IMG/VR virus record: IMGVR_UViG_3300006852_000002
Location: 1-57,950 of that record
Length of the DNA stretch: 57,950 bases
Direction: 5' to 3' (one strand)
Origin: a virus
In this document: in pieces, positions 1 through 57,950 of the stretch
How the letters are laid out: each line of letters opens with the position of its first letter
How positions within the stretch are numbered: position 1 is the stretch's first letter
Notes under the pieces: model-generated
What the model saw: the letters and a program-made list of their open reading frames with translations, nothing else
What the model was told of the DNA's origin: nothing
Databases searched by the model: none
Position numbers and translations under genes: made by a program

Positions 1-50
1 GCATGGGTATTTGCAAGGTTTGGAGCTTATGTGCTCTACAAAGAAGTTCC
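1..50. repeat. Terminal direct repeat (copy 1)
   Basis: Identical to 57901-57950. A gene starting at 57718 continues in frame across the junction and stops at 138, so the 50 bp are most simply an overlap left by assembling a circular or circularly permuted molecule. True short terminal repeats of a virion are less likely because the repeat lies inside a coding sequence. Confidence 0.95.
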
Positions 51-138
51 TAAGGGTGAGAAGTTCGTAACCTATAAGATCCGCCCTGTAACTATCGAGG
101 AGTCAATACTTTATGAAGTCATCAGTAAGAGAAATTAG
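1..138 (+). CDS. Hypothetical protein, 3' part of a gene crossing the window junction
   Basis: Position 1 is the first base of a codon of the gene begun at 57718. It reads AWVFARFGAYVLYKEVPKGE and onward to a TAG at 136-138. The last 26 bases overlap the start of the RecA-like gene. No function recognised. The join assumes circularity, which the 50-bp overlap supports. Confidence 0.8.
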   Translation, partial: AWVFARFGAYVLYKEVPKGEKFVTYKIRPVTIEESILYEVISKRN

Positions 139-1015
139 AAGGATTCAGGTTCCCCTCTACACCTTTAACTTAGCGATTGGGGGTGGATTGCCGGTCAAGA
201 CCCGAGTAGAAATTAGCGGGCCGAGCTATTCTGGGAAGTCCACTCTTTCTTACTATCTGGCTGGAATAGTCGCTAAGCCTAAGAATACAATCGCCCTATG
301 TGACTTTGAAACAGATGACGATGAATATCCGCAAATGGTTGCTCATCGAGCTGGATGGAATGGAAAGCTCTGGGTCGCGCCGACTGTTACCGAAAAGGGC
401 GATCCCATGAGTAACGAAGAAATGTTAGACGCTACTGCAGATATTTATCTGGCTGATGAATCAGTGACGGCTCTCATTCTTGACGCAGTGGGGGCAATCT
501 TTACCGTAGCCGAGGACGAAGGCTCCGTGGCTGATGCGTCTATGGGAAAGCGGGCCAGCGTTGTCAAACGATTTGTTGGCAAGCTCAACGTTCGCAGCAA
601 GTGGAAGAAGCAGGACAGCGTAGCTTTCTTAATCAATCATGTTCACGATTTGCTAGGCAAACAAGGAAGCGTGACCAGTGGCGGTAAAGCCATGGAGTAC
701 AATCCAGCTATTCGCATTCGGCTCTGGGCAGAAAAGAAAGATGAATACTGGACGTTGAAGGGTACAGTGTTTAAACGACGTTACATCAAAGATCGTACAT
801 TGCCGTCAACGTTTGAAGTCATCAGCATTCCCGGCCTTGGTATTCATCCAGGAATGACGGCAGTGAACGATTGTATTCTGATGGGATTAGCGAAGCAAGC
901 TCATGTTGTATCCTTAAAAGGAAAGTCATACGGATTTATGTCGAAGATGGCTGATCGAATTGATGATCCGAAATTCTTTCAGCCGTTCTATGATGCGATA
1001 AAGAAAGGAAATTGA
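113..1015 (+). CDS. RecA/UvsX-like recombinase
   Basis: A 300-residue RecA-fold ATPase expected to form filaments on single-stranded DNA and drive strand exchange in recombination-dependent replication and repair. A Walker A motif (GPSYSGKST) lies near residue 40, and a Walker B-like strand (ALILDAVGA) near residue 120. The RecA-type segment INHVHDLL followed by TSGGKAMEYNPAIRIRLW near residues 180-210 corresponds to the L2/C-terminal core region. The protein is shorter than bacterial RecA and closer in size to phage UvsX-like proteins. The start has GAGGAG upstream and overlaps the preceding gene. It heads a recombination and modification cluster with the Cas4-like nuclease, the Hjc-like resolvase and two methyltransferases. 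Confidence 0.88.
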   Translation: MKSSVREIRRIQVPLYTFNLAIGGGLPVKTRVEISGPSYSGKSTLSYYLAGIVAKPKNTIALCDFETDDDEYPQMVAHRAGWNGKLWVAPTVTEKGDPMSNEEMLDATADIYLADESVTALILDAVGAIFTVAEDEGSVADASMGKRASVVKRFVGKLNVRSKWKKQDSVAFLINHVHDLLGKQGSVTSGGKAMEYNPAIRIRLWAEKKDEYWTLKGTVFKRRYIKDRTLPSTFEVISIPGLGIHPGMTAVNDCILMGLAKQAHVVSLKGKSYGFMSKMADRIDDPKFFQPFYDAIKKGN

Positions 1016-1016
1016 A

Positions 1017-1250
1017 ATGTCGGCCTCTACTAGAAAAATCAATGTAAGCGTTACTGATTCAACTATGGGTTCGGTAACTATTAACGTAAAAAAGACAAAT
1101 GGAAACTTTGATTCTGGTTATGTGCAGATAGCGGGAAGAGAAGGAAAACCAGCTCAATTCATCTCTTTTAGTCGCAATGAGGATCTATTAGAATTCCTAC
1201 AGTGCGTAAAAGAGTTTGAACAGGAACTTAATAAAGGGAAAGGAAATTAA
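1017..1250 (+). CDS. Small hypothetical protein
   Basis: 77 residues starting one base after the recombinase stop codon region, so co-translated with it. The sequence is mostly predicted beta strand (KINVSVTDSTMGSVTINVKK), ending in a short acidic/basic helix. No family recognised. It could be a recombinase accessory protein by position only. Confidence 0.75.
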   Translation: MSASTRKINVSVTDSTMGSVTINVKKTNGNFDSGYVQIAGREGKPAQFISFSRNEDLLEFLQCVKEFEQELNKGKGN

Positions 1251-1251
1251 A

Positions 1252-1461
1252 GTGAAGGCCATACAGAATAATCCTTGGGGAACTCTTGCGTGGATCTTGG
1301 TAATTTCGCTTATGGCTAAAGCGATTAGCGAAATTGGATCGGTTTTGAAAGAAGTTGAATTTACCGAGTGGAGTGCGGTTCGGGTAATGCTAGTTGTATT
1401 AATTCTTGTGGGGATTGGATACATGGCCGGGCGAGAAGATGGAAAGGAGACACCGAAATGA
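1252..1461 (+). CDS. Small two-helix membrane protein
   Basis: 69 residues from a GTG start with AGGAAA upstream; an in-frame ATG exists at 1216 but would overlap the previous gene and has a poorer ribosome site. Two hydrophobic segments (about residues 10-25 and 42-58) are joined by a charged loop, with a charged C-terminus (GREDGKETPK). No function recognised. Confidence 0.7.
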   Translation: MKAIQNNPWGTLAWILVISLMAKAISEIGSVLKEVEFTEWSAVRVMLVVLILVGIGYMAGREDGKETPK

Positions 1462-1823
1462 AAGACGATTATTATCTTATCTCTAAGGAAGATTTAGATG
1501 CCCGAAAAGCCGTAAGTCGTGGATCTATTCGTATCAGAGATGAACGACTCAGACAGCTTGAGGTAGAGGGTTGGACACCGAAACATGATGATCAATGGGC
1601 GGGCGGACAGTTAGCCGTAGCTGCTTTGGCTTATCTGCAGCACTATGTTTTTGGAATTTTGGACGACAAAACTCCAAAGTGGTGGCCCATAGGATGGAAT
1701 GTATTCTGGTTTAAGCCTACTACAGCTATTCGTAATCTTGAAAAGGCTGGAGCGCTGATTGCCGCTGAAATTGATCGATTACTGAGATTGGAAGATAAGA
1801 ATGAAGTCAAAGAAAAAACCTAG
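1458..1823 (+). CDS. Conserved phage protein of unknown function (WP-W-WFKP type)
   Basis: 121 residues. The start ATG follows GAAAGGAG with good spacing, and the frame overlaps the previous stop by four bases. The block DDQWAGGQLAVAALAYLQHY followed by WPIGWNVFWFKP and NLEKAGALIAAEIDRLLR is a pattern I recognise from many small phage proteins of unknown function. The C-terminal part is an amphipathic helix. No enzymatic motif seen. Confidence 0.8.
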   Translation: MKDDYYLISKEDLDARKAVSRGSIRIRDERLRQLEVEGWTPKHDDQWAGGQLAVAALAYLQHYVFGILDDKTPKWWPIGWNVFWFKPTTAIRNLEKAGALIAAEIDRLLRLEDKNEVKEKT

Positions 1824-2016
1824 TCTGTGTGGAGAATCAGCTCCGCCAAGTAAGCGATTTCCGAACTGCGTAAACAAGTGTGCAATGATCGAAGGCCACA
1901 CGACTCCACATCGTTGCTTTTGCGGTCAGAGCTGGCCGAATCGAAAGAGAAAACTTAATGCCAAAGAAAGACGCAATCTACCTAAGTCCCACATCCATTC
2001 AAGCGTGGTTCGATAA
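1801..2016 (+). CDS. Small Cys/His-rich basic protein, possible zinc binder
   Basis: 71 residues overlapping both the upstream gene (23 nt) and the downstream nuclease gene (59 nt). Cysteines and histidines at C-x13-C-x3-C, GHTTPHRCFCG give a plausible zinc site, followed by a Lys/Arg-rich tail. The ribosome site is weak, so expression is less certain than for neighbours, but the spaced Cys/His pattern argues against a chance frame. Confidence 0.55.
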   Translation: MKSKKKPSLCGESAPPSKRFPNCVNKCAMIEGHTTPHRCFCGQSWPNRKRKLNAKERRNLPKSHIHSSVVR

Positions 2017-2689
2017 TCAATGTCCGGCCCGCTGGAAGTTTGAGCGTGAGTGGACAGCCGTAAAACAGAATGCTTTCGCTGAGCGGGGCATTCTTGTTCA
2101 CTCAATGATGGAAGGTAAGGCCAAGAAAGTCACTGATAATCTAGCGGTAACCTTTTCAGAGAAGATGAAACATATCTCTGACTTAATCGGTATGGAAATT
2201 CTACATACCGAGATTCCACTAAAAGTAACGCTATTCGGTGGGCGAGTAATTATCCGAGAACGGATTGATGCCATCGCTAAGTTATTTGACGGTTCTACAG
2301 TCATTGTGGATTGGAAAACTAATTATTCATCTGGATGGAAAAATATTCCGCTCACGACAATCTACCCGCAAGAACATACCTTTCAGGGTGCAGCATACCT
2401 ACTTAGACCAGATGAACCCCCGAAGGGGATGAAGGAGTGGCCTACTTCGGTAATGTATATTGTCGCTCCGATCAAGGGAGCAGCTCAGGCCCACCGATAT
2501 AACAAGAACGAAGAGGATACCGAGAATTTAATGAAGGCTATTGAATACATTGCCTGTGGTCATGACTTGGGATACTTTCCTAAATCTCGCGGCAAGCAGT
2601 GTATTGAGTGTCCGTTTAATCTGATGTGCTACGATGCGCCGGACTGGAAGAAGCACTACAGGAAACGAACATTCAAAACTAAGAAATGA
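1958..2689 (+). CDS. Cas4/RecB-like PD-(D/E)XK exonuclease with Fe-S cysteines
   Basis: 243 residues. Family landmarks occur in order: LSPTSIQAWFDNQCPARW at the N-terminus with the first cysteine, GILVHSMMEG near residue 45 (the conserved His), VIVDWKTN near residue 115 (catalytic Asp and Lys) and FQGAAYLL near residue 140. The C-terminal CIECPFNLMC supplies three more cysteines. One upstream plus three clustered downstream cysteines is the iron-sulfur arrangement of Cas4/AddB-type nucleases. The likely role is end resection or processing of replication intermediates with the adjacent recombinase. No cas genes or CRISPR array are present, so this is a phage recombination nuclease rather than an adaptation protein. 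Confidence 0.85.
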   Translation: MPKKDAIYLSPTSIQAWFDNQCPARWKFEREWTAVKQNAFAERGILVHSMMEGKAKKVTDNLAVTFSEKMKHISDLIGMEILHTEIPLKVTLFGGRVIIRERIDAIAKLFDGSTVIVDWKTNYSSGWKNIPLTTIYPQEHTFQGAAYLLRPDEPPKGMKEWPTSVMYIVAPIKGAAQAHRYNKNEEDTENLMKAIEYIACGHDLGYFPKSRGKQCIECPFNLMCYDAPDWKKHYRKRTFKTKK

Positions 2690-2970
2690 CTCGGTATGCT
2701 ATCGGGCGTAGACTGGAATATCTTGTTCGCGATGAACTTATCGAACAGGGTTACTATGTCGTAAGGGCCGCCGGGTCGAAGGGAAAGATTGATCTGGTGG
2801 CTTGGAACGGATACCAGTTCATTCTGATTCAAGTCAAGAAGGGCAAGATAGCCACGAAAGACGAGATAGCGGCCCTTAAGAAACTAAAGAAGCCCAGGAA
2901 CGCTTCTATAGAGTTGTGGCAGAGAGTGAATAATAAATGGGACGTAAAGATAATCCAAAAAGAAAGATAG
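2686..2970 (+). CDS. Hjc-like Holliday junction resolvase / PD-(D/E)XK nuclease
   Basis: 94 residues. GRRLEYLVRDELIEQGYYVVRAAGSKGKIDLVAW followed by FILIQVKKGK shows the N-terminal Glu helix, the GxxDLVA strand with catalytic Asp and the IQVKK strand with catalytic residues of small archaeal-type Hjc resolvases. The start overlaps the preceding stop (ATGA). It is expected to cut four-way junctions before packaging. It is shorter than typical Hjc by some tens of residues, so a general VRR-type nuclease remains possible. Confidence 0.8.
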   Translation: MTRYAIGRRLEYLVRDELIEQGYYVVRAAGSKGKIDLVAWNGYQFILIQVKKGKIATKDEIAALKKLKKPRNASIELWQRVNNKWDVKIIQKER

Positions 2971-3500
2971 AGATAATCGTCGGAGATTCAGCAAAGATAC
3001 TAAAGTCCATACAAAGTGGTAGTATTGATTTAGTATTAACTGATCCGCCTTATGATTTCCCCAAGGATTTACAGAATCAGTATCAATCAGAATTTAAGCG
3101 GATATGCAAGGGGGCTATTATAGTATTCTGTCCGCCCGAGAATCAATGGAGCGACAATCCAGATCAATATTTATTCTGGGAAAAGCCCATCTCAACTAAA
3201 AATACTACGCGCCGCTATTCCAGATTTATAGAAATGATTCTAATCTGGAACGGTAAAACATGGAACGCTGACAGGCACTGGAGTCAGTATACTAATGTAT
3301 TTAAAGATTTAGTGGATGAAACTAGCCTTCATCCATTTCGTAAACCTCCATCGATGATTAGGCGACTCTTACTTAATCATAGCAACCCCGGCAACCTGAT
3401 TCTCGATCCATTCGCTGGATCGGGAGTTGTAGGAGAGGTGTGCGAGGCCGTCGGCAGAAGGTACACGCTAATTGATAAGGTAATTCAGAAAGAGAGGTAA
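2937..3500 (+). CDS. DNA N4/N6 methyltransferase (DPPY type)
   Basis: 187 residues. Motif IV LVLTDPPYDFP lies near residue 35 and motif I LILDPFAGSGVVGEVCEAVGRRYTLID near residue 155, so the catalytic motif precedes the SAM-binding motif, as in beta-class enzymes. It methylates adenine N6 or cytosine N4; the target is unknown. It overlaps the resolvase by 34 nt and is followed at once by a second methyltransferase. No cognate restriction enzyme is visible, so protection of phage DNA is the likely purpose. Confidence 0.88.
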   Translation: MGRKDNPKRKIEIIVGDSAKILKSIQSGSIDLVLTDPPYDFPKDLQNQYQSEFKRICKGAIIVFCPPENQWSDNPDQYLFWEKPISTKNTTRRYSRFIEMILIWNGKTWNADRHWSQYTNVFKDLVDETSLHPFRKPPSMIRRLLLNHSNPGNLILDPFAGSGVVGEVCEAVGRRYTLIDKVIQKER

Positions 3501-3501
3501 T

Positions 3502-4113
3502 GTGGCGATTATTACGACTGACAAACAGATGAAACCGCGAGCAGCTCACGATCATTATCGAACTGATCCAAGACTGGTCAGGGCATCTTTAGATTTACTT
3601 CCACCGATTGCGAGACTGAAGTTCATTCACGATCCCGGAGCAGGAACTGGAGTATGGGGGAGTGCTGCAAGACTTATGTATCCCAAATCTATAATCGTGG
3701 GAATTGATCCGTACTTCAACAAGCCGAAAGATAAGTCATACAGTCATTGGATAAAAGATGACTACGAAAAGTTCGTTAGCTTTCCTGGTCATTTCGGACG
3801 ACCCGATTCGCTGCCTTCTCTAGTTATGGGAAATCCGCCATTTTCCTTAGCGGAGGAATTTATACGTTGCGGATTGTCGATGCTTGCAGATGGAGGCTAT
3901 TTATTATTTCTTCTGCGGCTTGCGTTTCTGGAAACTAAGAAGCGTGGAGATGGATTGTGGAAGGAATTCAAACCTCAATCGGTTCATGTGCTTAAACAAC
4001 GACCCTCGTTCTACGCTAACGGCAGCACCGATGACACAGCTTACGCTATTTACATCTGGAAGAAAAATCAACACCCAGATTGTCCAAAACTTTACTGGTT
4101 AGATTGGAGATAA
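3502..4113 (+). CDS. DNA methyltransferase (NPPF type)
   Basis: 203 residues from a GTG start with AGAGAGGTAAT upstream. Motif I HDPGAGTGVWGSAA lies near residue 45 and motif IV LVMGNPPFSLAEEFI near residue 110. The order, SAM site before NPPF, differs from the gene before it, so the two are not recent duplicates. Phage adenine N6-methyltransferases of this layout are common. The N-terminal AAHDHYRTDPRLV resembles the start of Dam-like phage enzymes that recognise their own DNA. Confidence 0.83.
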   Translation: MAIITTDKQMKPRAAHDHYRTDPRLVRASLDLLPPIARLKFIHDPGAGTGVWGSAARLMYPKSIIVGIDPYFNKPKDKSYSHWIKDDYEKFVSFPGHFGRPDSLPSLVMGNPPFSLAEEFIRCGLSMLADGGYLLFLLRLAFLETKKRGDGLWKEFKPQSVHVLKQRPSFYANGSTDDTAYAIYIWKKNQHPDCPKLYWLDWR

Positions 4114-4115
4114 AA

Positions 4116-4361
4116 ATGAAGTTAGTAATTCCGCAATTAGGTGACGTTATTGTATTGAGCGCCCCGTGGACGGTTAACGGGGAAACTATTCCAACAGGCG
4201 TTCACTTAAAGATCAAGAGGTATAAAATACTGCGTAGCTGGCGATCTAAAATAGTTAGATTTGATGTCTGCGCCGGGCCGAGAGACTTGAAAAGAAAAAC
4301 AATTATCGCTGAATTGAAAGACGTAAACAACATCGAATATTGTAATATCTTTCCGAGGTAA
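4116..4361 (+). CDS. Small hypothetical protein
   Basis: 81 residues; ATG at 4116 follows GGAGATAAAA directly after the methyltransferase. Predicted mostly beta (GDVIVLSAPWTVNGETIPTG), suggesting a small barrel. Family not recognised. Confidence 0.7.
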   Translation: MKLVIPQLGDVIVLSAPWTVNGETIPTGVHLKIKRYKILRSWRSKIVRFDVCAGPRDLKRKTIIAELKDVNNIEYCNIFPR

Positions 4362-4368
4362 CGCAAAG

Positions 4369-4956
4369 ATGAAAAATTTAATTTTACTGTTAACGCTATT
4401 GCTAGTCAGCTGTAGTCGGAATATCGAACGAACCATTATTGTCACGCCGCCGCATCCAAACACGGCTAGGCCAACGATAACTTCGTCCCCTACGGCAACT
4501 TCAGAATCTTCGACAACATCTCTTCCGACGGCGACAATCAATCCAACTCAACCGCAGGCAATTGTAATCCAGTTACCTGCAGTGATTTACGTATTACCTA
4601 ATCCAGTTTGGACGGCAACGGCTGTACCGCCTCCGGCAAGTAATTCTGGCTACTTGTGGTGGGTTAATGATTACACGCCGTTACGAGAAGGCGAGATACG
4701 AGTTAACGTACCTTCGGTAGTTATTATCGGGCACCAACATCAGAATGGCCCTAACTCGCAATGGGGGCCGGATAACGAATTAGATAAATGGATTGCGAAT
4801 GGAGAAGCCTGTAAAACACCCACACCCGTTTCTTACATCTTGCGATTAGATACTGACCGTCCGAATTGGGCGACGGGCGTTGAAGTTACCAGCGGGCCGT
4901 GTAAAGGATTCGTGGGATGGGTTTATCCAATGTCAACTCACAGTAATCTGCCATGA
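4369..4956 (+). CDS. Phage-encoded lipoprotein with Thr/Pro/Ser-rich stalk
   Basis: 195 residues. MKNLILLLTLLLVSC is a lipoprotein signal peptide with a lipobox ending in Cys15. Residues about 25-70 are a low-complexity stalk rich in T, P and S, followed by a folded C-terminal domain with one possible disulfide pair (EACKTP and SGPCKG). The mature protein should be anchored on the outside of the host membrane. Phage lipoproteins often block superinfection, so that is a reasonable inference, not shown here. Stalks of this composition are common in Chloroflexota surface lipoproteins, which is a weak host clue. It sits at the end of the rightward unit. Confidence 0.85.
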   Translation: MKNLILLLTLLLVSCSRNIERTIIVTPPHPNTARPTITSSPTATSESSTTSLPTATINPTQPQAIVIQLPAVIYVLPNPVWTATAVPPPASNSGYLWWVNDYTPLREGEIRVNVPSVVIIGHQHQNGPNSQWGPDNELDKWIANGEACKTPTPVSYILRLDTDRPNWATGVEVTSGPCKGFVGWVYPMSTHSNLP

Positions 4957-5201
4957 TGAAAATAGACGCTAGTATCTCAATTACTATTACAAACCTACTA
5001 GCTGAAGTTGAAAGTAGTTTTGGCATTAAATTCGACAATCCCGCCTTAATTGTTCCAGATAGTAAAACGGACTGGTGGCCGAGTATAATAAAAATAGGCG
5101 ACGTGGAAATTCCAGTTATACTTAGGGGAGAGTTTCCAGGAGATCCGCTATTTGAATCGGCATCAGAAGATGAAGTGCATTTAGTAAATTTATTGAAGTA
5201 A
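4953..5201 (+). CDS. Small acidic hypothetical protein
   Basis: 82 residues overlapping the lipoprotein stop (ATGATGA). A second ATG three bases later is an equal candidate start. No motif recognised; the C-terminal third is acidic. Confidence 0.65.
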   Translation: MMKIDASISITITNLLAEVESSFGIKFDNPALIVPDSKTDWWPSIIKIGDVEIPVILRGEFPGDPLFESASEDEVHLVNLLK

Positions 5202-5232
5202 CGCTAAAGGGGACTTAGGCGAGAGAGCGAAC

Positions 5233-5397
5233 ATGATTCCACTTTTGAAAGCTTTGTTGGGGGTGATTATGAAATGTGTTCCGGTAATTAGAAAGGAATC
5301 GAAAGAAGCGGGGCACCATTTCCAAAAAGCGGGGGAGCACGTAGACTCCGCAATTACGATTTTAGAGAGGCAACATAACAAGATCAAAAAGAAGTAG
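5233..5397 (+). CDS. Short hypothetical protein, last gene of the rightward unit
   Basis: 54 residues, MIPLLKALLGVIMKCVPVI then a Lys/His/Glu-rich helix ending in KIKKK. The hydrophobic start followed by an amphipathic charged tail could be a membrane-associated peptide. GAGAGAG precedes the ATG. It is followed by three stem-loops of the convergent terminator zone. Moderate support only. Confidence 0.5.
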   Translation: MIPLLKALLGVIMKCVPVIRKESKEAGHHFQKAGEHVDSAITILERQHNKIKKK

Positions 5398-5410
5398 ATT
5401 TGACTAAAGA

Positions 5411-5448
5411 CACGTATTAGAATATAATACGTGCTGGAGTAGGACTCC
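5411..5448. terminator. Two stem-loops at the end of the rightward unit
   Basis: CACGTATTA (5411-5419) pairs perfectly with TAATACGTG (5425-5433) across a 5-nt loop. Directly after, GGAGT (5436-5440) pairs with ACTCC (5444-5448). Neither has a long T run, so they probably assist the following bidirectional terminator or block 3' exonucleases. Confidence 0.55.
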
Positions 5449-5453
5449 TTCGT

Positions 5454-5496
5454 AAAAAATCCCCTAACTCACCTGCCTGAGCTGGGGGATTTTTTT
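5454..5496. terminator. Bidirectional intrinsic terminator between convergent units
   Basis: AAAAAATCCCC (5454-5464) pairs with GGGGATTTTTT (5485-5495). An inner CTCA/TGAG helix lies in the loop. A-tract and T-tract flanks make it work on both strands, ending the rightward unit and the leftward unit that stops at 5500. Confidence 0.92.
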
Positions 5497-5499
5497 GTA

Positions 5500-6078
5500 T
5501 TAAGCTAAATACGCTATCTTGGGTTTGGGGTCGTTACGAATTATTTTCCAGTATACTTCTTCGGTCATTCTCACATCGGCGGCACAATGCTCAACCAGTT
5601 GACGCATAGCTTCAATGCCCGCTGGAAAGTTCGCTTCCCAGATAATGTCCCAGTGAACTCGGGGATATATTTTAGTTTTTTCTTGGGGGATACCAAAAAA
5701 ATCAGCGAGGTGATCCAGAGCAACAGTGGGTTTACCGATTACATTTAGAGTGGTGCGAAATCCACACCGCTTAGCGCCTAACATCGTATCGTATACTAAG
5801 GGCGGTTTAGGGCGTTTCATGTTCAGAAGCATGGCCCTAGATTTTAAATACGGCCAATCAAATCGCTCTCCATTGTGCATTACAATCAAATCATATTTCT
5901 CAACTTCGTCAAATATTGATTGAAGTAACTTATCTTCGTGCCCTGGGCGACTCTCCATCGGATTCCAAACTAGCATTTTAACCGCTCCGCCCATGGGTTT
6001 AATTCCTGCCATTAGTACCACTCCATCCCCTACCGCTCTAAGACTCGTCGTCTCAATATCGAGCGTAGCTATTTGCAT
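5500..6078 (-). CDS. DnaQ-like DEDD 3'-5' exonuclease
   Basis: 192 residues of the RNase H-fold exonuclease superfamily. Exo I is MQIATLDIETTSL (Asp and Glu at residues 7 and 9). Exo II is LIVMHNGERFDWPYL near residue 70. Exo III is the C-terminal HCAADVRMTEEVYW with its Asp. It degrades single-stranded DNA or RNA from 3' ends. It is the last gene of the leftward unit, away from the polymerase, which has its own exonuclease domain. A role in clearing host nucleic acid or processing ends is therefore possible. Confidence 0.82.
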   Translation of the reverse strand: MQIATLDIETTSLRAVGDGVVLMAGIKPMGGAVKMLVWNPMESRPGHEDKLLQSIFDEVEKYDLIVMHNGERFDWPYLKSRAMLLNMKRPKPPLVYDTMLGAKRCGFRTTLNVIGKPTVALDHLADFFGIPQEKTKIYPRVHWDIIWEANFPAGIEAMRQLVEHCAADVRMTEEVYWKIIRNDPKPKIAYLA

Positions 6079-6090
6079 TTAAAGACTCCT

Positions 6091-6429
6091 TTATTTGTTA
6101 CGGCTTTCCATCTGCTGCCGTTGAAGTTCTACAATAGTTTTTGCCATATCGGGATCTTTGGCAAGTAAGGCCGCGTTAAGAATTGAAATCATGCCTCCAT
6201 GAAATTTTAGCTCCTCGGCAAATCTACCTAATGCCGTAATATACTGTTCCCGCTGTGAGGTGAGAAAGGCTCGCCACTCTTCATCCCGTTTTTGGTTGGC
6301 CGCTGCTGCTAACACGTCGCGATTTTGATTAGAAAGATCGCTACGTTTGTTTATCTCTAGAACGAACCACATGAACGCTACTACCAGCGGTATTTGAATG
6401 GCAAGACTAACCCACATTTGTTCGGTCAC
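6091..6429 (-). CDS. Single-pass membrane protein with coiled tail, lysis candidate
   Basis: 112 residues. A transmembrane segment at about residues 7-25 (WVSLAIQIPLVVAFMWFVLEI) is followed by a long charged helical domain. The one-membrane-helix plus periplasmic or cytoplasmic coiled-coil layout resembles inner-membrane spanins or holin accessory proteins, but no family is certain. Its start overlaps the upstream gene by four bases, so the two are coupled. Confidence 0.65.
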   Translation of the reverse strand: MTEQMWVSLAIQIPLVVAFMWFVLEINKRSDLSNQNRDVLAAAANQKRDEEWRAFLTSQREQYITALGRFAEELKFHGGMISILNAALLAKDPDMAKTIVELQRQQMESRNK

Positions 6430-6710
6430 GGCGTAACCCCCTTAGCAATTTCCGCCTTCTCTCTTTCTAAGATAAGTTGTTTCTTTAACTCGTCAACCTC
6501 CGCGAGAAGCTTGGTTAAGGTTGAGTTTGTAAGACGATGAACTTCGTCAATTTTAATCAAAGCGGCGATGATAGGAGCAGCAAAAGCAAATAGAGTTAAC
6601 GCCAGAGCTACCCTATCGTTACTGCCGAACAACATCAGCACCGTAGCGGCTATAATACAGACAATAGTTATGACGGCAATAATGACAGTTGATACAGAAA
6701 AATTTTTCAT
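6426..6710 (-). CDS. Two-helix membrane protein, holin candidate
   Basis: 94 residues with hydrophobic segments at about residues 7-28 and 35-52, a tight loop between them and a charged coiled-coil C-terminus (EVDELKKQLILEREKAEIAKG). Class II holins look like this in size and topology. It overlaps both neighbours by four bases. No lysin lies next to it; the lysin is at 31.7 kb, so the role is inferred only. Confidence 0.6.
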   Translation of the reverse strand: MKNFSVSTVIIAVITIVCIIAATVLMLFGSNDRVALALTLFAFAAPIIAALIKIDEVHRLTNSTLTKLLAEVDELKKQLILEREKAEIAKGVTP

Positions 6711-7048
6711 GAGTCATCCTCTTCAAAGGAGGTAGAAATTCTAAGTCCTAAACTTTCTTTAAGGTCTACGATAAACTGCATAAGCAGCGGCGACATTCCC
6801 ATGACCTTAAAATCGGGATTTACAATTCTAGCTTCAATGGCTTCGATAGTTTTATTTGACAGTGAAATTGTATGCTCTTTATTCTCATCCAAGTCAACAA
6901 CTTCCGCTGCTAGTTTTTGCCAGCGAACTTGATCTTTAAGGGAAATTCCGCGTTCCCCTGTCCACGAAATGATAAACCACATCCACTCTTTGTCGTGAGT
7001 GTCCGGCCGATCTCTGAATTTACGAATTTTCAAAGTAAGTGTTTTCAT
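6707..7048 (-). CDS. Hypothetical protein with a probable leaderless transcript
   Basis: 113 residues, mixed alpha/beta, no family recognised. The N-terminal half (MKTLTLKIRKFRDRPD, EWMWFIISW) is strand-rich and the C-terminal part acidic. The ATG lies exactly where a transcript from the TATAAT box at 7055-7060 would begin, with no Shine-Dalgarno, suggesting leaderless translation. It heads a small unit with the two membrane proteins and the exonuclease. Confidence 0.65.
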   Translation of the reverse strand: MKTLTLKIRKFRDRPDTHDKEWMWFIISWTGERGISLKDQVRWQKLAAEVVDLDENKEHTISLSNKTIEAIEARIVNPDFKVMGMSPLLMQFIVDLKESLGLRISTSFEEDDS

Positions 7049-7054
7049 AATCTA

Positions 7055-7084
7055 ATTATACTCTAGTACGTTAGAACAATCCAA
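7055..7084 (-). promoter_or_regulatory. Sigma70-like promoter for the 7048-5500 genes
   Basis: On the minus strand TTGGAT, an 18-base spacer and a perfect TATAAT (+ positions 7060-7055). The predicted start, seven bases downstream, coincides with the A of the ATG at 7048. Confidence 0.6.
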
Positions 7085-7108
7085 CGGCCCGCAGCCTTGA
7101 AAACAAGC

Positions 7109-7567
7109 CTAATTCGGCTTAGTCAGATAAAATGTGAGTATGGGGTGCATAGGGCTATCATCTCCGCTCACATGACAATTTAGACAATGCACAACGAGCC
7201 GGTCGCCGGGGTTCAAAGTGAATCCTTCTGGCTTGAAATTCTTTTGAAGTACAGACGTATCTCCAGGATTATTGTATCTATCCTGGTGGTACTCAGCAAT
7301 AACCATAGCGTCGCTAAACCTGAAAATTTTCGTTACCAGATCAGCGAATGTGTTATAACCTAGTCCCATCCACATATCAACGCCCACGAGTTTCACCGGT
7401 ACCGCTAAGTCATTCACATAGACTGGATCAGAACTTCCAAACGGTTGAGTATCGGGATGACCGAATACATGCGACTCACAGTTCTGGGCCACCGCTGAAA
7501 TTCCCGGATTCCATTCGTGCGTAAATAACTTGTCTTGAATATCTGTAATCGTAATTTGTGTTTGCAT
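7109..7567 (-). CDS. Hypothetical virion-associated protein
   Basis: 152 residues, beta-rich, directly downstream of the fibre-like gene with only a few bases between. Several His and Cys residues cluster (VVHCLNCHVSGDDSPMH), possibly a metal site. It is likely a tail-tip accessory or receptor-binding subunit by position. Family not recognised. Confidence 0.6.
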   Translation of the reverse strand: MQTQITITDIQDKLFTHEWNPGISAVAQNCESHVFGHPDTQPFGSSDPVYVNDLAVPVKLVGVDMWMGLGYNTFADLVTKIFRFSDAMVIAEYHQDRYNNPGDTSVLQKNFKPEGFTLNPGDRLVVHCLNCHVSGDDSPMHPILTFYLTKPN

Positions 7568-7570
7568 TTT

Positions 7571-8944
7571 TTATGTTCCTACTGGCATTACCCGGATTGT
7601 CGAGTGCCAGGTAACGTTATTATTAACAGCGCCGGTTACTCGAAGCAATACATTTCCGGCGCTAGTTGTAAATGTTGCATCCCATCCAGCTTGACTCTCG
7701 GCTGTGTAGCTCGCATTAACTGCTCCGATGATTGTAGCTACTCCAGCCGCGTTTTGATAAGTAGCTCGAACAATATACCCTGCACCATCCTCCGCTGTCC
7801 CTGCCGATCCGCCCGTGCGTCGCGCTCTAACGTAAGCTTCTATCATTACCGTTGTTGACGCCGGAATAGCGATTGTATTGATAGTCGTCTGAGTAGCATC
7901 AGTGGTTGCTATTCTTCCGTGGAAAAACTCATCGGCTGGATCGTCATTAGTTGCCGTTGATGCAATTCTAAATACTTCGCTATTTATTGTATCTTGGGTA
8001 ACGTGCAAACGAGCTGCGGGGGCACCTTGAAATATCCCTACATCTTTTCCGCTGATCGTCATTGCCGATGCAAGTGCTCCTACGGACGATGTAAAGAAGT
8101 CAAACTGGCTTTTATAGTTAGCACTTGCATCAGGAGCACTTACCCGAATAAGTGCTAACTGAGTCTCGCCAGCTGCCAATTGAGCATTGAAGGCAAAATC
8201 TCCAATTACGTCGGCATTAGAAATAGCCCCACTTGACGTATGACTTCTATACCAGACGAGCTGATAAGAATCAAAAGTACTGTTACTGTCGCCTCTCCTG
8301 AACTTTGCGGCTGTTCCCGCTAAAATGGCGGTTGTATACCCAGCTAGAGCCATTCCAATTTGATCGGTACTGAATCTGTAAAATCCAGTATTGAGATCCG
8401 CAATGAAACTTAAAGTTGGTAAACTCTCTGTTCCATCTCTAACTATAAATTGACTTGAACTGTTTACTGCTATTTGTTGAACGTTGGAAGTAGTTGTTCC
8501 AGCCGCCGATCTAAATACACTCCAATCATCAGAGACATATCCCATTCGCATAATCCAGACGGGATTGCCTGAATCGTCTATTGTTGAAGATCCAAAAGGT
8601 ACGTTTGTTCTAAACTGCCAATCTCCAGCCGTTGGATTTTGTCCAATGTAAAATGTTGCCGGAGTGGTGCCAGATCCGATAAGTTTTATACCATTAGTAG
8701 ATCCAGCTAAAATTTGCACTACATAAGATGGCGATGGTACGCCGCCGATCCCTAATCGATTGTTAGCTGCATCGTAGATCAGGCCAGCATCACCAGCTAA
8801 CGTAGCTGCACCAGTCCAATAGGCTACCTGAGTATTAGCGCCCGATCCAGATACGAATCCACTCACTGAGCTAAGTGGGCGAGTTGCCATTCGCTTCACT
8901 TGCTCTTCGAGTCGATCCATACGATCCAATAAGTAGTTACTCAT
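7571..8944 (-). CDS. Tail fibre / receptor-binding-like protein
   Basis: 457 residues. A short N-terminal helix (LLDRMDRLEEQVKRM) is suited to trimerisation. It is followed by GSGANTQVAYWTGAATLAGDAGLIYDAANNRLGIG, a pattern typical of phage fibre repeats in which a parsed object field is followed by beta-helical or knitted domains. The C-terminal domain of about 120 residues (IPASTTVMIEAYVRARRTGGSAG to the end) looks like a separate jelly-roll. It is the last long gene of the tail cluster, as expected for the host-contact protein. Confidence 0.72.
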   Translation of the reverse strand: MSNYLLDRMDRLEEQVKRMATRPLSSVSGFVSGSGANTQVAYWTGAATLAGDAGLIYDAANNRLGIGGVPSPSYVVQILAGSTNGIKLIGSGTTPATFYIGQNPTAGDWQFRTNVPFGSSTIDDSGNPVWIMRMGYVSDDWSVFRSAAGTTTSNVQQIAVNSSSQFIVRDGTESLPTLSFIADLNTGFYRFSTDQIGMALAGYTTAILAGTAAKFRRGDSNSTFDSYQLVWYRSHTSSGAISNADVIGDFAFNAQLAAGETQLALIRVSAPDASANYKSQFDFFTSSVGALASAMTISGKDVGIFQGAPAARLHVTQDTINSEVFRIASTATNDDPADEFFHGRIATTDATQTTINTIAIPASTTVMIEAYVRARRTGGSAGTAEDGAGYIVRATYQNAAGVATIIGAVNASYTAESQAGWDATFTTSAGNVLLRVTGAVNNNVTWHSTIRVMPVGT

Positions 8945-10065
8945 GATCCTTCGCCTTCCAACACCACTTTAACGTCGAATCCAGTCTCGCGATCATAGTC
9001 GAATTGATAAGCATTCAGACGACAATCAACTGAGTGTCCTCGGACTTGGGCCGTCACAAAGTCTCCGTATCCAACAGCCACACCCCAACGGTTCTTTAAG
9101 TCCCCGGCCAAGTTGCCGCGTATCTTAGTTCTACCTATTCGTCTGAATAGTTCCCCATTGGCCGCGTCAATTAAGTCCTGCGATACATCTAAATCAGGGG
9201 CGTCAAACCAGCCTTCGACTCGACCGATAGCCGACTGGTTCACGAGATCGCTTTCAACCTCTTCTATCAATCGAAGTAAATCATCTCCCTCGCCTCCGGC
9301 ATACAGATGAGTTTCTTCGTCTCGCCAGTCATCCTCAATCTCAGCGCTTTCCATATTCAAATAATCCGGGCCGATTAGAAGTGGATTCGATCCGCTTGGA
9401 AATCTACGATCTAATCCACGAGTCTCTTTGAACGTTTGAAATTCAAACGTAAAGGGTGGCTCGTTCGGTACATAGCTCTGTACTTGCGTAGAAACAACAT
9501 CGAATAGTATTGCAGTACCGGCTTGTTCAGATGCCAGAGCTATTTCTTTCAGAGTGGGCAATACATACCGCCAGGCAAATTCTCGTTCCAGAATTGGGCC
9601 AGCACTAACGTCGCTTTGAACAGATAGAATATCGGAAATATCTCGCGCAGCGATAGCAGAAGTTCCAAAGTTTTCTCTGACGATTGCTTTCATCATATCA
9701 TCAGCGGGATCAATCTTATCTGTCTCTGCTTCGCTGGCAAAATAAGCAATAATTCTTCGACGAAGTAGGCTAATGTTATCTTGAACATAAAGATCGTAAG
9801 TATCACCTTCCTTATTCATCGAAAGTTTTTTGCCCCTTAAAAACCAAACTGTTTGGCCTTCTAGAAACATATTCCCGCCTAGTACGGATCGTTCGATGGT
9901 GATAATCATATCTCGCACTAAACTGGAATATGGAATTTCACTGGACGATACTGTAATAATCCCTTCGCCAATATCTCCAACTCGACGAGCTAAAGTAACC
10001 TTGGATGGATTCAAGGTCTGTATTGCTACGCCCTGAGACGAATATAGCTTAGCAACTAAAGTCAT
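8941..10065 (-). CDS. Tail hub/baseplate protein (siphovirus Gp37-like)
   Basis: 374 residues. The N-terminal beta domain with GDIGEGIITVSSSE, then FLRGKKLSMNKEGDTYDLYVQDNISLLRRRII, and a C-terminal VGYGDFVTAQVRGHSVDCRLNAYQFDYDRETG resemble tail proteins annotated as virus ReqiPepy6 Gp37-like, which follow the distal tail protein. It probably forms the tail-tip hub beneath the tube. Start and stop overlap both neighbours by four bases. Confidence 0.6.
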   Translation of the reverse strand: MTLVAKLYSSQGVAIQTLNPSKVTLARRVGDIGEGIITVSSSEIPYSSLVRDMIITIERSVLGGNMFLEGQTVWFLRGKKLSMNKEGDTYDLYVQDNISLLRRRIIAYFASEAETDKIDPADDMMKAIVRENFGTSAIAARDISDILSVQSDVSAGPILEREFAWRYVLPTLKEIALASEQAGTAILFDVVSTQVQSYVPNEPPFTFEFQTFKETRGLDRRFPSGSNPLLIGPDYLNMESAEIEDDWRDEETHLYAGGEGDDLLRLIEEVESDLVNQSAIGRVEGWFDAPDLDVSQDLIDAANGELFRRIGRTKIRGNLAGDLKNRWGVAVGYGDFVTAQVRGHSVDCRLNAYQFDYDRETGFDVKVVLEGEGS

Positions 10066-12494
10066 GAACTTATCCCATTTAATAGCTCGCTCCAGTAGGC
10101 CCGAGCGGAGCTGCCAGAATCCGTGCCAGTTATTAGAACTGTGATGTTATTCTCTCCCGGTTGCAATAAAAATTCAGATAGGTTACTGCCCGGAATAACA
10201 GTACTCAAAAGATTGGGGCGGAAGTTAGACGAAAAGGAATTCATTCCTGGACGAATATCTAATACGGCAATCTCGCCGCTATTTAGTAAGAGATTGAAGA
10301 ATATACCTTTTCGAGTTGTATTGTTAATAACAGAATACAAACGACCGGGGCCGACAAAGATAAATTTAACGCTAGATGGAACCTCGGCATTATTTGTGAT
10401 AACAGTTAGGGCTTCGGCAACGGCGCTGCCTGAAGTATCGAATCCCAAAGCCAGTCGTCCATCAGGAGATTCTTTTACGTCATAGACAATGGCGCTACTC
10501 GGCAAGTTAATGCTCACTGGACGAAATGCAGTTCCATTCCAAACAGCTACGTGATCCGGCAGAGAGACGCCGCCCCATGAATCGAATGCCGATCCTGAAA
10601 TGAATAGATTTCCAATACTATCAACGCTTACCATGTAAAGAGCGCCCGCTTGATTTGATCGGGGTATAATTGTATTAAGCGAAAATCCATTCCATTCCTT
10701 TAGTTGCACTTCTCCAAGACCGGATATATCGCCAGTGTATAGGAGACCGTTAGACTTGGCTCGTATCTTTCCGATATTATCTGAAGTTAAACCAGACTGT
10801 AGTGGATTCCAATTCGTGCCGTCGTAAAAAGCAATACTGTTAGTGCCCACAATGCTATTCATTGTATTGAAGGAACCAACAGCATATATTTTTCCGTCTG
10901 GAGCAACACATCCGCCAAACACAAGACCGCTATTCGGAGTTCCGAACTGAGTCCACGAAACTCCATTAAACTTGTAAATACCGGAATCTCCAAAAGCAAT
11001 AATATTGCCGCTCTGATCGATGTCAATATCATAGACAACGCTCACCGATCCAAGCCCGGTTGCCATGGCTGACCAGATACCAGTAGCGATGTCGAATTTT
11101 GCGATATGGTTTACGGTAACTCCGTTGATTGCCACAAAGCCACCACCTGCGTATACAACGGTGCCCGGCCCGATGCGAAGAGATCGAACTTGACGGCTAG
11201 ATATAGAATCATCAGAAATAGATTCCCAAAGTTCTGAGATAAAATTATATCGAGCAATACCCCACGTATCTCCTACTCCGCCCATCTCAGTATAGTCCCC
11301 ACCTACGTATAACTTACCGTCTTGGCCCCACTGTATGGCTTTTACGGCTACTGTGCCTCCAGTGATGCCCGTTCCTAAAGCTCGCCAGTTTCCTTCTCGT
11401 TCCCGAACAATGATGCCGTCACTCTCGGCCACAGTCTCGGACATACTTAATACCGACCCGCTTTGCTTTTCAGAGTATGGGAATCCAATAGTACGAAATT
11501 GAATCGCTACATTTTCTTGAAGTAGGGATTCTATGTTCCCTTCAAGGCCGGTAACATATATACACGGAATGTAAATTGGATACTTTCCAGGAATGTTGGA
11601 ATGATAGACCAAAATCATCGGTTGGTCGGGAGATACCGCATCGTGTTTAATACGATTTATGAAAGACGATATTGAACCCCTAAGATTTGGATATGACAAT
11701 CCATTGAATTGGCCGGTGATGGTAAACTCACGGTTCAGTCGTAAAGTCTGTTGATAAATATCCGAGCCGTCACTTAGAGATATGATTTGATGTTGAATGG
11801 GTGCGGCAGTGAGTCCAACTAATCCGTTTATGTGGAAGTTGAACTCATCGAAGAAAACTTCTTTGCCTCCCGTACGAGAGAAAGAAGCTCTAAAAGATTG
11901 GGATTGATCTGGCAGGCCCAGCCACGAATGCCCAAAGCCTTGATCGCCGTCACAGTAGATAGTTGAATAAGCTTTGTTCTCAACCTGAACTGCATCGAAC
12001 AGAAAAGGAGCCACTGAAGCACTGTTATCTTTCGTAATATACAACCGACGAGTTGAAGCGCCTACAGTATCGTAGTGAGTTACTTCAATATGTTGCCAGG
12101 CTCCGTTTCCAGTGAAGCGAGTTTCCGTTCCAATCAAAGTTCCTGCAGATGTAGCGAAATAAATCTTATATGGAATTCCGGGCGCACCTTTGAACTTTAC
12201 CTGCGCCGTGTAGAAATTATTGATGGTTAAACTTAACGGAGTGTAGTAAACACCGTCGTTGACGGATGTGGTGGGTGTGTATTGGAAAGAGTATACGCCT
12301 TTATATTGATTGGTAGATACGCGAGTTAGAGTACCCGCCCCAGCAACCCAGGCGCTATTGGCAACTTCTGCCGATGGCTGAGTGATGAGGTTAGTTGTCT
12401 CTTCTGGCACGATAATAGAAATCTTACCTTGAGCGGGGAAGAGTTCTACATCTCGTACCACATCCGGGATCGCATTAAAATTTTGTAGTCTCAT
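10062..12494 (-). CDS. Distal tail protein with inserted beta-propeller
   Basis: 810 residues. The first 200 include a carbohydrate-binding-like jelly-roll (NLITQPSAEVANSAWVAGAGTL). Residues about 210-340 look like the N-terminal Dit-type tail ring domain. Residues about 360-680 hold repeated blades of the type LYVGGDYTEMGGV...IARYN, VYAGGGFVAINGV...IAKFD, IYAVGSFNTMNSI...IAFYDGTNW. This is a propeller built of roughly 40-residue units. The final 110 residues (LSEFLLQPGENNITVLITG) match Dit C-terminal domains. It is likely a ring at the tube end, with the propeller and jelly-roll exposed for glycan binding. Confidence 0.75.
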   Translation of the reverse strand: MRLQNFNAIPDVVRDVELFPAQGKISIIVPEETTNLITQPSAEVANSAWVAGAGTLTRVSTNQYKGVYSFQYTPTTSVNDGVYYTPLSLTINNFYTAQVKFKGAPGIPYKIYFATSAGTLIGTETRFTGNGAWQHIEVTHYDTVGASTRRLYITKDNSASVAPFLFDAVQVENKAYSTIYCDGDQGFGHSWLGLPDQSQSFRASFSRTGGKEVFFDEFNFHINGLVGLTAAPIQHQIISLSDGSDIYQQTLRLNREFTITGQFNGLSYPNLRGSISSFINRIKHDAVSPDQPMILVYHSNIPGKYPIYIPCIYVTGLEGNIESLLQENVAIQFRTIGFPYSEKQSGSVLSMSETVAESDGIIVREREGNWRALGTGITGGTVAVKAIQWGQDGKLYVGGDYTEMGGVGDTWGIARYNFISELWESISDDSISSRQVRSLRIGPGTVVYAGGGFVAINGVTVNHIAKFDIATGIWSAMATGLGSVSVVYDIDIDQSGNIIAFGDSGIYKFNGVSWTQFGTPNSGLVFGGCVAPDGKIYAVGSFNTMNSIVGTNSIAFYDGTNWNPLQSGLTSDNIGKIRAKSNGLLYTGDISGLGEVQLKEWNGFSLNTIIPRSNQAGALYMVSVDSIGNLFISGSAFDSWGGVSLPDHVAVWNGTAFRPVSINLPSSAIVYDVKESPDGRLALGFDTSGSAVAEALTVITNNAEVPSSVKFIFVGPGRLYSVINNTTRKGIFFNLLLNSGEIAVLDIRPGMNSFSSNFRPNLLSTVIPGSNLSEFLLQPGENNITVLITGTDSGSSARAYWSELLNGISS

Positions 12495-15400
12495 CGAGCT
12501 AACCTCATTACTCTAAAGTCCTGTTGAATCCCTTGCGAACTTCTATTGCTGTTCACGGTAAGATTTTGAACCAACTGATTATTGTTATTGACGGTATTCG
12601 TGTTGTAGGCCGTTTGAGATCCGGCAGGCGGGCTAACGATACTATTCACCATACCCGCTGCAGTTGCTTGGATTTCCATCTTCGGCATGAATGATAGAGC
12701 TTTAATACCTTGAGCCAGCCCGGCAGGAATAGTTTTACCAATTTTAGCGAACAGTTTTGATGGTGATGCGATGCCCAGCATTCGTTTGATGTTATTAACA
12801 GCGCTGTTGACCACCTCCCACAAAGCCCCGCCAATCATAAACGCAGCGCCCTTAATGCCGTCAATGATACCTCGGACGATATTCCAACCTACGCCAAAGA
12901 ACATCCAGCTCATATTACTAAGGGATCGGGCCGCTTGATCCAGGGCTTGAAAGAATCCACTACCAAGAACTGACCCTAAAATTCCGGCAATGTCTACTTG
13001 AGATCCAAGAGAGTACAGCGCTCCAGCTATAACGCTAGGTATGTTATTGAATACCGATCTTACTACATCCAGTAAAGACGAGAAAGCTCCGCCAATATCT
13101 CCACTCAACAAAGAATTTATTGCTGTAACTATCTTATCCTTTATTTCATTTACGACGGCCCAGAATGCCGGAATAAGTTGATCTAGATAGAATTTAGCGA
13201 TAGTGTAGGCGTCTTTAAATACACCTTCCCAAGTTCGGTAGACTTTACCGAGATCCACGCCTACAATGTTTGAAATCATTTGTAGCCATTTAACGATACT
13301 TACTAAAACATCGTTAATAACCTGAGTCATAGACTGTCGCAGATAAATCCATGCTTCATCCCATCGACCTTGAATCGCAAGCGACCAGAAATGGAAAGAT
13401 ATTTCCATGAGTTTCAACGACACGGAAATTATTCCAAGAACCAGATCCAAAGCCGTAATGAGTGTGGCTACGATAATCTTAAACGATATTTCGATGATCT
13501 TCTTTATAGTTTCCTGGTGCTCGCCCCAGATACTTGAAATACTATCCAGTGATGCTTTGACGCTGTTAGTCAGCTCAGGCGAAATTAAATTCCAGGAATC
13601 AACCGCGAATTGCCATACATTTTGAAAGGTCGGCATCAACCCGTTTATAAATTCCTGAATCTGTGCCCAGCGTAACTGAATAGCGTCAAAGAACCCACTC
13701 CAGGCTACTTTGACGTTTTCTATGTTAGCTGCCAATCCAGAGAATGTCTCAGACAGATTCCCAACGCCGCTAATATCCAATCCAGATAAATCAGTATCCG
13801 GCCATAGTGATCCAGTCTCACCAGCATCATCAGTCTTATCCTTTATTTGTTGCAGTAATCGAGCTTGCTCCTCAAATAAAGAATTCTGTTTTTGAATAGC
13901 TTCTAACTGAGACTGAGCTATGGCGAAGTTTTGTTGTGCCCAAGCGTACTGATTCTGTGCGTCCTCAAGTTGAGCACTAGCTCCGGCGATTGCTCCTTCG
14001 CGATTCTTAGTTAGCATTCGCTCTTGACGTTGTAACTGAATTTCACGCAGACGTTCAGCAGCGGCTTGCTTTCGGGCAGCTGAAGCGTGAGGATCATTCA
14101 AAATGCGTTGGATCTTCTTCAGTTCTTTTTCTTCATCTCGATATTGTCTGGCTTCACTAATTCCAGCCAACTCGCCTCTAACTGATTTTAGTCGGTCATC
14201 ATAGGCTTGAGTAATCCTATTCAGATTCTCTTGAGCCAAGGCGACCTGCTGCTGAGATTGCTGCAGCTGGGCATAAGATTGAATGTAATAACGAACGGCT
14301 CCGGCTGCCCCGCCGAGTTTGGATGTGATCGAATCTAACACTCCAGACGTAACTGAACCGAAAGTTCCAAGTTCATTGGAGAGCTGAAGAACTTGTTTAC
14401 GAATATCGTTGATAACTGGAATAAGAGAAATATCTTCGTCCTTACCGAATGACATACTTCGTAAGACATTTTCGATCTTATCGGATACATCGGCAAATAC
14501 TTTAGTAGCGCCTTCACTGGCAAATCCACCGAAGTAAATAGCGGCAGCTTCTTCGCCCCACTTGTCGAGATTAGGAGCAACCAGCGGCGGTGAACTAGGA
14601 CGTAGCCACTTAGTAAGAATTTTACCGACTTGAGAAATGAACCCTAAAATACCTTCGACGCCGCTTCGCAGACCGGCAGTGAAAGACATTACAAAACCTT
14701 CGCCCCAAGCAAAGGCTTTTGTGGCTAATTCGCCAAGTTGGATACCAATGCCCCGAATTCCGTTCAGGACGCTATCAGACGAAAGGAAATCAACTAAACG
14801 CTGTAGATAGGGTTGAAGCGCTCCCAAGATGCCCATGAGCTTCCCAGTCTCTTGGTTCATAGGGCCAAAGAACTCTCGCAGAAAACGAGGCATTAAATCT
14901 TGAATAGAGCTTAACAGTCCAGACAGGGTTCCGGCCTGAGCTTTAGCGGCATCCCCCCAATCCTTTTCCAGACTCTCCGTCAAAACCTTAATAGCGGCTC
15001 GGGCATTGATTGATCCATCTTGAAGCTTCTTACTAACTTCAGTCATGGTCATTCCAAGCCCCTTAGAGAGAATTTCTTTAACGTTAATGCCCACTTGAGC
15101 GAGCTGCATTATATCCTGGCCCAGAACCTTACCCGTTTGCCTCATCTGGCCCATCGCTAAGATAACTCGTTGGAGATCGTATCCGGCTTTACCGGTCGCC
15201 GCACCCCAATTGAGAATAGCCGATGAAACTCGCTTGGCTTCACTAACTAAGAAGCCATAGGACTTTGCCAGAAAGAAAGTTTGCTTAACGTCTTCTTCGC
15301 TAAACGGAGAAAGAATAGCTAAGTCTTCAATCCATTTAGTTAATTTCTGAGCCACTGGCCCGGCTTGAACCATAGCCGCATTCATACCTAACGTTGTATC

Positions 15401-16423
15401 TTTGGCTCTCATTTCCTGAGATACCATAGCCTTAAGAGCCGACACACCTCGTTCGTAATTAGCGACAACTCCCACAGCGGTCTGACCTAATTGAACTAAT
15501 GAATTAGTAAAAAATGAAACGGCATCAACGCCGAGCTTAGCTATGAAAGACGCAACATTGCCAATCAGAACTCCAATAGAAGTTGTGAGGATGCTACTCG
15601 CTCCAGCAGCTCCATGAAGCGAACCGGAGAAGCCCATGACTTTACCCTTGGCGGTGTCAGCGGCTTTCCCAGTCCTATCGATACTCTCCTCGGCCTTAGC
15701 AAACAGGGGCTTACCTGTAAACAACTTAGAAATATCATTGACGACTAAAACTACTCGATGGATAGATCGACGGCCACGCTCCATCGTCAATGTAACTCGA
15801 TTGAATACATTAACGAACTTCTCAACTTTACCGTAAGCTTCCTGAACTCCAGAGATAATGGATGCAAAAGTACCCGTTGGCTTAGTGGGTTGGTTATTAA
15901 CCTTACCATTCATCTGGTCTATTTTTTGATTTAGTTCAGCGATACGGGCGCTCTTAACTGCAATCTGAGCATTGACATACGCAAATCGTTGTTGCTCTTT
16001 TGACAGAGAACTTTCAGTAGCTTCAATCTTATCCTTCAATGTTTGCTGAGCTGGTATAAGTTGATTAAGCTGAAGTCGGTACCCGGCAGCACTTCGATTG
16101 TTTCCAATTTGCGATGCAGCGGCCATCTTTTGCTGGGCTACAGAAATTCTCTGGCCGAGAGCTTCATATTGAGCCTGAGCCTGTCCCACGGCCATGGCGT
16201 TATTTTTGATGCTAGTTGTTAAATTGTTCTGTTCCTGAGTTAACGCACTAAAGCGCGTCTGTGTGCTCAACAAACGCGCTTGAACTTTCCCCATTTCAAT
16301 TTGAAGACTAGACCCAGATTGCTGTAAATTATTAACGGATTGGGTCGCCGTCTTAGTGCCCTGTAAGAACGGATTAATATTAACGTTGCTGTACAGGACA
16401 GAAAATATAACAGGTTTCGCCAT
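12491..16423 (-). CDS. Tail tape measure protein
   Basis: 1310 residues. Coiled-coil N-terminus (QNNLTTSIKNNAMAVGQAQAQYEAL and following), central hydrophobic helices, a second coiled-coil region near residues 720-870, further membrane-like helices and the typical GIASPSKLFAKIGKTIPAGLAQGI block near the C-terminus. At about 1.5 angstrom per residue it would set a tail near 200 nm. The ATG lies two bases after the stop of the chaperone extension, the usual arrangement. Confidence 0.95.
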   Translation of the reverse strand: MAKPVIFSVLYSNVNINPFLQGTKTATQSVNNLQQSGSSLQIEMGKVQARLLSTQTRFSALTQEQNNLTTSIKNNAMAVGQAQAQYEALGQRISVAQQKMAAASQIGNNRSAAGYRLQLNQLIPAQQTLKDKIEATESSLSKEQQRFAYVNAQIAVKSARIAELNQKIDQMNGKVNNQPTKPTGTFASIISGVQEAYGKVEKFVNVFNRVTLTMERGRRSIHRVVLVVNDISKLFTGKPLFAKAEESIDRTGKAADTAKGKVMGFSGSLHGAAGASSILTTSIGVLIGNVASFIAKLGVDAVSFFTNSLVQLGQTAVGVVANYERGVSALKAMVSQEMRAKDTTLGMNAAMVQAGPVAQKLTKWIEDLAILSPFSEEDVKQTFFLAKSYGFLVSEAKRVSSAILNWGAATGKAGYDLQRVILAMGQMRQTGKVLGQDIMQLAQVGINVKEILSKGLGMTMTEVSKKLQDGSINARAAIKVLTESLEKDWGDAAKAQAGTLSGLLSSIQDLMPRFLREFFGPMNQETGKLMGILGALQPYLQRLVDFLSSDSVLNGIRGIGIQLGELATKAFAWGEGFVMSFTAGLRSGVEGILGFISQVGKILTKWLRPSSPPLVAPNLDKWGEEAAAIYFGGFASEGATKVFADVSDKIENVLRSMSFGKDEDISLIPVINDIRKQVLQLSNELGTFGSVTSGVLDSITSKLGGAAGAVRYYIQSYAQLQQSQQQVALAQENLNRITQAYDDRLKSVRGELAGISEARQYRDEEKELKKIQRILNDPHASAARKQAAAERLREIQLQRQERMLTKNREGAIAGASAQLEDAQNQYAWAQQNFAIAQSQLEAIQKQNSLFEEQARLLQQIKDKTDDAGETGSLWPDTDLSGLDISGVGNLSETFSGLAANIENVKVAWSGFFDAIQLRWAQIQEFINGLMPTFQNVWQFAVDSWNLISPELTNSVKASLDSISSIWGEHQETIKKIIEISFKIIVATLITALDLVLGIISVSLKLMEISFHFWSLAIQGRWDEAWIYLRQSMTQVINDVLVSIVKWLQMISNIVGVDLGKVYRTWEGVFKDAYTIAKFYLDQLIPAFWAVVNEIKDKIVTAINSLLSGDIGGAFSSLLDVVRSVFNNIPSVIAGALYSLGSQVDIAGILGSVLGSGFFQALDQAARSLSNMSWMFFGVGWNIVRGIIDGIKGAAFMIGGALWEVVNSAVNNIKRMLGIASPSKLFAKIGKTIPAGLAQGIKALSFMPKMEIQATAAGMVNSIVSPPAGSQTAYNTNTVNNNNQLVQNLTVNSNRSSQGIQQDFRVMRLAR

Positions 16424-16424
16424 A

Positions 16425-17157
16425 CTAGCTCCCTGTCTTAGAGTTCGATCTCTTAATGGCTATCGCTTCAATTTGTTGATCAATTCTATAAGCAGCTACA
16501 GTGGCGCTCTGTTCCCATCCATCTAAATCGCAGAACTCTTCCCACTTGTAGTTAAAAGTTTTAGCCGCTAATCTGGCTTCCAGTTCCATTGAATACTGAA
16601 AGCCGCTTCTCGGAACATAAATATCAAAAACATTACGTCCCTGAAACGTCGGACGGAACCGCCAAATCGCCTCCTGAATCGCTTTTGTGGCTGGGCTGAC
16701 TGATCCCGGTCACGGCCTCCAAAAAGTGATTAAGATCCTCGGGAGTGATTATACATACATAAGAAACGAATACTTCTAAATCATTCCCTTCTAAATCTTC
16801 GTTTTCACTTTCTTTATAGAAGGAGCGAATCGAATCAACTTTTTTCTTTTCGTCGGGATTCAGCTGATGAACGACGCCCTGAGAGATAACCAATTTACGC
16901 ATCTTCTCTTCCAGCATCAAATTATGATTCAGAAGCGTAATTTGATAATCGGGGTCGGCGGGATTCGATTCCTTTACTATTTTGCCGTTTAACTCAACTT
17001 CAACAACGGGTGCCGGAGGAGTCGTATATTTAGATTGAACTTTAGCGATCAGAATTTGAGATACTTTGTCGATAAAAATCTTAATCCCCGTAGTGGGGAA
17101 AGTATAGGGTTCCACGTCGGTCTTCCTTTCAGGAATATGTAATTTTCGTTTTGGCAT
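16425..17157 (-). CDS. Tail assembly chaperone gpGT-like frameshift product
   Basis: The gpG-like frame (17157-16633) overlaps a second open frame that ends at TAG 16425-16427, just before the tape measure. The extension reads ATKAIQEAIWRFRP, then NVFDIYVPRSGFQYSMELEARL, then KWEEFCDLDGWEQSATVAAYRIDQQIEAI. That is the composition of the T part of phage tail chaperones, and it has no start codon and ribosome site of its own. The reading frame lies +1 (or -2) from gpG. The overlap is open only between about 16709 and 16633, and CAC-AAA-AGC at 16682-16689 is the best slip site there. Confidence 0.8.
16633..17157 (-). CDS. Tail assembly chaperone gpG-like
   Basis: 174 residues, acidic and mostly helical, between tail tube and tape measure genes. 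TTGIKIFIDKVSQILI, then DPDYQITLLNHNLMLEEKMRKL and a C-terminal LEVFVSYVCIITPEDLNHFLEAVTG are typical of chaperones that bind the tape measure and recruit tube subunits. The last 20 residues are low-complexity and lie over the frameshift window. Confidence 0.82.
   Translation of the reverse strand: MPKRKLHIPERKTDVEPYTFPTTGIKIFIDKVSQILIAKVQSKYTTPPAPVVEVELNGKIVKESNPADPDYQITLLNHNLMLEEKMRKLVISQGVVHQLNPDEKKKVDSIRSFYKESENEDLEGNDLEVFVSYVCIITPEDLNHFLEAVTGISQPSHKSDSGGDLAVPSDVSGT
16682..16689 (-). promoter_or_regulatory. Candidate +1/-2 programmed frameshift site
   Basis: On the minus strand the gpG frame reads CAC AAA AGC. Moving the Lys tRNA by one base on AAAA gives AAA GCG in the extension frame. 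A Shine-Dalgarno-like AGGAGG lies about 10 bases downstream, before the end of the overlap. Other slips within 16709-16633 are possible. Confidence 0.55.
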
Positions 17158-17165
17158 TTAATGAA

Positions 17166-17190
17166 AGGGAGGGGTTATTGGCCCCTCCCC
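17166..17190 (-). terminator. Stem-loop after the tail tube gene, attenuating terminator
   Basis: On the minus strand GGGAGGGG (+17182-17189) pairs with CCCCTCCC (+17167-17174) across a 7-nt loop, followed by TTTCATT. The weak T run suggests partial termination, lowering chaperone and tape measure levels relative to tail tube. Confidence 0.65.
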
Positions 17191-17196
17191 TTATCC

Positions 17197-18744
17197 TTAC
17201 AGCCGAGAGGCAACTCCAATTAGGAAGATGCCATCCGTTCCATCACCCGCTAGACCTGCTACGGCGACATTATTACCCGACACAGCCAGATCCGAAGATT
17301 TAGGAACTGCTAACCGACCAGCCTTGTCAAAGGTCGGAAGATTAGTTACACGCGGTCGGTCGTTCGCCCAATCCTGACCACCATTCCATGTTGCAAAGAT
17401 AACCGCCGTCGGGCCAGTAGCTCGATGAGAGAACCAACCCGTACCGTTATTTGCAAACACAATGTCATCAATCTGACCGCTGCCAGAACCGCTAAACGTA
17501 GTTTCAACCCACGATAGGCCGCCGTTACGAGTATAGACTACCCGGCCCAGATTTGTACCCACCCACCAAACTTTGTCGCTCAATACTGCCAGTGCTTGCA
17601 AGTCGGCTGCAATTGACGACGGAGAAGCTTGTGGGGTTGACCAGGAAGCTCCGCGATTCAAACTCACAGCCATATCACTATCTTTACCAACAGCGATAAT
17701 AGTTTCTCCGCTACCATGGATTCGCAGAAGATCCTGAGTCGTGACCGATCCATCATTCAACACAGTCACGCCAGCCGTGATGTTCGTGCTCTTGTAGATA
17801 TATCCACCAAGAGCTGAGAAGTAAACCTCACCAGGGCCAGCGACAAACACATCGGTCGGGCCTTTGGCTGCCACGAAACCAGATGTAACTTTCGTGAACG
17901 CTCCAGGAACCCCGAGGTCACTCAAAGTAGACCAGTAGTAAGCCGTTTCCGAAGAAACGCCAACAATGAGTCTATTGCCAACTACGTCAATGAAACTAGG
18001 CGTTGCATTAGCTCCAAGGCCGGTGATTGTTGCCTCGTGGATACTGGCTCCACCATCCAGCGTGTAAACTACTTCAGCCGGAAGACCAGGTGAACCCGCT
18101 CCCGAAGCAGCGGTGACGCCATAGATACGTTTCGTACCGTCATCGTCATCCCCGCAATCACCACACTGTTCTTTTGACCCGTAGGCCACATCCACTACTT
18201 CACGATCAATCTGACTTCCGCCAACGATACCAAAGACAACCGCTCCAATCGGATATACATCAGCCAATCGAAGGGTCAAAGAATCTTCAATATAGTTGTC
18301 ATCTGACCAGGCCGTGCGAGCACCCAAGTCTTTATCGGTTGTCAGAGCACCATCGTAGACCATCACATAATCCGACCAACCAAACAAGAAGTCAGATGGA
18401 TCTTTGCACTTCCCCGCCGGTTGATACAGATTAAATTGACAGCCTCGTTTAGCGAGTTGAAACGGAATTGGCCCGTGCTTTTCAAGAACTTTCAACGTAG
18501 CACTTGCCAGATCAGGCGGAGAAATCTTCCGACCAATCAGGCGATAACGTCCCACATTGTCAGGATCGTGAACATAGAACGGCTCAACCCCGCCCAACTC
18601 CGGCACACCCACACCTTCAATCACCATTAGCTGAGCGTCTTTACCTGCGTACTTTACCGGATTGCCGGGGAGAGCGCCGCCGAATTGAATAAAGGTACGA
18701 ATGTGACGATTATAAATTACGGTATCCGCATTAATGTCAGGCAT
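17197..18744 (-). CDS. Major tail tube protein with C-terminal Asp-box beta-propeller
   Basis: 515 residues from the ATG at 18744, which follows AGGAAAGGAATT. Nine codons further upstream lack a ribosome site. Residues 1 to about 205 (NADTVIYNRHIRTFIQFGG, then LRLADVYPIGAVVFGIV) form the tube domain. After an Asp-rich linker (CGDCGDDDDG), the rest has repeated Asp-box turns: TLDGGASIHEA, SLNRGASWSTP, TRNGGLSWVET, TWNGGQDWAND. This is a sialidase/sortilin-type propeller. One such domain per tube subunit would decorate the tail along its length. It sits in the standard tail tube position. Confidence 0.78.
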   Translation of the reverse strand: MPDINADTVIYNRHIRTFIQFGGALPGNPVKYAGKDAQLMVIEGVGVPELGGVEPFYVHDPDNVGRYRLIGRKISPPDLASATLKVLEKHGPIPFQLAKRGCQFNLYQPAGKCKDPSDFLFGWSDYVMVYDGALTTDKDLGARTAWSDDNYIEDSLTLRLADVYPIGAVVFGIVGGSQIDREVVDVAYGSKEQCGDCGDDDDGTKRIYGVTAASGAGSPGLPAEVVYTLDGGASIHEATITGLGANATPSFIDVVGNRLIVGVSSETAYYWSTLSDLGVPGAFTKVTSGFVAAKGPTDVFVAGPGEVYFSALGGYIYKSTNITAGVTVLNDGSVTTQDLLRIHGSGETIIAVGKDSDMAVSLNRGASWSTPQASPSSIAADLQALAVLSDKVWWVGTNLGRVVYTRNGGLSWVETTFSGSGSGQIDDIVFANNGTGWFSHRATGPTAVIFATWNGGQDWANDRPRVTNLPTFDKAGRLAVPKSSDLAVSGNNVAVAGLAGDGTDGIFLIGVASRL

Positions 18745-18760
18745 AAAAATAATTCCTTTC

Positions 18761-19984
18761 CTAGAATGCAAGCCCTCGCATGAGAGCCTTTTCTTTTACC
18801 CGTTGCCAGGCCCAGATGTGGCCGCGTTGCTTACCGAACGGATTATTCATATCATCCTTAGATACTTGAAACTGTTCGGTATTGCGACCCCCAGCTCTTG
18901 ATAAATCAAACTGCCAATAGTAAAAAATTCTATTGGCTTCTTCACATCCACACACCGGGCGACCTATCTCAGCAATCGCCATGTGCGTAATTGCTTGGCG
19001 TATATCATAGTCGATTTCGCCATTTTCGTCCAACGGCACGCCCGCCGAATAGCGCACCGTCACCTGATCTGGTTCTCGATAAAAGTTACAAAAATTCTCA
19101 GTCCAGATCCCATTTGCTTTAGTAGCAGCGGCTGGAACAACAAAACCAGTTTCAGCATTATGAATACCGGCTCTCGCAACGAGTTTTCCGATAGCCGCTG
19201 GATCTTTTGACACACTAAAAATATCAGTATTCCACAGAAGGGTTGCTTGAGAGTCGTCTACTGTCTCGCCCTCGGGATCGATACTTCGAGAAGAAATTAA
19301 AATTTTGGCGACAAAATTTGACGAGACAGTAGGATTAATATCTTTATTGGCCTTCATGCCTTCATATAGAATTGGCTTTATCAACATCCAAGATTTTCCA
19401 ACTACGGTTACAAGCCCGCCGGAAATGGAAACTTTAACGGGACTGATACGCCATCGTTTTCTATCCTTAGACCAATAGGGACGATCTGCTTCGATAAACT
19501 GAACGTATATTTTAGCTGGATTGGTTTCAGTGGTTGCCGCGATAGCGGTGAAAGTCTCATCCAGTCCATCGTTATCGTCGTCAGAAAATACAACGTTCTC
19601 TTCGTTAATATCAGTAAATTTCTCGACTCCTACAGCCAGAATTTTACCGAAAGTAGTTCTTACCGCAACTCGTTTTACATCTCCGCCAATTGGTAAACGC
19701 CGCCAGGCATTGTTATCGAAATAAGTAGGCCAGTCTATGGTTTCCTCCACATACATCGGAGCAACTGGATAGCCCAAGTAATCCATGATCTTCTTTTCGG
19801 ATCGCTCAATGGCCGAACGAATCTCAGCTCGACCGACGGCATAAATATCTTGCCAGCTATGTTCCCGCATCACTGTATTACAAGCGCTGGTTACCGGGGC
19901 GAGTTGAGTTTCAGACATTCCCCAGAAGTGATAGGGATTCCATCCAATCTGTTCCCGAAAAGTTTCTAGCGGCAAAAGGTTCAT
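18761..19984 (-). CDS. Head-tail connector / neck protein (putative)
   Basis: 407 residues between the neck genes and tail tube. The N-terminal third is helical (EIRSAIERSEKKIMDYLGYPVAP) as in head-tail adaptors. The central part contains a Ca-binding-like acidic turn (SDDDNDGLDE), and the C-terminal helix (DYDIRQAITHMAIAEIGRPVCGC) is also adaptor-like. The product name is inferred from position. The stop overlaps the leader of the tail tube gene. Confidence 0.55.
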   Translation of the reverse strand: MNLLPLETFREQIGWNPYHFWGMSETQLAPVTSACNTVMREHSWQDIYAVGRAEIRSAIERSEKKIMDYLGYPVAPMYVEETIDWPTYFDNNAWRRLPIGGDVKRVAVRTTFGKILAVGVEKFTDINEENVVFSDDDNDGLDETFTAIAATTETNPAKIYVQFIEADRPYWSKDRKRWRISPVKVSISGGLVTVVGKSWMLIKPILYEGMKANKDINPTVSSNFVAKILISSRSIDPEGETVDDSQATLLWNTDIFSVSKDPAAIGKLVARAGIHNAETGFVVPAAATKANGIWTENFCNFYREPDQVTVRYSAGVPLDENGEIDYDIRQAITHMAIAEIGRPVCGCEEANRIFYYWQFDLSRAGGRNTEQFQVSKDDMNNPFGKQRGHIWAWQRVKEKALMRGLAF

Positions 19985-20286
19985 AATTTATGTACCAGAA
20001 TAGCAGCTCCAGATAAAGCCGGGCCGTAGATAAGAACTTCCCAACTAAATCCGAAATGAATAAACGCTACCAGTAATCCGATCCAGAAAGATACACAGTA
20101 TAAGCATCGAATACCATCACCAATCCAATCATCTTCAAGAAACAGATTACTGAACCTAAGAAAAATATCAAAAGGCCCGCGTTCAGCCGTAATCATGTTT
20201 GAAATTCTAAATACGAAAAAAGCTTCAATTAGAAACTTTACTAGACTTTCCACGGCCTTGACCTTTCTTGGGTGCTGGGCTTTCAA
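19981..20286 (-). CDS. DUF1360-like membrane protein
   Basis: 101 residues. DWIGDGIRCLYCVSFWIGLLVAFIHFGF with its C-x-x-C before a membrane helix, then a second hydrophobic segment (YGPALSGAAILVHKL), matches the small DUF1360 family often found in phage neck clusters. The start overlaps the upstream frame by 62 nt; a second ATG (MITAERGPF) would reduce the overlap. Confidence 0.7.
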   Translation of the reverse strand: MKAQHPRKVKAVESLVKFLIEAFFVFRISNMITAERGPFDIFLRFSNLFLEDDWIGDGIRCLYCVSFWIGLLVAFIHFGFSWEVLIYGPALSGAAILVHKL

Positions 20287-20608
20287 CTACAACAGGGGCC
20301 GCAGCAGGAACTGGCTCGGTGACTTCTTCGACCTTTGCCGGTACAGGCGATTGTCGTTTTACTTCAGCCCACACGCCAAAGCTCTTAAGCCATTCCACGT
20401 CAATCGGATCGACATTTGCAAACTTGTCGTATGGGTTGTTGCCTCCACGATATACATGGCCGGAAGGTGAACGGCCCGGCCCGCCCCAAGGAATGCCGCC
20501 CCTTTGTGGGCCAGTGAACTGCATTCGCACTAACCCAGGATTATTTTCAGTAGCAGGGGTGGGAGCCTGCCGTAAAGCCATTTGACCACCACAACTTCCA
20601 CAAGCCAT
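20225..20608 (-). CDS. Possible separately translated neck/decoration protein from an internal start
   Basis: Within the large glycosyltransferase frame an ATG at 20608 is preceded by GGGAGG with nine bases of spacing. It would give a 127-residue protein: CGSCGG motif, a LVRMQFTGPQ-type strand, a segment SGHVYRGGNNPYDKFANVDPIDVEWLKSFG, then an Ala/Pro/Lys-rich tail. Small phage proteins near the head-tail joint have this YRGG...DVxWL layout. It may be made both as the fusion and alone. Alternatively a lost stop codon created the fusion. Confidence 0.6.
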   Translation of the reverse strand: MACGSCGGQMALRQAPTPATENNPGLVRMQFTGPQRGGIPWGGPGRSPSGHVYRGGNNPYDKFANVDPIDVEWLKSFGVWAEVKRQSPVPAKVEEVTEPVPAAAPVVVESPAPKKGQGRGKSSKVSN

Positions 20609-22897
20609 TTTATCAATCCTCCCGATACTATTTTCGTATTTTTCGTGAATTTTTGCAATAGTCAGCTTTCTCGGCTTATTTGACCGAGTTCTGGCTGATA
20701 ATCTGACGAATAATAGGGACTTTGGATACCGAAGGCCAAAACAATTGTTCAAGGCACATCGAATATAAAAATCCCAATCTTCCATAAGCTCTAAATCTTC
20801 GTCGAACAATACTTTCCTAGCTATTTTAGTCGGCACTAAGCAAGTCACTGGATGGGGGATTTCATTAGCTAATATATCTAAATCATAATTTGGAGTTTCA
20901 GTTATTTTGTTGCCCTCAATCGTACTCCAGTCAGAGTAGATATAATTCTCTGGATTGGCTTTGGCGGCGATTAGCATTGACTCGATAGTTTCTGGATGAA
21001 TATAGTCGTCAGCATCCAGGAATAACACATAGTCAGATTTAGCTTTATTAATTCCCAAGTTACGAGCCGCACCTGATCCAGATTCATTGGAGTTAATAAT
21101 TTCAATAAATGGATATTTATCCAAAAGCTCTCCAGTCCATTTACTGTCTTTAGCGTCATTAACAACAATCAGTTCCCAATTTCTAAATGATTGACCGACT
21201 ACGCTTTCAATAGCCGTCTCAACAAACTTTGTATGTCTAGCGGCGACCGGAATAATCACGCTGACTTCTGGAAAGTCGTGCGATAAGACGACGGGCATTG
21301 ACTCACATGGAGCAGCGATAGGATAAACTCCATCTCGAATGAACGGTAGCCAAGTATCGATACGATGATATGGCTTCGTTCGACTAGCTCCGTTAGGATG
21401 TAGACGATACACGAACAACGGATCATTCACAACTCGTTTAGCAGTAAATCCTAAACTCAGTCCACGAACCCAGAACTCTACATCTTCGGCTGGATGAAAT
21501 TGCTGACGGTATCCACCGGCCCGTTTCCACATTTTCTTACGAAACATTGCCGCACATGGAATACAATTTGCCGGTGGATTGGATAGCTTAGTCATCACTG
21601 ACCAGTTAAATTCCGGCGGCCAGGTTGTTCGTCCAGTTTCTTCGTCTTTAAGTAAAAGCAATCCAGTATAAGCTACTCCAAGGTCTGGATTATCTTTCAT
21701 TTCACTCAAAAGAATCTCAGCGTACTTCTCATGAATTTGATCGTCGGCATCCAAACAGATAATAAAGTCGCCTTTAGCGGCAACAATTCCGTTATTACGG
21801 GCACCGGCAACACCGGAATTTTCTTGATAAATAATTTTTACTTTAGGATTACTCTTGTGCTTATTGATGACTTTTTTACTGTTATCTGTTGAACCATCAT
21901 CCACAATAATCACTTCGTCTACAACAGATTGATCGAGGGCGCTTTGAATGGCATCCTCGATATATTTTTCGTAGTTATAGTTAGTAATAACGATACTAAC
22001 TCCACTCTCGTCTGGGATTGTGCTGACTTTATTATACAGATTAGCATACTTCTGCATAACAATCGGCCAATCGTATCGCTCAGCCTTCGCTCGGGCGGCT
22101 TTACTGGTTTCTTCCCAATGTTCAATTAGCCATTCATATCCTTCGAGTAGTTCGTCGTAATCGTAAGGCTCCACTAAATAACCGTCAACCTTATGAGTAA
22201 CAATATCTAACGTACCACCCCAAGCAAATCCAAGAACGGGTACTTCGGAAGCCATTGCTTCAAGAGTACCTACGCCAAAAGTTTCTTGAGTTAAGGCCAG
22301 GTAAATTTCTGCATTACGAATCAACTCTTTCATTTCATCATGCGGCATCTTCCCAGTAACGATGAAATTATCCAGAGCCGGACGATCTTCTGGAGCAAAA
22401 GTTGAGATAACTCTTACACCTCGTTGAGCTAATTCCCAAGCGTGAACTGGATTGCATACATCTTCTCTACGATTCTTATTCCACAGAGCGTAGTTTTTAG
22501 TTTCTCCGGGCGACCATTCAGATACATCAATCCCGTGCCCAATAATTTCGGGAACGATTCGCATATCATATTGAAAAGGTCGTTGAACCCAACGCGACGG
22601 CACCGTAATCGACTTAGCTCGACGAGCAGCGCTCATAATTCGTTGATTAGCTGTATTGTGCCAAGCTGAATACTTACCAGAATTTGGATCTCCCGTCCAG
22701 TAAATTCCATGACAGTGAAGCACATCCACTCGGGGAAGCTGAGCCTGTTGTGTATGAGCTGCGATTACATCAGCCGATGCTGGGCCGGTTAGTTCAATTC
22801 CCATTTTAGGGAGATGATTGTATTGAGCCAGAATAATACGACCGATTCCATTATCGCTGCCGATTTCCTGCGGAGTCGGCCAGATGTGTACTTTCAT
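20225..22897 (-). CDS. Three-domain glycosyltransferase (GT4-GT2-GT2) fused to a neck-type tail
   Basis: 890 residues. Residues 1-290 are a GT4/GT-B enzyme with the ETFGVGTLEAMASEVPVLGF acid-x7-acid block. Residues about 300-540 are a GT2 domain (SIVITNYNYEKY, IIVDDGSTD, ICLDADDQ). Residues about 545-750 are a second GT2 domain (SVIIPVAARH, LFLDADDYIHPETIES). The last 127 residues (MACGSCGGQMALRQ, then a Gly/Pro segment and an Ala/Pro/Lys-rich tail) are unlike a glycosyltransferase and look like a small neck protein. They have their own start and ribosome site. The gene lies among virion genes, so virion glycosylation is the likely task. Sugar and acceptor are unknown. Confidence 0.82.
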   Translation of the reverse strand: MKVHIWPTPQEIGSDNGIGRIILAQYNHLPKMGIELTGPASADVIAAHTQQAQLPRVDVLHCHGIYWTGDPNSGKYSAWHNTANQRIMSAARRAKSITVPSRWVQRPFQYDMRIVPEIIGHGIDVSEWSPGETKNYALWNKNRREDVCNPVHAWELAQRGVRVISTFAPEDRPALDNFIVTGKMPHDEMKELIRNAEIYLALTQETFGVGTLEAMASEVPVLGFAWGGTLDIVTHKVDGYLVEPYDYDELLEGYEWLIEHWEETSKAARAKAERYDWPIVMQKYANLYNKVSTIPDESGVSIVITNYNYEKYIEDAIQSALDQSVVDEVIIVDDGSTDNSKKVINKHKSNPKVKIIYQENSGVAGARNNGIVAAKGDFIICLDADDQIHEKYAEILLSEMKDNPDLGVAYTGLLLLKDEETGRTTWPPEFNWSVMTKLSNPPANCIPCAAMFRKKMWKRAGGYRQQFHPAEDVEFWVRGLSLGFTAKRVVNDPLFVYRLHPNGASRTKPYHRIDTWLPFIRDGVYPIAAPCESMPVVLSHDFPEVSVIIPVAARHTKFVETAIESVVGQSFRNWELIVVNDAKDSKWTGELLDKYPFIEIINSNESGSGAARNLGINKAKSDYVLFLDADDYIHPETIESMLIAAKANPENYIYSDWSTIEGNKITETPNYDLDILANEIPHPVTCLVPTKIARKVLFDEDLELMEDWDFYIRCALNNCFGLRYPKSLLFVRLSARTRSNKPRKLTIAKIHEKYENSIGRIDKMACGSCGGQMALRQAPTPATENNPGLVRMQFTGPQRGGIPWGGPGRSPSGHVYRGGNNPYDKFANVDPIDVEWLKSFGVWAEVKRQSPVPAKVEEVTEPVPAAAPVVVESPAPKKGQGRGKSSKVSN

Positions 22898-23568
22898 TAC
22901 AGTCCTTTCATTTGCCAGCTATCACCAACGTGATGCCAGATGGTATCGTCATAAGTAAGCGGAACAGCCACCATAGGCGGATCTTGAAGTGATACAGAAA
23001 TATCACGACATTGATGACAAAATCCCTCTTCAGTAAGTCCCAACTTTAAGTTTTCTGGATAAAGGCCAAAATTCTCGTGGAAGCGAACATGCTTGATATG
23101 GGGCCTGTTAGATGTAATATACAGACACATCGGCCCACTGCTATCCCACTTCACAACCCAATATTTTTCAATTAGGTCAGCGGTATATCCGTGGCCCTCA
23201 ACACCCATTAAACGAATCCACTTCACCCGTTCATCTTTGATAACTTTTTCTACGTGATCGTCAACCTTTAACTTTTCCATCAACCAGTGATCGTCGTCCA
23301 TTTGCATTACGATTGGACTGTATTTAAATGCTGAATATAGAAGATGGTTTAAATTATTTCCAAGATTAGAAACTGGCGGCTTTAGAAGAATAGCGTCTGG
23401 ATGAACTTCACTCAGCAAACTCTCAGTATCGTCTTGTCCGGCCACGCCAACCATAAATTGAATCTTGCCACTGTATTCAATATTCTCTTTCAACAGAGTA
23501 ATAGTCTGACTAACGAGACGCGATCTGTCAAAAGTTGGAATGATGATATTTAAAGTGGGTAAGCTCAT
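22897..23568 (-). CDS. GT2-like glycosyltransferase
   Basis: 223 residues. TLNIIIPTFDRSRLVSQTITLL is a GT-A Rossmann start and VMQMDDDHWLMEKL near residue 90 is a DxD metal/nucleotide-sugar site. Short for the family but complete in its core. It overlaps the large glycosyltransferase start by one base and the following gene by four, so the three cassette genes are coupled. Confidence 0.8.
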   Translation of the reverse strand: MSLPTLNIIIPTFDRSRLVSQTITLLKENIEYSGKIQFMVGVAGQDDTESLLSEVHPDAILLKPPVSNLGNNLNHLLYSAFKYSPIVMQMDDDHWLMEKLKVDDHVEKVIKDERVKWIRLMGVEGHGYTADLIEKYWVVKWDSSGPMCLYITSNRPHIKHVRFHENFGLYPENLKLGLTEEGFCHQCRDISVSLQDPPMVAVPLTYDDTIWHHVGDSWQMKGL

Positions 23569-24080
23569 AGTCGTCTAAATGTCCGAATGGAATCGATGAC
23601 TGGAAGTTCAATCCATTTATCCCTATTCAGACTATACCATCTTGAGATTTCTTCGTTGACTTCGGGGCAAATTTTATGGGGCGTTAGGGGAGCATCCCAG
23701 GAATAGCAATCGTGAAAGGCAGCGTGGCCGCCAACTTTTACGAAATTAGTATAGGCTAAATCTTTTTTAATAATGGAACGAGTGTGCCCACCGTCAATAA
23801 ATAGCAGAGAAATTCTTTTCTTCCATTCAGCTGCTAAAGCAGTACTATCTCGTTGAATAAAGTTGAAGTTTGTATATTTATGGTCGGTGAATTTTAACGG
23901 ATCAATGTCTACACCGATTACTCTAGCCGATTTGTTGCCTTCGCAGAAACATACAATCGAAGCTCCGTACTCCACGCCAACATTAAAGATAAGTTGTTTT
24001 GGTTTTACGGATTGAGCTAAGATAAAAAGCCAGTTTCTTTCTTTATCCGTAAGCCACCCCCTGGCTGTCATGTGATCCAT
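23565..24080 (-). CDS. Class I SAM methyltransferase-like / cephalosporin hydroxylase-like protein
   Basis: 171 residues. IFNVGVEYGASIVCFCEG (SAM-loop region), ARVIGVDID, LLFIDGGHTRSIIKKDLAYTNFVKVGGHAAFHDCYSW give the GxxxG loop, acidic strand and terminal HDC motif shared by small sugar O-methyltransferases and cephalosporin hydroxylase-type proteins. In phage and bacterial glycan clusters such genes usually modify the attached sugar. First gene of the cassette after the capsid terminator. Confidence 0.7.
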   Translation of the reverse strand: MDHMTARGWLTDKERNWLFILAQSVKPKQLIFNVGVEYGASIVCFCEGNKSARVIGVDIDPLKFTDHKYTNFNFIQRDSTALAAEWKKRISLLFIDGGHTRSIIKKDLAYTNFVKVGGHAAFHDCYSWDAPLTPHKICPEVNEEISRWYSLNRDKWIELPVIDSIRTFRRL

Positions 24081-24097
24081 CTATCCTCCAAGAAAAA

Positions 24098-24129
24098 GGA
24101 TGGGGAGCAAAACTATCTACTCCCCATCC
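24098..24129 (-). terminator. Intrinsic terminator after the major capsid gene
   Basis: On the minus strand GGATGGGGAG (+24120-24129) pairs perfectly with CTCCCCATCC (+24098-24107), loop of 12, followed by TTTTTCTT. A partial terminator after capsid genes keeps capsid mRNA high relative to genes behind it. Confidence 0.88.
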
Positions 24130-24142
24130 CACTAATTGAATC

Positions 24143-25627
24143 TTAGTCGCTAACGCCGGAGTCATTGGGCGGGTTAAACGAAGGCCCAAAGCCCACGTAG
24201 TCAGTCCGACCACCATTAACGTAGAATGACGAGTTCGTATCCCACGAGCGTTCGTGCTTGAGCGGCGTGTATTTCACGTTATCAAGTCGAGCCGCAAGAT
24301 GGGGCGTCAAAAGCAACAAACGCCATTCAGTCTTGACCAGAACTTCTACGCAGAAGTTATTCGGGGGTTTCTTGTGCCACATAAACCGCCCGCCATCACT
24401 GGTGAAGAAGAATCCACCCGTCCCAACGATGGGAGCCAGTTCAGCTGCAGCAGCCATTGCCCCACCGGGGGCGTCGTAGTTGATGTGCTCGATCAAAGTC
24501 ACAGGCGTCCCACCGAGAACGGTGTAAGGGATGAAGTACATATTGGCGGAGAATGATTCACCGGGCAATACGGTTTCACGAACTTCATCATCCAGGACAA
24601 CTGGAACTTGAGCACCGTCAATCCACAGGAATTGACCAGTGCGGTTATACATATCACCCCGCATAGAATTCGTCAATTCATTCAGATAGCGACGATCATT
24701 GATGAACCGCTCACGACTGGTATCACCTTCGGCCACACACCGATACGTTTCGTATGCACAAGGCCAGATAGCCGTGACCTCGTAAAACATCGCAGCAGGC
24801 ATTGAGATTTTCCAGAAAACGGGATTCAACCGAGTCTGGGTAGCAATGTGCCGCAACCGTCGCATGATGTTAGTAATCGTGCGAACTAGAGTCGTACCGT
24901 TAGTATCAATCGCCTTATTGCCAAAATCCACAACGATTGAATCTGCAGCGGGACAGAGTTGCTTGGTGATTGCGTCTTGATACCCTGTATTAATCAGAAT
25001 ATCAAAACCAAACGGAAACTTACGTCCACCCTGAGCGCTGTTATTGGCAGGATTGCCTTCATAAACATCGAAGGCCTGATCCCGAACAATAGACACACCC
25101 AATTCAAACAAAGCTTTAGCGGCTTCCGCAACTAAAGGATTCTGTTTGGTAGGGGCGGGGGCACCAGGATGATCCAAACCACCCAACAGGCGAAGGTCGG
25201 TGAACTCACCCCGATTGGTCATCACGCCCGAGCGATCAATGTCAATCACCCGTGAACGGCGAGAGAAACGACCAAACACAAAAGTGTGGGTACAAAGCTT
25301 TGACAGACCCGCATAAGGCGGATCATCGCACACCCCAACCGGCTCAGATCCAGTTGAAGGCGTCACCCCTGTTAACAATCCATACAGCGGATTTGCGTCC
25401 ATTGAAGGACGTGCCGGTAGTTCCGCTAACACGCCGGTCTGGGGTAAAATCATCGCAGAGAAAAGTGCATTTGAAAGACCGGCTTGTGAGAAAAGGCCAC
25501 CGGGGCCATGCCCATAAGAAAAGTTGGGCGTGGACGACGGAAAACCCTTATACCCAACGCCGCGTTCTTTCAACGCAAGTTGTCGCTGGACGAGTTTATC
25601 CACGATAACATCATAATCTAGTTCCAT
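24143..25627 (-). CDS. Major capsid protein (HK97-fold, putative)
   Basis: 494 residues in the expected place: directly after scaffold, after portal and protease-region genes, followed by a strong terminator. A long helical segment (NPLVAEAAKALFELGVSIVRDQAFDVYEG) corresponds to the spine helix region and strand-rich A-domain-like segments follow. Codon and base use look more G+C-rich than neighbours, as in highly expressed genes. Sequence alone does not prove the fold; the assignment rests on synteny and size. Confidence 0.85.
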   Translation of the reverse strand: MELDYDVIVDKLVQRQLALKERGVGYKGFPSSTPNFSYGHGPGGLFSQAGLSNALFSAMILPQTGVLAELPARPSMDANPLYGLLTGVTPSTGSEPVGVCDDPPYAGLSKLCTHTFVFGRFSRRSRVIDIDRSGVMTNRGEFTDLRLLGGLDHPGAPAPTKQNPLVAEAAKALFELGVSIVRDQAFDVYEGNPANNSAQGGRKFPFGFDILINTGYQDAITKQLCPAADSIVVDFGNKAIDTNGTTLVRTITNIMRRLRHIATQTRLNPVFWKISMPAAMFYEVTAIWPCAYETYRCVAEGDTSRERFINDRRYLNELTNSMRGDMYNRTGQFLWIDGAQVPVVLDDEVRETVLPGESFSANMYFIPYTVLGGTPVTLIEHINYDAPGGAMAAAAELAPIVGTGGFFFTSDGGRFMWHKKPPNNFCVEVLVKTEWRLLLLTPHLAARLDNVKYTPLKHERSWDTNSSFYVNGGRTDYVGFGPSFNPPNDSGVSD

Positions 25628-25651
25628 GATAATTCCTCCGAATAAGTTCGA

Positions 25652-26206
25652 TTATTGAATGCCAAGAATTTGTTTACTGATAATTGCACTCAACGGATCA
25701 AGATTGGGTTGAGCACCCTCAACATCTTTTTCATCTACAACCGTATCTTCGGCCTGAGATGCTCGCTGAGTCTTGAGCGTATGCCGAGGCAAGTCACCAT
25801 TCAACTTGTTGAGCTTTGATTGTAGTTCTTTAATGGTCGCTGCTTGTTCCTTGACAGTCTTCTGAAGATCCTGACCGTCTTTGGTTTCTTTGGTACTGGC
25901 GGCGATAGCCTGATCCAATTTATCATTCATTTCTTCAAAGACCGGGCCAACCATTTCCTTGACGACGGCACCGACGAACTCAACCATCTCAGCCAATTCC
26001 TGCTCGTCAATTTCAGTGCCTTCGACTTCGGTATCGACTTCTTCCTCATCCTTTTCAGTCACTTTCTTTTCTTTGGCAGAAATTTCTTTGCTGTTGGCAT
26101 CTTCGGCTGACTGGCCCAGGAACGAAGTCAGCTTATTTAACGTATTCTGCCCCTTCTCACCCAAAATGCGGGCCAACGGAGAAAGTTTTTCATCTAAAGT
26201 AGCCAT
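25652..26206 (-). CDS. Capsid scaffolding protein
   Basis: 184 residues from the ATG at 26206, which follows AAAGGATTTATTATC; an upstream in-frame start six codons earlier lacks a site. Strongly acidic centre (KDEEEVDTEVEGTEIDEQELAEM) and a coiled-coil (LQKTVKEQAATIKELQSKLNKL) are typical of scaffolds. It lies immediately before the capsid gene. Confidence 0.85.
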   Translation of the reverse strand: MATLDEKLSPLARILGEKGQNTLNKLTSFLGQSAEDANSKEISAKEKKVTEKDEEEVDTEVEGTEIDEQELAEMVEFVGAVVKEMVGPVFEEMNDKLDQAIAASTKETKDGQDLQKTVKEQAATIKELQSKLNKLNGDLPRHTLKTQRASQAEDTVVDEKDVEGAQPNLDPLSAIISKQILGIQ

Positions 26207-26220
26207 GATAATAAATCCTT

Positions 26221-27873
26221 TCAATTAAGTGCGGCAGTGTACGGAAAAGATGCCTTCGCTTTCGGCAGCGCAGAAATCTCAAATCCGTCAATGTCGTCAT
26301 ATTCACCATCCAACGGTTGCGACGCTGGATGGAAGAATCCAATACTGGAACCATGTTCATCTGCGACGGGTGCAAATGCCTCAGCTAATTCCTTGCTGTC
26401 GTACTTGCCAGCCGCCACCACGAAATTATCGACCCGTTGAATGAAATTAAATTTGCCTAAGTCCACGCCTGGCCCGCGAGATCCAGTCTTCGGATCGGGC
26501 TTGCCTACGTGCCACCAGCGATAAACAACTTCCTCCCCGTTCGGACGAACTAAAAATCCATCTTCGTTGGACTTCAGAGATGCAATCCACTTATCGTAGG
26601 CATCTCGCTTAATCCACTGGCCGTCACTGTCTTGATAGCTCCCACCGGCCACCAGAACGAAACAATCATTGTTTTCGGCGTCCTTATAAGAAAAAACTTG
26701 AGACTGATTTTCTTTATAAAAACTAACGCCGTATTTAAGATTTCGCTTAGCCCGATTAGCTCCAAACTTCAAGTTCTTCTTTGCTCGACTAGTGCCATAC
26801 TTGAGATTTTTCTTGAATGTCCTGGCTCCAGAACGGAGATTACTACCCACTCGTTGACCGGCACGGCTTCGGGCAGCTCGCCCTACTAAAGTTCCCAGTT
26901 TTCCGCCAAGGCCAGCCCCAACTGCGGAGCCAATCAAAAATCCAGGAACTCCGTGAGGGATAACAGCTAACGATCCAATCGTTCCGCCAATCTTAGCTCC
27001 AATATGTCCGGCCCGATGTGCCCATCCTTTTTTAGCTCCAGCTGAAGTCCCAGCTTTTAAGGAAATACCTTTAAACACTGGCTCCCAGATTTGACGAGAC
27101 ATAACTTCAATCCATTTAGACTTATCATCGATTGTATACTCGTCATCCTCAAAATCCCAATTGGCGGCGTAGTAAGCGCCATCCATGTAAATGATAACGT
27201 ATTCATCGTTTACATCTGAAAGCCAGCACGAGCTTCCATTGTTAGACGGATACATCTCACGCAGAGCGGCCTCTAGTCCCTGACGGATCATTCGAGATTC
27301 TCGCTCTACGGTTAACTCTTTCTTGCTCATCTTGCTCATACAATCAGCACAATATTTTCCGCCTTTGACGGGTTTATTCTTGCCGCACTTATCGCACATC
27401 ATTTCTTCCTTACCCGTAAAGCCAGAAGTCATCAAATCAGTTCCATATTTCCTGACTCGATTACCGATAATATTCTGGGTTGCGCCTTTACGAATATTTC
27501 CTTTGAGCAGACTTCGATAAGAACTGCCAATGAGACGCTTACCGAATTTTTTTATGTAAGCCCCAGCTACAACTTTGGCGGCCCGTTTAGCATAACCACC
27601 TGGATTGGCTTTCACTCGACCCGCAAATGCCCGAGCTGCATTCCCAACTTTGGCAATGAACCTTCCAGCCCCACGCTTGCGAGCCAGCCAAGCTTTACGC
27701 ACACCTGCTGAAGTTCCTGATTTGAATGAAGTTTCCATAATTTCTTTACCTTTGATGGAGCTATGGCAGATTGCGATAGCCGACGACTTAACTTTTCCGC
27801 CACGTACCAATTTTGATACGCATCGCTCCATTTTTCCAAATAAAGGCCCACTTTTTATATCTCCGTATGGCAT
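26221..27873 (-). CDS. Prohead protease-region multidomain protein with GTSAG repeats and zinc ribbon
   Basis: About 550 residues from the ATG at 27873 (MPYGDIKSG); a TTG six codons upstream is possible. Order: a short domain with MERCVSKLVRGGKVKSSAIAIC; a motif SGTSAGVRKAWLARKRG; basic Ala/Gly-rich helices; a zinc ribbon CDKCG...CADC near residue 165; a strand domain; a second GTSAGAKKGWAHR motif; and Gly-rich helices. Then come three tandem near-repeats (NLKYGTSRAKK, NLKFGANRAKR, NLKYGVSF) and a C-terminal domain ending FEISALPKAKASFPYT. The terminal FExSxLP...PxT pattern is common in portal-adjacent phage proteins near the prohead protease. No classic Ser/His protease triad is evident to me. 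Confidence 0.6.
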   Translation of the reverse strand: MPYGDIKSGPLFGKMERCVSKLVRGGKVKSSAIAICHSSIKGKEIMETSFKSGTSAGVRKAWLARKRGAGRFIAKVGNAARAFAGRVKANPGGYAKRAAKVVAGAYIKKFGKRLIGSSYRSLLKGNIRKGATQNIIGNRVRKYGTDLMTSGFTGKEEMMCDKCGKNKPVKGGKYCADCMSKMSKKELTVERESRMIRQGLEAALREMYPSNNGSSCWLSDVNDEYVIIYMDGAYYAANWDFEDDEYTIDDKSKWIEVMSRQIWEPVFKGISLKAGTSAGAKKGWAHRAGHIGAKIGGTIGSLAVIPHGVPGFLIGSAVGAGLGGKLGTLVGRAARSRAGQRVGSNLRSGARTFKKNLKYGTSRAKKNLKFGANRAKRNLKYGVSFYKENQSQVFSYKDAENNDCFVLVAGGSYQDSDGQWIKRDAYDKWIASLKSNEDGFLVRPNGEEVVYRWWHVGKPDPKTGSRGPGVDLGKFNFIQRVDNFVVAAGKYDSKELAEAFAPVADEHGSSIGFFHPASQPLDGEYDDIDGFEISALPKAKASFPYTAALN

Positions 27874-27902
27874 GTATGTATTGTAGAACAAATCCGCGAA
27901 AA

Positions 27903-28433
27903 TTACAACCCCACCGCAGCGAGGCCATACTCAATCTCGGCTTCCATGCGTTCTACGGGATCGTTCTCATACTCCTTTCTTAGAATTTCTGACCATTTTC
28001 TAGGCTCAATGCCCGGATGGTGAACTCTTTCAGCGAGTACAAAAGATGCTCTGCCATCCGTATAAGCATATCCAGATTGGAACGTACCTGGGCTTGTCTT
28101 ACCTCGATAACTACCAGGCCCAGCCCATAAAAATGATAACGCCATGGCTCGTCTTTTTCTTCCTCTACGGCTCTTGGGAACTATATCGTGGGCCGGAGTT
28201 CCCTCATCCAACCAATTCCATATTTCATTGGTCGTATAGACTTCTATGCCTTGCTTTATCTTCTTAACGACAAATTTTGGTTTATCTTCCCAAGTCTCAG
28301 TAGTCTTTTCCAGATTCTTTACAATTTCATTTGCCGTCCCTCTCAGGGCGCGATCTGCTATCTCCGGCATCTTCTTAATCATCTTACGAATGTCGGCATC
28401 CAGACTGGCCTGGGTAAACTTAACTTTAATCAA
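27903..28433 (-). CDS. HK97 gp10-like neck/tail-completion protein
   Basis: 176 residues. IKVKFTQASLDADIRKMIKKMPEIADRALRGTANEIVKNLE followed by NWLDEGTPAHDIVPK and HHPGIEPRKWSEILR is the HK97 gp10-type pattern. Such proteins cap the tail or join it to the head. The gene overlaps the portal stop by four bases, upstream of its usual place among the neck genes. Confidence 0.8.
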   Translation of the reverse strand: MIKVKFTQASLDADIRKMIKKMPEIADRALRGTANEIVKNLEKTTETWEDKPKFVVKKIKQGIEVYTTNEIWNWLDEGTPAHDIVPKSRRGRKRRAMALSFLWAGPGSYRGKTSPGTFQSGYAYTDGRASFVLAERVHHPGIEPRKWSEILRKEYENDPVERMEAEIEYGLAAVGL

Positions 28434-30220
28434 GCCCGACTCCCAGCCGCAAATCCATAGTGACCGGCAGCATCGATAATGTCCACAATATCTCTTACCC
28501 TAAAGGAACAATCCTTTACGAATTCTTCTTTTTGCTCTTTAGTAGTAATATCATCCGACTTATTCAATTGAACGTCGAACATTAGCGTATCGAAAATCTT
28601 TGTTTGGTCGGCCACCCATCCATTTACCATCTTAGTTTCATCGTCATTAAGGGTTGGATTTGAAATTCCAGATTTAAACTTTCCAACTCGGTACGCCAAC
28701 GGCGTATATTTTGAGATTAACCGATCCCCAATTTCTTTGGCATCCGATAGAGTGATATTGTCTTGGACGCTGTGTTCAATAGTTTTAGTAAGAAGATATT
28801 CGTACTCTCTAGTTAATCCTTTTTCTTTATTCGCCATATCAGCTGGAGAGTAAACATCGCGAGTACGCATTCCGGCTTCGGACGACGGATCGGGTAATTG
28901 TGGATTATCTTCGCGGCGAATGATCTCTTTAGGATTTGAGTCTCCGCCAATATCCTGAATAGGTGTAATATCCATATCGATGAATTCAGGCGGCAGGTCT
29001 TCAGCATCTACCAACAACTGACGACCTTCTTCGGGTAAGATCATCCCAGATTGAATACGTAAATTTTGAATTTCGGTTCGCATCTTTTCAACCGTAGCTT
29101 CCTGTAACCGATCTCGGTAATCTTTCTCCATGAAAAAGAAGCTGGTCGTATTTGGCGAAACAAATTCATTGATAGCGTAAGTAAAGTCTTGACGCCAGGC
29201 AATCAATCCTTTACCCGATGCCTTGTCATCAATGATACGTGATTGAGCACCAGTACCGAGAGACTTAGAAGCCAGAAGCTGCGGATCTAGGTCTTGGGGA
29301 TCAAGGCCGATGGCGTTGGCATAGGAAAGGTTAGCTTTGCCTCGTTCCTCTTGGGCTTTAAATCCATCCGGCAATCCGGCCAAGTTAATAGTTGCAACTT
29401 GCGGGGCCACGGTCGGATCTAAGTTAGGAATAATGACCGCGCCCATATAAGTTGAATAGCCTTGAGATTTCCGTTGAGTCTCAGCTACTTGAACAGCTTT
29501 ATCAATTTGACCTACAGAAGCATTATTCACGAAATGAATCGCTAAAGGTTTCTGCCCCGAAATTTTCTCGGATAGATAAGTCTCCAAGACAAATTTATTA
29601 TAAATGTCTGGATACGCACGAGATCCTGCACACATTCCAACCCCGTTCCACAGCTCTCCAGGATTAGGCATATCCGAAAACATCATTACCTGATAGTCCT
29701 TGAGGGTATGATACTTGCCCATTCGATCCCGATAAATAACAGGGCGATCTGGATCGCGCGTGCGCGTGCAGCGAAGTGAGTCCAGATGCACCAGGCCAAC
29801 GATTCTAGATCCACTAGCGCTTCTATCCGACCTAACAATTTCGACAAATGATCCATTATCGGTCAAAAGATAGTCCTGAAGATGTTTTGACAGAAACGAT
29901 ACCCAACCTTTGAATCCCTCAATCTCAATCATGAGATCCCTTAAGTGCATTGCTGAATTCTTGGGGCCGCGAATCCGCCATGAGAGAGAAGCCATCTTAG
30001 TGACGGCAATATAAATAGCGTTGGCCCAAGATGTTTCATGGTAAATAGTTTGGCGGAGAAGATGATCTCGATTGATACTCCAATAGGCAGGCAGCTTCGG
30101 TGGCAATGATAGCTGATTACCCGAAAACATTGGAATAATAGACAAGGCCAAAACATTTCCAGCATTGTCGTAATCATTCGCTGTTACTGAGTGCTTAAGA
30201 ACATCAGAAGGAGCAATCAT
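28430..30220 (-). CDS. Portal protein
   Basis: 596 residues, immediately downstream of the large terminase. HETSWANAIYIAVTKMASLSWRIRG near residue 60, LLTDNGSFVEIVR near residue 115, LVHLDSLRCTRTRDPDRPVIY and the LLASKSLGTGAQSRIID wing region are typical portal elements. The C-terminal 150 residues are helical and may form the barrel or a MuF-like extension. It forms the dodecameric DNA channel at one capsid vertex. Confidence 0.88.
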   Translation of the reverse strand: MIAPSDVLKHSVTANDYDNAGNVLALSIIPMFSGNQLSLPPKLPAYWSINRDHLLRQTIYHETSWANAIYIAVTKMASLSWRIRGPKNSAMHLRDLMIEIEGFKGWVSFLSKHLQDYLLTDNGSFVEIVRSDRSASGSRIVGLVHLDSLRCTRTRDPDRPVIYRDRMGKYHTLKDYQVMMFSDMPNPGELWNGVGMCAGSRAYPDIYNKFVLETYLSEKISGQKPLAIHFVNNASVGQIDKAVQVAETQRKSQGYSTYMGAVIIPNLDPTVAPQVATINLAGLPDGFKAQEERGKANLSYANAIGLDPQDLDPQLLASKSLGTGAQSRIIDDKASGKGLIAWRQDFTYAINEFVSPNTTSFFFMEKDYRDRLQEATVEKMRTEIQNLRIQSGMILPEEGRQLLVDAEDLPPEFIDMDITPIQDIGGDSNPKEIIRREDNPQLPDPSSEAGMRTRDVYSPADMANKEKGLTREYEYLLTKTIEHSVQDNITLSDAKEIGDRLISKYTPLAYRVGKFKSGISNPTLNDDETKMVNGWVADQTKIFDTLMFDVQLNKSDDITTKEQKEEFVKDCSFRVRDIVDIIDAAGHYGFAAGSRA

Positions 30221-30222
30221 AG

Positions 30223-31749
30223 TTATTCCTCGTATACCCCAATGTTTAATCGCATAGCTTCGGCGGTCGCCATTGAAGTTGATACCGCTAAATCTATCTT
30301 TAGTAATTCAGCTCGCTTTACAATACGCATTTTCTCGTTGTCAGTTTGAGCGTTAGAATTTGAAATATGGGCATTCAGCACCGGATCATCGCGATGCACA
30401 ATTGATCGTTCTCGAATCTTATCGTACAGAAGCTTATCGGCCACCAGACGATCCGAGGCTTGCGAGAATACGTTGAACCAACCTAAGCCGTCGTCACGCA
30501 GCCGAGTTGCCATATCGTGCAATTGAAATTGATCGTAAGCCCATTCAACAACATTGTATTTATCTGCTAAAGCTCGTATTTCCATCTCCGGGCCTTTAAA
30601 ATCTATCTTTCCACCTTGGGGCGGATACCAGGCCCGCGAGTAGAATACGTAAACTTTATTTCCTCTGCGGTAGACTCCTACCAAACCAAAACAGTCTGAC
30701 GAAACTCCGGCATCTAGGGCAAATACCACCGGCTCATCGGGTAACGGATCAGAGAAAGATCCTTCGCAAGCTTCCCACCATTCATCAGGCACGAACTTCT
30801 GGCTTGAGGTAACCCACTGATTACGGTGGATACGTAAAAACTCATGCGGGGGAATGACGGCAGCCTCTTGAGCATAGTAATCGGCTGTTTGCCAGGGAAG
30901 TCTAGGTTCGGTATTCCACAGAACGAATAGACGAGCCGGATCGTTGACGTAAGTTTCAATATGACTTAGATCGTGAAATACGCCGTCGTCTCCGGTATAA
31001 GAAACATTGATTCGACGACCTTGTTTAACACCTTGGTCGTACAGTTGCTCAAGTAGTGGAGACTCGCCAGAATAACCGGCATAGGTTTCTACCCATCGCT
31101 GTGAGTATCCGTACTTATTAGGCGGCAGGGTCATCTCCACCCACATTCGCTGCTGGGCTTCCTGGTGGGCACCCCACAACTCGCTGAATACAATAAAATC
31201 GGCATTCGATCCAGCTTCGCCGGTCGGGTCAATGGCTACACTTTCAATGATGGTTCGATTAGGAAGCTCTACTCGATAGTTACGAAATCTAACAAGTGGC
31301 TTTATTTTCTGATTTAGCTCGATAGATCGACGCAGATAGTAACCGACTCGGCTATCGGCTTGCTTCAAGTCATTAGCGACCGTGATAATAGAACCCCATT
31401 GAAGGCCCCAGGCTCGCCAGAGACACATTGCAGCCGCAATAGTGCTTTTGATTGATTTCTTTATATCTGACCACACAATCGTCGAATATTTAAATCGCCC
31501 AGATCCATCCCGAGCGGTGGCTTCTTTCATGGCTCCGATCTGATAGGGATCTAACTGCAACGGCCCATTCTTAAGTTCAGGAACAAAGAAATTATTCGTA
31601 ATCCATCTCACTGGATCGGGATCATACATCACCAGACCCTTCTGGGCAGCGACTTGTTGGGCGCGTTGTTTGAATAGCTCGATCTTCCCAGCGTCGGTCA
31701 GAGACGATAGAAACTCACGAGTGATTGGATTACGAATTTCTTCGGTCAT
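30223..31749 (-). CDS. terL: Terminase large subunit
   Basis: 508 residues. The ATPase half has a deviant Walker A at SDIKKSIKSTIAAA, residues about 95-110, and a Walker B strand ADFIVFSELWGA near residue 180. The C-terminal half has nuclease strands VVFALDAGVSSDCFGLVGVY (first metal Asp) and EWAYDQFQLHDMATRL, consistent with an RNase H-fold nuclease. It cuts and translocates DNA into the prohead. The stop is two bases before the portal start. Confidence 0.92.
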   Translation of the reverse strand: MTEEIRNPITREFLSSLTDAGKIELFKQRAQQVAAQKGLVMYDPDPVRWITNNFFVPELKNGPLQLDPYQIGAMKEATARDGSGRFKYSTIVWSDIKKSIKSTIAAAMCLWRAWGLQWGSIITVANDLKQADSRVGYYLRRSIELNQKIKPLVRFRNYRVELPNRTIIESVAIDPTGEAGSNADFIVFSELWGAHQEAQQRMWVEMTLPPNKYGYSQRWVETYAGYSGESPLLEQLYDQGVKQGRRINVSYTGDDGVFHDLSHIETYVNDPARLFVLWNTEPRLPWQTADYYAQEAAVIPPHEFLRIHRNQWVTSSQKFVPDEWWEACEGSFSDPLPDEPVVFALDAGVSSDCFGLVGVYRRGNKVYVFYSRAWYPPQGGKIDFKGPEMEIRALADKYNVVEWAYDQFQLHDMATRLRDDGLGWFNVFSQASDRLVADKLLYDKIRERSIVHRDDPVLNAHISNSNAQTDNEKMRIVKRAELLKIDLAVSTSMATAEAMRLNIGVYEE

Positions 31750-34211
31750 ACTGCAAAGAGTCTTTCTTTTCGTAGAAGAGTTCCGGTGTTTCGAACTCCC
31801 CAGCGAGATCGTCTCTCAAAGGATAGATCACAGTTTCCTCCGAGATGGGTAAATCTTCGAACAAGGTTTCTCCAGTGGCCGAAGAGCTTTCGATTGCCCT
31901 CGCCTAATGGAAGAGTGTTACCGTCACTCCAATCTAATTCAGGCTGACCAGAAATGTTAAGACGCCATTCAGCGGCAATTGCCTCATTAGTAATGAACTC
32001 GTGGTTACCAATGTAAATATCTTCGTAAGCTTCAATACCGTACTCATAAGTTCCGGGCGGTAGTAAGACTGTCGCGCCTTGCTCCCACCACATAATCCCG
32101 TACAGTTTAAAGTAGTGCATTACTACTGGAGATTTAGAGTTTAAGTAAAGCGTAAATTCATTAGGTGGAAGAAGTTCAGTGAATGGATAGGAGATAACGT
32201 CAGCGCTGCGAAGTACGCCTTCGGGAGCCAACCACGGTGAAAACGGATCTTGTCGATCAAGGCGAGGTTCGATAACATCGTCCTTAAATTTAAACCAACG
32301 ATGTAACGGAACTCGAACATTATCTCTGACCCGAGGCGGTTTTTCTCTATTATCCATGAAAGGAGTATGGAACCCCTCGGTATAGTCACCATTAGGAATT
32401 AAATTTACCGGCGGATCTGTAGCGGTAAACTTCTCCAGGTATCTTTCATTTCTAGCCACACCGCCTGACGACCATCCATCGGGTAAATTATCGTAATCGA
32501 CTTTCCACCAGATTACTTTTACACCACCCAAATCTTTAACTTCTGGCCCGCCGATAATAGTCCCTAAACTTCCCGAGGGTTGAAATCCAACTAGCGGCCC
32601 ACCGGGTTCTTGGCGAACATTGAGAGCTTGCATAGTCCTAACTCGATCTCCAGTTACGAATCGAGTTGAGACAGGCGGTTGAACTGGAATGGGAACGATG
32701 GAATTAACGTAATCAGTAAACTGAGACAGAGTTCCGTGGAAACGATCCCGATCAATTGTAGTTGAAATTCCAGGAACTGATTCCTTAGCCGAGACAGCAT
32801 ATTGGTGAAATTTCCAATCCGTCCAACCCGTTGGCGGAGCGAAATTAAAATTATCCCAAGCTGCGACCCAGAGATCGGCCACCAAGCGAAATACTTTCAT
32901 ATTCCATAAGTCAAATTGATTTTTACGGCCATATAAAATAACTTTGGATAATCCAGTAGCGGCCCGAATCGTTTCAATCCATTGGGATACTTCAAATAAC
33001 ATTTTAGACGAAGGCACACCGTCCAATGTCTCTACATCTAAGACTGGAATCAGATCGCCCGCCTGCATCTTACTTCCAGTTTTACTTAACAGTAGCTCTG
33101 CTTGAGCCTTACCGCTCTTGGACGCCCGGAAATATTGATAAGCGCCCCGAGCAATATTATTCGACTTGGCGTTAATCCAATTACGATCAAACTGAGAGTC
33201 CAGAGATAGGCCATCGCTGACTCGAATATAGGCAAACTTAATACTTGACGTGGAAACTCTAAGCCAGTCAATAGTGCTCTGCCAGTGAGATACGTCAATG
33301 CCTTCAACGAAAATAGATTTGGATGGAGCTGGATTATCAATAACGGCTGCCTCTCGACGAATGTATTCCGCCACCTCTCCAGCAACTGAGGTGCCATTCA
33401 CGTCAAAAGGTCGCCAGTCTTCTCGTCCGGTACCAAAAGTAAACACGCACAGACCTTTAATCCATGGGTACTTACGAAACATCTTATCGGCCCACTGAAG
33501 TTCCCACGAATAGTTAATCTCAGGTCGTTCGCGGAAGTTAATCCCGAACTCGGTCAGAACTACCGGAAGATCGCCAAGCCCATTCGGCTCTAACACTAAA
33601 CGATGCACTTTAATAATTCTGAATACGTCCCAATCCTCGCCGCGTTCATCCACGCCAACGGAGAAAGGCTGATCGCTGTACTCGTGAACACCCAGCACAC
33701 CGTTATATTGCTTAGCAGCTCGGAGTGCAGGTAAGAAAGCTTCCCACAAATCAGTTTTCAGTTCACCAATATCGGGGATACCAACGCTCCAATTCCCAAT
33801 CACTGCTCGCAATCCCATCTCGTGTAACAGACGGCAACGTTCAGCTTCAAAGGCTGCGTACCACTGCATATCCAGAATTGCTTGAGGGCGGTTATTCCAA
33901 TCCCACTGCGGCTCGTTAACCCCTTCCCAAAGTTTAATAAGCGGATTCAGATCGTACTTGGGCTTCTGAACTCCAACGAAAAAGCGGGCAGCCTGAATGG
34001 GATCAAGATGCCGCATATTCTCGCCAGTGATTTCTCGTCCTGGATCATCGGGATAGTTACTCATCTCCCGTCCGATAACTGTAACATTCGGGCCAACTTC
34101 GTGAGCTGCCCCAAAGTCATTAACGCATTTAACAATTAAACACCCGGCATCGATCCATAACTTTGCAGCGGGTGTGGGAACTAAGATATGAGGGCCAAGT
34201 AAGCTAGGCAT
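31746..34211 (-). CDS. Two-glycosidase lysin: GH-A-type barrel, GH25 muramidase, SH3b
   Basis: 821 residues from the ATG at 34211, chosen because GGGAGGTCAATA precedes it. Residues 1-285 look like a clan GH-A TIM barrel, with acid/base motif LWEGVNEPQ near residue 100 and nucleophile motif VVLTEFG near residue 230. Residues about 300-500 are a GH25 muramidase (GIDVSHWQ, LIPVLDVE, YGRKNQFD). Residues about 515-600 are SH3b-like (LNVRQEPGGPLVG). The rest resembles a beta-sandwich binding domain. It should cleave peptidoglycan glycan chains and perhaps an associated polysaccharide. It has no signal peptide and sits between the terminase subunits. Confidence 0.83.
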   Translation of the reverse strand: MPSLLGPHILVPTPAAKLWIDAGCLIVKCVNDFGAAHEVGPNVTVIGREMSNYPDDPGREITGENMRHLDPIQAARFFVGVQKPKYDLNPLIKLWEGVNEPQWDWNNRPQAILDMQWYAAFEAERCRLLHEMGLRAVIGNWSVGIPDIGELKTDLWEAFLPALRAAKQYNGVLGVHEYSDQPFSVGVDERGEDWDVFRIIKVHRLVLEPNGLGDLPVVLTEFGINFRERPEINYSWELQWADKMFRKYPWIKGLCVFTFGTGREDWRPFDVNGTSVAGEVAEYIRREAAVIDNPAPSKSIFVEGIDVSHWQSTIDWLRVSTSSIKFAYIRVSDGLSLDSQFDRNWINAKSNNIARGAYQYFRASKSGKAQAELLLSKTGSKMQAGDLIPVLDVETLDGVPSSKMLFEVSQWIETIRAATGLSKVILYGRKNQFDLWNMKVFRLVADLWVAAWDNFNFAPPTGWTDWKFHQYAVSAKESVPGISTTIDRDRFHGTLSQFTDYVNSIVPIPVQPPVSTRFVTGDRVRTMQALNVRQEPGGPLVGFQPSGSLGTIIGGPEVKDLGGVKVIWWKVDYDNLPDGWSSGGVARNERYLEKFTATDPPVNLIPNGDYTEGFHTPFMDNREKPPRVRDNVRVPLHRWFKFKDDVIEPRLDRQDPFSPWLAPEGVLRSADVISYPFTELLPPNEFTLYLNSKSPVVMHYFKLYGIMWWEQGATVLLPPGTYEYGIEAYEDIYIGNHEFITNEAIAAEWRLNISGQPELDWSDGNTLPLGEGNRKLFGHWRNLVRRFTHLGGNCDLSFERRSRWGVRNTGTLLRKERLFAV

Positions 34212-34333
34212 TATTGACCTCCCGAGATTGCGTATAGAAGTACAGCCGCCATTACGCAAATTAACATGATTGCAATCACTATCAAAGTAACTCCCATTTC
34301 GGCATCGTGCTTTCTAGGTTTTTGACTTTTCAT
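34211..34333 (-). CDS. 40-residue single-span membrane peptide, holin candidate
   Basis: MKSQKPRKHDAEMGVT is a positively charged N-terminus, then a hydrophobic span of about 20 residues (LIVIAIMLICVMAAVLLYAI) and a short SGGQ tail. The stop TAA overlaps the lysin ATG by one base, and the start lies inside the end of the small terminase gene after GGGGGTTGAAA. Coupling with the lysin suggests a holin or pinholin-like role. The size is within the range of known phage mini-membrane proteins. Confidence 0.7.
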   Translation of the reverse strand: MKSQKPRKHDAEMGVTLIVIAIMLICVMAAVLLYAISGGQ

Positions 34334-34859
34334 TTTCAACCCCCATTTTTACTACGGGTAAGTTTTCGATGACAACGCCATTCTGTTGAGCTAATGTTGC
34401 TAACACCGGATCAGATTCAATATCGTCCCGAGTCAATCCCATATCCCGAGACACGGTGAGAAATGAATTACGAATATCTACTTCTACGGGCGTCGGAACT
34501 TTGCCCCAACCCCGCTCTAACAGAAGCTCCCGAGCACCATTATTCCCAGACATAGCATCGATGAAAGTAGATCGAATTACGGCTTCAATGCGCGTCCAGC
34601 CCGGTGAGCCTTCAACGGGTTCATTACCAATCTCTCGAATCATTGCGGCGATGGTAGCATTAAATTTTCGATAAGAGACTTTATTAGCTGCATACTTGCC
34701 AATCTCCGTGCTGCCCTGGTCAGCTATCGCGATAAGGGCCGGATTGGCTAAGGGCTTAACCTTATCGGCCTTCACTCGACGGATAGTCTTTTTAAATTTA
34801 CGCCGAGGCTTGACCGGCTCAATCTCAGCGACTTCGTACTGCTTTTTTCTTCCGGTCAT
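34314..34859 (-). CDS. Terminase small subunit (putative)
   Basis: 181 residues. Basic N-terminal tail (RRKFKKTIRRVKADKVKP), then a helical centre and GNNGARELLLERGWGKVPTPVEV, a segment resembling small phage terminase-associated DNA-binding proteins. It precedes the large terminase, separated by the lysin and mini-membrane gene. It would select packaging start sites. Confidence 0.65.
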   Translation of the reverse strand: MTGRKKQYEVAEIEPVKPRRKFKKTIRRVKADKVKPLANPALIAIADQGSTEIGKYAANKVSYRKFNATIAAMIREIGNEPVEGSPGWTRIEAVIRSTFIDAMSGNNGARELLLERGWGKVPTPVEVDIRNSFLTVSRDMGLTRDDIESDPVLATLAQQNGVVIENLPVVKMGVENEKSKT

Positions 34860-36204
34860 TGGAACCTTCCTGAACCTTCACGGGTTGTAGCTCTTCCCAT
34901 GACAGACGTTCTAAGATGAATGAAACATACTCGGGCTTCTTTTCTATTGCGATACCCTTACGGTTATTTCTCTCGCAAGAGATAAGGACTGTTCCAGAAC
35001 CGGCAAACGGATCAAGAACTTTATCGCCCTCCGCTGAATAGGCTTGCACAAAGAAGTCAGCCAGTGAAATTGGAAAGGCAGCTGCATGACCGCCAATCTT
35101 TCCAGCGGTCGCCTCGACTACGTTAGACGGATAAACCAAACCCGGCCCAGTGACGCTGCCACGAATATATCCTTTGCCGCTACCAGTGCTCATCTTTCTT
35201 CCATCAGCGGTGAAAGCAGTTTCAGAATATGTAGCCACATTTTCACGATACACTTTAGGACTGGTCGAGGGACTAAAATGATAAACGGGTTCAAACGCAT
35301 TTTTAAACCTTGTCTTAAAATCCCCCGGAAATGGAGTCTTGACCCAAGACAGCTCGTCAATAAATTTCCAACCACAAGTCCGGCACAGATGAAGAACTAA
35401 ATCCATCACATATAAACTTCGTTCGCCGTCCTCACAGTGCGGTTTGATGTTTAACAGAAAGCTGCCATCCTTCTTCAAAGCTGAGCCGATCCGACCCTGG
35501 ATTGTATGGAACCATTCCACATACTTACTGGCCTCAACTCCGCCATAGGTTTCTTCTCGCTGATCGGCGTAGGGCGGCGAGGTGAAGACCGCTTGCACAG
35601 AAGCCAACCCTACTACATCGAGCCACCAGTCATACGAACAGTCAGTACAGATAATAAGATGTTCCCCGGCTTTCCAAATGTCGCCATCCTTGACCGGCCA
35701 CTTCTTCGCATACTTCTTAATGTTCTCATCATGCTCTTCGACAGCTTCGTTACTCATGCCATTCACCGAAGCTAAGGCATCAGCCTCAGCTCGACGAATG
35801 ATTGCGTTAATCTCAGCGTCAGTCTTAATTCCAGCCAACATTTCCTTTTCGCGTTTAGCTAGGTCGCCTAAGCGTTGATAGTCCCAAGCTGACGATTCTT
35901 GAGTAGCATTGTCGAGTAGACCCATTCGCTCGGCGGCTTTGCCTTTCAGGTCGGGCCGGACAGCAACTAGGATTTGATTCTTTTTAATTTCGACGGGAAC
36001 AAATTCCATGCCCAGCTCAGTGGCCTGTTCAAAGACGCCGTTCCCCGCCCGAACAATTCCATCGGCATCAGCCAGAATTGAACGCCCACCGCCAACTTCG
36101 TTCAAACTCATCCGAATCATTTCTTTGTTACGATCCGGGTGGAGACGATAGTTCTTTTTATCCTTAACAAGTTTTAAGGTTTTACCCTTCTTACTTTTTG
36201 GCAT
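34825..36204 (-). CDS. ParB-like domain fused to DNA methyltransferase
   Basis: 459 residues. N-terminal 150 residues: NYRLHPDRNKEMIRMSLNEVGGGRSILADADGIVRAGNGVFEQA and EFVPVEI, the ParB/sulfiredoxin fold common in phage methylases. The C-terminal half has motif IV VQAVFTSPPYADQREE near residue 215 and motif I KVLDPFAGSGTVLISCERNNRKGIAIEK near residue 405, a beta-class N4-cytosine or N6-adenine enzyme. It overlaps the small terminase by 35 nt, so DNA could be marked as it is packaged, an inference from position. Confidence 0.87.
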   Translation of the reverse strand: MPKSKKGKTLKLVKDKKNYRLHPDRNKEMIRMSLNEVGGGRSILADADGIVRAGNGVFEQATELGMEFVPVEIKKNQILVAVRPDLKGKAAERMGLLDNATQESSAWDYQRLGDLAKREKEMLAGIKTDAEINAIIRRAEADALASVNGMSNEAVEEHDENIKKYAKKWPVKDGDIWKAGEHLIICTDCSYDWWLDVVGLASVQAVFTSPPYADQREETYGGVEASKYVEWFHTIQGRIGSALKKDGSFLLNIKPHCEDGERSLYVMDLVLHLCRTCGWKFIDELSWVKTPFPGDFKTRFKNAFEPVYHFSPSTSPKVYRENVATYSETAFTADGRKMSTGSGKGYIRGSVTGPGLVYPSNVVEATAGKIGGHAAAFPISLADFFVQAYSAEGDKVLDPFAGSGTVLISCERNNRKGIAIEKKPEYVSFILERLSWEELQPVKVQEGSNDRKKKAVRSR

Positions 36205-36437
36205 TAGTTACCCCATCCTTCAAATCCGTACATGCGAAGTAGAAATCGAGAGTCGTGCCAGCCTGGAGTTCCGTTATGTTTTAGAGGTAGGCACTCACAC
36301 GAGAAACAGAAGACTTGATTTTTATGCGGCGGCAGGAAACGTTTACCGCATTCGGGACATAACTTTAAAGTTATCGGCGGCATTGTCTGAACCTTGGAAC
36401 AGACAAACTGTAAACGTAAGTGGTAACTACTAACCAT
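36204..36437 (-). CDS. Small zinc-ribbon protein
   Basis: 77 residues from the ATG at 36437, which follows GGAGTGAGA; longer in-frame starts would overlap the upstream gene with no site. LCPECGKRFLPPHKNQVFCFSCECLP gives a C-x2-C...C-x2-C zinc ribbon. The C-terminal segment is aromatic. Function unknown; possibly a regulator of the leftward unit. Confidence 0.7.
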   Translation of the reverse strand: MVSSYHLRLQFVCSKVQTMPPITLKLCPECGKRFLPPHKNQVFCFSCECLPLKHNGTPGWHDSRFLLRMYGFEGWGN

Positions 36438-36439
36438 TC

Positions 36440-36733
36440 TCACTCCGATACCGGAAGATCCGTTACTTCTACCACTTCTTTTTTGGGCTGACTGTTGGGT
36501 TCGTTGCGAGCGATGGACGCGTTGGCCCACATGATTGCTTCTTCCAGCTTAGTAATAGCTACCGCTCGTTCCCGACTGGCCGGACAATTTTCCATAATCT
36601 CTGTGGCTAAGTTTTTGGCGGCAGTACGGAGAAATACGTAACGTTCCGGCTGATCGTCAATCGGGGGGTGATAAGTAAAAGCCGTTTCTACTTTATCTAA
36701 ATCTTGTTTTGCAACTTTGTATACAAGTCCCAT
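36440..36733 (-). CDS. Acb2/Tad1-hairpin-like cyclic oligonucleotide sponge (putative anti-CBASS)
   Basis: 97 residues. FTYHPPIDDQPERYVFLRTAAKNLATEIMENCPASRERAVAITKLEEAIMWANASIARN has the two-helix hairpin with CPxSRExAxxxTKLEEAxMWANAxIAR that I associate with Acb2-type proteins. These bind cyclic di- and trinucleotides and silence CBASS, and some bind Thoeris signals. It is the first gene behind the leftward promoter, unlike most anti-defence genes, which sit in early units; it would be made with the late genes unless that promoter acts early. Assignment is from motif memory, not a search. Confidence 0.72.
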   Translation of the reverse strand: MGLVYKVAKQDLDKVETAFTYHPPIDDQPERYVFLRTAAKNLATEIMENCPASRERAVAITKLEEAIMWANASIARNEPNSQPKKEVVEVTDLPVSE

Positions 36734-36760
36734 CGGTATTTTCCTTGTTAGTAAGATATG

Positions 36761-36826
36761 GAACGGGGATTAGGAGGCTCAGACAACCTGATCACGGATG
36801 CCGGTATTGGCCGCCGTCCCCGTTCC
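36761..36826 (-). promoter_or_regulatory. Folded 5' leader of the leftward transcript
   Basis: On the minus strand GGAACGGGGA (+36826-36817) pairs perfectly with TCCCCGTTCC (+36770-36761), a 10-bp helix closing a 46-nt loop with a smaller hairpin. It begins at the predicted transcription start, so it would seal the 5' end of the leftward mRNA. Confidence 0.65.
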
Positions 36827-36833
36827 TGCCAGT

Positions 36834-36862
36834 ATTATGACACATTTCGCTAAACTACGCAA
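36834..36862 (-). promoter_or_regulatory. Leftward sigma70-like promoter with extended -10
   Basis: On the minus strand TTGCGT, 17 bases, CATAAT (+36839-36834), preceded by TG one base before (TGTCATAAT). It is the best-placed promoter for the gene run from 36733 to 5500. Confidence 0.6.
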
Positions 36863-37323
36863 TTGCTGTAAGACAGGGAGAATTAGGCTTATTTTACAGA
36901 ACCATTTAGATTTTTGAGAGTAGCAAGGGTATCGTTTAGATTTTGGAAATAGCCCTGGCGTAAAAGAGGGTATCCGTATAAGGAATTTCAATTCTCATAT
37001 TTCGTCTTGTTGGTGGCCTAGCGAATACGAATTTTGAGTAGGTGCGATAGAGCGAAGTCAATAGTACAACGGTCATGCTTCGCGGACTACCCTATTCGCG
37101 AGACAATGCCCATGGTTCATTAACAATTTAGCTCAGAGTACTTTAGGGTATGGTATTGCTCATCTGACTCTAGGCGCGATGGCGCTTTAGCAGCAAAACC
37201 ATAACAGGGTTATCTGTTACTTACCTTACCCTAATCGAATAAGGCTAATACATACGCTACAGAAGGTGGGCGGCTCAAAGTACACTTTCAAACAAATGTG
37301 ACATATAGAATAGGACAATACAC
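36863..37323. other. Divergent intergenic region with structured leader
   Basis: No gene is supported here. A TCGCG...CGCGA inverted repeat lies near 37078-37102. From 37112 to 37234 there are complementary pairs expected of folded RNA: ATGGTT (37112-37117) with AACCAT (37197-37202), TTAGGGTA (37143-37150) with TACCCTAA (37227-37234), GCGC-GATG-GCGC (37174-37185) and AACAG-CTGTT (37203-37218). The first two pairs cross, so together they would form a pseudoknot. TAGAAT at 37306-37311 is a possible -10 box just before the first rightward gene, without a clear -35. Confidence 0.55.
37019..37040 (+). repeat. TAGCGAAT-N9-GAGTA motif, copy 1
   Basis: One of three copies of TAGCGAAT followed after 8-9 bases by GAGTA in the noncoding zone; the others are at 38200 and 38241. 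Possible protein-binding site or iteron. Confidence 0.5.
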
Positions 37324-37824
37324 ATGGCTACCAAAGTACAATCAACTCCATTGACCTTTGCCCAGAAGCTGCACGGCATTACCTTACAAGGGTGCCAGAA
37401 TGTTATCAGAACAATGGGCAAGAATCCGCAAATGGCGGCGCTGTTAGGCAAAGCAGGAAAGTATACTGCAGTTGTGCCTATGGGCGGTAAAAAGTTTGTT
37501 GAGTGTCATGCAATGAACTTAATCAATGTAGTGGGGGGATTAACTCATGGCGACTATCATCCTAATGTTGGCAGGCCCCACCTTGAAAGCTTGGGGATTA
37601 AGGTAAAGGTGACCGGGTTACTGCCTATCTCTGCCCCTGAGCGAAAAGCCGATTATGAAGAGTTCAAGGCTGAGAAGGCGACGGCCGAAGCTAAGGCAGC
37701 TAAGAAGAATGGTAAGGCGAAGATTGCCCCCATTGCTAAAGTAACCCCTAAAGGGAAAGCTCCCAAAAGTGGGCGGCCGGTTACTAACACCTTGAAAGAT
37801 GTATCGAAGCGGTTCAAGAAATAA
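37324..37824 (+). CDS. Basic early protein, DNA-binding candidate
   Basis: 166 residues, first rightward gene. The N-terminal 100 residues are mixed (FAQKLHGITLQGCQNVIRTMGKNPQ). The C-terminal 50 are Lys/Ala/Pro-rich (AEAKAAKKNGKAKIAPIAKVTPKGKAPKSGRP) like a histone or nucleoid-protein tail. AGGA lies nine bases before the ATG. It would bind nucleic acid; no family recognised. Its place beside the repeats and palindromes makes it a candidate regulator of this zone. Confidence 0.72.
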   Translation: MATKVQSTPLTFAQKLHGITLQGCQNVIRTMGKNPQMAALLGKAGKYTAVVPMGGKKFVECHAMNLINVVGGLTHGDYHPNVGRPHLESLGIKVKVTGLLPISAPERKADYEEFKAEKATAEAKAAKKNGKAKIAPIAKVTPKGKAPKSGRPVTNTLKDVSKRFKK

Positions 37825-37857
37825 TTTCAATCCCATACTCTATAAGGAAACTACCCG

Positions 37858-37956
37858 ATGAATAAATCATGCCCATGGTGCGGCGAAGATAAATGCAAGC
37901 AGTGCGGCCAATGTCAAAATCCGACTTGTGACTACAATGGTTGTGATTGCGAATAA
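37858..37956 (+). CDS. 32-residue Cys-rich microprotein
   Basis: Eight cysteines in 32 residues: CPWC, CKQC, then single Cys, Cys and CDC, with acidic and polar residues between. AAGGAA precedes the ATG with good spacing and the gene fits tightly between two others. The pattern suits a small zinc-binding knuckle or metallothionein-like peptide. It has no hydrophobic signal. No family recognised. Confidence 0.68.
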   Translation: MNKSCPWCGEDKCKQCGQCQNPTCDYNGCDCE

Positions 37957-37968
37957 GGAATTCACCTG

Positions 37969-38124
37969 ATGACATTACCAGAAAATGATCCGGCCGAAGC
38001 GGCCAAGCAATTGGCAGAGATACAAACAATGCTCAAACACCTTCAAGAGAAAGAAGCAAGGGGTGAGACGCTCACCGAAGATGAATTGCAGTACTGGTGG
38101 ATACATCGCTTCTACAATGAGTAA
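37969..38124 (+). CDS. 51-residue hypothetical protein
   Basis: MTLPENDPAEAAKQLAEIQ then a charged helix and an aromatic end (LQYWWIHRFYNE). Mostly helical, acidic. It starts 12 bases after the Cys-rich gene, following AAGGAA, and is closed by the terminator at 38135. Confidence 0.6.
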   Translation: MTLPENDPAEAAKQLAEIQTMLKHLQEKEARGETLTEDELQYWWIHRFYNE

Positions 38125-38134
38125 GACCTAACAC

Positions 38135-38167
38135 AAAAAAGACTTTCAGAAATGGAAGTCTTTTTTT
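38135..38167. terminator. Intrinsic terminator after the first rightward gene cluster
   Basis: AAAAAAGACTTTC (38135-38147) pairs with GGAAGTCTTTTTT (38154-38166), loop AGAAAT, 13 bp with one G-T. A and T runs on both sides. It isolates genes 37324-38124 from what follows. Confidence 0.92.
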
Positions 38168-38198
38168 ACGCTTACTGCCTAACAGCGGATTTTTTATT

Positions 38199-38262
38199 TT
38201 AGCGAATTCGCATAGGGAGTAATTTTTTCGCTGAAGTGGTTAGCGAATCGCGAAGAGAGTAA
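38199..38262 (+). repeat. Two tandem imperfect repeats, TAGCGAAT...GAGTAA
   Basis: Copies at 38199-38222 and 38240-38262, 41 bp apart, share TTAGCGAAT and GAGTAA around a variable CG-containing centre. A third copy is at 37019. The short words ACTGCCTA (38174 and 38309) and AGGGGCGG (38355 and 38421) are also doubled nearby. Candidates for iterons or operators. Confidence 0.6.
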
Positions 38263-38434
38263 AAGAAAATATGTAGATACATTATCTAAGTAGTATCCTG
38301 ATAACATTTACTGCCTATACGCTTATTCTTTCTTCTTCCCTCCTTACAGATAATCAGGGGCGGGAATTTTATACGGGGGCCGCTGTTATTGAAATGTTTT
38401 CTCTGGGCTAAAACAACTCCAGGGGCGGCGATCT

Positions 38435-38457
38435 CAGGAATCGATTCCTGTACATCA
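38435..38457. promoter_or_regulatory. Palindrome plus operator half-site upstream of the small RNA promoter
   Basis: CAGGAATCGATTCCTG (38435-38450) is a perfect 16-bp palindrome. It runs into TGTACATCA (38449-38457), whose complement recurs over the promoter at 38515. The two lie about 66 bp apart. Confidence 0.55.
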
Positions 38458-38489
38458 CATCATGTAAGAATACTGCGACCCGATTGCCC

Positions 38490-38518
38490 TTGACAGTTTA
38501 CAGCCGCATGGTTATGAT
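38490..38518 (+). promoter_or_regulatory. Near-consensus sigma70 promoter of a small RNA
   Basis: TTGACA (38490-38495), 17-base spacer, TATGAT (38513-38518). Start predicted at about 38525. This is the best promoter in the window. Confidence 0.8.
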
Positions 38519-38526
38519 GTACATCA
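38515..38526. promoter_or_regulatory. Operator-like palindrome over the -10 box and start site
   Basis: TGATGTACATCA is a perfect 12-bp palindrome overlapping the -10 element and predicted start, the classic place for a repressor. A matching TGTACATCA lies upstream at 38449. Confidence 0.6.
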
Positions 38527-38612
38527 GGTTCTTCGAGCAACCTAGAATTTATTATTATTAATATACAGTTTCGTAAGAATCAAAAAACGACTCACTTTTT
38601 GGAGTCGTTTTT
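38525..38612 (+). ncRNA. Candidate small RNA with own promoter and terminator
   Basis: The transcript would be about 90 nt: a 5' hairpin AGGTT-CTTCGAGC-AACCT (38526-38543), an AU-rich single-stranded stretch, and the terminator hairpin. No start codon with a ribosome site is present. The layout matches bacterial and phage regulatory RNAs. Targets unknown. Confidence 0.65.
38583..38612. terminator. Bidirectional terminator
   Basis: AAAAACGACTC (38583-38593) pairs with GAGTCGTTTTT (38602-38612), loop of eight. It ends the small RNA on the plus strand and the HNH gene on the minus strand. Confidence 0.92.
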
Positions 38613-38634
38613 ATTTTGAATCTCTTTACATGAA

Positions 38635-38868
38635 TTACGATCCGCCCTTCTGTAGAGAGAGTAAAGTTAATTCCCATTTCTTTAGATTTCTGTCGTGAAC
38701 AAGCGTATGATGAAGTAAACATAATGCGACTTCGTTATCTTCTGTCAACGCTTTCTTTCCCTTAGACCTAAATATAATATGATGCTTACCTCTCATCGCT
38801 ATTCGTCCACAGACGATACAGCGGTCTGAAGGGAAATATTTTTTACGGGGTCGATTCTTTTTATTCAT
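38635..38868 (-). CDS. HNH endonuclease
   Basis: 77 residues from the ATG at 38868 (MNKKNRPRKK); an ATG 13 codons upstream overlaps a TATAAT-like box and may instead be promoter. CIVCGRIAMRGKHHIIFRSKGKKALTEDNEVALCLLHHTLVHD shows the zinc Cys pair, the HH of the first motif, the central Asn and the final His of an HNH nuclease. It is alone on the minus strand among noncoding elements, typical of a free-standing homing-type gene. It is short but complete in the motif. Confidence 0.85.
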   Translation of the reverse strand: MNKKNRPRKKYFPSDRCIVCGRIAMRGKHHIIFRSKGKKALTEDNEVALCLLHHTLVHDRNLKKWELTLLSLQKGGS

Positions 38869-39011
38869 AGTTTGTCTTACCAGCGATACGCTTGTCTGAG
38901 CAATCATTATAACTCAGTTTGTAATGCTAGACTTCGGCTGGTATACTTCTGTCTGTACCTTAACAATTTAACCTGACTAGTGTGCAAGGCAGGCAAACAA
39001 GTCAGAAAATA

Positions 39012-39017
39012 TATAAT
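39012..39017 (+). promoter_or_regulatory. TATAAT box of the large RNA
   Basis: Perfect TATAAT in AAAATATATAATG. The predicted start at about 39024 coincides with the first base of a hairpin. No convincing -35 box at normal spacing, so an activator or phage factor may be needed. Confidence 0.55.
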
Positions 39018-39023
39018 GAGAAA

Positions 39024-39724
39024 TGGACGGTCTGAGCTTCACCGCCATAAGTTCTACGCTCTGCATTCGTCAGGGGGCGTCAGCGAAATTCTCCTACCGA
39101 AGGGTACTGCGACTGGCAGCAAGAGAATGTAGCGAACAATAGCGCAAGTGATCGACGGCTGGCAATAGGTTACAGCGTCGGACGAATGGTAACGAGATAA
39201 AATGGCGGCATCACTCAGATTGTAGCGACCAACACTAAGCTACATCACGGAATCATTATATGTAATCTGATAGGTAGAAGCCGTAAAAAGTTCGCGAGAA
39301 CCATGGACAATGAACTCGTGAAGAATAACCTATAGGCGAGTCGCAGAGAAGATGACACAGAGACGATAAAGCTGCAATTGCTGATTGAACGTAATTCTGA
39401 CAAAATTACGCACAGTTAAAGACCCCATGCGATTTTCAAAAGATTCTGGCATTGCGACCAGACCCACAAACCGTAAGATGTTACGGTGCGTTAGATAATC
39501 GCGGTAGCTCAGACGCGAAACTTACCCCTTAAGGTAACGTCTACGCGGAGTCTACCAAGGCGGCGAGCGCGAAGGACACATAGGTATCTGCGATGGTTAC
39601 GGAATTAATTCCTTACGAGAGAGTTCCTTATATCCGTAACTCAGCTAAAGGAAACCTTTTCAGAACTTATTAGAGCGGGAGGTAGGCGAGAAAATAAAGA
39701 ATCGCTTATCTTCCGCTATTTTTG
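39024..39724 (+). ncRNA. Large highly structured RNA candidate (about 700 nt)
   Basis: No credible coding frame over about 1 kb, yet many local helices. These include TGG(a)CGGT/ACCGCCA 39024-39047; CGAC(G)GCTG/CAGCGTCG 39153-39180; CAGATT/AATCTG 39216-39269 around TGTAGC/GCTACA; GTTC-GCGA-GAAC 39290-39301 with a GNRA loop; CGTAATT/AATTACG 39390-39410; TCTGG/CCAGA 39445-39462; CCGTAA-GATG-TTACGG 39471-39486; TTACC/GGTAA 39522-39537 inside AGACG/CGTCT; GTTACGGA/TCCGTAAC 39596-39640; AAAGG-AAA-CCTTT 39647-39659; and the terminator at 39675. TATAAT lies just upstream. GOLLD and ROOL RNAs are phage RNAs of this size, often near tRNAs; membership is untested. Confidence 0.7.
39675..39723 (+). terminator. 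Intrinsic terminator of the large RNA
   Basis: GCGGGAGGTAGGCGA (39675-39689) pairs with TCGCTTATCTTCCGC (39702-39716): 15 bp with three G-U pairs, 12-nt loop, then TATTTTTG. The G-U pairs would be mismatches on the other strand, so the functional transcript is rightward. Confidence 0.85.
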
Positions 39725-39729
39725 TTTAC

Positions 39730-39785
39730 GGGGCATGAGTACCTGGCGGCTTCCGGTGAGGCGGGTTCGATTCCCGTATGCTCCA
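39730..39785 (+). tRNA. tRNA-like element lacking a D-arm
   Basis: GGGGCAT (39730-39736) pairs with ATGCTCC (39778-39784) as a 7-bp acceptor stem with one G-U and discriminator A. GCGGG-TTCGATT-CCCGT (39761-39777) is a canonical T-arm. Only 24 nt lie between: linker GAGT, ACCTG-GCGGCTT-CCGGT (a 5-bp stem with one T-C mismatch, 7-nt loop) and GAG. That is the plan of a D-armless tRNA; read so, the anticodon would be GGC (Ala), but loop position 33 is C, not U. CCA is not encoded (CTT follows). It may be a tRNA mimic or a decayed tRNA. Confidence 0.6.
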
Positions 39786-40079
39786 CTTGTTGACGATAAA
39801 GGAGAGCTTCTCGTTATGCTGGCATCAGGGTAAACAATAGCCAATTTCCCGCGCGGTGAGTTGCCCGAAAAACGTATAGATATAGAATTCGTGTTTCAAT
39901 AGGACGAATAGATTATCGCTACAATACGAAGTAAGTTGACCTAGATAATAGCGAGAAGTTCTTCTGTGTCGTCAACGGCACGAAGGAGGCGGCCTATGTG
40001 GAGCGTAGGGGGATAAAAGCTCCGATACTCTATCCTTACTGTTATAACACTTATGAATTACGCTAAAGGAGATACGACA
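39786..40079. other. Structured noncoding segment after the tRNA-like element
   Basis: No gene. GTTGACGA (39789-39796) can pair with TCGTCAAC (39969-39976), closing a 190-nt domain. Inside are ATTCGT/ACGAAT near 39887-39909 and TCGCTA/TAGCGA near 39916-39953. GGAGC/GCTCC near 39999-40023 lies downstream. It may be the 5' leader of the gene at 40080, or a further RNA domain. Confidence 0.5.
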
Positions 40080-40376
40080 ATGTTAAACGTACAGTCTCAC
40101 AACATTCAAAGCGACTTAGCGGTTCTGGATTTAGACGAACTCATTCAAGTCGTGAACATTGCGGTTGAGTGTTCCCGCATTAAGATGGAGAGCCAGCGTT
40201 ATCCGGCAGGTTGCGACAATCCATCTAGTATACCAGCGGATATAGGATTTTACGCAAAGCAAGCGTTTGACGCCGAGGATCAGTATCTTCGGGCAATCAA
40301 AACTCAACAAGCGCTTTTTGCGGCCAAAGGGTGCAGCGGCGTTATTGTGATTGACGAGGGAAAGAAGGAGAGATGA
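40080..40376 (+). CDS. Hypothetical protein
   Basis: 98 residues. The ATG at 40080 follows TAAAGGAGATACGACA; an in-frame ATG at 40053 places that ribosome site inside the gene and is unlikely. Helical (LDELIQVVNIAVECSRIKMES, YAKQAFDAEDQYLRAIKTQQAL). First gene of the main rightward small-gene run. No family recognised. Confidence 0.75.
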   Translation: MLNVQSHNIQSDLAVLDLDELIQVVNIAVECSRIKMESQRYPAGCDNPSSIPADIGFYAKQAFDAEDQYLRAIKTQQALFAAKGCSGVIVIDEGKKER

Positions 40377-40678
40377 TAGACGAACTAATAGACAAGATGG
40401 TAGATAAACTCGCAAGGCTTGAAGAGAAATTAATGTATTGTCGTGACGGATTAGTGTACTGGTGGAACGACAATTTCCCCGGAGTAGTTCTCGTCATAAT
40501 CGTATTTGGTTTAGTTTTAGCGACTGTGACTTCAATAATCCAAGCGGGGCCGGTTGCTTGTAATGAGATAGCGCAGTACGCTAAGGTTGAAACAAGATAC
40601 GCATTTAGCTCTGGCTGTTGGGTGAAGATTGACGAAGATCGCTGGATTCCAATAAAGAACTGGAGGTACGAAAAGTGA
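40373..40678 (+). CDS. Single-pass membrane protein
   Basis: 101 residues. A charged N-terminal helix (MIDELIDKMVDKLARLEEKL) is followed by one membrane segment at about residues 37-56 (VVLVIIVFGLVLATVTSII) and a C-terminal domain with two Cys. It overlaps the upstream gene by four bases. Function unknown. Confidence 0.72.
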   Translation: MIDELIDKMVDKLARLEEKLMYCRDGLVYWWNDNFPGVVLVIIVFGLVLATVTSIIQAGPVACNEIAQYAKVETRYAFSSGCWVKIDEDRWIPIKNWRYEK

Positions 40679-40872
40679 TTACTGTTAAAGTAACCGCAAC
40701 AATCACCACTCAGTACGATAGGCATCAGCCATACGAAATTGAAATCTCAAGCGATTGCGATCCAGATTTCGTAAAATGTACAATAGCCGGAGTGGGCGAC
40801 ATTTTCATAAGACGCTCAGACTTGTTAGCCGCAGCTCGGGCGTTTAGTGAGGAGGTAGAAAGTGAGCGATAA
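40675..40872 (+). CDS. Small hypothetical protein
   Basis: 65 residues from a GTG that overlaps the upstream TGA (GTGA), with GGAGGT nearby. Strand-rich (VKVTATITTQYDRHQPYEIEIS) with a short C-terminal helix. Not recognised. Confidence 0.65.
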   Translation: MITVKVTATITTQYDRHQPYEIEISSDCDPDFVKCTIAGVGDIFIRRSDLLAAARAFSEEVESER

Positions 40873-41056
40873 TTTTGAAATCTGCGTAACACTGTCGAGG
40901 GAACAGCTGGAAAGATTATATCTTAGAATATCCGCTGGGATTGTCACGGGGGAATTTAGGAACAGCGATCCTATCTATGCTCTACTGTCGAGTATGTTCC
41001 AAGCGGCCAGTCGAGCGGGTTACGTTCCTGGGAAGGAAAAGGAGGATAAAAATTAA
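40862..41056 (+). CDS. Small hypothetical protein
   Basis: 64 residues from GTG, with GAGGAGGT at 40849. Begins with strands then a helix (LSREQLERLYLRISAG). Overlaps the previous gene by 11 nt. Not recognised. Confidence 0.65.
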   Translation: MSDNFEICVTLSREQLERLYLRISAGIVTGEFRNSDPIYALLSSMFQAASRAGYVPGKEKEDKN

Positions 41057-41078
41057 ATTCGTATACTTTGTTTTCTAT

Positions 41079-41285
41079 ATGGGAGTAGATACAAATAACT
41101 CACAATTTTACGGAAGGAGTGCATTGGATTATCATAAGGAGATAGATAGCATAGAAGATATAAAGGATATAGAATCCGCAATCACGAAATATGTGCGACC
41201 TGACGCTAAGAACCTAATCGTAGAGAGTTGGAAACTTTTACGAAAGGAGGCGGATAGTGGACGAGAATCAAGTCAAGTGGGATGA
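41079..41285 (+). CDS. Small hypothetical protein, uncertain start
   Basis: 68 residues if begun at ATG 41079 (MGVDTNNSQ), or about 53 from TTG 41124, which has GGAAGGAG four bases upstream. Longer in-frame starts would run through the previous gene. The C-terminal half is helical (DIESAITKYVRPDAKNLIVESWKLLRKEADS). It overlaps the next gene by 29 nt. Confidence 0.5.
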   Translation: MGVDTNNSQFYGRSALDYHKEIDSIEDIKDIESAITKYVRPDAKNLIVESWKLLRKEADSGRESSQVG

Positions 41286-41424
41286 GCTGCTAATTCTGAT
41301 CGCGGAGATTACCGGAATCTCTGTACTGTATTTAGAGAAGCGAATCCTTAAGTACGGAATCACGAATTGGAAAACACTTAATGACTATTTGGATATTATT
41401 ACCGCGAGCAGGGATAGCGGATAA
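41257..41424 (+). CDS. 55-residue hypothetical protein
   Basis: Starts at GTG after AAAGGAGGCGGATA, a strong site. Reads VDENQVKWDELLILIAEITGI then SVLYLEKRILKYGITNW and TLNDYLDII. Helical and acidic, resembling a small winged or three-helix DNA-binding domain in pattern only. Confidence 0.6.
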   Translation: MDENQVKWDELLILIAEITGISVLYLEKRILKYGITNWKTLNDYLDIITASRDSG

Positions 41425-41435
41425 AGGGGGATAAA

Positions 41436-41654
41436 ATGGATCTAAGTCCGTTCGAGATATTTTGCAATATGTATCGAGGCGTAAGCGTAGATATTCTACG
41501 AACCTACTGGATTACGAAGGAGTTCGATCAGTTCGTAGAGCGCTGCATTGCTCTGAAGTTCCCAGATAGTGAAATAATTACAGCCATCGCTACTTTGTAT
41601 CGCTACCCAGAACCAGCGGCGCGATTTATGTATGAACGGAGAAAGAATAAATGA
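41436..41654 (+). CDS. Hypothetical protein
   Basis: 72 residues, helical (MDLSPFEIFCNMYRGVSVDILRTYWITKEFDQFVERCIALKF). GGGGGAT precedes the ATG. Overlaps the next gene by four bases. Confidence 0.65.
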   Translation: MDLSPFEIFCNMYRGVSVDILRTYWITKEFDQFVERCIALKFPDSEIITAIATLYRYPEPAARFMYERRKNK

Positions 41655-41869
41655 ATCCATTCAAGCGTTTAGCAAAGTGGTTAGGCATTGAAGGTAAACG
41701 CGCCCAAGAAGAACGGAATGTAGCCTGGGATGATTTATCTTTAGCAATTGAGGAAGCGATTAAGGAGGTCGCCCACATGCCCGCGAATACTTACTTCCAG
41801 CAGCGGGCCAAGAGAGCTGCTTATGCAAAGGCACTGCGGCGAATAATTAAGGAGTACGAGTCGCAATGA
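41651..41869 (+). CDS. Hypothetical helical protein
   Basis: 72 residues, MNPFKRLAKWLGIEGKRAQEERNVAWDDL with an amphipathic N-terminus and a basic C-terminal helix (RAKRAAYAKALRRIIKEYES). Overlaps both neighbours by four bases. Not recognised. Confidence 0.65.
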   Translation: MNPFKRLAKWLGIEGKRAQEERNVAWDDLSLAIEEAIKEVAHMPANTYFQQRAKRAAYAKALRRIIKEYESQ

Positions 41870-42615
41870 AACCATGCGAATGTTGTGGGGAAGTTGTGCC
41901 GCCAGGGGAGCCGTGTTCGTGTGCATACGACTTATGCACAGGGAAGTGTTATCAACTAGGGATACGCGAAGGAGACTCTAAAATGTTAGTTAATATTGGC
42001 GACAAAGTTCTGTTGAATGGCAAGAAAACTCAAGGCACAGCGGTTGTTGTAGATACGTGGCGAGATTCCAGCGATGGCGGAGAGTTTGGAAGTAGTCTCG
42101 ACACAAAAAGTTCAGTGGGCTATCCGCAGATCGTCGTAGCGGTATTGGAGGGGTTACGGGCCGGACATAAAGTTTGGTGCGGAGTTGACGACTTCAGGAA
42201 TGGTGTAGCGAGGCGGCTGATGCGATACAGCGATATGGATAAGGACGCTGGAAAAGATATGCTTGATGCAATCCAAGCCGCCATTAACAACGAATACGAT
42301 ATTGACGAAATCTCAGATGGGATTATCGATCACGTAGGCGTGGAGTTTCCCGACGAACCAGACTCCGTAAAAAGCGTCGTTGATGTTCACAGCGTTTTAA
42401 AGAACGTGATCGACGAATTAGACGCTCAGCAAACTAATTCGATGTTATTCGTAGAACTGTCTGCCTCAGTCGCGCATCTCTTGGATTTGGTCGAGACTCG
42501 CAGGAAAGAGTTTAACGATACGCAAATTGGCAATATTCGAGAGAGCGCTCTACACTTGCTCGCTGCGATGGAAAATATCGTAGATACCTCGATCATTGAA
42601 GCTAACCCGCTGTAG
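41866..42615 (+). CDS. Hypothetical protein with N-terminal Cys cluster and possible second start
   Basis: 249 residues from ATG 41866. Residues 3-28 hold six cysteines (CECCGEVVPPGEPCSCAYDLCTGKC). ATG 41983 (residue 40) is preceded by CGAAGGAGACTCTAAA and begins a cleaner domain (MLVNIGDKVLLNGKKTQGTAVVVDTW), so two products or two formerly separate genes may share this frame. The C-terminal 130 residues are helical. Function unknown. Confidence 0.7.
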   Translation: MKPCECCGEVVPPGEPCSCAYDLCTGKCYQLGIREGDSKMLVNIGDKVLLNGKKTQGTAVVVDTWRDSSDGGEFGSSLDTKSSVGYPQIVVAVLEGLRAGHKVWCGVDDFRNGVARRLMRYSDMDKDAGKDMLDAIQAAINNEYDIDEISDGIIDHVGVEFPDEPDSVKSVVDVHSVLKNVIDELDAQQTNSMLFVELSASVAHLLDLVETRRKEFNDTQIGNIRESALHLLAAMENIVDTSIIEANPL

Positions 42616-42656
42616 CTAATTAATCCTTTCAACTAAAATACGCTAGGAGAAATCTA

Positions 42657-43358
42657 ATGGAAAACCGTTTACAGATTATCAATGCGATTAAGAACAGCGG
42701 CGGCACACGGATTAAACTTAAGGAGGATATAAACGGATCAGGATCGCCCGTGCAGTTCCGTGGTTTCAATAATGCCTTCTTATATGTTCAGATGAACATT
42801 GACCGTGAGAAATTTTGGGCGCTGGAGAAAGAAATTTGGAATTTGGGCGCACATCTGAGCACGGTTATCTTTCCGCACCAAGAGAACGAGTTGGCGTGGC
42901 AAGTGAACTGCGTCGTCAGCGAGTTGGATAAGGCGGCGGTTGACGATCCGTTCGAGTGGTACGATGATTCTGTGGCTCCCTTAATCCGTAGAACACTTGC
43001 AATAATGCGAGTTCCGCCAAAGGAAAGTCTGATCGCCCACGGCTGGCAATCAAGCAGCGACGTAAAAATTAAAGGCAATGATGGCAAGATGTATCCCGCC
43101 TTTATTCCGCATCAGGCAGGTTGCTACGTTGATTCAAATAAGGGCCAGTATGTTGGCGAATATGTTCAAGAGATAGCGAACAGTAGGGGCTGGTCACAGC
43201 TCGGAATCACCGGAGCCGCTCACGAAGATTACCACGAAGATTGGGTAGCCGCAGAGGAGTATTTACAAAAATTCGCTCCAGCGGGATTTCACTTTGGCTC
43301 GACTGAGAATGGCGATTGGGGCCTATGGGCCGTCGAGGAGGAGGCCAGTGGACTGTAA
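42657..43358 (+). CDS. Hypothetical protein
   Basis: 233 residues; the ATG follows CTAGGAGAAATCTA. Mixed alpha/beta with VQFRGFNNAFLYVQMNIDREKFWALEKEIW and a C-terminal EDWVAAEEYLQKFAPAGFHFGSTENGDWGLW. The GxTENGDWGLW ending is typical of small phage domains that report read-out structures, but no function is known to me. Confidence 0.72.
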   Translation: MENRLQIINAIKNSGGTRIKLKEDINGSGSPVQFRGFNNAFLYVQMNIDREKFWALEKEIWNLGAHLSTVIFPHQENELAWQVNCVVSELDKAAVDDPFEWYDDSVAPLIRRTLAIMRVPPKESLIAHGWQSSSDVKIKGNDGKMYPAFIPHQAGCYVDSNKGQYVGEYVQEIANSRGWSQLGITGAAHEDYHEDWVAAEEYLQKFAPAGFHFGSTENGDWGLWAVEEEASGL

Positions 43359-43635
43359 ACTTTGCGAAATTGAAATTAGTAAGATATGTAGTGTCGAACC
43401 CTCGAACCCAAGCCGCTGTAAGGTATGCAATAATACAATTCAGCGTCCCCCGATCAGACGAGCAATCCACGCGGGAATTAAAGTTGTGGATAATCAGTGG
43501 GTACACGTATTTATCTTGAAAGATAAATTTACGTGTCCGCATTGTAATGCTCTCTGGGATACAATCTACCTGCCGTGCAAGAATGGCGGATATTGGTTAA
43601 ACTTAACCCACCTTATTCGACGGAAGGAAACCTAA
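43348..43635 (+). CDS. Zinc-finger protein
   Basis: 95 residues from GTG 43348, which has GAGGAGGAGG upstream; in-frame codons before it overlap the previous gene. Cys pairs CKLC, CKVC, CPHC and single Cys residues give two likely zinc sites. Acts probably in nucleic-acid binding. Confidence 0.7.
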   Translation: MDCKLCEIEISKICSVEPSNPSRCKVCNNTIQRPPIRRAIHAGIKVVDNQWVHVFILKDKFTCPHCNALWDTIYLPCKNGGYWLNLTHLIRRKET

Positions 43636-43636
43636 A

Positions 43637-43933
43637 ATGACTATCAAAGCCGTATCGAAGAAAGTAAAGCCAGTTGTCGTAGCTCCCAAGAACGGTAAAG
43701 GATCGCTGCTTGAACAGGCCGTGATTACCAACCCGCACAAAGTAAGTGAATTTGGGTGGGACAGAGAATTCGCTGATGCTGTTAGTTCAGAGTTCGGTAG
43801 TTTGTTGACGGACACGATGACCTGTCAAGACTTGGCGGCCTTATGGCAGAAGTATGTGCCATTCGCAGGCCATAAGCGGCTCGCCCGGCAGTTTGTCCAG
43901 AAGTTCCGCATTAGCGGTGGTGACGGTAAGTAA
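43637..43933 (+). CDS. Hypothetical protein
   Basis: 98 residues. Basic disordered N-terminus (KAVSKKVKPVVVAPKNGKG) and a helical C-terminal domain (DLAALWQKYVPFAGHKRLARQFVQKF). The ATG follows GAAGGAAACCTAAA. Not recognised. Confidence 0.7.
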   Translation: MTIKAVSKKVKPVVVAPKNGKGSLLEQAVITNPHKVSEFGWDREFADAVSSEFGSLLTDTMTCQDLAALWQKYVPFAGHKRLARQFVQKFRISGGDGK

Positions 43934-44044
43934 CTTTATAGCCTACTCCGTTTGTGACAGACCGAGGGTATTCTCGCTCTACACGCTACAGAAACCCTGC
44001 ATAGCGACGACGGCGGGGCGGGCTTTTGACAAGGAAACTACGAA

Positions 44045-44821
44045 ATGTTCAAACCGATTTATAAGTTAGAAGAAGTGATGTTGAATAGTGCGAAGGCTGT
44101 TGCCGCTGAAAGCGGACACCGTTTGCTGCCAGTCATCCGTACTGGGTTCGGATATATGGCGTTCTGTAAGAGCTGCGGATTACGTTTTAATATCAACGTA
44201 GATATGGACGATCAGCTAAGTCCAGAGTTTACTCAGGAATGCGATCACCGGATTGACGGCATGTTTACTGGCAACATCGTTCAGAAATACGAAGAAATTC
44301 GCCATCGGGATGACTTCGGAAATTTAGATGATGGTTTGGTATTCATTGCCGTCGTAGAGACGCTGTTACTCAACGGGCATCAGTTCCCGTACTTTGTGCG
44401 AATTAATCCCGATGTGGATGATCCCATTTACGTGGGGTTCTGCTCCAAGTGCGGACGAATCGCCTTTTCGCGATCCACTGCCTCTTCGATTAGCGCTCCA
44501 GTGGGCGGCGATGCGATGTTGAAGAAGTGCGGTGTCTCTTATGTAGAAGAGATCATGATCAATGCCGTAAAGGATATGATGCGGGAAGCGACTCAGCAAT
44601 CCAAAGAAGTTGAGGAGATGAAGAAGCGACTCGCTAAAGGGAATTTGACCATGAATGATGTAATGATATTCGTAAACACGTCGGCCCGCTGCGAGGTATG
44701 CGATGAGCATCTCGGGCCTAAAGATAGTGATCGGAATCACCACTGTGACGTGGATGAGAGCGGAGGCTTCCATCACTTCTGTGCGGAACACTGCCCAGCG
44801 TGCAGTAAAGGGCGGAAATGA
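44045..44821 (+). CDS. Zinc-ribbon hypothetical protein
   Basis: 258 residues with repeated Cys pairs: FCKSCGLRF near residue 40, FCSKCGRIAF near residue 145, CEVCDEHLG and HCPACSKG near the end. The two CxxCGxxxF ribbons sit in similar contexts (preceded by a YMAFCKSCG or YVGFCSKCG strand), suggesting an internal duplication. Function unknown. The 110 bp before it hold no gene. Confidence 0.72.
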   Translation: MFKPIYKLEEVMLNSAKAVAAESGHRLLPVIRTGFGYMAFCKSCGLRFNINVDMDDQLSPEFTQECDHRIDGMFTGNIVQKYEEIRHRDDFGNLDDGLVFIAVVETLLLNGHQFPYFVRINPDVDDPIYVGFCSKCGRIAFSRSTASSISAPVGGDAMLKKCGVSYVEEIMINAVKDMMREATQQSKEVEEMKKRLAKGNLTMNDVMIFVNTSARCEVCDEHLGPKDSDRNHHCDVDESGGFHHFCAEHCPACSKGRK

Positions 44822-45018
44822 AAAATTTATTTAATCGCATAAGAGTGGAAGTTGTTTGGATATTAGCCGAAATCTGGAATACGGCCGCGATTAACTTTGG
44901 TTTGTTTTTTAGTTGGATAGTAATGTACTTGAGTATCGGCTTAGTTACTGTACCGTGGATGCTTGGAGCTATCCTATTAATTCAGTTAATCGTTAAAGGA
45001 GATATTCCGTGTCGCTAA
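44818..45018 (+). CDS. Two-helix membrane protein
   Basis: 66 residues with hydrophobic segments at about 13-34 and 40-58 (LFFSWIVMYLSIGLV, WMLGAILLIQLIV). Overlaps the zinc-ribbon gene by four bases and the next gene by ten. Not recognised. Confidence 0.65.
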   Translation: MKNLFNRIRVEVVWILAEIWNTAAINFGLFFSWIVMYLSIGLVTVPWMLGAILLIQLIVKGDIPCR

Positions 45019-45635
45019 ACGCATACAAGAAAGCCTATAAAATCTATACCCGTGTTCTGGCCCGCGATCCAATTCTCAAATCGCAGATTGAGATGCAGAT
45101 TGAGGCCCGTCAGCTTCACGAAAAGCAATACGGATTGAAGAAGAAATTCAAGGTGAAAGACTTATCTCCAATTACCAAAGTAGAGTTGGAGGCCAAGCAC
45201 CAAGAGCGGCTCCGCTGTCATCTGATGTTACGGGATTATCACCAACATAAGATGGAAAAGATGCTATTTCGTATTGCAGTGAACGCAGAGAACGAGGGGT
45301 TGGTTAATTCAGAAAATTTGAAATCTGCGGAAATGGTTGAGCTTCGCGTATTCACACTGCAAGAGTTCACAAATTTTGGGTGGGGCGCTCAACGAACCGC
45401 TGAAGCCCAGATTGCTAGATTTGTTAGACTAATAGAGGGTGCGGGTCTTGAAGCGTCGTGTATTAAAACTGATAACGGATATACCCTATCCGCCAACTGC
45501 GAGGAGTGGGCCGTGGACTTGTTAAAGAGACTCTCTCAAGTTGGGGAATGGGTATCAATCATGGAAGAGTTTAACGTCAATCCACGGGCTATCATGCCAT
45601 CGCTGCCTTACGGCTCAATGTCATGGGAGAGGTAA
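45009..45635 (+). CDS. Hypothetical helical protein
   Basis: 208 residues from GTG with AAAGGAGATATTCC upstream. A long charged helical N-terminus (AYKKAYKIYTRVLARDPILKSQIEMQIEARQLHEKQYGLKKK) and a C-terminal alpha/beta domain with a WGAQRTAEAQIARFVRLIEG helix. Not recognised. Confidence 0.72.
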   Translation: MSLNAYKKAYKIYTRVLARDPILKSQIEMQIEARQLHEKQYGLKKKFKVKDLSPITKVELEAKHQERLRCHLMLRDYHQHKMEKMLFRIAVNAENEGLVNSENLKSAEMVELRVFTLQEFTNFGWGAQRTAEAQIARFVRLIEGAGLEASCIKTDNGYTLSANCEEWAVDLLKRLSQVGEWVSIMEEFNVNPRAIMPSLPYGSMSWER

Positions 45636-45640
45636 TCGCA

Positions 45641-45868
45641 ATGTCAATCGCCATTTACAACACGATACTGATTGTCTACGCAATTATTTTGGCGATACAA
45701 GTCAAAAGAATGATGGACTTGTACTACACAAATCCGTTAGAATTTGACATTCACGACAAAATGGTAAAAGTCATGAAATCAACGCTGGTGCTATTCGTCA
45801 GCACGATAATCATGATCGTCGTCCTGTCGTCCATGAACGCCTATTGCTCATGGAAGGTTTGCTTATGA
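45641..45868 (+). CDS. Two-helix membrane protein
   Basis: 75 residues from ATG 45641 after GGGAGAGGTAATCGCA. Hydrophobic segments at about residues 3-20 and 45-65 flank a polar loop (MDLYYTNPLEFDIHDKM). Its 3' end overlaps the 3' end of the opposite-strand gene by 28 nt. Confidence 0.62.
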   Translation: MSIAIYNTILIVYAIILAIQVKRMMDLYYTNPLEFDIHDKMVKVMKSTLVLFVSTIIMIVVLSSMNAYCSWKVCL

Positions 45869-46167
45869 GTATTGATTACATCCCGTGAAGATCGCTCCCC
45901 CCGTTTACGCCTTACATATTCTTTCTGGTAAGCCATCAGGCGGGCTTTATTTCGCTTGTAATATCTGCGACGAGTTTCCTTAAGCCGGGCCTTGTTGGCG
46001 TGCCAATATTCACGAAATATACGATTCTTCTCAGCTCGATCCTCGGGAGAAAGTTCCGCTGCTTTCTTCCAATGATTCGTAGGCTTGCCTTTAGAATCTA
46101 ATACCTTCCACTGTTTCCACTTTGGGTATCTCATAGCGATAATTTTACCATAAAGGAGAAATCGCAA
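45841..46167 (-). CDS. Small basic protein, N-terminal homing-endonuclease-like, on the opposite strand
   Basis: 108 residues from TTG 46167, which has GGGAGG upstream; an ATG at 46134 is the alternative. Lys/Arg-rich tandem segments FREYWHANKARLKETRRRYYKRNKARLMAYQKEYVRRKRG are like the N-terminal spacer of phage HNH and endonuclease VII-like proteins, but no nuclease motif follows. It interrupts an otherwise uniform rightward unit, as a late insertion would. It may be the remains of a homing endonuclease. Confidence 0.6.
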   Translation of the reverse strand: MRFLLYGKIIAMRYPKWKQWKVLDSKGKPTNHWKKAAELSPEDRAEKNRIFREYWHANKARLKETRRRYYKRNKARLMAYQKEYVRRKRGERSSRDVINTHKQTFHEQ

Positions 46168-47133
46168 ATGCTTCCTCCCAAGCCACTTCGATGTGGTACC
46201 TATCCGTTGAAAGGACTCGTCTTTGACGAAGACGAGCTACTTGGTTGTATCGATGACTATTTGTGCGATAACAATCTTCCGCTACTGTACGATTTAAATA
46301 AGATTGGCGGGCCATATGTCAGCATTGAGCAGGGAAAGTTTCAGGGCCGGATTAATAAACGTCTTAAGAAATATCTGACAGAAAAGAGAGTAGAAATCCC
46401 ACCTAAGTTCTCGTCGGAGGTGGGCGAGATCGTCTCCAAGCTTACTAATAAATCCATCGTGATGAAAATTACGAAGAATTTAGAATGGGAGCAAGGGGAG
46501 TACGGTGACGATGGCTCGTGTTTTTGGGAGGGGCGGTCTGTTTGCCGAACAGAGATATTTCCAGCGTGGGATGTACATGCGTGCTTAATAGAATCAAATG
46601 ATGGGCAGGGCATGGCTCGCTGTTGGATTTATCCAATCCACGCTGGAGACGAACTGAGGCCCATTACGGAAGCGATTAAAGTTAAAAGGGATCTCCTCTA
46701 CATAGCATTCAATCCTTACGGTTATGAAGTTGATCGCTTCACTCGAATCCTCTCGTACCAGTTTAATTGGGTGGGCCATCTTCTGAGTCAGTTTGAAGGC
46801 GATGGAGCGATGTACGTTAACTCAGGCGAATCTGTATTATTCAACGGCCCAGAAATTAATAGGGTCTTTACTTCAATGGGCGGCGAGGCAAGTCGCTGCG
46901 AGAATTGCGATACTTACTCGACTGAACTTAATGACGGCGGACTTTGTGACGATTGCTACCATCCAGCAACATGCTTTGGCTGCGGCGATCAGTTTCACGA
47001 AAAAAATATGTATGGAGTGGGGCTTGAACAGTTCTGTCATGATTGTTTCTACGAATGGAAAGTTTGCGACGATTGTGGCGAGTTAGTAAAAATGAAGGGA
47101 AGATCCTGCCCGAGCTGCGTGAGGGTTAGATGA
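46168..47133 (+). CDS. SCFW-family paralog 1, zinc-ribbon C-terminus
   Basis: 321 residues; ATG follows TAAAGGAGAAATCGCAA. Shared with the next two genes: GKFQGRINKRLKKYL near residue 57, WEQGEYGDDGSCFWEGRS at residues 107-124, then GQGMARCWIYPI, AFNPYGYEV and MYVNSGESV blocks in order. The C-terminal 85 residues have many Cys pairs (CENC, CDDC, CFGC, CHDC, CDDC, CPSC) as zinc ribbons. The invariant SCFW and RCW could be catalytic or structural. I do not recognise the family. The three genes form a tandem array. Confidence 0.78.
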   Translation: MLPPKPLRCGTYPLKGLVFDEDELLGCIDDYLCDNNLPLLYDLNKIGGPYVSIEQGKFQGRINKRLKKYLTEKRVEIPPKFSSEVGEIVSKLTNKSIVMKITKNLEWEQGEYGDDGSCFWEGRSVCRTEIFPAWDVHACLIESNDGQGMARCWIYPIHAGDELRPITEAIKVKRDLLYIAFNPYGYEVDRFTRILSYQFNWVGHLLSQFEGDGAMYVNSGESVLFNGPEINRVFTSMGGEASRCENCDTYSTELNDGGLCDDCYHPATCFGCGDQFHEKNMYGVGLEQFCHDCFYEWKVCDDCGELVKMKGRSCPSCVRVR

Positions 47134-47957
47134 ATCAATCGTATGTATTCATCGAAACAGAAACCGCCGTTAATATAAAAACCGTCATTGAAGATACAAT
47201 TCTTGAATTGGGGTTACATCGGATGCCGCAAGCCGACGAAATTGGCGGTTACGATTGGATGGCTCGGCGTGGAAAATATCAAGGTTCGCTAGTGAAGCGA
47301 CTTAACAAATGGATTAAAACTGAGCTCAAGTCGAATAAAGAAGTAGACGCGGCCAAATTCGGATCAAGAGCGGGACTTTTTATCGCCCCGGAGGGAACTA
47401 AACTTCGGCTCTCGGAAACGTTTGATTGGGAAGCAGGAGATTTTGGCGACGAAAGTTCCTGCTTCTGGAAAAGCGCCAGTTTGGCGAAGGATGTAATGAA
47501 AGATTACAAAGTCAGAGCCGTACAGGCGTTCACGAAATACCAACTTACCGGCGAATGGATGGGTGTCGGACGCTGTTGGATGTATCCAATTCACGAAAGA
47601 GACAGTTTTCAATCATACGGCCCTCTCCCAGAGAATTACCGTAAAGACGGATATTTACTATTCAATGCTTACGGAAAAAATCTTTGGTGGTTTGCTAATT
47701 TTATAGACCGCCTGATTTCCGTAAACACAAAACAAGGAGTAGATTTTGAATCCTATGGCGTTATGTATATTAATAACGACCAAGCCATCGGTATAAACTT
47801 GCCTACCCAGATATACAAAGTGGTATCCAAAATGGGCGAGGATACCCAATATTGCGAACGGTGCGATCAGTGGCGAAGGGACAGTAAGTTCTACACTACT
47901 AACTATGGAGACTCTTACTGTCAAGAATGCCGACGCACCGAATTAAGGCAGAGATGA
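47130..47957 (+). CDS. SCFW-family paralog 2
   Basis: 275 residues. Same plan as its neighbours: GKYQGSLVKRLNKWIKTE near residue 50, DWEAGDFGDESSCFWKSAS at about 99-117, GVGRCWMYPI, LFNAYGKNLW, GVMYINNDQAIG, then MGEDTQYCERCDQWRRDS with a single zinc ribbon. Its start overlaps paralog 1 by four bases. Sequence divergence from the others is large apart from the core motifs, so the duplication is old. Confidence 0.78.
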   Translation: MNQSYVFIETETAVNIKTVIEDTILELGLHRMPQADEIGGYDWMARRGKYQGSLVKRLNKWIKTELKSNKEVDAAKFGSRAGLFIAPEGTKLRLSETFDWEAGDFGDESSCFWKSASLAKDVMKDYKVRAVQAFTKYQLTGEWMGVGRCWMYPIHERDSFQSYGPLPENYRKDGYLLFNAYGKNLWWFANFIDRLISVNTKQGVDFESYGVMYINNDQAIGINLPTQIYKVVSKMGEDTQYCERCDQWRRDSKFYTTNYGDSYCQECRRTELRQR

Positions 47958-49348
47958 ATAACTTAACTTTGGAGCAGAAGTATCGAATCGACTTGCCGGG
48001 TACGCTATCACTCAGCGGGTGGAGCGAAGTTAAAGAGAAGATATACCAACTCAATCTTCCCACACCGCCGCTCGATGTTGTAGGCACAGGTTGGATGGAA
48101 AACGGTAGAAAGTTTTCCACGCGGTATAAAGCATGGCTCCAGAAAGAATTTCGTGCCGAAAGATACAGTAAAAAGGATAATGATATTTCTGCGGTTGGAG
48201 AAGTATTTCGCAGAAACTGTAATCGCACGGAATTCGACATGACTCCTACGACATTTTTAAATTGGAGAGCTGGCGACTTTGCAGACGGCGATTCGTGCTT
48301 TTGGGGTAATCGATCTCTGGCCCGTGAAATATTCATGCGTGAGAATGTATGGGCATTGCTAATCCGCAATACGGAAGGGCATGGCATCGGGCGGTGCTGG
48401 TGCAAGCCGTTCGGTAACTATTATGCTCTGTTCAACGGATATGGAGTCAATCTCTCGACCATTGCCCGTGGATTAAATATCGTTGTTGACGGCAAGTATA
48501 AACGTTATAAGGGAATGAATAACGATCAATCCGATGGAGTGGTATACATGAACGGCACGATTTACGTGGTCGGAGATCCGTTACCCGCCTCCAATAGCGA
48601 TTACTTCGATTTGCACATTCCAACTGATAACGTCATGATGTGCTGTTACTGTGGTAAGTTCGATTTCAAGGATAGGGGCGCGGTCATTGAGAGTCGAGAC
48701 GGCACTAAATACAACTATTGCGGTAAATGCGCTAATACCGAAAGTCGATGCGAGAGGTGTAGCCGAGAGTTCAAGCTGAAGGAACTGATAAGGGGTGTAT
48801 GTGCTGAGTGCCTTAATCCGTCTGGGTATATTACGGAATTGGAGATGCAGAACAGAATGCGAAATCTGCATTGGCTACCTTCTGGTAATGCTCGACGCTG
48901 CTACAGCTGCGGTTTAGTGCTGCACGGTAACCATCAGCACCCAGCTCAAGGTAACATCTACTGTCAAAATCACTGCCCAGCTCACGAATGCAATCCGGGC
49001 TATGCGGAAACTGAATCGATACGGCTCGTCCATCGATTCATGACGGGTACTTTTTCGGCAGTTATTGGAGTTGAGCGTCGTGTGGAGAGTAGAGATATTC
49101 GTACTATCCATACCTTAATCGACGACCGTGAAATTACGTTTCATGAGAATATTGTAACGGGAGCGATAGCAGTTGAATATGCGTCGAGACTGCAGCAGGC
49201 TTGGCACGAAAGAGTAGCGTCCATTAACTTTGATTTACGAGATGACAGACCGCGACGCTGGCCGCCAACTACATTAACATTTGTTGATTTCACCGCCGAA
49301 GCGGCCATTGCACGAACTTTTGGAGAAGGAAACGAAAATGTGGAATGA
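47954..49348 (+). CDS. SCFW-family paralog 3 with C-terminal extension
   Basis: 464 residues from the ATG that overlaps the upstream TGA (ATGA); an ATG nine codons earlier lacks a site. Core motifs are WRAGDFADGDSCFWGNRSLARE near residues 105-125, GHGIGRCWCKPF, ALFNGYGVNL and GVVYMNGTIYVVG. Zinc ribbons follow (CCYCG, YCGKC, CERC, CAEC, CYSCG). The last 150 residues (SIRLVHRFMTGTFSAVIGVERRVESRDIRTIHTLIDD) are absent from the other two and may be a separate domain. Not recognised. Confidence 0.78.
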   Translation: MNNLTLEQKYRIDLPGTLSLSGWSEVKEKIYQLNLPTPPLDVVGTGWMENGRKFSTRYKAWLQKEFRAERYSKKDNDISAVGEVFRRNCNRTEFDMTPTTFLNWRAGDFADGDSCFWGNRSLAREIFMRENVWALLIRNTEGHGIGRCWCKPFGNYYALFNGYGVNLSTIARGLNIVVDGKYKRYKGMNNDQSDGVVYMNGTIYVVGDPLPASNSDYFDLHIPTDNVMMCCYCGKFDFKDRGAVIESRDGTKYNYCGKCANTESRCERCSREFKLKELIRGVCAECLNPSGYITELEMQNRMRNLHWLPSGNARRCYSCGLVLHGNHQHPAQGNIYCQNHCPAHECNPGYAETESIRLVHRFMTGTFSAVIGVERRVESRDIRTIHTLIDDREITFHENIVTGAIAVEYASRLQQAWHERVASINFDLRDDRPRRWPPTTLTFVDFTAEAAIARTFGEGNENVE

Positions 49349-50396
49349 AACGAAACTTCTGGAACGCTTAATGAGCGATGAATCGGATTTTTTCCCTCAG
49401 ACGGAAAAGGAGGGAAAACTATACGATCTCGGCAAAGGGAAGTATTACATTCATCGAGATCGTGGGGCGACCATTCTGGGTGTCGCTCACTTAGATACCG
49501 TTCGACACGAACCCGGAGCGGTAAAGATTATTGACCTGAAGGGTAACAAGATTATCCGCAGCATTATGCTTGACGACCGTTTAGGCGTTCACGTATTAAT
49601 GGATATTCTACCGAAGCTGGGCGTGAAATTTGATTTACTTCTGACCACGGGCGAAGAGAAAGGAGAAAGCTCCGCCGAGGAGTTTATCGCTCCAGAAGGG
49701 CGGGAATATAATTGGATGTTCAGTTTTGATCGTCATGGGAAGGGGGCCGTGATGTATGATTACGAAACTAAGGAGTATGGTCGCCTAGTGACGGACGCTG
49801 GATTCAGATTAGAGCAAGGTTCCTATAGCGATATTTGCTGGCTGAGTCATCTAGGAATCGCCGGATTTAATTTCGGGGTGGGGTATAATCAGGAACACAC
49901 CTCACAATGTTTTGCGATGTGGCATATCGTGAAAAAGCAGATCAAGAAATTCCTGAGATTTTACGCAAGCAATAAAGATACCAAACTGATTAACAATAAC
50001 GAAGTGTATTTGCCTGGCGACTGGAGCAAGTGGAATTCGGCCCTCAATTACGTAAACTCGTCTTGGTTGAGGGAGAAGATCGATAACGAATACGCCAAGG
50101 GTCTTACTGGCCCGATAGACGAAGATGGTAACCCGTGGTCAATGACAACCGCAGCCGATGGTCGTCCAGGATTTTACGAGAATGGTATCTTCTACCCAAA
50201 AGATACCGGAACGGCCCCCCACTACAAAGTCGATCCATCTTATGAGGGCGTACTCTTTGACGGAGCAGCGATCTGTCCAGTATGCGGGTTCGCAATACTG
50301 GATGAAGACTTCCAGTTTGGCGACGGAATGTGCCGCTGGTGCTGGGATGAAATGATCGTTCGAGCATATAAAGGCAGAGGAGATGAGTGGGAATAG
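49338..50396 (+). CDS. M20/M28/M42-like zinc metallopeptidase (putative)
   Basis: 352 residues from ATG 49338 after GGAGAAGGAAACGAA. A full set of candidate metal ligands is in family order: AHLDT (His51, Asp53), MLDDRLG (Asp79/80), LTTGEEKGES (Glu106, Glu107), FSFDRHGKG (Asp131) and NQEHTSQ (His187). LDDRxG and GEE are signatures of aminopeptidase and deacylase families. After residue 215 there is an extra domain ending in a C-x2-C...C-x2-C zinc ribbon (CPVCGF, CRWCWD). The substrate could be a peptide or an acylated small molecule. It overlaps SCFW paralog 3, so may work with it. Confidence 0.78.
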   Translation: MWNETKLLERLMSDESDFFPQTEKEGKLYDLGKGKYYIHRDRGATILGVAHLDTVRHEPGAVKIIDLKGNKIIRSIMLDDRLGVHVLMDILPKLGVKFDLLLTTGEEKGESSAEEFIAPEGREYNWMFSFDRHGKGAVMYDYETKEYGRLVTDAGFRLEQGSYSDICWLSHLGIAGFNFGVGYNQEHTSQCFAMWHIVKKQIKKFLRFYASNKDTKLINNNEVYLPGDWSKWNSALNYVNSSWLREKIDNEYAKGLTGPIDEDGNPWSMTTAADGRPGFYENGIFYPKDTGTAPHYKVDPSYEGVLFDGAAICPVCGFAILDEDFQFGDGMCRWCWDEMIVRAYKGRGDEWE

Positions 50397-50721
50397 GCCG
50401 GATACCTTAAACGCTGTTTTGGCTTTCAAAGTTAAGGGTATTCATTTGCGTAAAACAATCACCCTATTCGGGATACGGATAGGGTGTTTTGTCATTCATC
50501 AGTGTATCAGTCCAGATGAATATCCTTACTGGCAAATTACTCACGCTCCCTCGGGAATGCGAGTAGGAAAGGACTATATTTATAAATCAATCGTTGACGC
50601 TGTAAGCGTTGCCGAGAAGCTACATGATCCCGTATGGCAGAACATAAGAAGTCAAAAAAGTCGGGGGCTAGAAAAAGCGAAGCTGGAATTCTTTAAGGTT
50701 AGAAAGGAAATCTATGGGTAA
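50383..50721 (+). CDS. Hypothetical protein
   Basis: 112 residues, overlapping the peptidase by 14 nt. A strand-rich middle (HLRKTITLFGIRIGCFVIHQ, YWQITHAPSGMRVG) and a C-terminal helix. Resembles small phage domains that start YWxITHxxSG; function unknown. Confidence 0.65.
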   Translation: MSGNRPDTLNAVLAFKVKGIHLRKTITLFGIRIGCFVIHQCISPDEYPYWQITHAPSGMRVGKDYIYKSIVDAVSVAEKLHDPVWQNIRSQKSRGLEKAKLEFFKVRKEIYG

Positions 50722-50968
50722 AATTGGAGACGTAAAGGTACGAGTTAAGTTATCACAGTTCCGGGCCGACCCCGTGCAGTATGCGCCTTACAATCCAACG
50801 TTGATTGCGGACAATCTGTTTATCGTCGCGTTGGTGCCAGCCAATGAAGTAGAGATTGTCAAGAATGGAAAAGTCACTGAGTATAATCTCACTCCAATGG
50901 GAGCAGCGTTAGTTTACCATCAGTTGTCTAAAGCAATAATGCAAGTATACACAGGAGATCGCAAATGA
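50714..50968 (+). CDS. Hypothetical protein
   Basis: 84 residues: IGDVKVRVKLSQF, NLFIVALVPANEVEI, then a helix (PMGAALVYHQLSKAIMQVY). Overlaps both neighbours. Not recognised. Confidence 0.65.
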   Translation: MGKIGDVKVRVKLSQFRADPVQYAPYNPTLIADNLFIVALVPANEVEIVKNGKVTEYNLTPMGAALVYHQLSKAIMQVYTGDRK

Positions 50969-51267
50969 CGAAAGAGAAGCAGCCCGTCGAAGTTCGATAT
51001 AAGAACTCAGAGGGTGAAATAATTCATCGTGAAACTCGTTGGTATGTTATTAATAAATGTCGAAAAGGAGAATATGTTCACAGCCATCGTGCCCGGCATT
51101 TAATTCTGTATGATGGAGTGCGATTTATCGTCAAGGATTCTCGTCCCAACGGGTATCGAGTGATTGTGCCCCCAAACACAATAAAGGAGCCTGAAGTAAT
51201 TCAATTGCCATTGACAATCAATCAGGCCGCAGAAGCTATCGCTGAAATCACCGTGTCTCCCCTATAA
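50965..51267 (+). CDS. Hypothetical protein
   Basis: 100 residues, basic strands (EVRYKNSEGEIIHRETRWYVINK, RHLILYDGVRFIVKDSRPNGY) suggesting a small beta barrel, then a short helix. Starts in an ATGA overlap. Not recognised. Confidence 0.65.
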   Translation: MTKEKQPVEVRYKNSEGEIIHRETRWYVINKCRKGEYVHSHRARHLILYDGVRFIVKDSRPNGYRVIVPPNTIKEPEVIQLPLTINQAAEAIAEITVSPL

Positions 51268-51286
51268 CGAAAGGAAAACAACTAAT

Positions 51287-52015
51287 ATGAAGATGGTACC
51301 CAACGAGTTCAAGCGCGGCCCTGGTGGCCCGGCTGAAGTCGTTATCACAGGCAAAAAAGTACGGATTGAGTTTATTAAGGGATATGCCCAGAAACCTAAT
51401 CCATTTGCTGGACAAGTGTTCTTGTTCACCGTCGATGCGTTACCGTTGAAATCGCTGCCGTCAGGCGAGTATAACGTATTGTTGAATACCGACGGAGATT
51501 CAATCTTCGGTATTTGCCCACTCAATCAAACCGTTCAAGTGAAGTTCACTCACTTTTCGTCCCCAACAGATCAAAATGGCAATCGGATGCCACCCACGCC
51601 TAAACGAGACGCTGGGACGAGGCAGGGCAAGAATGGCCCCTATCAATATGACGAAATGAAATTTACGGCCATCGGGGAAATTACCTCTCCGCGTGATTTC
51701 CGTGGATTGGAAGTTGCGATGCCATTTCTGTATAACTTCCGCGATGACGGAGAAGGCGGCTTAGCCATCAGCGGCACCGGAGCTAGAAGTCAGATGTTGA
51801 ATGATTTTCTGCGAGTTGCTTATGGCGGTGACTTCCAGATGCCGTTCAGCGACAACATCTTGCCTAAGCTGGAGCTGTTGCTTCAGAGTGCTGAGCGAGA
51901 ATTTATGGTCGTCATTAAGAATGGCTGGCCCAGCTCGTATGCCGATGCAATGAATGGGGTAAGTCGCAAGCCCGCAAAGAAACCAGCGAAGTTGGTAACG
52001 AAGAAACGAAAGTAA
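51287..52015 (+). CDS. Putative replication-associated protein
   Basis: 242 residues; ATG after GAAAGGAAAACAACTAAT. Strand-rich first half (AEVVITGKKVRIEFIKGYAQKPNPFAGQVFLFTVDA), a Gly/Asp-rich middle, and a Lys-rich C-terminus (KPAKKPAKLVTKKRK). Directly upstream of primase, helicase and polymerase, so a single-strand binding or accessory role is a positional guess. No OB-fold signature is clear. Confidence 0.6.
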   Translation: MKMVPNEFKRGPGGPAEVVITGKKVRIEFIKGYAQKPNPFAGQVFLFTVDALPLKSLPSGEYNVLLNTDGDSIFGICPLNQTVQVKFTHFSSPTDQNGNRMPPTPKRDAGTRQGKNGPYQYDEMKFTAIGEITSPRDFRGLEVAMPFLYNFRDDGEGGLAISGTGARSQMLNDFLRVAYGGDFQMPFSDNILPKLELLLQSAEREFMVVIKNGWPSSYADAMNGVSRKPAKKPAKLVTKKRK

Positions 52016-52024
52016 TCTCTGTGG

Positions 52025-52053
52025 ACGGAGGCAGGCTAATAACCTGCCTCCGT
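52025..52053 (+). terminator. Stem-loop before the primase, attenuator candidate
   Basis: ACGGAGGCAGG (52025-52035) pairs perfectly with CCTGCCTCCGT (52043-52053), 7-nt loop, then ATTTTATC. It lies between two co-oriented genes and abuts the primase start, so partial termination or translational control is likely. Confidence 0.7.
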
Positions 52054-52061
52054 ATTTTATC

Positions 52062-52898
52062 GTGACTCTACCTGTATCCCTTGAGCGTGTAGCCGAACGA
52101 ATGAAACAAGTAACTTATCACGGCAGATACTTCAGTTGCCAATGCCCATTTCATGATGACAATAAACCATCACTTTTAGTATACGAGAACGGAGCTTTCT
52201 GTTTGGGGGAACGTAAGATGTATTCTCTTCAAGCTCTGTTAAAGAAAGACAAAAAGTTTCGGGGCGGGAGGGATGAAATTGTTCGAGATGTACATGACTT
52301 CTCAAATCACTTCGATAGTCCAGAGTCGTTTGCATTGGAAGCCCACGAAATTTTGCTTAAGTTTCCACAGCAGCGATGGTATCTTAAACAGCGAGGAATT
52401 GACGAATCAGTGGAACGCTTATGGTTAGGGTGGTATGATGGATGGTATACCTTCCCTATTAAGACAGAAAATGAAAGTATTACGGGAGTGATTCTGCGAG
52501 CTGGCCCGTCCATTGAGAAGTACTATCCAAATAAATACGTTGTATTGCCTAAAGGTCATCCTCAAGCCTTGTATATCCCAGAATGGCGACTACTGAAACA
52601 AGCTCGACACGTTTTCGTGCCATTCGGAATCATTGACGCCATCTCTCTGAATATGATTCGTTTAGCGTCAGCGGCCCCAATCTACGGTCAAACCACTCAT
52701 GCCTTTTTGTTTGACGGTATAAGAAAAAATATTCATATCATTCCCGATCAGGGAGAAGAGAATACCGCTAGAATTCTGGCATCCCGCCTAGATTGGCGGG
52801 GCCACGTAGACAAGTTACCATTCAAAGATAATGAAAAGGATGTAAATAATATTTTCTTGCGAGACGTTAATCGATTACAAACCGCCTTAGCCTACTAG
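52062..52898 (+). CDS. DnaG-like primase with CHC2-type finger and divergent Toprim
   Basis: 278 residues from GTG 52062, immediately after the stem-loop and without a clear ribosome site. FSCQCPFHDDNKPSLLVYENGAFCLG at residues about 26-50 is a CHC2 zinc finger. Later, VFVPFGIIDAISLNM, NIHIIPDQGEENTARILASRL and PFKDNEKDVNNIFL follow the Toprim order, but the first Glu and the DxD are not obvious, so the site is changed or degenerate. With the adjacent helicase it probably forms the lagging-strand primer module. Confidence 0.78.
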   Translation: MTLPVSLERVAERMKQVTYHGRYFSCQCPFHDDNKPSLLVYENGAFCLGERKMYSLQALLKKDKKFRGGRDEIVRDVHDFSNHFDSPESFALEAHEILLKFPQQRWYLKQRGIDESVERLWLGWYDGWYTFPIKTENESITGVILRAGPSIEKYYPNKYVVLPKGHPQALYIPEWRLLKQARHVFVPFGIIDAISLNMIRLASAAPIYGQTTHAFLFDGIRKNIHIIPDQGEENTARILASRLDWRGHVDKLPFKDNEKDVNNIFLRDVNRLQTALAY

Positions 52899-52910
52899 AA
52901 TGGATAATGT

Positions 52911-54092
52911 ATGAACTGGACTTCCACTTCGGAAATTGTGGCCGGTCAGATATTCACGGGAAAAGTGAGTTGGAACTCAGTGAACCCAGATCGGCTGTGC
53001 GAACCGTATGCAACAGTAATTCGTAAGTTTAGAAACAAAAGAAAGACCCCCAGCTCCGAAGAAGTAATTGAAGTAATTAAACCTGATGCTTGGATTGCGG
53101 CGATTGAAGCTTGCGAGAAATCAGGCAAGCTACCTGCGGACTGGTTAGCCGTGCTTGAAAAGACCGCCATTGCCACGGATATTGGTGACACGTTAGTTAA
53201 GACGGGCCGCAAGATGATTGAAAACGGCAGCGGAGATTTAAGTCATCTATTCACTCTTCTATCCAAGTCTGACGAAGGAATCGATTCCTGGGTGATCGCC
53301 AGCGACGTAACCCCCGAAGAAAATTTCTTCTACCCAACTGGATTCGAGCCTTACGATACATGGCTAGGCGGATTACCTCATGGATTAACAATTGTCGCCG
53401 GGCCGCCGGGAACGGGAAAGACCACGTTAGCTTTACGTTTAGTAGAATGTCGGGCAAGACAGAAGAAACGTACCGCCTATTTCACCATGGAAATGTTAAA
53501 CGCTCAATTGGTGAAACGGGCCATGGAAGTAGGCGTTTCAAAGTCAGCTCTAAAATACCTCTGGCTCTACGATAAGCAAATTTCTCCCAATGATGTAAGC
53601 GCCTTAGCTTATCGCACCCCCGAAGATGCCGATTTAATAATCGTTGATTTCGCTGAGTTAATGCTCATGGGCGATTCGGTGATTAGCGACGGCACAATGG
53701 GCCAGATGTATCAAACGATGGCTTGGTTAGGGAAGAACATGGGCAAAACAGTTTTACTGTTAGCTCAACTTAATCGTCGTTATGACGGTAACCTACCAAC
53801 CATTAATATGATTCGTTACAGCGGTATGGCTGAAGCATTGGCTTCGCTGATCGTACTGCTGTATAATCCGAATCAGGTGTACGTCAACCCCGATACGGCC
53901 AACTTGTTACCCATTGACGAATTCTCGGCTTACCAGATTATCGGTAAGAGTCGTTACGGATTTAAAATGGGCGGGGTGGGAGCGATTCAAATTCCATGGG
54001 ACGGAGCTTTAGGTTGGGTTAATAACGCTAAAAGTTTCTGGCACTATCTAAGTTCCGCTAAAGTTAATAAATTAGCAGAAGGAGCTAGATGA
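52911..54092 (+). CDS. DnaB-family replicative helicase
   Basis: 393 residues. An N-terminal helical domain of about 110 residues, then a RecA core: LPHGLTIVAGPPGTGKTTLALRL (Walker A) near residue 165, FTMEMLNAQLVKRAM, DADLIIVDFAELM (Walker B) near residue 245, LLLAQLNRR and GMAEALASLIVLLYNP. This is the gp4/DnaB layout. Overlaps the polymerase by four bases and follows the primase by 12. Confidence 0.9.
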   Translation: MNWTSTSEIVAGQIFTGKVSWNSVNPDRLCEPYATVIRKFRNKRKTPSSEEVIEVIKPDAWIAAIEACEKSGKLPADWLAVLEKTAIATDIGDTLVKTGRKMIENGSGDLSHLFTLLSKSDEGIDSWVIASDVTPEENFFYPTGFEPYDTWLGGLPHGLTIVAGPPGTGKTTLALRLVECRARQKKRTAYFTMEMLNAQLVKRAMEVGVSKSALKYLWLYDKQISPNDVSALAYRTPEDADLIIVDFAELMLMGDSVISDGTMGQMYQTMAWLGKNMGKTVLLLAQLNRRYDGNLPTINMIRYSGMAEALASLIVLLYNPNQVYVNPDTANLLPIDEFSAYQIIGKSRYGFKMGGVGAIQIPWDGALGWVNNAKSFWHYLSSAKVNKLAEGAR

Positions 54093-55738
54093 AGCCTTAT
54101 AAAATTATCGAAGGGGTGCCGCCTAAGCAGCGGAGTGGAACAGCCGCTATCGATATTGAAATGTTCGGCTTGGATAAGCGACAACTTCACCGACCCAAAG
54201 GAAAACTTGCCTGTGCTACTATATGTCTAGATGGTAAGACAGTTTACTATCTGGAAAAAGAATCTCAAGTTGAAAAAGCACTCGCTAATATCAACGGGTG
54301 CCGTTGGGTATTTCACAACGGTAACTTCGATATACGTCACTTAAGGCGATGGGCCGACATTCCGCCAAGGGATGCGGATCACTATTGGGACACCCAATAC
54401 ATAGAGCAGATTATGTATTCAGGTTGGTTCGATAGTTTCGCTTTGAATGACTTGTCTCGCCGTCACCTGGACAATCCAATGGGAAAAGATACCCGACAAC
54501 GCTTCATTAAGGGCGACCCGATTGACGACGAAATGATGTTATATGCCGCGACTGACTCGCAGGCAACCTGGCATATTCAGAAGAGTCAAGAAGGTCTAAT
54601 CGAAGAATCTCAATTCAAAATATGGAAAGAGATCGATATGCCCGCATTCTGGGCTATCCTTGACTTCAAAGGGATTCTGATTGACCAGAAGAAATGGAAG
54701 AAGTTAGCGGAGTTCAATCAGTCCGAACGAGAGCGAGTTGCGGGGGAGTTAGGATTCAATCCTGGATCTCCACAGCAGACAAAGGTTGCTTTGGAGAAAT
54801 CAGGAATTCGTGTAGAATCCACGAAAGAGGGATTTCTACTTCCTTACAAAGACAACGATTTAGTTCAGCAAATTCTCTACTATCGCGAGTGTGCAAAGCG
54901 AGCTTCGACTTATGGGAGTGATTACTTAGAGTTAGTCGAAGAAGATGGTCGCCTATATCCGTCCTTCAATCTAATCGGAGCCGAGACGGGCCGCATGAGT
55001 TCCGATTCACCGAATATTCAGCAAGTTCCAAAAGAAAAAATATACCGTGAATGTTTCATTGCTGATGGTAAGATGGTGATCGCGGATTTCTCTCAACAGG
55101 AGATGAAAATAGCGGGGCAACTTTCCAAGAATCCGTACCTGCTGGAGGCGCTAATGTATGAGGACGTGTACACCAGGATGGCGCAGGATATGTATCACGA
55201 TCCAAAGATTACGAAGAAAGATCCCCGACGAGGTAGAGCGAAAATTGTGGCGTTAGGCATTCTCTACGGACTGACGCCCTATGGATTAGCATATCGAGAG
55301 CAGATAACCGTGGGAGAAGCCGAGCATCTGTTTCAATTGTTCTTTAATCGCTATGCAGGAATGTCACAATTTATAGATAGCATGAAGCGAACGGCATCGA
55401 AAGACTGGAAAGCTCGGACTATTGCGGGCCGTGTGTTTCATTTGAATTCAAACTTCAAGCGCTGGGCAAACAACGCAGTGAACTCACCCCATCAAGGCAC
55501 TGGGGCGGATATGGTGAAAGTAGCTTTAGGCATTCTCCACAAACAATACGGAAGTAAGCTGCCGTTGATCGCTCCGGTTCACGACGAGTTACTAGGGGAA
55601 ACTTCAAAAGATAAGGCTAAAAAATTAGCGACAGATGTTCAGCGGGCTATGACGCACGCATTCGAGTTGTACTGTCCCGACATTAGCTCTAAGAGTGTCG
55701 TGGATATTCATATTGGGCGGAGCTGGGCTGATAAGTAG
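54089..55738 (+). CDS. Family A DNA polymerase
   Basis: 549 residues. The 3'-5' exonuclease domain (about 1-180) has AIDIEMFGL, FHNGNFDIRHL and MLYAATDSQATWHI. The polymerase domain has motif A MVIADFSQQEMKIAGQLS, motif B RRGRAKIVALGILYGLTPYGLA and motif C LIAPVHDELLGE. Aligning motif B to E. coli (KAINFGLIYG against KIVALGILYG) puts Leu where E. coli has Phe762. No 5' nuclease domain, as usual for phage. It is the replicative polymerase of this genome. Confidence 0.94.
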   Translation: MKPYKIIEGVPPKQRSGTAAIDIEMFGLDKRQLHRPKGKLACATICLDGKTVYYLEKESQVEKALANINGCRWVFHNGNFDIRHLRRWADIPPRDADHYWDTQYIEQIMYSGWFDSFALNDLSRRHLDNPMGKDTRQRFIKGDPIDDEMMLYAATDSQATWHIQKSQEGLIEESQFKIWKEIDMPAFWAILDFKGILIDQKKWKKLAEFNQSERERVAGELGFNPGSPQQTKVALEKSGIRVESTKEGFLLPYKDNDLVQQILYYRECAKRASTYGSDYLELVEEDGRLYPSFNLIGAETGRMSSDSPNIQQVPKEKIYRECFIADGKMVIADFSQQEMKIAGQLSKNPYLLEALMYEDVYTRMAQDMYHDPKITKKDPRRGRAKIVALGILYGLTPYGLAYREQITVGEAEHLFQLFFNRYAGMSQFIDSMKRTASKDWKARTIAGRVFHLNSNFKRWANNAVNSPHQGTGADMVKVALGILHKQYGSKLPLIAPVHDELLGETSKDKAKKLATDVQRAMTHAFELYCPDISSKSVVDIHIGRSWADK

Positions 55739-55752
55739 GAAAGGATGGATAA

Positions 55753-55977
55753 ATGTTAGCGAAGTTTTTGGCGGGGGAATTTGATTTCAGCACTAAGCTT
55801 TTACTCTTGGCAATCCTGTATGTCACGTCAATGATGCTAATCCCGATGATCTGGAATTGGCTACGCTACACGACAAAAGGAAAGTGGTGGGCCAAGATGG
55901 CTGGGCCGGTTATGTTTTTCGTGGCCGGAATTAGTTTTGGCGTTCTACTCGTACTGTGGTTTTTACCGTGTGCATAA
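55753..55977 (+). CDS. Two-helix membrane protein
   Basis: 74 residues. Hydrophobic segments at about 14-36 and 50-70 (LLLLAILYVTSMMLIPMIWNW, MAGPVMFFVAGISFGVLLVLWFL). ATG after GGAAAGGATGGATAA. Not recognised. Confidence 0.68.
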   Translation: MLAKFLAGEFDFSTKLLLLAILYVTSMMLIPMIWNWLRYTTKGKWWAKMAGPVMFFVAGISFGVLLVLWFLPCA

Positions 55978-55987
55978 GGAGAATTAA

Positions 55988-56254
55988 ATGGCGACCATTC
56001 AAGTTGACTCGTTAGGAGAAACGGTTAGTAATTTCTCTGTGTTGGTTCAGAATGAGCTGCAAAGAGCAAGAAAAATGAATGCCCCGATGCACTCAGCTCA
56101 TGAGGCGTATAGCGTCATTCTCGAAGAGTTGGATGAGTTCTGGGAAGAAGTCCGAAAGAAGCGAAAAGATCGAGATCCAAAAAAGATGGGGGATGAGCTG
56201 ATTCAAATTGCAGCTATGGTTCAACGAGCTGCCGAGGATTTAGGATTATTGTAA
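55988..56254 (+). CDS. MazG-like nucleotide pyrophosphohydrolase
   Basis: 88 residues. HEAYSVILEELDEFWEEVRKKRKDRDPKKMGDELIQIAAMVQRAAEDL carries the ExxE...ExxD metal-binding helices of MazG-like all-alpha NTP-PPases. These hydrolyse non-canonical dNTPs or alarmone-related nucleotides. It follows the polymerase, consistent with nucleotide pool control. Shorter than full MazG. Confidence 0.7.
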   Translation: MATIQVDSLGETVSNFSVLVQNELQRARKMNAPMHSAHEAYSVILEELDEFWEEVRKKRKDRDPKKMGDELIQIAAMVQRAAEDLGLL

Positions 56255-56469
56255 TGTTCAAGATATTAATTGAAGTATGCGCTGATGACGAAGACATTCT
56301 ACAATCTCTGCTCGATAAGATTTCAGAGAAGATTAAGGGCGGGGCAACTTACGTAGAAACTAATCACCCCCAATCGTCTAAGTGTACCGCTAAAGCGAGA
56401 AAGGTAGAACTCAGTGATATGCCCAGAATGCAAGAAACCGGCATTGGATTTGACGACCAAGAAAGGTAA
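56254..56469 (+). CDS. Small hypothetical protein
   Basis: 71 residues starting one base into the previous stop. FKILIEVCADDEDILQSLLDKISEKIKGGATY resembles a small ferredoxin-like strand-helix-strand. Overlaps the following gene by 56 nt. Confidence 0.6.
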   Translation: MFKILIEVCADDEDILQSLLDKISEKIKGGATYVETNHPQSSKCTAKARKVELSDMPRMQETGIGFDDQER

Positions 56470-57013
56470 ATGGGCGCTGGTTCTGGATGCAGATTCCAGA
56501 TTCAAACATATCCTTATTAACGAACTCGCTAGAGTTGTTGAGTTTGACGAAGTTCTATGTCTCTGGCGACACGCAGAACCCGCCAAGGTGTCAGATGATG
56601 AGTTGAATTGGCACTTTCAACAGCTCATTAAGGAAACAAAGAACTTTGAGAATCTAATCGTGGGAGGTACGGATGCGTTCTGGCTGCTCACTGAAACAAA
56701 AACAGAGGATTCGATGGGGCTGTGGACGAAAAGTAAATACGTCTCGGCCCCTATTTTCTGTGTTCCAACTCCCGAGATGTTAACTCGCTTAGGTTTGGGC
56801 GAGATTCGTTTAGCAGTTCAAAAACTAGAAAGGCAATATGGCAAATACAATCCAAACCGGGCACGACCAATCAGTGCCGCTGAAGCGTTTGGAGGCGGTG
56901 CTGACTCAAACCGAATCAAAGGTAAAAAGAGCAATAAAACTAAAAAGCCCAAACGACGGGTGGGCCGTGGTAAACAGTTGGACGGAAATCGAAAGAGTCG
57001 GAGCCATAAGTAA
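56414..57013 (+). CDS. Hypothetical protein with N-terminal zinc knuckle and basic tail
   Basis: 199 residues from GTG 56414 (ICPECKKPALDL). An alpha/beta core (VVEFDEVLCLWRHAEPAKVSDDELNWHFQQLIKE, FENLIVGGTDAFWLL) and a Lys/Arg/Gly-rich last 50 residues. The final 176 nt are shared with the next gene in another frame. Function unknown. Confidence 0.68.
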   Translation: MICPECKKPALDLTTKKGKWALVLDADSRFKHILINELARVVEFDEVLCLWRHAEPAKVSDDELNWHFQQLIKETKNFENLIVGGTDAFWLLTETKTEDSMGLWTKSKYVSAPIFCVPTPEMLTRLGLGEIRLAVQKLERQYGKYNPNRARPISAAEAFGGGADSNRIKGKKSNKTKKPKRRVGRGKQLDGNRKSRSHK

Positions 57014-57530
57014 AGCATTCACGCTCTGGCACATGAAGAAATCGTGGGAGGGATTTGAAATTGACGAAAGTTTCTACACCGAAGCCCAAGAGCAAACTGG
57101 ACTTGCAGAAGAGACAGTGGATCGCTACATTGACGTATGGGAGATGGCAGAGAAAATTAAAGTCATGTTACCGAAGAATGACTTCCTGCGCTTATTGTCC
57201 CGGCCCATTGGCGATCTCATTGCCATCTCTCAGTTCAAAAAGGAATACGGAATCAGCAAGGGCCAGATCAACAAACTCATCGGAACGCTAGATAATAGCG
57301 AGCTGCGTAAACAGTTGAATGAATATAAAGGTAAAGCCGATAAGAATGGCGGATTGCAGCTAATCATACAAGCCGATGGGACGCTGGAAGCTTGGTCAAA
57401 AGGTCGCGGGGTCTACTTGGGATTCATTGATTTACGGCCTGAGTCGGATGATCCAACTTTGCGCGATAAGGGACTAACATCCCTACTGAAGCGAGGTAAG
57501 ATTAAACTCGTTAAACAAGGAGCGAAATGA
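56838..57530 (+). CDS. Hypothetical helical protein, possible DNA-binding
   Basis: 230 residues; ATG preceded by GAAAGGCAAT. TEAQEQTGLAEETVDRYIDVWEMAE looks like a helix-turn-helix and FKKEYGISKGQINKLIG like a second. It could be an adaptor or ParB/KorB-like DNA-binding protein. A shorter start (MKKSWEGF, 57033) would avoid the long overlap but lacks a ribosome site. Confidence 0.66.
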   Translation: MANTIQTGHDQSVPLKRLEAVLTQTESKVKRAIKLKSPNDGWAVVNSWTEIERVGAISKAFTLWHMKKSWEGFEIDESFYTEAQEQTGLAEETVDRYIDVWEMAEKIKVMLPKNDFLRLLSRPIGDLIAISQFKKEYGISKGQINKLIGTLDNSELRKQLNEYKGKADKNGGLQLIIQADGTLEAWSKGRGVYLGFIDLRPESDDPTLRDKGLTSLLKRGKIKLVKQGAK

Positions 57531-57721
57531 AACAGTACGTATTGACGGATAAAGATTTCGATAATCTTGTTTTAGCAATAGAGCAAGACGTGCTCAGCCA
57601 AACTACAGTTCAAATTCCAGACAAGTACAGCCCGATTCTGATGAAGGAACTAATTTATAGCGCGCTTCGTAGGAATTTCCAGTATCACATTCGCAAATGG
57701 ATAGACGAGGCTAAACAATGA
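57527..57721 (+). CDS. Small hypothetical protein
   Basis: 64 residues, acidic then basic helices (DFDNLVLAIEQDVLSQ, MKELIYSALRRNFQYHIRKWIDEAKQ). Four-base overlaps with both neighbours. Not recognised. Confidence 0.65.
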   Translation: MKQYVLTDKDFDNLVLAIEQDVLSQTTVQIPDKYSPILMKELIYSALRRNFQYHIRKWIDEAKQ

Positions 57722-57950
57722 AAACTTGGTTTGAGCTAGTATCAACGCAATGGGTTTCGCCAGTAACTAACTACGGCGAACACGGCGGCTACCTGTCCAC
57801 GATAAACTACGAATTTAAATTTATCGGCCCACTATGGGTTGCATGGATCATAGTGAAGTTTAACGATGTAGTTTTTCCGTACCATGTGGGTAAATTCATG
57901 GCATGGGTATTTGCAAGGTTTGGAGCTTATGTGCTCTACAAAGAAGTTCC
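57718..57950 (+). CDS. Hypothetical protein, 5' part of a gene crossing the window junction
   Basis: The ATG overlaps the TGA of the upstream gene (ATGA). The frame runs to the window end and continues at position 1, giving 106 residues in total. The middle is rich in aromatic and aliphatic residues (FIGPLWVAWIIVKF), with one possible membrane or buried segment around residues 35-55. No family recognised. It is the last gene before the recombination module and is translationally coupled to the gene before it. Confidence 0.8.
   Translation, partial: MKTWFELVSTQWVSPVTNYGEHGGYLSTINYEFKFIGPLWVAWIIVKFNDVVFPYHVGKFMAWVFARFGAYVLYKEV
57901..57950. repeat. Terminal direct repeat (copy 2)
   Basis: Second copy of the 50 bp at positions 1-50. 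Removing one copy gives a 57,900-bp circle. Confidence 0.95.

Follow-up and report, generated by a model that had tools for sequence, protein, structure and literature searches.

The locus described here lies within a window of 57,950 bases (the whole stretch of DNA analysed, from IMG/VR), in which a virion block runs along the minus strand between about 36 kb and 7 kb. The terminase (30223-31749), the tape measure (12491-16423), and a Sipho_Gp37-like tail protein (8941-10065) are all encoded in this block, as are the capsid, sugar-enzyme, and flanking genes considered below, which share the same strand. An 837-aa ORF with a GH25 lysozyme domain at residues 321-490 (31746-34259) separates the terminase from a ParB/DNA-methylase fusion, while a DNA methylase gene (N6_N4_Mtase; 2686-3500), whose 187-aa ORF covers just the profile's C-terminal half, is possibly split or frameshifted. 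No tRNA genes were found in the window.

The product of the gene at 24143-25627 (494 aa), which is the next gene upstream of the methyltransferase gene at 23565-24080, has no sequence match in Pfam, PHROG, or the GenBank phages. It is identified as the major capsid protein (MCP) by its AlphaFold model (pLDDT 82), which matches the HK97-fold capsids. Foldseek lists 251 hits at E ≤ 1e-3 (probability 1.00, best E 3.6e-9), and almost every one of the first 50 bears the name of a capsid or an encapsulin. The protein is conserved across 32 aligned sequences, and its gene forms the left anchor of the insertion site discussed below.

On the right flank, a core virion-block protein of 407 aa (18761-19984) and the gene at 17197-18771, both of which are conserved in the family, are located before the tape measure. 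Neither has a convincing Pfam or PHROG family match, and the 407-aa protein has no convincing sequence relative in the PDB. The sequence-only reading had placed the sugar enzymes between capsid and neck genes; the capsid side of this claim is borne out by the HK97 fold, whereas the label “neck” is a guess, given that the two conserved proteins match no convincing family. Between the 407-aa gene and the sugar enzymes lies a gene for a small, DUF1360-like membrane protein of 101 aa (19981-20286), recognized by synteny, a Pfam DUF1360 match below the cut-off, phrog_781 (E 5e-5), and a single hydrophobic segment, the true start of which is probably downstream of the listed TTG. This gene is near-constant in the virion block, and comes after the C-terminal domain described below (CT), even in the relatives that have no glycosyltransferase (GT).

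The first of the sugar enzymes is a class I methyltransferase of 171 aa (23565-24080), which matches Methyltransf_24 (E 2e-10; score 41.8 bits, cut-off 26.3), with RMNT_CmcI below its own cut-off, and likely tailors either a sugar or the acceptor. It is followed by a GT2-like glycosyltransferase of 223 aa (22897-23568), whose Glycos_transf_2 match (E 8e-4; score 19.7 bits, cut-off 23.3) is weak when taken alone. The three genes of the cassette overlap by 4 bases (23565-23568) and by 1 base (22897), and the coupling by overlaps of 1-4 bases, the methyltransferase gene, the further GT2-like enzyme, and the three glycosyltransferase domains in one protein, as originally read from the sequence, are all recovered here, the GT2-like enzyme with a score below the Pfam cut-off.

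The third gene (20225-22897) encodes a protein of 890 aa with the architecture GT4-GT2-GT2-CT. Pfam recognizes Glycos_transf_1 (PF00534) at residues 175-270 (E 2e-18) and two stretches of Glycos_transf_2 (PF00535; E 7e-59 in all), both above the cut-off, the best of the two stretches at 301-456 and the second at approximately 543-700 by motif, with the GT domains ending near residue 757. The near-invariant catalytic-site residues in 24 aligned family members include E205/E213, which form the EX7E motif of the GT4 domain, D334, D383/D385, and E471/D472 of the first GT2 domain, and D581, D628/D630, and E706 of the second. The EX7E and DXD/ED residues are retained in 23-24 of the 24 rows, with the exception of D707, which is D in 18 rows and E in six. 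Identity with the protein of the window is 41-47% over the full length in the 15 nearest aligned relatives, and 32-36% in the other eight. This transferase looks soluble, as no membrane (hydrophobic) segment was detected in 37 of the 41 GT-CT proteins, that of the window among them, the remaining four having a single marginal segment. The idea of three GT domains in one ordinary protein is incomplete, in that the last 127 aa represent a separable domain with its own start, and the “three or four sugars” proposed for the locus are a count of the domains only.

A shared gene order

Pattern and tblastn searches with alignments recovered 27 capsid loci and 43 GT loci in IMG/VR, and a search of bacterial and archaeal genome contigs with the GT alignment added 16 loci, four of which (L076-L079) carry both GT and CT. 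The MCP alignment found no relative in the bacterial and archaeal genomes, and the terminase found none in viral_contigs; its 111 relatives in the GenBank phages are distant. Two near-identical phage contigs (L076 and L077) were assigned to bins from different phyla, one a proteobacterial and the other a Gemmatimonadetes MAG; host labels taken from bins are considered unreliable here, and no host is claimed.

An HMM map of all the loci revealed a prevailing order of MCP, variable genes, GT-CT, the DUF1360-like gene, the 407-aa gene, and the 524-aa gene, with extra genes among the last of these in some loci. Of 49 relative loci, 48 have the GT gene downstream of the MCP gene and in the same orientation, 44 of them within the locus itself, and four of the other five by a search of the whole record, the fifth (L048) being a 26 kb record with no capsid gene. 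The conservation of the GT protein over its full length, at the same place in dozens of contigs, indicates that the cassette is not a product of chance. In the MCP tree, the 51 rows comprise 44 fused genes, one separate, two with CT alone, and four unlabelled, one of which (L029) was later found to be fused. The states require three changes in this tree, and the fusion is found on both sides of the midpoint split.

The nested gene at the end of the transferase

The C-terminal domain of the fusion, CT (127 aa, 20225-20608), is nested in frame within the transferase gene, with an internal ATG at 20608-20606. It begins with MACGSCGG, and its predicted model comprises this N-terminal Cys motif, a small beta domain spanning residues 27-82, and a tail without order, with a pLDDT of over 90 in the 10-residue blocks from 31 to 80. 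The CT profile has no sequence relative in the PDB, the CT protein of L052 has no match in the GenBank phages at E values of up to 10, and a Foldseek search of the PDB and BFVD with the CT model returned no hit below 0.001.

The domain also stands alone. In two relatives (L031 and L025), CT directly follows the MCP gene, with no GT or sugar genes between them, and is followed by the DUF1360-like, 407-aa, and 524-aa genes, with other ORFs interspersed among these genes in L025, whereas two genes and the GT part of the fusion stand between MCP and CT in the window. In L064, an ORF judged HNH-like by eye stands between the separate ORFs of GT and CT, while in L063 and L066, the GT ends at a stop and a new ORF opens with the Cys motif, CT being assigned in these two by its place and Cys motif only, as the CT profile had no hit there. 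CT is thus a small core gene, whose original place was probably directly after the capsid gene, the order seen in L031 and L025. An additional, stand-alone CT copy of 76 aa is present in L015 and L036, located in the latter at 12688-12918, directly after the fused CT.

Small genes just after the major capsid gene are also found in lambda (FI) and Bacillus (yqbF), and CT occupies this position in L031 and L025 and may weakly resemble their products in fold. The CT model aligns with YqbF (2hjq) over 47 residues (VIA Z 4.6, rmsd 2.2) and with the C-terminal domain of lambda gpFI (2lsm) over 51 residues (VIA Z 3.5, rmsd 6.3), matches that fall short of any safe threshold, and at Z values below 8, both may reflect no more than a common arrangement; the B-domains of GINS score as well as, or above, YqbF and gpFI in the same comparison. 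Unlike these proteins, CT opens with a Cys motif and forms part of a GT fusion, and it has no sequence relation to them in the profile search of the PDB. Lambda gpFI is described as bound to the capsid lattice of the prohead (PMC4856287).

The internal ATG of CT is preceded, at a distance of nine bases, by the Shine-Dalgarno (SD) site GGGAGG (20618-20623, minus strand), with an anti-SD energy of -10.3, which ranks at 0.009 among the codon positions of the gene (p 0.004 by synonymous resampling). Each of four aligned relatives also has a Met before the Cys motif and a purine-rich site ahead of this Met. The analysis was extended to 41 fused genes, from which the near-identical loci L045, L049, L072, and L077 had been dropped, with the start being selected by a rule blind to the upstream site, that is, the last ATG, or otherwise GTG or TTG, at most six codons before the Cys pair. 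In two of the 41 (L071 and L076), the rule hit a wrong, earlier Cys pair, and the start was set by hand at the CT motif. A start codon was present at CT in all 41 genes (36 ATG, four GTG, and one TTG).

The mean anti-SD energy at this start was -9.95, in comparison with -3.49 over the same genes and -7.18 under synonymous resampling. When a single gene was taken from each 60%-identity cluster (n = 37), the values were -9.96 and -7.15, respectively (paired Wilcoxon p 1e-10), and 35 of the 37 clusters were at -7 or below, as against 10.5% of 27,189 internal codon positions; combined p-values of this type are rough, as the sequences share ancestry. At the true gene starts, the means are -9.1 for the capsid, -7.8 for the 407-aa, and -8.7 for the 524-aa gene, so the CT start is of like strength. 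Taken singly, only six of the 41 internal starts beat synonymous resampling at 0.05. A further eight fused genes, held out from this analysis, all have the start (seven ATG and one TTG), with energies of -6.4 to -10.2, but only two of them beat resampling at 0.05 (L017 at 0.047 and L024 at 0.008), while the site in L020 is unremarkable (rank 0.205). An in-frame internal start with a ribosome-binding site was thus found in 41 of 41 and in eight of eight fused genes. The possibility that the internal site is a by-product of linkers rich in Gly, Glu, Lys, and Arg was rejected, given that the resampled value of -7.15 accounts for part, although not all, of the -9.96 observed.

Since CT retains a start codon and a ribosome-binding site of its own, the gene should give rise to both a large GT-CT protein and the free CT, and it is very probable that CT is also translated alone. 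In lambda, the protease C is read in frame into the scaffold Nu3, which is also made alone from an internal start. The nested architecture would be the same here, although the enzyme is a multi-domain glycosyltransferase, rather than a protease.

The site between the capsid gene and the transferase

The interval between the MCP and GT genes ranges from 0.6 kb (L042) to approximately 20 kb (L038, from the coordinates). A total of 121 ORFs from these intervals were scanned with Pfam, two from the window and 119 of the 224 listed for the relatives, with the other 105 being mostly short ORFs, or from near-duplicate loci, loci with no MCP in reach, and some of the large intervals. The families recorded in these 121 ORFs were Glycos_transf_2 (21), Epimerase (13), RmlD (12), Methyltransf_24 (11), GDP_Man_Dehyd (10), DegT (9), Polysacc_synt_2 (6), and Sulfotransfer_1 (6), among others, and these families overlap on the same proteins. 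As judged by this content, the stretch from MCP to GT-CT serves the whole family as a site where variable sugar genes are inserted.

Two loci (L020 and L021) whose shared DNA is 89-93% identical differ at this site, the former having an additional cassette of approximately 5.6 kb, which encodes two GT2 enzymes, a C-methyltransferase, and three ORFs with no Pfam match; a Polysacc_synt_2 gene further upstream in L020 is likewise missing from L021. The methyltransferase and GT2 pair of the window recurs as a single fused ORF in L068 and L073, and in the same order in L047, so the cassette of the window is a recognizable, small version of the exchangeable module. In other loci, such as L042, L052, L067, and L071, a homologue of the GT2-like gene is the only gene between MCP and GT-CT. 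An attempt to count the families of the GT2-like and methyltransferase proteins by iterated HMMs was set aside, as the former became too broad (from 21 to 107 members in three rounds). Base composition was not used to identify the cassette as a recent foreign insertion, as its GC content of 0.40-0.45 differs only weakly from the 0.43-0.50 of the surrounding DNA.

A possible docking role and its alternatives

The reading preferred here, which is considered somewhat probable, is that of a swappable module for the glycosylation of the virion, in which CT, a domain that would also be made free, attaches the core transferase to the particle during assembly. In these uncultured, siphovirus-like phages, variable sugar-tailoring genes are inserted between the capsid gene and CT, and the one constant enzyme is an apparently soluble transferase, with two or three catalytic domains in most members, read in frame into CT. 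Internal initiation would provide free CT beside the large GT-CT protein, whose CT part would dock the transferase on the assembling head, and the capsid, or a neighboring virion protein, would then receive a short glycan. In the window, the second GT2 enzyme would extend this glycan, and the methyltransferase would methylate it.

Docking on the particle is suggested by the fusion of the transferase to a core domain of the virion block, one that is also found by itself beside the capsid gene, and given that the fold match of CT is weak, it is mostly gene position that points to this step. A short, decorated glycan would fit the proximity of the sugar-nucleotide enzymes and the methyl- and sulfotransferases to the transferase. 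The putative self-decoration of the virion, whether of capsid or of tail, proposed in the sequence-only reading is the interpretation best supported by the location, CT, the apparently soluble transferase, and the adjacent sugar genes. A stronger version, in which a single gene provides both a docking protein and the same protein with two or three GT domains riding on the particle, a self-guided machine whose exchange slot would allow the coat to change quickly, is more tentative.

The virion may be glycosylated without any role of the fusion in targeting, although this seems rather unlikely. The early loss of a stop codon would have joined two adjacent genes, with the internal start keeping CT expressed. 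This start alone would meet the need for CT, the fusion is old and spread over the MCP tree, and there is no sequence conservation in the linkers that immediately precede CT, all of which would be compatible with such a passive origin. A single mutation could restore the stop, however, yet 49 fused genes (41 plus the eight held out) were found, in comparison with three genomes with separate ORFs, and in L024, all but the last GT domain has been shed, while the fusion of this domain to CT has been kept.

It is less likely still that the enzymes modify the surface of the host, whether the O-antigen or some other glycan, blocking superinfection or aiding release, as in the serotype conversion by GtrABC. 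The GT2 catalytic domains do resemble GtrB profiles, with their best PHROG matches being labelled GtrB-like O-antigen conversion, and the DegT, epimerase, and Polysacc_synt_2 genes present in the cassettes are typical of surface-glycan loci. The GtrB match spans the catalytic domain only (300-405), however, the transferase of the window has no membrane anchor, and no GtrA was found by Pfam among the 40 window proteins scanned. The location also differs from that of the GtrABC system, and such a role is also at odds with the strict placement of the gene after that of the capsid and with the joining of its product to a core protein of the virion block. The glycosylation of hypermodified phage DNA, for which phage GTs exist (Pyle 2024, as cited in PMC12619734), is very improbable, as a Pfam scan of 40 window proteins, from the larger ORFs, turned up no base kinase, hydroxymethylase, or thymidylate-synthase-like enzyme, and the GTs lie in the virion block, away from the replication genes, with one of them fused to a protein of this block.

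The targeted glycosylation of the virion would have its closest functional parallel in the mycobacteriophages (Che8 and others; Freeman et al. 2023), in which glycans are described on the capsid and tail-tube subunits of phages that encode glycosyltransferases (PMC11256854, PMC12619734). In one of these phages, Maravista (F1), the GT genes are said to lie close to the genome's 3' end (PMC11256854). The transferase is phage-encoded and free of a membrane anchor here, although the GTs lie between the capsid gene and CT, in an exchangeable module, and are joined to a protein of the virion block that has a nested start. A search of open full texts with a limited set of terms found no paper on a phage glycosyltransferase with an internal start or a fusion to a structural protein. 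Given this, and the virion glycosylation already reported in the mycobacteriophages, the class of function is known, while the joining of GT to CT around a conserved nested start appears to be new.

The choice of target may be written into the gene itself, through the fusion of the transferase to a putative particle-associated domain that would also be expressed free. To our knowledge, the glycosylation of phage virions has been shown in few systems, and we know of no rule for its targeting. If the docking reading is correct, the combination of a fixed docking part with swappable sugar enzymes would offer a means of testing how phages vary their coats, and for what reason, as well as a natural tool for directing glycosyltransferases to protein shells. 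The conserved small gene found behind the capsid gene, CT, also gains a place in a large and almost unannotated family of phages.

In-frame stops occur within the capsid match of the L063 record (G004; a TAA, 10276-11595) and within the GT match of the L079 record (G006 contig 149; a TAG, 12856-13761), and may reflect gene decay, errors, or a different genetic code. In two loci, L033 (3924-5633), which is on the same contig as L028, and L023 (9902-11632), two ORFs approximately 0.2 kb apart make up the capsid gene, which looks as though a small insertion or an intron-like element had divided it.

Follow-up and report, generated by a model that had tools for sequence, protein, structure and literature searches.

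Phage-encoded small RNAs are well documented, with OOP and PreS of lambda, sar of P22 and VpdS of VP882 as examples (PMC12197685). The candidate locus described here would, in the way it works, come closest to OOP or another phage sRNA (PMC12197685; PMC3985674). OOP is transcribed from its own promoter, pO, as a short untranslated RNA ending at the terminator tO, and it is located in the regulatory and replication part of the phage genome; the candidate, as predicted, would resemble it in all these respects. Unlike OOP, which is antisense to cII, the predicted RNA overlaps no called gene and meets an HNH endonuclease-like gene tail to tail, the RNA ending at 38616 and the gene at 38635. Since it crosses no called gene and shows no sequence relation to OOP, the candidate is not an OOP member. 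P22 sar is likewise a phage-encoded small non-coding RNA, but it is antisense to the ant mRNA, whereas the candidate has no evident antisense partner gene. PreS and VpdS are Hfq-dependent and trans-acting; like them, the candidate would be a small RNA of phage origin with RNAs of the host or the phage as its presumed targets. For those two, binding to Hfq and effects on host RNAs have been reported (PMC12197685), whereas any use of Hfq by the candidate would be hypothetical. A search of the whole window returned no Rfam family at gathering score. The candidate RNA would be of an already known kind, the phage sRNA.

The window, by which we mean the whole stretch of DNA analysed (57,950 nt, IMGVR_UViG_3300006852_000002), is the complete circular genome of an uncultured phage, with a 50-bp terminal repeat and a G+C content of mostly 43-49%. 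Structural genes run leftward from ~36.7 kb, and early and replication genes run rightward from ~37.3 kb, across the record ends, to 5.2 kb; the candidate lies in non-coding DNA near this divergent junction (Table 1). The plus-strand genes upstream of it end at a terminator-like hairpin (38135-38166), so that the plus-strand terminator at 38583 has no other obvious transcript source. Several other genes of this genome deserve mention. Close to the locus, 36440-36733 (-) encodes a protein with an Acb2/Tad1 hairpin domain (Pfam E 8.8e-19), likely an anti-CBASS or anti-Thoeris sponge. A single protein (34825-36204, -) has both ParB-like and DNA methyltransferase matches, and another gene, at 2937-3500, resembles N6/N4 methylases. 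The DNA polymerase (54089-55738, +) and a DNA polymerase exonuclease-type domain (5500-6078, -) belong to separate, distant genes on opposite strands.

Table 1. Coordinates of the features at and around the candidate small RNA locus
Feature	Position	Strand	Remarks
Perfect 16-bp palindrome CAGGAATCGATTCCTG, possible distal protein-binding site	38435..38450		arms of at least 8 bp
Inverted repeat TACAT-N6-ATGTA, possible upstream operator	38451..38466		from sequence inspection; half-site TGTACATCA common to the -10 palindrome
Sigma70-type promoter TTGACA-N17-TATGAT, 11/12	38490..38518	+	from sequence; TTGACA 38490-38495, TATGAT 38513-38518
Perfect 12-bp palindrome TGATGTACATCA, operator-like	38515..38526		overlaps -10 and predicted +1
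Predicted non-coding RNA, ~91 nt	38526..38616	+	start inferred from -10 spacing; 3' end 38612-38616
Long closing stem around AU-rich loop, predicted	38527..38581	+	38527-38536 with 38571-38581; competes with nascent hairpin 38526-38543
AT-rich body	38542..38576	+	among the joint AT-richest 30-mers of the genome, 26/30
Intrinsic terminator, 11-bp stem, 8-nt loop, T-tract	38583..38612		bidirectional; common to the convergent HNH gene
HNH endonuclease-like gene, 90 aa	38635..38907	-	convergent with the predicted RNA; transcript would end at terminator 38583-38612

The sequence-only reading had described a consensus promoter, an 11-bp terminator and the absence of a protein gene between them, and all three are borne out. 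The promoter has a 17-bp spacer, and the terminator (-13.7 kcal/mol) begins 64 bp after the -10 element. The span 38526-38616 holds no ordinary start codon (ATG, GTG or CTG), its sole TTG lying inside the terminator, and no called gene crosses it, only a 54-aa minus-strand ORF without evidence (38558-38722). The promoter had also been called the strongest in the window; it is joint strongest rather than uniquely so, as sites at 5400 (+) and 11026 (-) also score 11/12. Three such sites in the whole window compare with ~1.1 expected by chance, and promoter matches by themselves are therefore unremarkable window-wide. When the pooled non-coding DNA was shuffled, at least one 11/12 promoter arose in 113 of 2000 shuffles and two arose in none of the 2000; the real non-coding DNA has two, at 38490 and 5400. 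Requiring a promoter of 11/12 or better and, no more than 130 nt beyond it, a terminator stem of 9 bp or longer gives a single hit in the window and none in 100 Markov shuffles. Real phage DNA is a fairer yardstick than shuffles for such a pair: the same criterion picked out four units in 1.75 Mb of loci from phages whose terminase is related (~0.13 per 58 kb), which makes the promoter-terminator unit uncommon yet not unique. One of these is mostly intergenic (L134), one overlaps an ORF start (L122), one is leader-like with a same-strand gene downstream (L113) and one lies on the strand opposite to the ORFs (L124).

The RNA (38525-38616) folds at -22.1 kcal/mol with z = -4.35, a value to which the terminator contributes much, and none of 200 shuffles was as stable. 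An RNA that begins with a hairpin, as earlier proposed, is predicted only for the nascent transcript: prefix folding forms the 5' hairpin first (-3.5 kcal/mol), but the long stem replaces it from ~55 nt and beats it by 3.7 kcal/mol in the full RNA. The 5' hairpin is thus a feature of the nascent RNA, predicted to be displaced once ~55 nt exist.

The proposed operator has a counterpart in the palindrome TGATGTACATCA on -10/+1, which is accompanied by two dyads upstream; from this symmetry we infer operator use. The window contains nine perfect 12-bp palindromes, among them TGATGTACATCA and the core of CAGGAATCGATTCCTG. The two junction regions examined contain only three inverted repeats whose arms reach 8 bp or more, the terminator and CAGGAATCGATTCCTG included. 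The centre of TACAT-N6-ATGTA lies 62 bp, or about six helical turns, from that of the -10 palindrome, and this spacing together with the common half-site suggests putative cooperative binding at the two elements. Sites resembling CAGGAATCGATTCCTG with up to three mismatches number five against 0.25 expected (38435-38450, 53275-53290, 10234-10249, 16959-16974 and 32771-32786). Only the first is clearly non-coding; the other four appear to be within coding sequence, and for this reason we do not claim a shared operator from them.

How might these elements work together? With moderate confidence, we propose that the locus is a small RNA gene of the phage, autonomous and controlled through an operator. 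The anatomy is read most economically as giving a short, terminated, non-coding transcript: at the sequence level the locus has its own promoter and its own terminator around a non-coding stretch. The 11/12 promoter, its ideal spacing, the non-coding DNA, the strong terminator and the dyad symmetry on -10/+1 all count for this proposal, as do the stable fold, the absence of the pair from the shuffles and the earlier end of the upstream plus-strand genes. Host sigma70 RNA polymerase would initiate at ~38526, probably early in infection, since the promoter is of host type. Transcription would stop at 38612-38616, giving a ~90-nt untranslated RNA with an AU-rich middle and a terminator hairpin at its 3' end. 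A dimeric DNA-binding protein at TGATGTACATCA would shut the promoter off, and the same putative protein may also bind the two dyads located 60-75 bp upstream. Acting in trans, the RNA would affect RNAs of the host or of the phage, either by base pairing or by taking up an RNA-binding protein, for instance Hfq.

Chief among the rivals is a replication origin primed by transcription: RNA made from the promoter would enter an AT-rich unwinding element and start DNA synthesis there as an R-loop or primer, the dyads would bind an initiator and the short RNA would be a by-product. It ranks first because the RNA body ties for the highest AT content of any 30-mer in the genome and sits close to the divergent strand switch and to the minimum of cumulative GC skew (36227); we consider this rival unlikely. 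The phage encodes a UvsX-like recombinase, a primase, a DnaB-like helicase and a DNA polymerase of its own. A promoter and a downstream A+T-rich element near a transcriptional strand switch are also found in T4 oriF and oriG, and the candidate anatomy matches oriF (PMC3016281), as regards the arrangement of an R-loop origin only. In T4, however, the promoter is a MotA middle promoter, whereas that of the candidate has a consensus -35; nor do the T4 elements described include a strong terminator directly downstream. Moreover, GC skew tracks gene orientation here, so that the minimum is confounded with gene direction and gives no independent support, and AU-rich linkers are ordinary in small RNAs too. 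Iterons were considered and the idea dropped: we found no array near the locus, merely two TTAGCGAAT-type copies ~250-300 bp upstream, with one weaker copy at 37018.

The terminator may exist solely for the HNH gene, which counts against a small RNA gene. Its stability differs little between the strands (-13.7 and -12.6 kcal/mol), and it is about equally usable on the minus strand, where it lies 23 nt after the HNH stop codon; chance alone would give the window roughly one 11/12 promoter match. A promoter-like sequence with little or no activity, next to a hairpin that is simply an HNH terminator, with no small RNA, is nevertheless quite unlikely in our judgement, given the rarity of an 11/12 site in shuffled non-coding DNA and the failure of the window shuffles to produce the ordered pair. 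Alternatively, the terminator could be a conditional gate in an attenuated leader, with read-through feeding the long non-coding region and the rightward operon that starts at 40053. The presence of this operon downstream agrees with such a gate, as do the nascent and full RNA folds, which are predicted to be mutually exclusive as in attenuators, and the comparable unit in the related locus L113, which precedes a same-strand gene. Read-through would cross the HNH gene antisense, though, the next plus-strand gene is 1.4 kb off, a separate extended -10 promoter candidate lies at 38919-38947, and the competing folds leave the terminator arms uninvolved; we regard an attenuated leader as very improbable.

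Returning to the small RNA gene, searches for homologues covered both DNA and proteins. No significant match to phages was obtained by blastn with 36.5-41.5 kb or with 38300-38660, a scan of viral_contigs for the promoter-plus-palindrome pattern gave 0 hits, and no homologue for alignment emerged from the related phages and genomes searched. Low-threshold Rfam hits over the RNA (MCS4, Phe_leader and STnc350; E 0.7-2.2) were taken as chance. Target prediction on 73 phage start regions gave a best energy that 17 of 100 shuffles reached, and on the adjacent long non-coding region it did not rise above shuffles. The regulatory RNA put forward by the sequence-only reading is partly supported: the anatomy favours a short terminated non-coding transcript, whose regulatory role is putative. 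Single-protein scans with the neighbouring 166-aa protein, the terminase, the 596-aa protein and the DNA polymerase recovered no relatives, and a scan with DnaB merely two weak ones. Terminase profile scans revealed a real clade in IMG/VR, its nearer members at ~45-58% identity. Members also occur in bins labelled Anaerolineae, Chloroflexi, Hydrogenedentes, Zixibacteria and Methanothrix; as bins may be contaminated, they do not settle the host. The early region beside the candidate is shared by none of the terminase-clade relatives searched, and the whole records of 25 of them contain no match to the DNA polymerase of the window. By these comparisons the phage has structural-gene relatives, no close known relative, and an early region without relatives found.

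A second compact unit lies at a convergent junction (5400-5500). Its promoter, TTGACT-N17-TATAAT (11/12), carries a 9-bp inverted repeat across the -10 (5411-5433) and is accompanied by a small hairpin and a strong terminator (z -4.0), with ~65 nt devoid of an obvious gene. Both this unit and 38490-38616 have dyad symmetry over the -10. That the two compact promoter-structured RNA-terminator units, one divergent and one convergent, form a paired RNA control system at both transcriptional switch points is a speculation that we hold to be very doubtful. Next to the candidate lies a 1.1-kb region without a convincing gene (38908-40052). It includes a tRNA-like element of only ~59 nt (39730-39789), in which the tmRNA model recognises a 7-bp acceptor stem and a T arm (20.9 bits, E 5.6e-6, short of the gathering score of 47) but ARAGORN finds no tRNA. 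For the 777 nt upstream of this element, the predicted fold is more stable than those of shuffles (z -4 to -5). Since z also falls to -4.0 in some coding controls, an interpretation as a giant GOLLD- or ROOL-like structured RNA is only a lead here, and the region has no match to either.

What does this locus mean for the biology of the phage? The case for it is made on anatomy, and units of this kind also occur in related phages. If the locus is an origin, it would offer a testable position for the start of replication. To our knowledge, essentially nothing is known of phage RNA regulation in Chloroflexota. If transcribed, the locus would give an early non-coding RNA to a phage lineage that has not been studied and whose relatives by structural genes come partly from Chloroflexota genome bins.

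Follow-up and report, generated by a model that had tools for sequence, protein, structure and literature searches.

A gene desert with structured ends and a tRNA-like module in the genome of a tailed phage

The window, which is the whole stretch of DNA analysed (57,950 nt), comprises the entire virus record IMGVR_UViG_3300006852_000002. Its first 50 nt are identical to its last (positions 1-50 and 57901-57950, a terminal direct repeat), which indicates a complete contig of circular assembly. Its genes include those for a tape measure protein, a terminase with a TerL nuclease, a Pol I-type DNA polymerase, a DnaB-like helicase, a UvsX-like recombinase and an endolysin, and by its sequence the virus is a tailed phage of bacteria. 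We also note an 890-aa protein (20225-22897, minus strand) with glycosyltransferase family 2 and group 1 domains amid the structural genes. Genes are directed leftward from ~5.4 to 37 kb, and rightward from 37.3 kb on and in the 0-5.2 kb segment; no integrase was found among the window proteins scanned. The polymerase and TerL are ~25-30% identical to those of GenBank phages. In IMG/VR alignments the TerL relatives show 22-39% identity (mostly about 25%) and the DNA polymerase relatives 24-33%. The best TerL match (contig L014, 39%) covers the nuclease domain only, and that contig stops before the region corresponding to the locus described here. Single-protein scans of IMG/VR with three window proteins yielded no close relative, in collections from which very near records may be missing.

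When ORFs of at least 60 codons are counted, the widest gap in this genome is a desert of 1,145 bp (38908-40052); the runner-up measures 605 bp. An HNH endonuclease gene of 90 aa (38635-38907, minus strand) lies directly upstream. The first gene downstream (40080-40376, plus strand) is preceded by AAAGGAG at 40065-40071 and has no family match; the rightward unit that starts at 40080 presumably consists of early genes. Within the desert no stop-free run is longer than 74 codons (plus strand) or 63 codons (minus strand), and no protein match was obtained for it, in agreement with the initial annotation, which had found no coding potential. Long minus-strand frames over 39716-39895 were rejected as a gene, because their peptides, such as GIEPAS and RESNPP, are what antisense tRNA sequence yields on translation. 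The phage, which has genes for tail, terminase and polymerase, thus possesses the large gene-free locus that goes with GOLLD/ROOL-like RNAs. A further feature, at 38490-38618 (plus strand), combines TTGACA-17-TATGAT (11/12) with a bidirectional terminator (38583-38612) ~65 nt further on, and likely represents either a ~90-nt small RNA or a paired promoter and terminator.

The 5' side of the desert holds a structured domain (39002-39270, plus strand) closed by an 18-nt stem with 16 pairs (39002-39019/39253-39270), within which the fold nests the stems 39030-39036/39214-39220, 39042-39048/39202-39208 and 39064-39071/39181-39188; ensemble probabilities of the domain's stems are 0.98-0.99. The stretch 38995-39275 folds with a z-score of -4.6 (100 shuffles), against a mean of -0.4 and a minimum of -2.6 for 74 background windows of the same length, the domain limits for the best z-scores having been chosen partly after inspection. 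The minus strand of the domain reaches a nearly as low -3.9, and in a coarser genome-wide scan (7 shuffles, 576 windows) the domain ranks 4th of 576, which is notable and not unique. The RNA had initially been placed from 39024 on, downstream of a TATAAT promoter box. The box does exist at 39012-39017 on the plus strand; however, it forms part of the closing stem, on its 5' side, and the promoter scan gave it no -35 box, and the structure begins near 39000, so that the boundary at 39024 is not upheld. The candidate for the true transcript start is near 38954, downstream of the promoter-like TTGTAA-17-TATACT with an extended TG (38919-38947, plus strand; consensus match 9/12 plus TG). Promoter-like sites in the desert region amount to 13, with 7.5±3.2 expected, which is not significantly above chance, and the site at 38919-38947 is therefore weak.

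The middle part (39276-39660, plus strand, ~385 nt) folds no better than background, with a z-score of -1.4 on both strands for 39272-39660. More than ten local helices had been counted in 39024-39724; under strict criteria there are 8 hairpins, and 400 dinucleotide shuffles have 6.7±1.9, with 33% of them reaching 8; the minus strand of the same stretch has 10 hairpins, and this argument falls away. A GNRA hairpin, also listed, can form with a GCGA tetraloop but is outcompeted by a 7-bp helix (39292-39298/39315-39321) that is dominant in the ensemble. For the body 39024-39660 (637 nt, terminator hairpin excluded), plus-strand z-scores of -2.1 to -2.2 lie within the background of other 637-nt genome windows (-1.2±1.4); the minus strand gives -3.6. 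Consequently, the z-score of -3.8 to -4.1 of the 701-nt stretch rests largely on the terminator hairpin.

This hairpin (39674-39724, plus strand), an intrinsic terminator or a processing hairpin, pairs 39674-39689 with 39702-39717 over 16 bp around a 12-nt loop and has an ATTTTTG tail. The pairs comprise 13 Watson-Crick, 3 G-U and 0 A-C, and ATTTTTGTTT comes next; the 3 G-U would be A-C on the opposite strand, which confirms the earlier description of an intrinsic terminator whose G-U pairs work on the plus strand only. A G+C-containing hairpin followed by a T run, as is expected of an intrinsic terminator, is thus found at 39674-39724. The terminator scan did not list it because its loop of 12 nt exceeds the permitted length. 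Since the terminator precedes the tRNA-like element described below, the two need not belong to one RNA.

The tRNA-like element (39730-39788, plus strand) begins six nucleotides past 39724, the 3' end proposed initially. It is matched by the Rfam tmRNA model RF00023 at 20.9 bits (E 5.8e-6 and 3.2e-6), the only family matched over the desert in a search with 4227 families at E≤10. The sequence at 39730-39785 reads GGGGCAT-GAGT-ACCTGGCGGCTTCCGGT-GAG-GCGGG-TTCGATT-CCCGT-ATGCTCC-A. All 7/7 acceptor pairs form between GGGGCAT and ATGCTCC, with G3·U70 followed by A73, and the T arm GCGGG-TTCGATT-CCCGT has a perfect 5/5 stem; the middle hairpin is short and carries GGC where the anticodon would be. 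G3·U70 and A73 are the classical alanine identity elements, and GGC is an alanine anticodon. The likeness to tRNA-Ala lies in these identity elements, the GGC and the perfect T arm; the differences are the lack of a D arm and of an encoded CCA, C instead of U at position 33, and a mismatch in the anticodon stem. The strict acceptor/T-arm pattern occurs 0 times in 200 shuffled genomes. ARAGORN called 0 canonical tRNA genes in the window and passed over the element, and an assignment as tRNA-Ala proper was rejected for want of a D-armed cloverleaf, U33 and a matched anticodon stem. The most fitting description is a tRNA-Ala-like element that lacks the D arm. As to the nearness to tRNAs, which the initial annotation named for the giant phage RNAs, no canonical tRNA is present, and the tRNA or tRNA-like neighbour that goes with GOLLD/ROOL-like RNAs takes the form of the element at 39730-39788. 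Exact patterns derived from it were sought in 2.9 million contigs of viruses and in 85,000 genomes, and none was present; the element therefore does not exactly reproduce any of the tRNA 3' ends in these collections, an argument against an attP core at 39730-39788. Compact tRNA-like genes missed by ARAGORN were also seen in other phages (L237:544-612 and L181:about 1470-1540), the former with the same acceptor, GGGGCAT/ATGCTCC, as the window element.

A 31-bp long-range helix of the plus strand, between 39787-39817 and 39948-39978, contains 24 Watson-Crick pairs, 6 G-U, 0 A-C and 1 other mismatch. It is the strongest stem in the genome, with a score of 28.3 versus 18.6 for the next, and the best stem score in 400 shuffles of the desert reaches a maximum of 19.3; the z-score of 39765-40020 is -7.3. 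The 3' half of the tRNA-like element (39770-39786) has an alternative partner at 39998-40014 (plus strand, 16/17 paired), and since 4/300 shuffles do as well, this pairing is moderate evidence. In the energy models, transcripts ending at or before 39978 fold the tRNA-like element and longer ones favour the competing helix, which in silico the full stretch prefers by 13 kcal/mol over the tRNA-like fold. Inspection of the sequence at 39983-40016 (plus strand) further reveals a perfect AAGGAGG and then ATG-TGG-AGC-GTA-GGG-GGA-TAA, a possible six-codon leader ORF with its ATG at 39996, which overlaps the competing strand 39998-40014.

Taken over 38954-40052, the plus strand folds with a z-score of -7.3, compared with -3.0 for the minus strand. 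Structure above chance sits at the two ends of the desert and extends beyond both limits set initially, from near 39000 to about 40014; the 3' limit at 39724 is accordingly too early. The ornate RNA of ~700 nt proposed there thus survives in altered form: the z-scores and the 31-bp helix support a structured noncoding RNA from the plus strand across the whole desert, and the structural evidence originally cited for it fails. In the four main helices the departures from Watson-Crick pairing are 12 G-U and 0 A-C; the inverted repeats I1, I3 and I7, taken from a strand-neutral repeat search, show 9 G-U versus 0 A-C (one-sided 0.5^9, about 0.002). G-U without A-C departures would be expected if a plus-strand RNA is selected, and this speaks against a purely DNA-level role. 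By the same method the ORF-less gap of phage ICP1, a known RNA source, gives z-scores of only -2.9 and -3.3, which makes fold energy alone a blunt test. No DNA homologues of the desert were found in phage, plasmid, IMG/VR and genome collections, and blastn of the desert against 49 distantly related records returned nothing beyond chance matches and short tRNA-type matches in the T arm.

Message-less (CDS-less) tmRNAs have been reported from phage DS6A, plastids and mitochondria, and expression of the DS6A one in E. coli reportedly inhibits the endogenous tmRNA (PMC11915505). A set of such RNAs was collected by a pattern scan of IMG/VR followed by structural filtering. Short tmRNAs without a message occur in many viral contigs, and ten pass the Rfam tmRNA gathering score at 60-70 nt (L277:4080-4146, L209:842-907, L287:6437-6500, L307:9912-9981, L196:7487-7553, L204:8793-8854, L255:157-224, L258:6081-6146, L308:5423-5488 and L242:1876-1942). 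A class model built from them adds further members in L190, L200, L248, L203 and L235; it collects 17 matches, and members score 41-82 bits. Covariation in the class is strong: 10/16 pairs show changes on both sides, 98.9% of cells are paired and no shuffle is as high, in a set in which G1-G4 and CTCC were fixed by the search pattern and which includes L214, an ordinary permuted tmRNA (RF04321; L214:56-235 in a 231-kb viral contig). From their sequences, message-less tmRNAs look widespread in phages. As far as found, they have been reported so far from DS6A and some organelles (PMC11915505), and their recurrence across viral contigs is an extension of that record; with the strong covariation, it makes phage interference with ribosome rescue directly testable. 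We also note that the member in L308 lies in the loop of a group I intron (L308:5277-5565, minus strand), and that Pontimonas phage phiPsal1 (MG835450.1) carries an unannotated 82-nt message-less tmRNA (54.6 bits in RF00023) at 5569-5650, flanked by a hypothetical gene and the gene for the major capsid protein.

The window element shares with the DS6A type an acceptor with G3·U70 and a T arm, and the lack of a D arm, a message and a tag frame. It differs in lacking the tmRNA D-loop motif UUCGA when aligned with the class and in its tRNA-like score: 20.3 bits in the class model, compared with about 21-26 for tRNAs, and 20.9 bits in RF00023, for which the gathering score is 47. The missing motif and the model scores rule it out as a message-less tmRNA.

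In summary, the desert is noncoding, has structure beyond chance at both ends and a preference for the plus strand, and contains a tRNA-like module. Its best explanation, with a probability of about 0.42, may be a processed noncoding early transcript of the plus strand that would work in the manner of GOLLD/ROOL-type RNAs, for which we infer transcription, processing and a role in trans. The RNA would be transcribed at the head of the rightward gene block, and the 5' domain 39002-39270 and the terminator hairpin (to 39724) would bound an RNA of ~0.75 kb. Read-through would yield the D-arm-less alanine-tRNA-like element and a helical domain with 48-nt arms (39770-40014), before the first downstream gene. 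In the most likely mechanism, host RNase P would recognise the acceptor/T-arm module and cut near 39730, RNase III would cut the 31-bp duplex, and the two cuts would separate a stable RNA from the downstream mRNA, which would start before 40080. The tRNA-like module would fold only until the competing strand 39998-40014 is made, and the mature RNA would be an abundant structural RNA like GOLLD, ROOL and the ICP1 RNA. Against this explanation stand the background-level fold of the middle 385 nt, the unconvincing promoter and the lack of a homologue among the collections searched.

The position of the desert directly before the first rightward genes would also suit a long 5' untranslated region or attenuator of the rightward operon, in which read-through or translation from 40080 would be set by the terminator, by the tRNA-like element and the strand competing with it, and by the small Shine-Dalgarno-preceded ORF, with no RNA acting in trans. 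The folds of 39730-39788 and 39770-40014 are mutually exclusive, and AAGGAGG and the six-codon ORF overlap the competing strand, as such a cis-acting leader would have it; however, the alternative pairing is only moderately significant (4/300 shuffles) and a 270-nt 5' domain ~800 nt upstream is unusual for an attenuator, and we regard this possibility as somewhat improbable. A mostly non-functional, decayed region, with a real terminator, a truncated tRNA-Ala remnant and chance helices elsewhere, would account for the background-level middle part and for an element devoid of CCA and D arm, and truncated tRNAs missed by ARAGORN are present in other phage contigs as well. Yet the 31-bp helix has 6 G-U and no A-C, the acceptor (7/7) and T stem (5/5) are intact, and the whole fold is biased toward the plus strand; decay thus appears unlikely. 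It is less probable still that the inverted repeats serve at the DNA level, in duplex or cruciform form, for example in a replication origin. The repeats I1 and I3 are long and the cumulative GC skew has its minimum near 37 kb, but that minimum is explained by the gene orientation, which switches there; the repeat search found no iteron-like repeats, and the G-U without A-C departures point to RNA.

Two readings link the locus to particular known RNAs. That the tRNA-like element serves as a decoy of host tmRNA, as the DS6A precedent (PMC11915505) would allow, agrees with tmRNA being the best Rfam match and with the alanine identity elements G3·U70 and A73; it is nevertheless very unlikely, as the UUCGA motif, invariant in the message-less class, is missing, the class-model score is no better than that of tRNAs and far from that of members, and the RF00023 score stays under gathering. 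Membership of GOLLD or ROOL, which the initial annotation had proposed next to a relative of theirs or a new class, is in keeping with the size, the phage location and the tRNA-like neighbour. Neither covariance model matches the desert, at gathering or at E up to 10, nor was GOLLD's conserved 3' region seen in it, which leaves even a divergent member exceedingly improbable. Returning to the processed plus-strand transcript, a more specific version would make the locus the founder of a new class of ~1-kb phage RNA, in which a built-in D-arm-less alanine-tRNA-like module alternates with the 48-nt-arm helix and couples tRNA-type recognition (RNase P, AlaRS) to release of the large structural RNA and to expression of the first phage genes; this version appears unlikely.

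Large noncoding RNAs are emerging among the most abundant phage transcripts, and few families have been defined. The most abundant transcript of ICP1 is an RNA of ~800 nt from a 1-kb ORF-less gap in a phage without tRNAs (PMC7567579). It differs from the desert in that it sits at the lysis cluster and its expression has been demonstrated (PMC7567579); the likeness consists in an ORF-less gap of ~1 kb in a phage without tRNAs and in the fold of that gap, with similar z-scores (-2.9/-3.3). GOLLD and ROOL are large phage RNAs found near tRNAs or with tRNAs in their linkers (PMC12286853). In contrast to their members, the desert has no covariance-model match; it is alike in kind of locus to GOLLD, a large phage noncoding RNA that is often near tRNAs and sometimes has a tRNA in a linker, and similar in size and phage location to ROOL, which lies near tRNA islands (PMC12286853). 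It would be one more large RNA locus beyond these two families, and its minimal alanine-tRNA-like module, together with the very long duplex on the 3' side, may offer a handle, through RNase P, AlaRS and RNase III, on the making of such RNAs and on their contacts.

Follow-up and report, generated by a model that had tools for sequence, protein, structure and literature searches.

A possible reduced alanine-type tRNA-like domain in a large folded RNA of a viral genome

Can a stretch of viral DNA that holds the two ends of a tRNA, with very little between them, still encode a working RNA domain? The question is raised by positions 39730-39785 of a 57,950-base IMG/VR virus record, which as a whole is called the window here. 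A sequence-only reading had seen there a tRNA-like element without a D-arm, built on the plan of D-armless mitochondrial tRNAs, and had considered it very unusual for a phage. We give a probability of roughly 0.45 to the explanation that the element is a reduced alanine-type tRNA-like domain, forming part of a folded plus-strand RNA of ~1.1 kb, that is transiently accessible to enzymes and is switched by a hairpin. The features of the locus are collected in Table 1.

Table 1 Features in and around the tRNA-like element (positions are those of the window).
Feature	Position	Strand	Basis or remark
Small HNH-endonuclease-like ORF, 90 aa, last of leftward block	38635-38907	-	PHROG HNH families
Weak sigma-70-like promoter TTGTAA-17-TATACT, extended TG	38919-38947	+	consensus scan only, 9/12
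ORF-free structured region ("large RNA")	38950-39728	+	no Rfam family
16-bp hairpin (39674-39689 with 39702-39717), tail ATTTTTGTTT	39674-39727	+	fold; terminator-like
Acceptor stem, 5′ strand, GGGGCAT	39730-39736	+	7/7 pairs with 39778-39784
Connector GAGTACCTGGCGGCTTCCGGTGAG, 24 nt, replacing D and anticodon arms	39737-39760	+	sequence read
T-arm GCGGG-TTCGATT-CCCGT	39761-39777	+	sequence; alignments to Rfam tmRNA and model R1
Acceptor stem, 3′ strand, ATGCTCC with U70, then discriminator A73	39778-39785	+	sequence read
Hairpin arm 1a: 3′ half of T-loop, T-stem, acceptor	39770-39786	+	pairs with 39998-40014
Hairpin arm 2a	39789-39817	+	pairs with 39948-39976
Hairpin arm 2b	39948-39976	+	complement of 39789-39817
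Hairpin arm 1b ("anti-element") GTGGAGCGTAGGGGGAT	39998-40014	+	complement of 39770-39786
First gene-sized ORF of rightward block	40080-40376	+	listed ORF opens at 40053; no Pfam match

Direct reading of the sequence and a script both confirmed that a 7-bp acceptor stem and a canonical T-arm lie 24 nt apart. All 7 acceptor pairs and all 5 T-stem pairs can form, the T-loop fits TTCRANN, and two of the pairs are G-U, namely G3:U70 and the first T-stem pair. When 39730-39785 is folded alone, the 5′ strand of the acceptor shows a pair probability of 0.96-1.0. G3:U70 together with A73 constitutes the alanine identity rule in the accessible part of PMC3968760, and a domain carrying both of these identity elements would be expected to be alanylatable. 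The letters following A73 are CTT, so that CCA is not encoded, and U33 is absent, both as had been read earlier. Neither a D-arm nor an anticodon arm with a 7-nt loop and U33 is present in 39730-39785, where the connector comprises 24 nt only. The 17-nt stem-loop that had been proposed for this connector was not borne out: a possible CTGG/CCGG stem (39743-39746 with 39753-39756) is weak, the two connector stems examined have computed pair probabilities of at most 0.03, and the fold energy of the domain is ordinary and no better than that of shuffled sequences (z of -0.17 and -1.25). The pieces GAGTA-CCTGG and CCGG-TGAG may be remnants of the 3′ strand of a tRNA D-stem, an anticodon stem and a variable loop. 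RNase P uses the elbow contact, in which two G residues of the D-loop meet the T-loop; a two-G D-loop suited to this contact found no confident placement in the 24-nt connector.

Since U33 is absent and there is no credible anticodon arm, the element cannot decode. A decoding D-armless tRNA, as in animal mitochondria, would account for the 7-bp acceptor, the canonical T-arm and their short spacing; it was nevertheless rejected, and is hardly credible, because U33 and a stable anticodon stem are missing and because the mitochondrial runs of ARAGORN (-mtx, -mtmam and -mtd, normal threshold) returned 0 genes, which also removes the mitochondrial plan suggested by the sequence-only reading. To our knowledge, bacterial hosts have no factors adapted to D-armless tRNAs. 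What is supported from that reading is a tRNA-like, non-decoding, plus-strand element without a D-arm.

Standard searches pass over this element. ARAGORN found no tRNA and no tmRNA over the whole window, Rfam gave no match at gathering score, and the Rfam tRNA model returned nothing in the window at E ≤ 0.001, including any other tRNA. Relaxed ARAGORN runs (-ps50, -ps30 and -ps20) over 39500-40100 made several low-score calls that we judged to be noise, among them permuted-tmRNA ("tmRNAp") calls that appeared only at -ps50 and -ps30. We also searched for the loose geometry (7/7 acceptor pairs, 5/5 T-stem pairs, a TTCRANN loop and a gap of 15-59, both strands) in 300 Markov windows and obtained 33 matches, or 0.11 per window. 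The real window has two such matches, the second of which (57486-57575) is poor and chance-like, so the bare geometry is only moderately unusual.

A more specific comparison came from other phages, where minimal alanine-type elements turned out not to be rare, which modifies the earlier reading. A first pattern (GGGG, 18-40 nt, T-arm, CYCC) retrieved at least 120 viral loci, a non-random sample; 23 rows showed 7/7 acceptor pairs, and an ARAGORN call overlaps 5 of these. One tag-less plan, which we term mini-tmRNA, is built from a tmRNA D-loop (TTCGAC), a short hairpin standing where tmRNA has its mRNA-like domain, a GGAC or GGAT joiner, and the T-arm. A pattern dedicated to it likewise retrieved at least 120 viral loci in a non-random sample (L055, L065, L108, L123, L147 at 5218-5295, L182 and L215 are among the mini-tmRNA loci), and for 115 of the 120 loci listed a perfect 7-pair acceptor lies at most 24 nt upstream, taking the best of several registers. 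Among the matches listed there are 82 distinct mini-tmRNAs, 74 of them of 73-81 nt and eight of 60-69 nt. G3, U70 and A73 occur in 82/82 of these listed elements, under a pattern that left N73 free, allowed C or T at position 70 and did not specify G3 while demanding acceptor pairing. The Rfam tmRNA model scores above its gathering score on six mini-tmRNAs (59.5-72.7 bits). CCA is encoded by 34 of the 115 listed loci, and default ARAGORN calls overlap 2 of the 115, leaving 113 without one.

With the mini-tmRNA of L147 as query, blastn matched 14 records, which include the Streptomyces phages GiJojo, LuckySocke, pSt2308, Shaeky, BRock and Alone3 and also the Stenotrophomonas virus Jojan60. In LuckySocke the mini-tmRNA lies un-annotated inside a tRNA array, and in GiJojo it lies under the hypothetical protein gene 44 (PP725410.1 17023-17265; L330), an annotation that is probably a misannotation. 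No SmpB was detected in 36 records that may be fragments, the window and the three records with D-arm-less elements described below included, against 10 of 14 control genomes; 15 of the same 36 possibly fragmentary records have tRNAs over the cut-off. In the literature on phage or minimal tmRNA and on truncated or D-armless tRNA, represented mostly by titles and the starts of abstracts of open publications, we recognized no description of these elements; the accessible part of PMC9004378 presents an ARAGORN-based survey of phage tmRNAs of the one-piece and two-piece types. Two further observations were made along the way. A conserved mini-tmRNA, 81 nt long when its discriminator is counted, occurs on bacterial genome contigs (L341, L347, L372, L374, L381, L387, L411, L422, L426, L441 and L449) and makes up 11 of the 17 perfect-acceptor matches among at least 119 genome loci, most of the remaining matches overlapping ordinary tmRNA genes; the six of these contigs with listed titles are cyanobacterial (Nostoc, Desmonostoc and others). 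A Pistol ribozyme (69.6 bits; L182 13302-13377, minus strand) shares a phage contig with a mini-tmRNA.

For covariation analysis and for a covariance model we used 23 of the 82 distinct elements, those with 13-nt spacing and a gap-free 5′ alignment, an earlier alignment of 70 of the 82 having been poorly registered at the 5′ end; the covariation figures thus describe that subset alone. In it, 97.1% of the cells are paired, both partners vary in 15 of the 22 pairs, and none of the five measures was reached by any of 500 shuffles; the D-loop motif GG-N-TTCGAC is present in 23/23 sequences. The resulting model, R1, from which the window sequence was excluded, scores 39730-39785 at 30.4 bits (E 4.3e-5; filters off), and the next match in the window reaches 12.4 bits. 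As background we took 78 unselected phage loci (691,638 bases) fetched for terminase and not for such elements. Two of these loci hold true mini-tmRNAs (92.6 and 48.2 bits), and the rest give no R1 match above 15.8 bits under default filters. Pattern-selected loci score 16-41 bits where the pattern had picked them, and most of this comes from the acceptor and T-arm, so the R1 score is to be read as tRNA-like ends of this type and not as a mini-tmRNA. A coincidence, in which a T-arm-like hairpin and acceptor-like ends happened to arise inside a long structured hairpin, would agree with the 0.11 expected occurrences of the bare geometry per window, with the unremarkable energy and with the use of identical bases in a far stronger hairpin; it is improbable in view of the isolation of the R1 score from the 691,638-base background and of the sequence-level match to the 3′ halves of tRNA-Ala and tmRNA. 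The sequence and structure of 39730-39785 are well above chance, and the element is very probably a true tRNA-derived domain.

The next question is from which kind of RNA it derives. Pairwise comparison with 810 distinct phage and host tRNAs and 95 mini elements gave tRNA-Ala as the best isotype (best score 47.8, median 25.9, n=36), the other isotypes with at least 25 members having medians of at most 14.3 among the eight isotypes printed. One tRNA-Asp equals the tRNA-Ala best at 47.8, so that the best alignments are to tRNA-Ala(tgc) and tRNA-Asp(gtc). Mini elements reach 45.5 (L437) with a median of 27.9, and since this median is so near the 25.9 of tRNA-Ala, the pairwise test fails to separate the two origins. 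The 3′ half of the element matches phage records that include annotated tRNA-Ala and tmRNA; by eye count, 39753-39777 agrees at 24 of 25 positions with the 3′ half of a phage tRNA-Asp in L470. A scan for window-like 3′ halves found 4 loci, two of which are ordinary tRNAs. With tRNA-Ala (RF00005 and phage tRNA arrays) the element shares acceptor length, G3:U70, A73, the T-arm, a 4-nt variable-loop-like TGAG and its place as best isotype in the pairwise alignment, whereas it differs in having neither a D-arm nor a 7-nt anticodon loop with U33 and in escaping both ARAGORN and, at its threshold, Rfam.

The tRNA-like domain of tmRNA (RF00023) and the mini-tmRNAs also have an alanine-type acceptor, a T-arm, no D-stem and a short length. 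According to the accessible part of PMC3968760, the D-loop of tmRNA is reduced and stemless, and SmpB binding requires contacts between D-loop and T-loop. Once thresholds are relaxed, the tmRNA model of Rfam aligns with 39730-39785 from end to end, its mRNA-like part being skipped. The score is 20.9 bits in a search of 1161 bases but 12.4 bits in one of 121 bases, both below the gathering score of 47, and is therefore unstable. A tmRNA or mini-tmRNA type would be consistent with that end-to-end alignment at 20.9 bits, with the 30.4 bits of R1 and with the mini-tmRNA of L437 aligning nearly as well (45.5) as the best tRNA-Ala (47.8). It is, however, an unlikely reading: neither the D-loop motif GG-N-TTCGAC, universal in the model sequences, nor a GGAC or GGAT joiner is found in 39737-39760, the 4-nt joiner being TGAG; the hairpin at the place of the covarying P2 is weak, with 4 possible pairs in the R1 alignment and a probability of at most 0.03; the Rfam score falls in the shorter context; and the group medians do not separate the readings. 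Because the tmRNA D-loop motif is absent, we do not class 39730-39785 as a mini-tmRNA, and the lack of both TTCGAC and GGAC/GGAT, together with the tRNA-like CCGG-TGAG-GCGGG, favors a reduced tRNA. Most likely, it would derive from a tRNA-Ala of host or phage.

Two other candidates were rejected. A full, two-piece or permuted tmRNA is not supported, as the element is below the gathering scores of both RF00023 (20.9 or 12.4 bits against 47) and RF04321 (8.1 bits, T-arm only); taking 40000-40006 as a permuted 5′ acceptor strand gives A3:U70, with no D-loop motif after it and the same 8.1 bits for RF04321. An attachment site, in which the T-arm and acceptor 3′ strand would be an attP copy of the 3′ end of a host tRNA or tmRNA, would belong to a kind of fragment that, in the part of PMC9897764 available to us, is a common product of integrating elements; it was discarded as very improbable, given that the acceptor has its matching 5′ strand too and that no integrase was found among the 30 PHROGs-scanned proteins nor among the Pfam-scanned ones.

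Parallels to a reduced tRNA-Ala were found at three phage loci, L017, L071 and L122, whose elements have tRNA-Ala as their closest tRNA alignments. Each has a TATAAT box 11-12 nt upstream and a -35 box. The elements of L071 and L122 are identical (58/58); those of L017 and L071 agree at 51 of 58 columns, the differences being confined to the connector, against 61/116 and 59/110 in the 100-nt flanks. Their connectors are of 25-26 nt compared with 24 nt in the window, with GAG after the acceptor and no TTCGAC, and L071 and L122 share CGGTGAG before the T-stem with the window. Unlike the window element, each has a sigma-70 promoter to itself, and none is surrounded by a comparable large RNA. The window element thus has the alanine-type acceptor, the T-arm and the short TTCGAC-free connector of these three and lacks the upstream promoter. 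A scan for a promoter plus an element returned 25 loci, with a perfect or tmRNA-like acceptor in L017, L071, L122, L080 and L215, most of the remaining loci being ordinary tRNAs. Some further elements were noted. Beside its D-arm-less tRNA-Ala element, L122 carries a run of short, promoter-driven non-coding units (1434-1800, minus strand), one of which starts GGGGCAAC and ends GTTGCCCC. A repeated promoter-linked T-arm element beginning GGGGATTAGGTGCAAG occurs in L454 (1760-1819 and 3406-3465, minus strand) and L464 (13589-13648, plus strand), has no tRNA call and forms only 3 acceptor pairs in the tested register. Another short T-arm element without an ARAGORN call is found in L451 (5913-5960) and L458 (10782-10829), on contigs with 19-20 tRNAs, and its acceptor possibly begins upstream of GGGG.

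The window element is set in a larger structured RNA, located between a leftward and a rightward gene block, the latter starting at ~40080. No ORF of at least 90 aa occurs in the 823 nt upstream. The plus strand folds better than shuffled sequences over 38960-39860 (z -3.0) and 39640-40050 (z -5.4), three pieces of the large-RNA region have plus-strand z of -3.2, -1.3 and -3.7, and the plus strand folds better than the minus strand in 7/7 pieces. An identity with GOLLD or ROOL was rejected, the Rfam models of GOLLD, ROOL and OLE giving nothing in 38900-40060 at E ≤ 10; what is shared with GOLLD and ROOL is a large ornate phage RNA, the difference being the lack of a covariance match. The linker of GOLLD sometimes holds tRNAs, as described in the accessible part of PMC12286853. 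The possible start of the large RNA is the weak promoter of Table 1, and the consensus scan of 38948-39860 found no sigma-70 promoter of the element's own directly before 39730 on the plus strand. The hairpin at 39674-39727, with a 12-nt A-rich loop and a U-tract, ends 2 nt before 39730 and would give the large RNA upstream a terminator-like end; 39670-39728 folds with z of -5.2 on the plus strand and -2.2 on the minus strand. A simple terminator scan had missed it, since its loop exceeds the 8-nt limit of the scan. The position directly after a large RNA, as claimed earlier, is right, but plus-strand structure runs on past the element to ~40040.

This continuation includes a long hairpin that competes with the tRNA-like fold. 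Arm 1 has 14 Watson-Crick and 2 G-U pairs out of 17 with one mismatch, and a pair probability of 0.93-1.0 when 39725-40020 or a longer stretch is folded; arm 2 has 24 Watson-Crick and 4 G-U pairs out of 29. The fold z of 39754-40041 is -7.3 on the plus strand against -3.1 on the minus strand. With 6 G-U and no A-C positions, the plus strand is the folded one, and the hairpin is kept, if at all, as plus-strand RNA. The pair probability of the acceptor depends on context: short stretches give 0.96-1.0 (39730-39785), 0.81-0.84 (39720-39795) and 0.89-0.92 (39600-39790), the longer 38955-39790 gives about 0.2, and all stretches extending to 40020 or 40040 give 0.0. The equilibrium fold at full length excludes the tRNA-like fold, the two being mutually exclusive in silico, and this modeling suggests a switch or a time-limited fold. 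The anti-element is peculiar to the window locus: mini-tmRNAs lack it, since in the 87 (out of 95 distinct) with at least 350 nt downstream no sequence in the following 400 nt is complementary at 15 or more of 17 positions, compared with 16 in the window, and the best complement in L017, L071 and L122 is 10 each.

How, then, might a domain that is lost from the final fold be used? In the nascent RNA, 39730-39785 could fold while its 3′ partner has yet to be made, and tRNA enzymes could act in that interval. RNase P would cut at 39729/39730, so that the large RNA upstream gained a defined 3′ end, and CCA addition and alanylation of 39730-39785 might follow. Once 39948-40014 had been made, the long hairpin would capture the 3′ half and turn the domain off. 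This order of transcription, processing and switching is a proposal: as the anti-element lies more than 200 nt further along, processing could precede its transcription and be stopped by the later fold. That RNase P processes the adjacent RNA, as already suggested by the earlier reading, is plausible because the terminator-like hairpin and its U-tract end 2 nt before 39730; the competing hairpin would remove the RNase P substrate unless cleavage were co-transcriptional. A comparable arrangement exists in the MALAT1/mascRNA and MEN-beta/menRNA pairs, where, as in the window, a tRNA-like element closely follows a large non-coding RNA on its 3′ side, and in MALAT1/mascRNA RNase P makes both ends and the elbow contacts matter, according to the accessible part of PMC11693755. 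These are human nuclear RNAs in which a small D stem-loop is retained and the anticodon-like stem is long, and no homology is implied.

The plainest alternative to a hairpin-switched domain is a decaying tRNA-Ala, which we consider nearly as likely: a functionless copy that has lost the D-arm positions and part of the anticodon loop, the overlapping long hairpin being the functional structure. Such a relic would explain why the 3′ half resembles an ordinary tRNA (24/25 with the tRNA-Asp of L470, besides the tRNA-Ala matches), and the connector can be read as leftover tRNA-Ala pieces, including the loop GGC; the hairpin is also far more stable than the domain, and the window has no other tRNA. 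Against decay, 12/12 stem pairs, G3:U70 and A73 are intact despite the altered middle, and comparable elements are conserved with promoters in other phages. A blastn search of 50,697 phage records with the RNA region gave no DNA match, the exact 25-nt 3′ part had 0 matches in viral contigs, and a scan for the terminase as a single protein gave 0 confirmed hits. Terminase relatives in the phage collection have ~25% identity or less (15 listed of 111); an alignment search of IMG/VR found three nearer ones (54, 49 and 34% identity), whose records, possibly fragments, gave 0/3 matches with R1 and only short chance matches with the 1111-base RNA region. Since no relative with this locus was found, the relic remains a serious rival.

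For the reduced, hairpin-switched domain speak the intact arms with G3:U70 and A73, the R1 score of 30.4 bits over a background of at most 15.8, tRNA-Ala as best isotype, the context-dependent acceptor pairing, the plus-strand hairpin, the adjoining terminator-like hairpin and the conserved comparable elements of L017, L071 and L122. Against it stand the ordinary fold energy, the full-length fold that excludes the domain, the lack of its own promoter, the unplaced elbow contact and the lack of a relative with the locus. The chances that 39730-39785 has been kept for function rather than as a relic seem to us evenly balanced, and its use as an enzyme handle controlled by the hairpin is a tentative and rather doubtful proposal.

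In a wider view, which we regard as speculative and unlikely as a whole, phages would widely encode non-decoding, alanine-charged minimal RNAs (mini-tmRNAs and D-arm-less tRNA-Ala) that use host AlaRS, EF-Tu and, for the tmRNA type, SmpB, and that would serve stalled ribosomes, tmRNA competition or the decoying of tRNA-cutting defences; the window would hold a version set in a large RNA with an anti-element that turns it off. The mini-tmRNAs are overlooked by gene finders, and two Streptomyces phage records (LuckySocke and GiJojo) have no RNA annotation for them. If these elements are alanylated, phages own tiny acceptor RNAs able to enter ribosome rescue tag-free, and a phage block or redirection of trans-translation by an RNA, rather than by a protein, becomes directly testable. 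The window case would add a conformational switch and would tie such elements to the unexplained large RNAs of phages.
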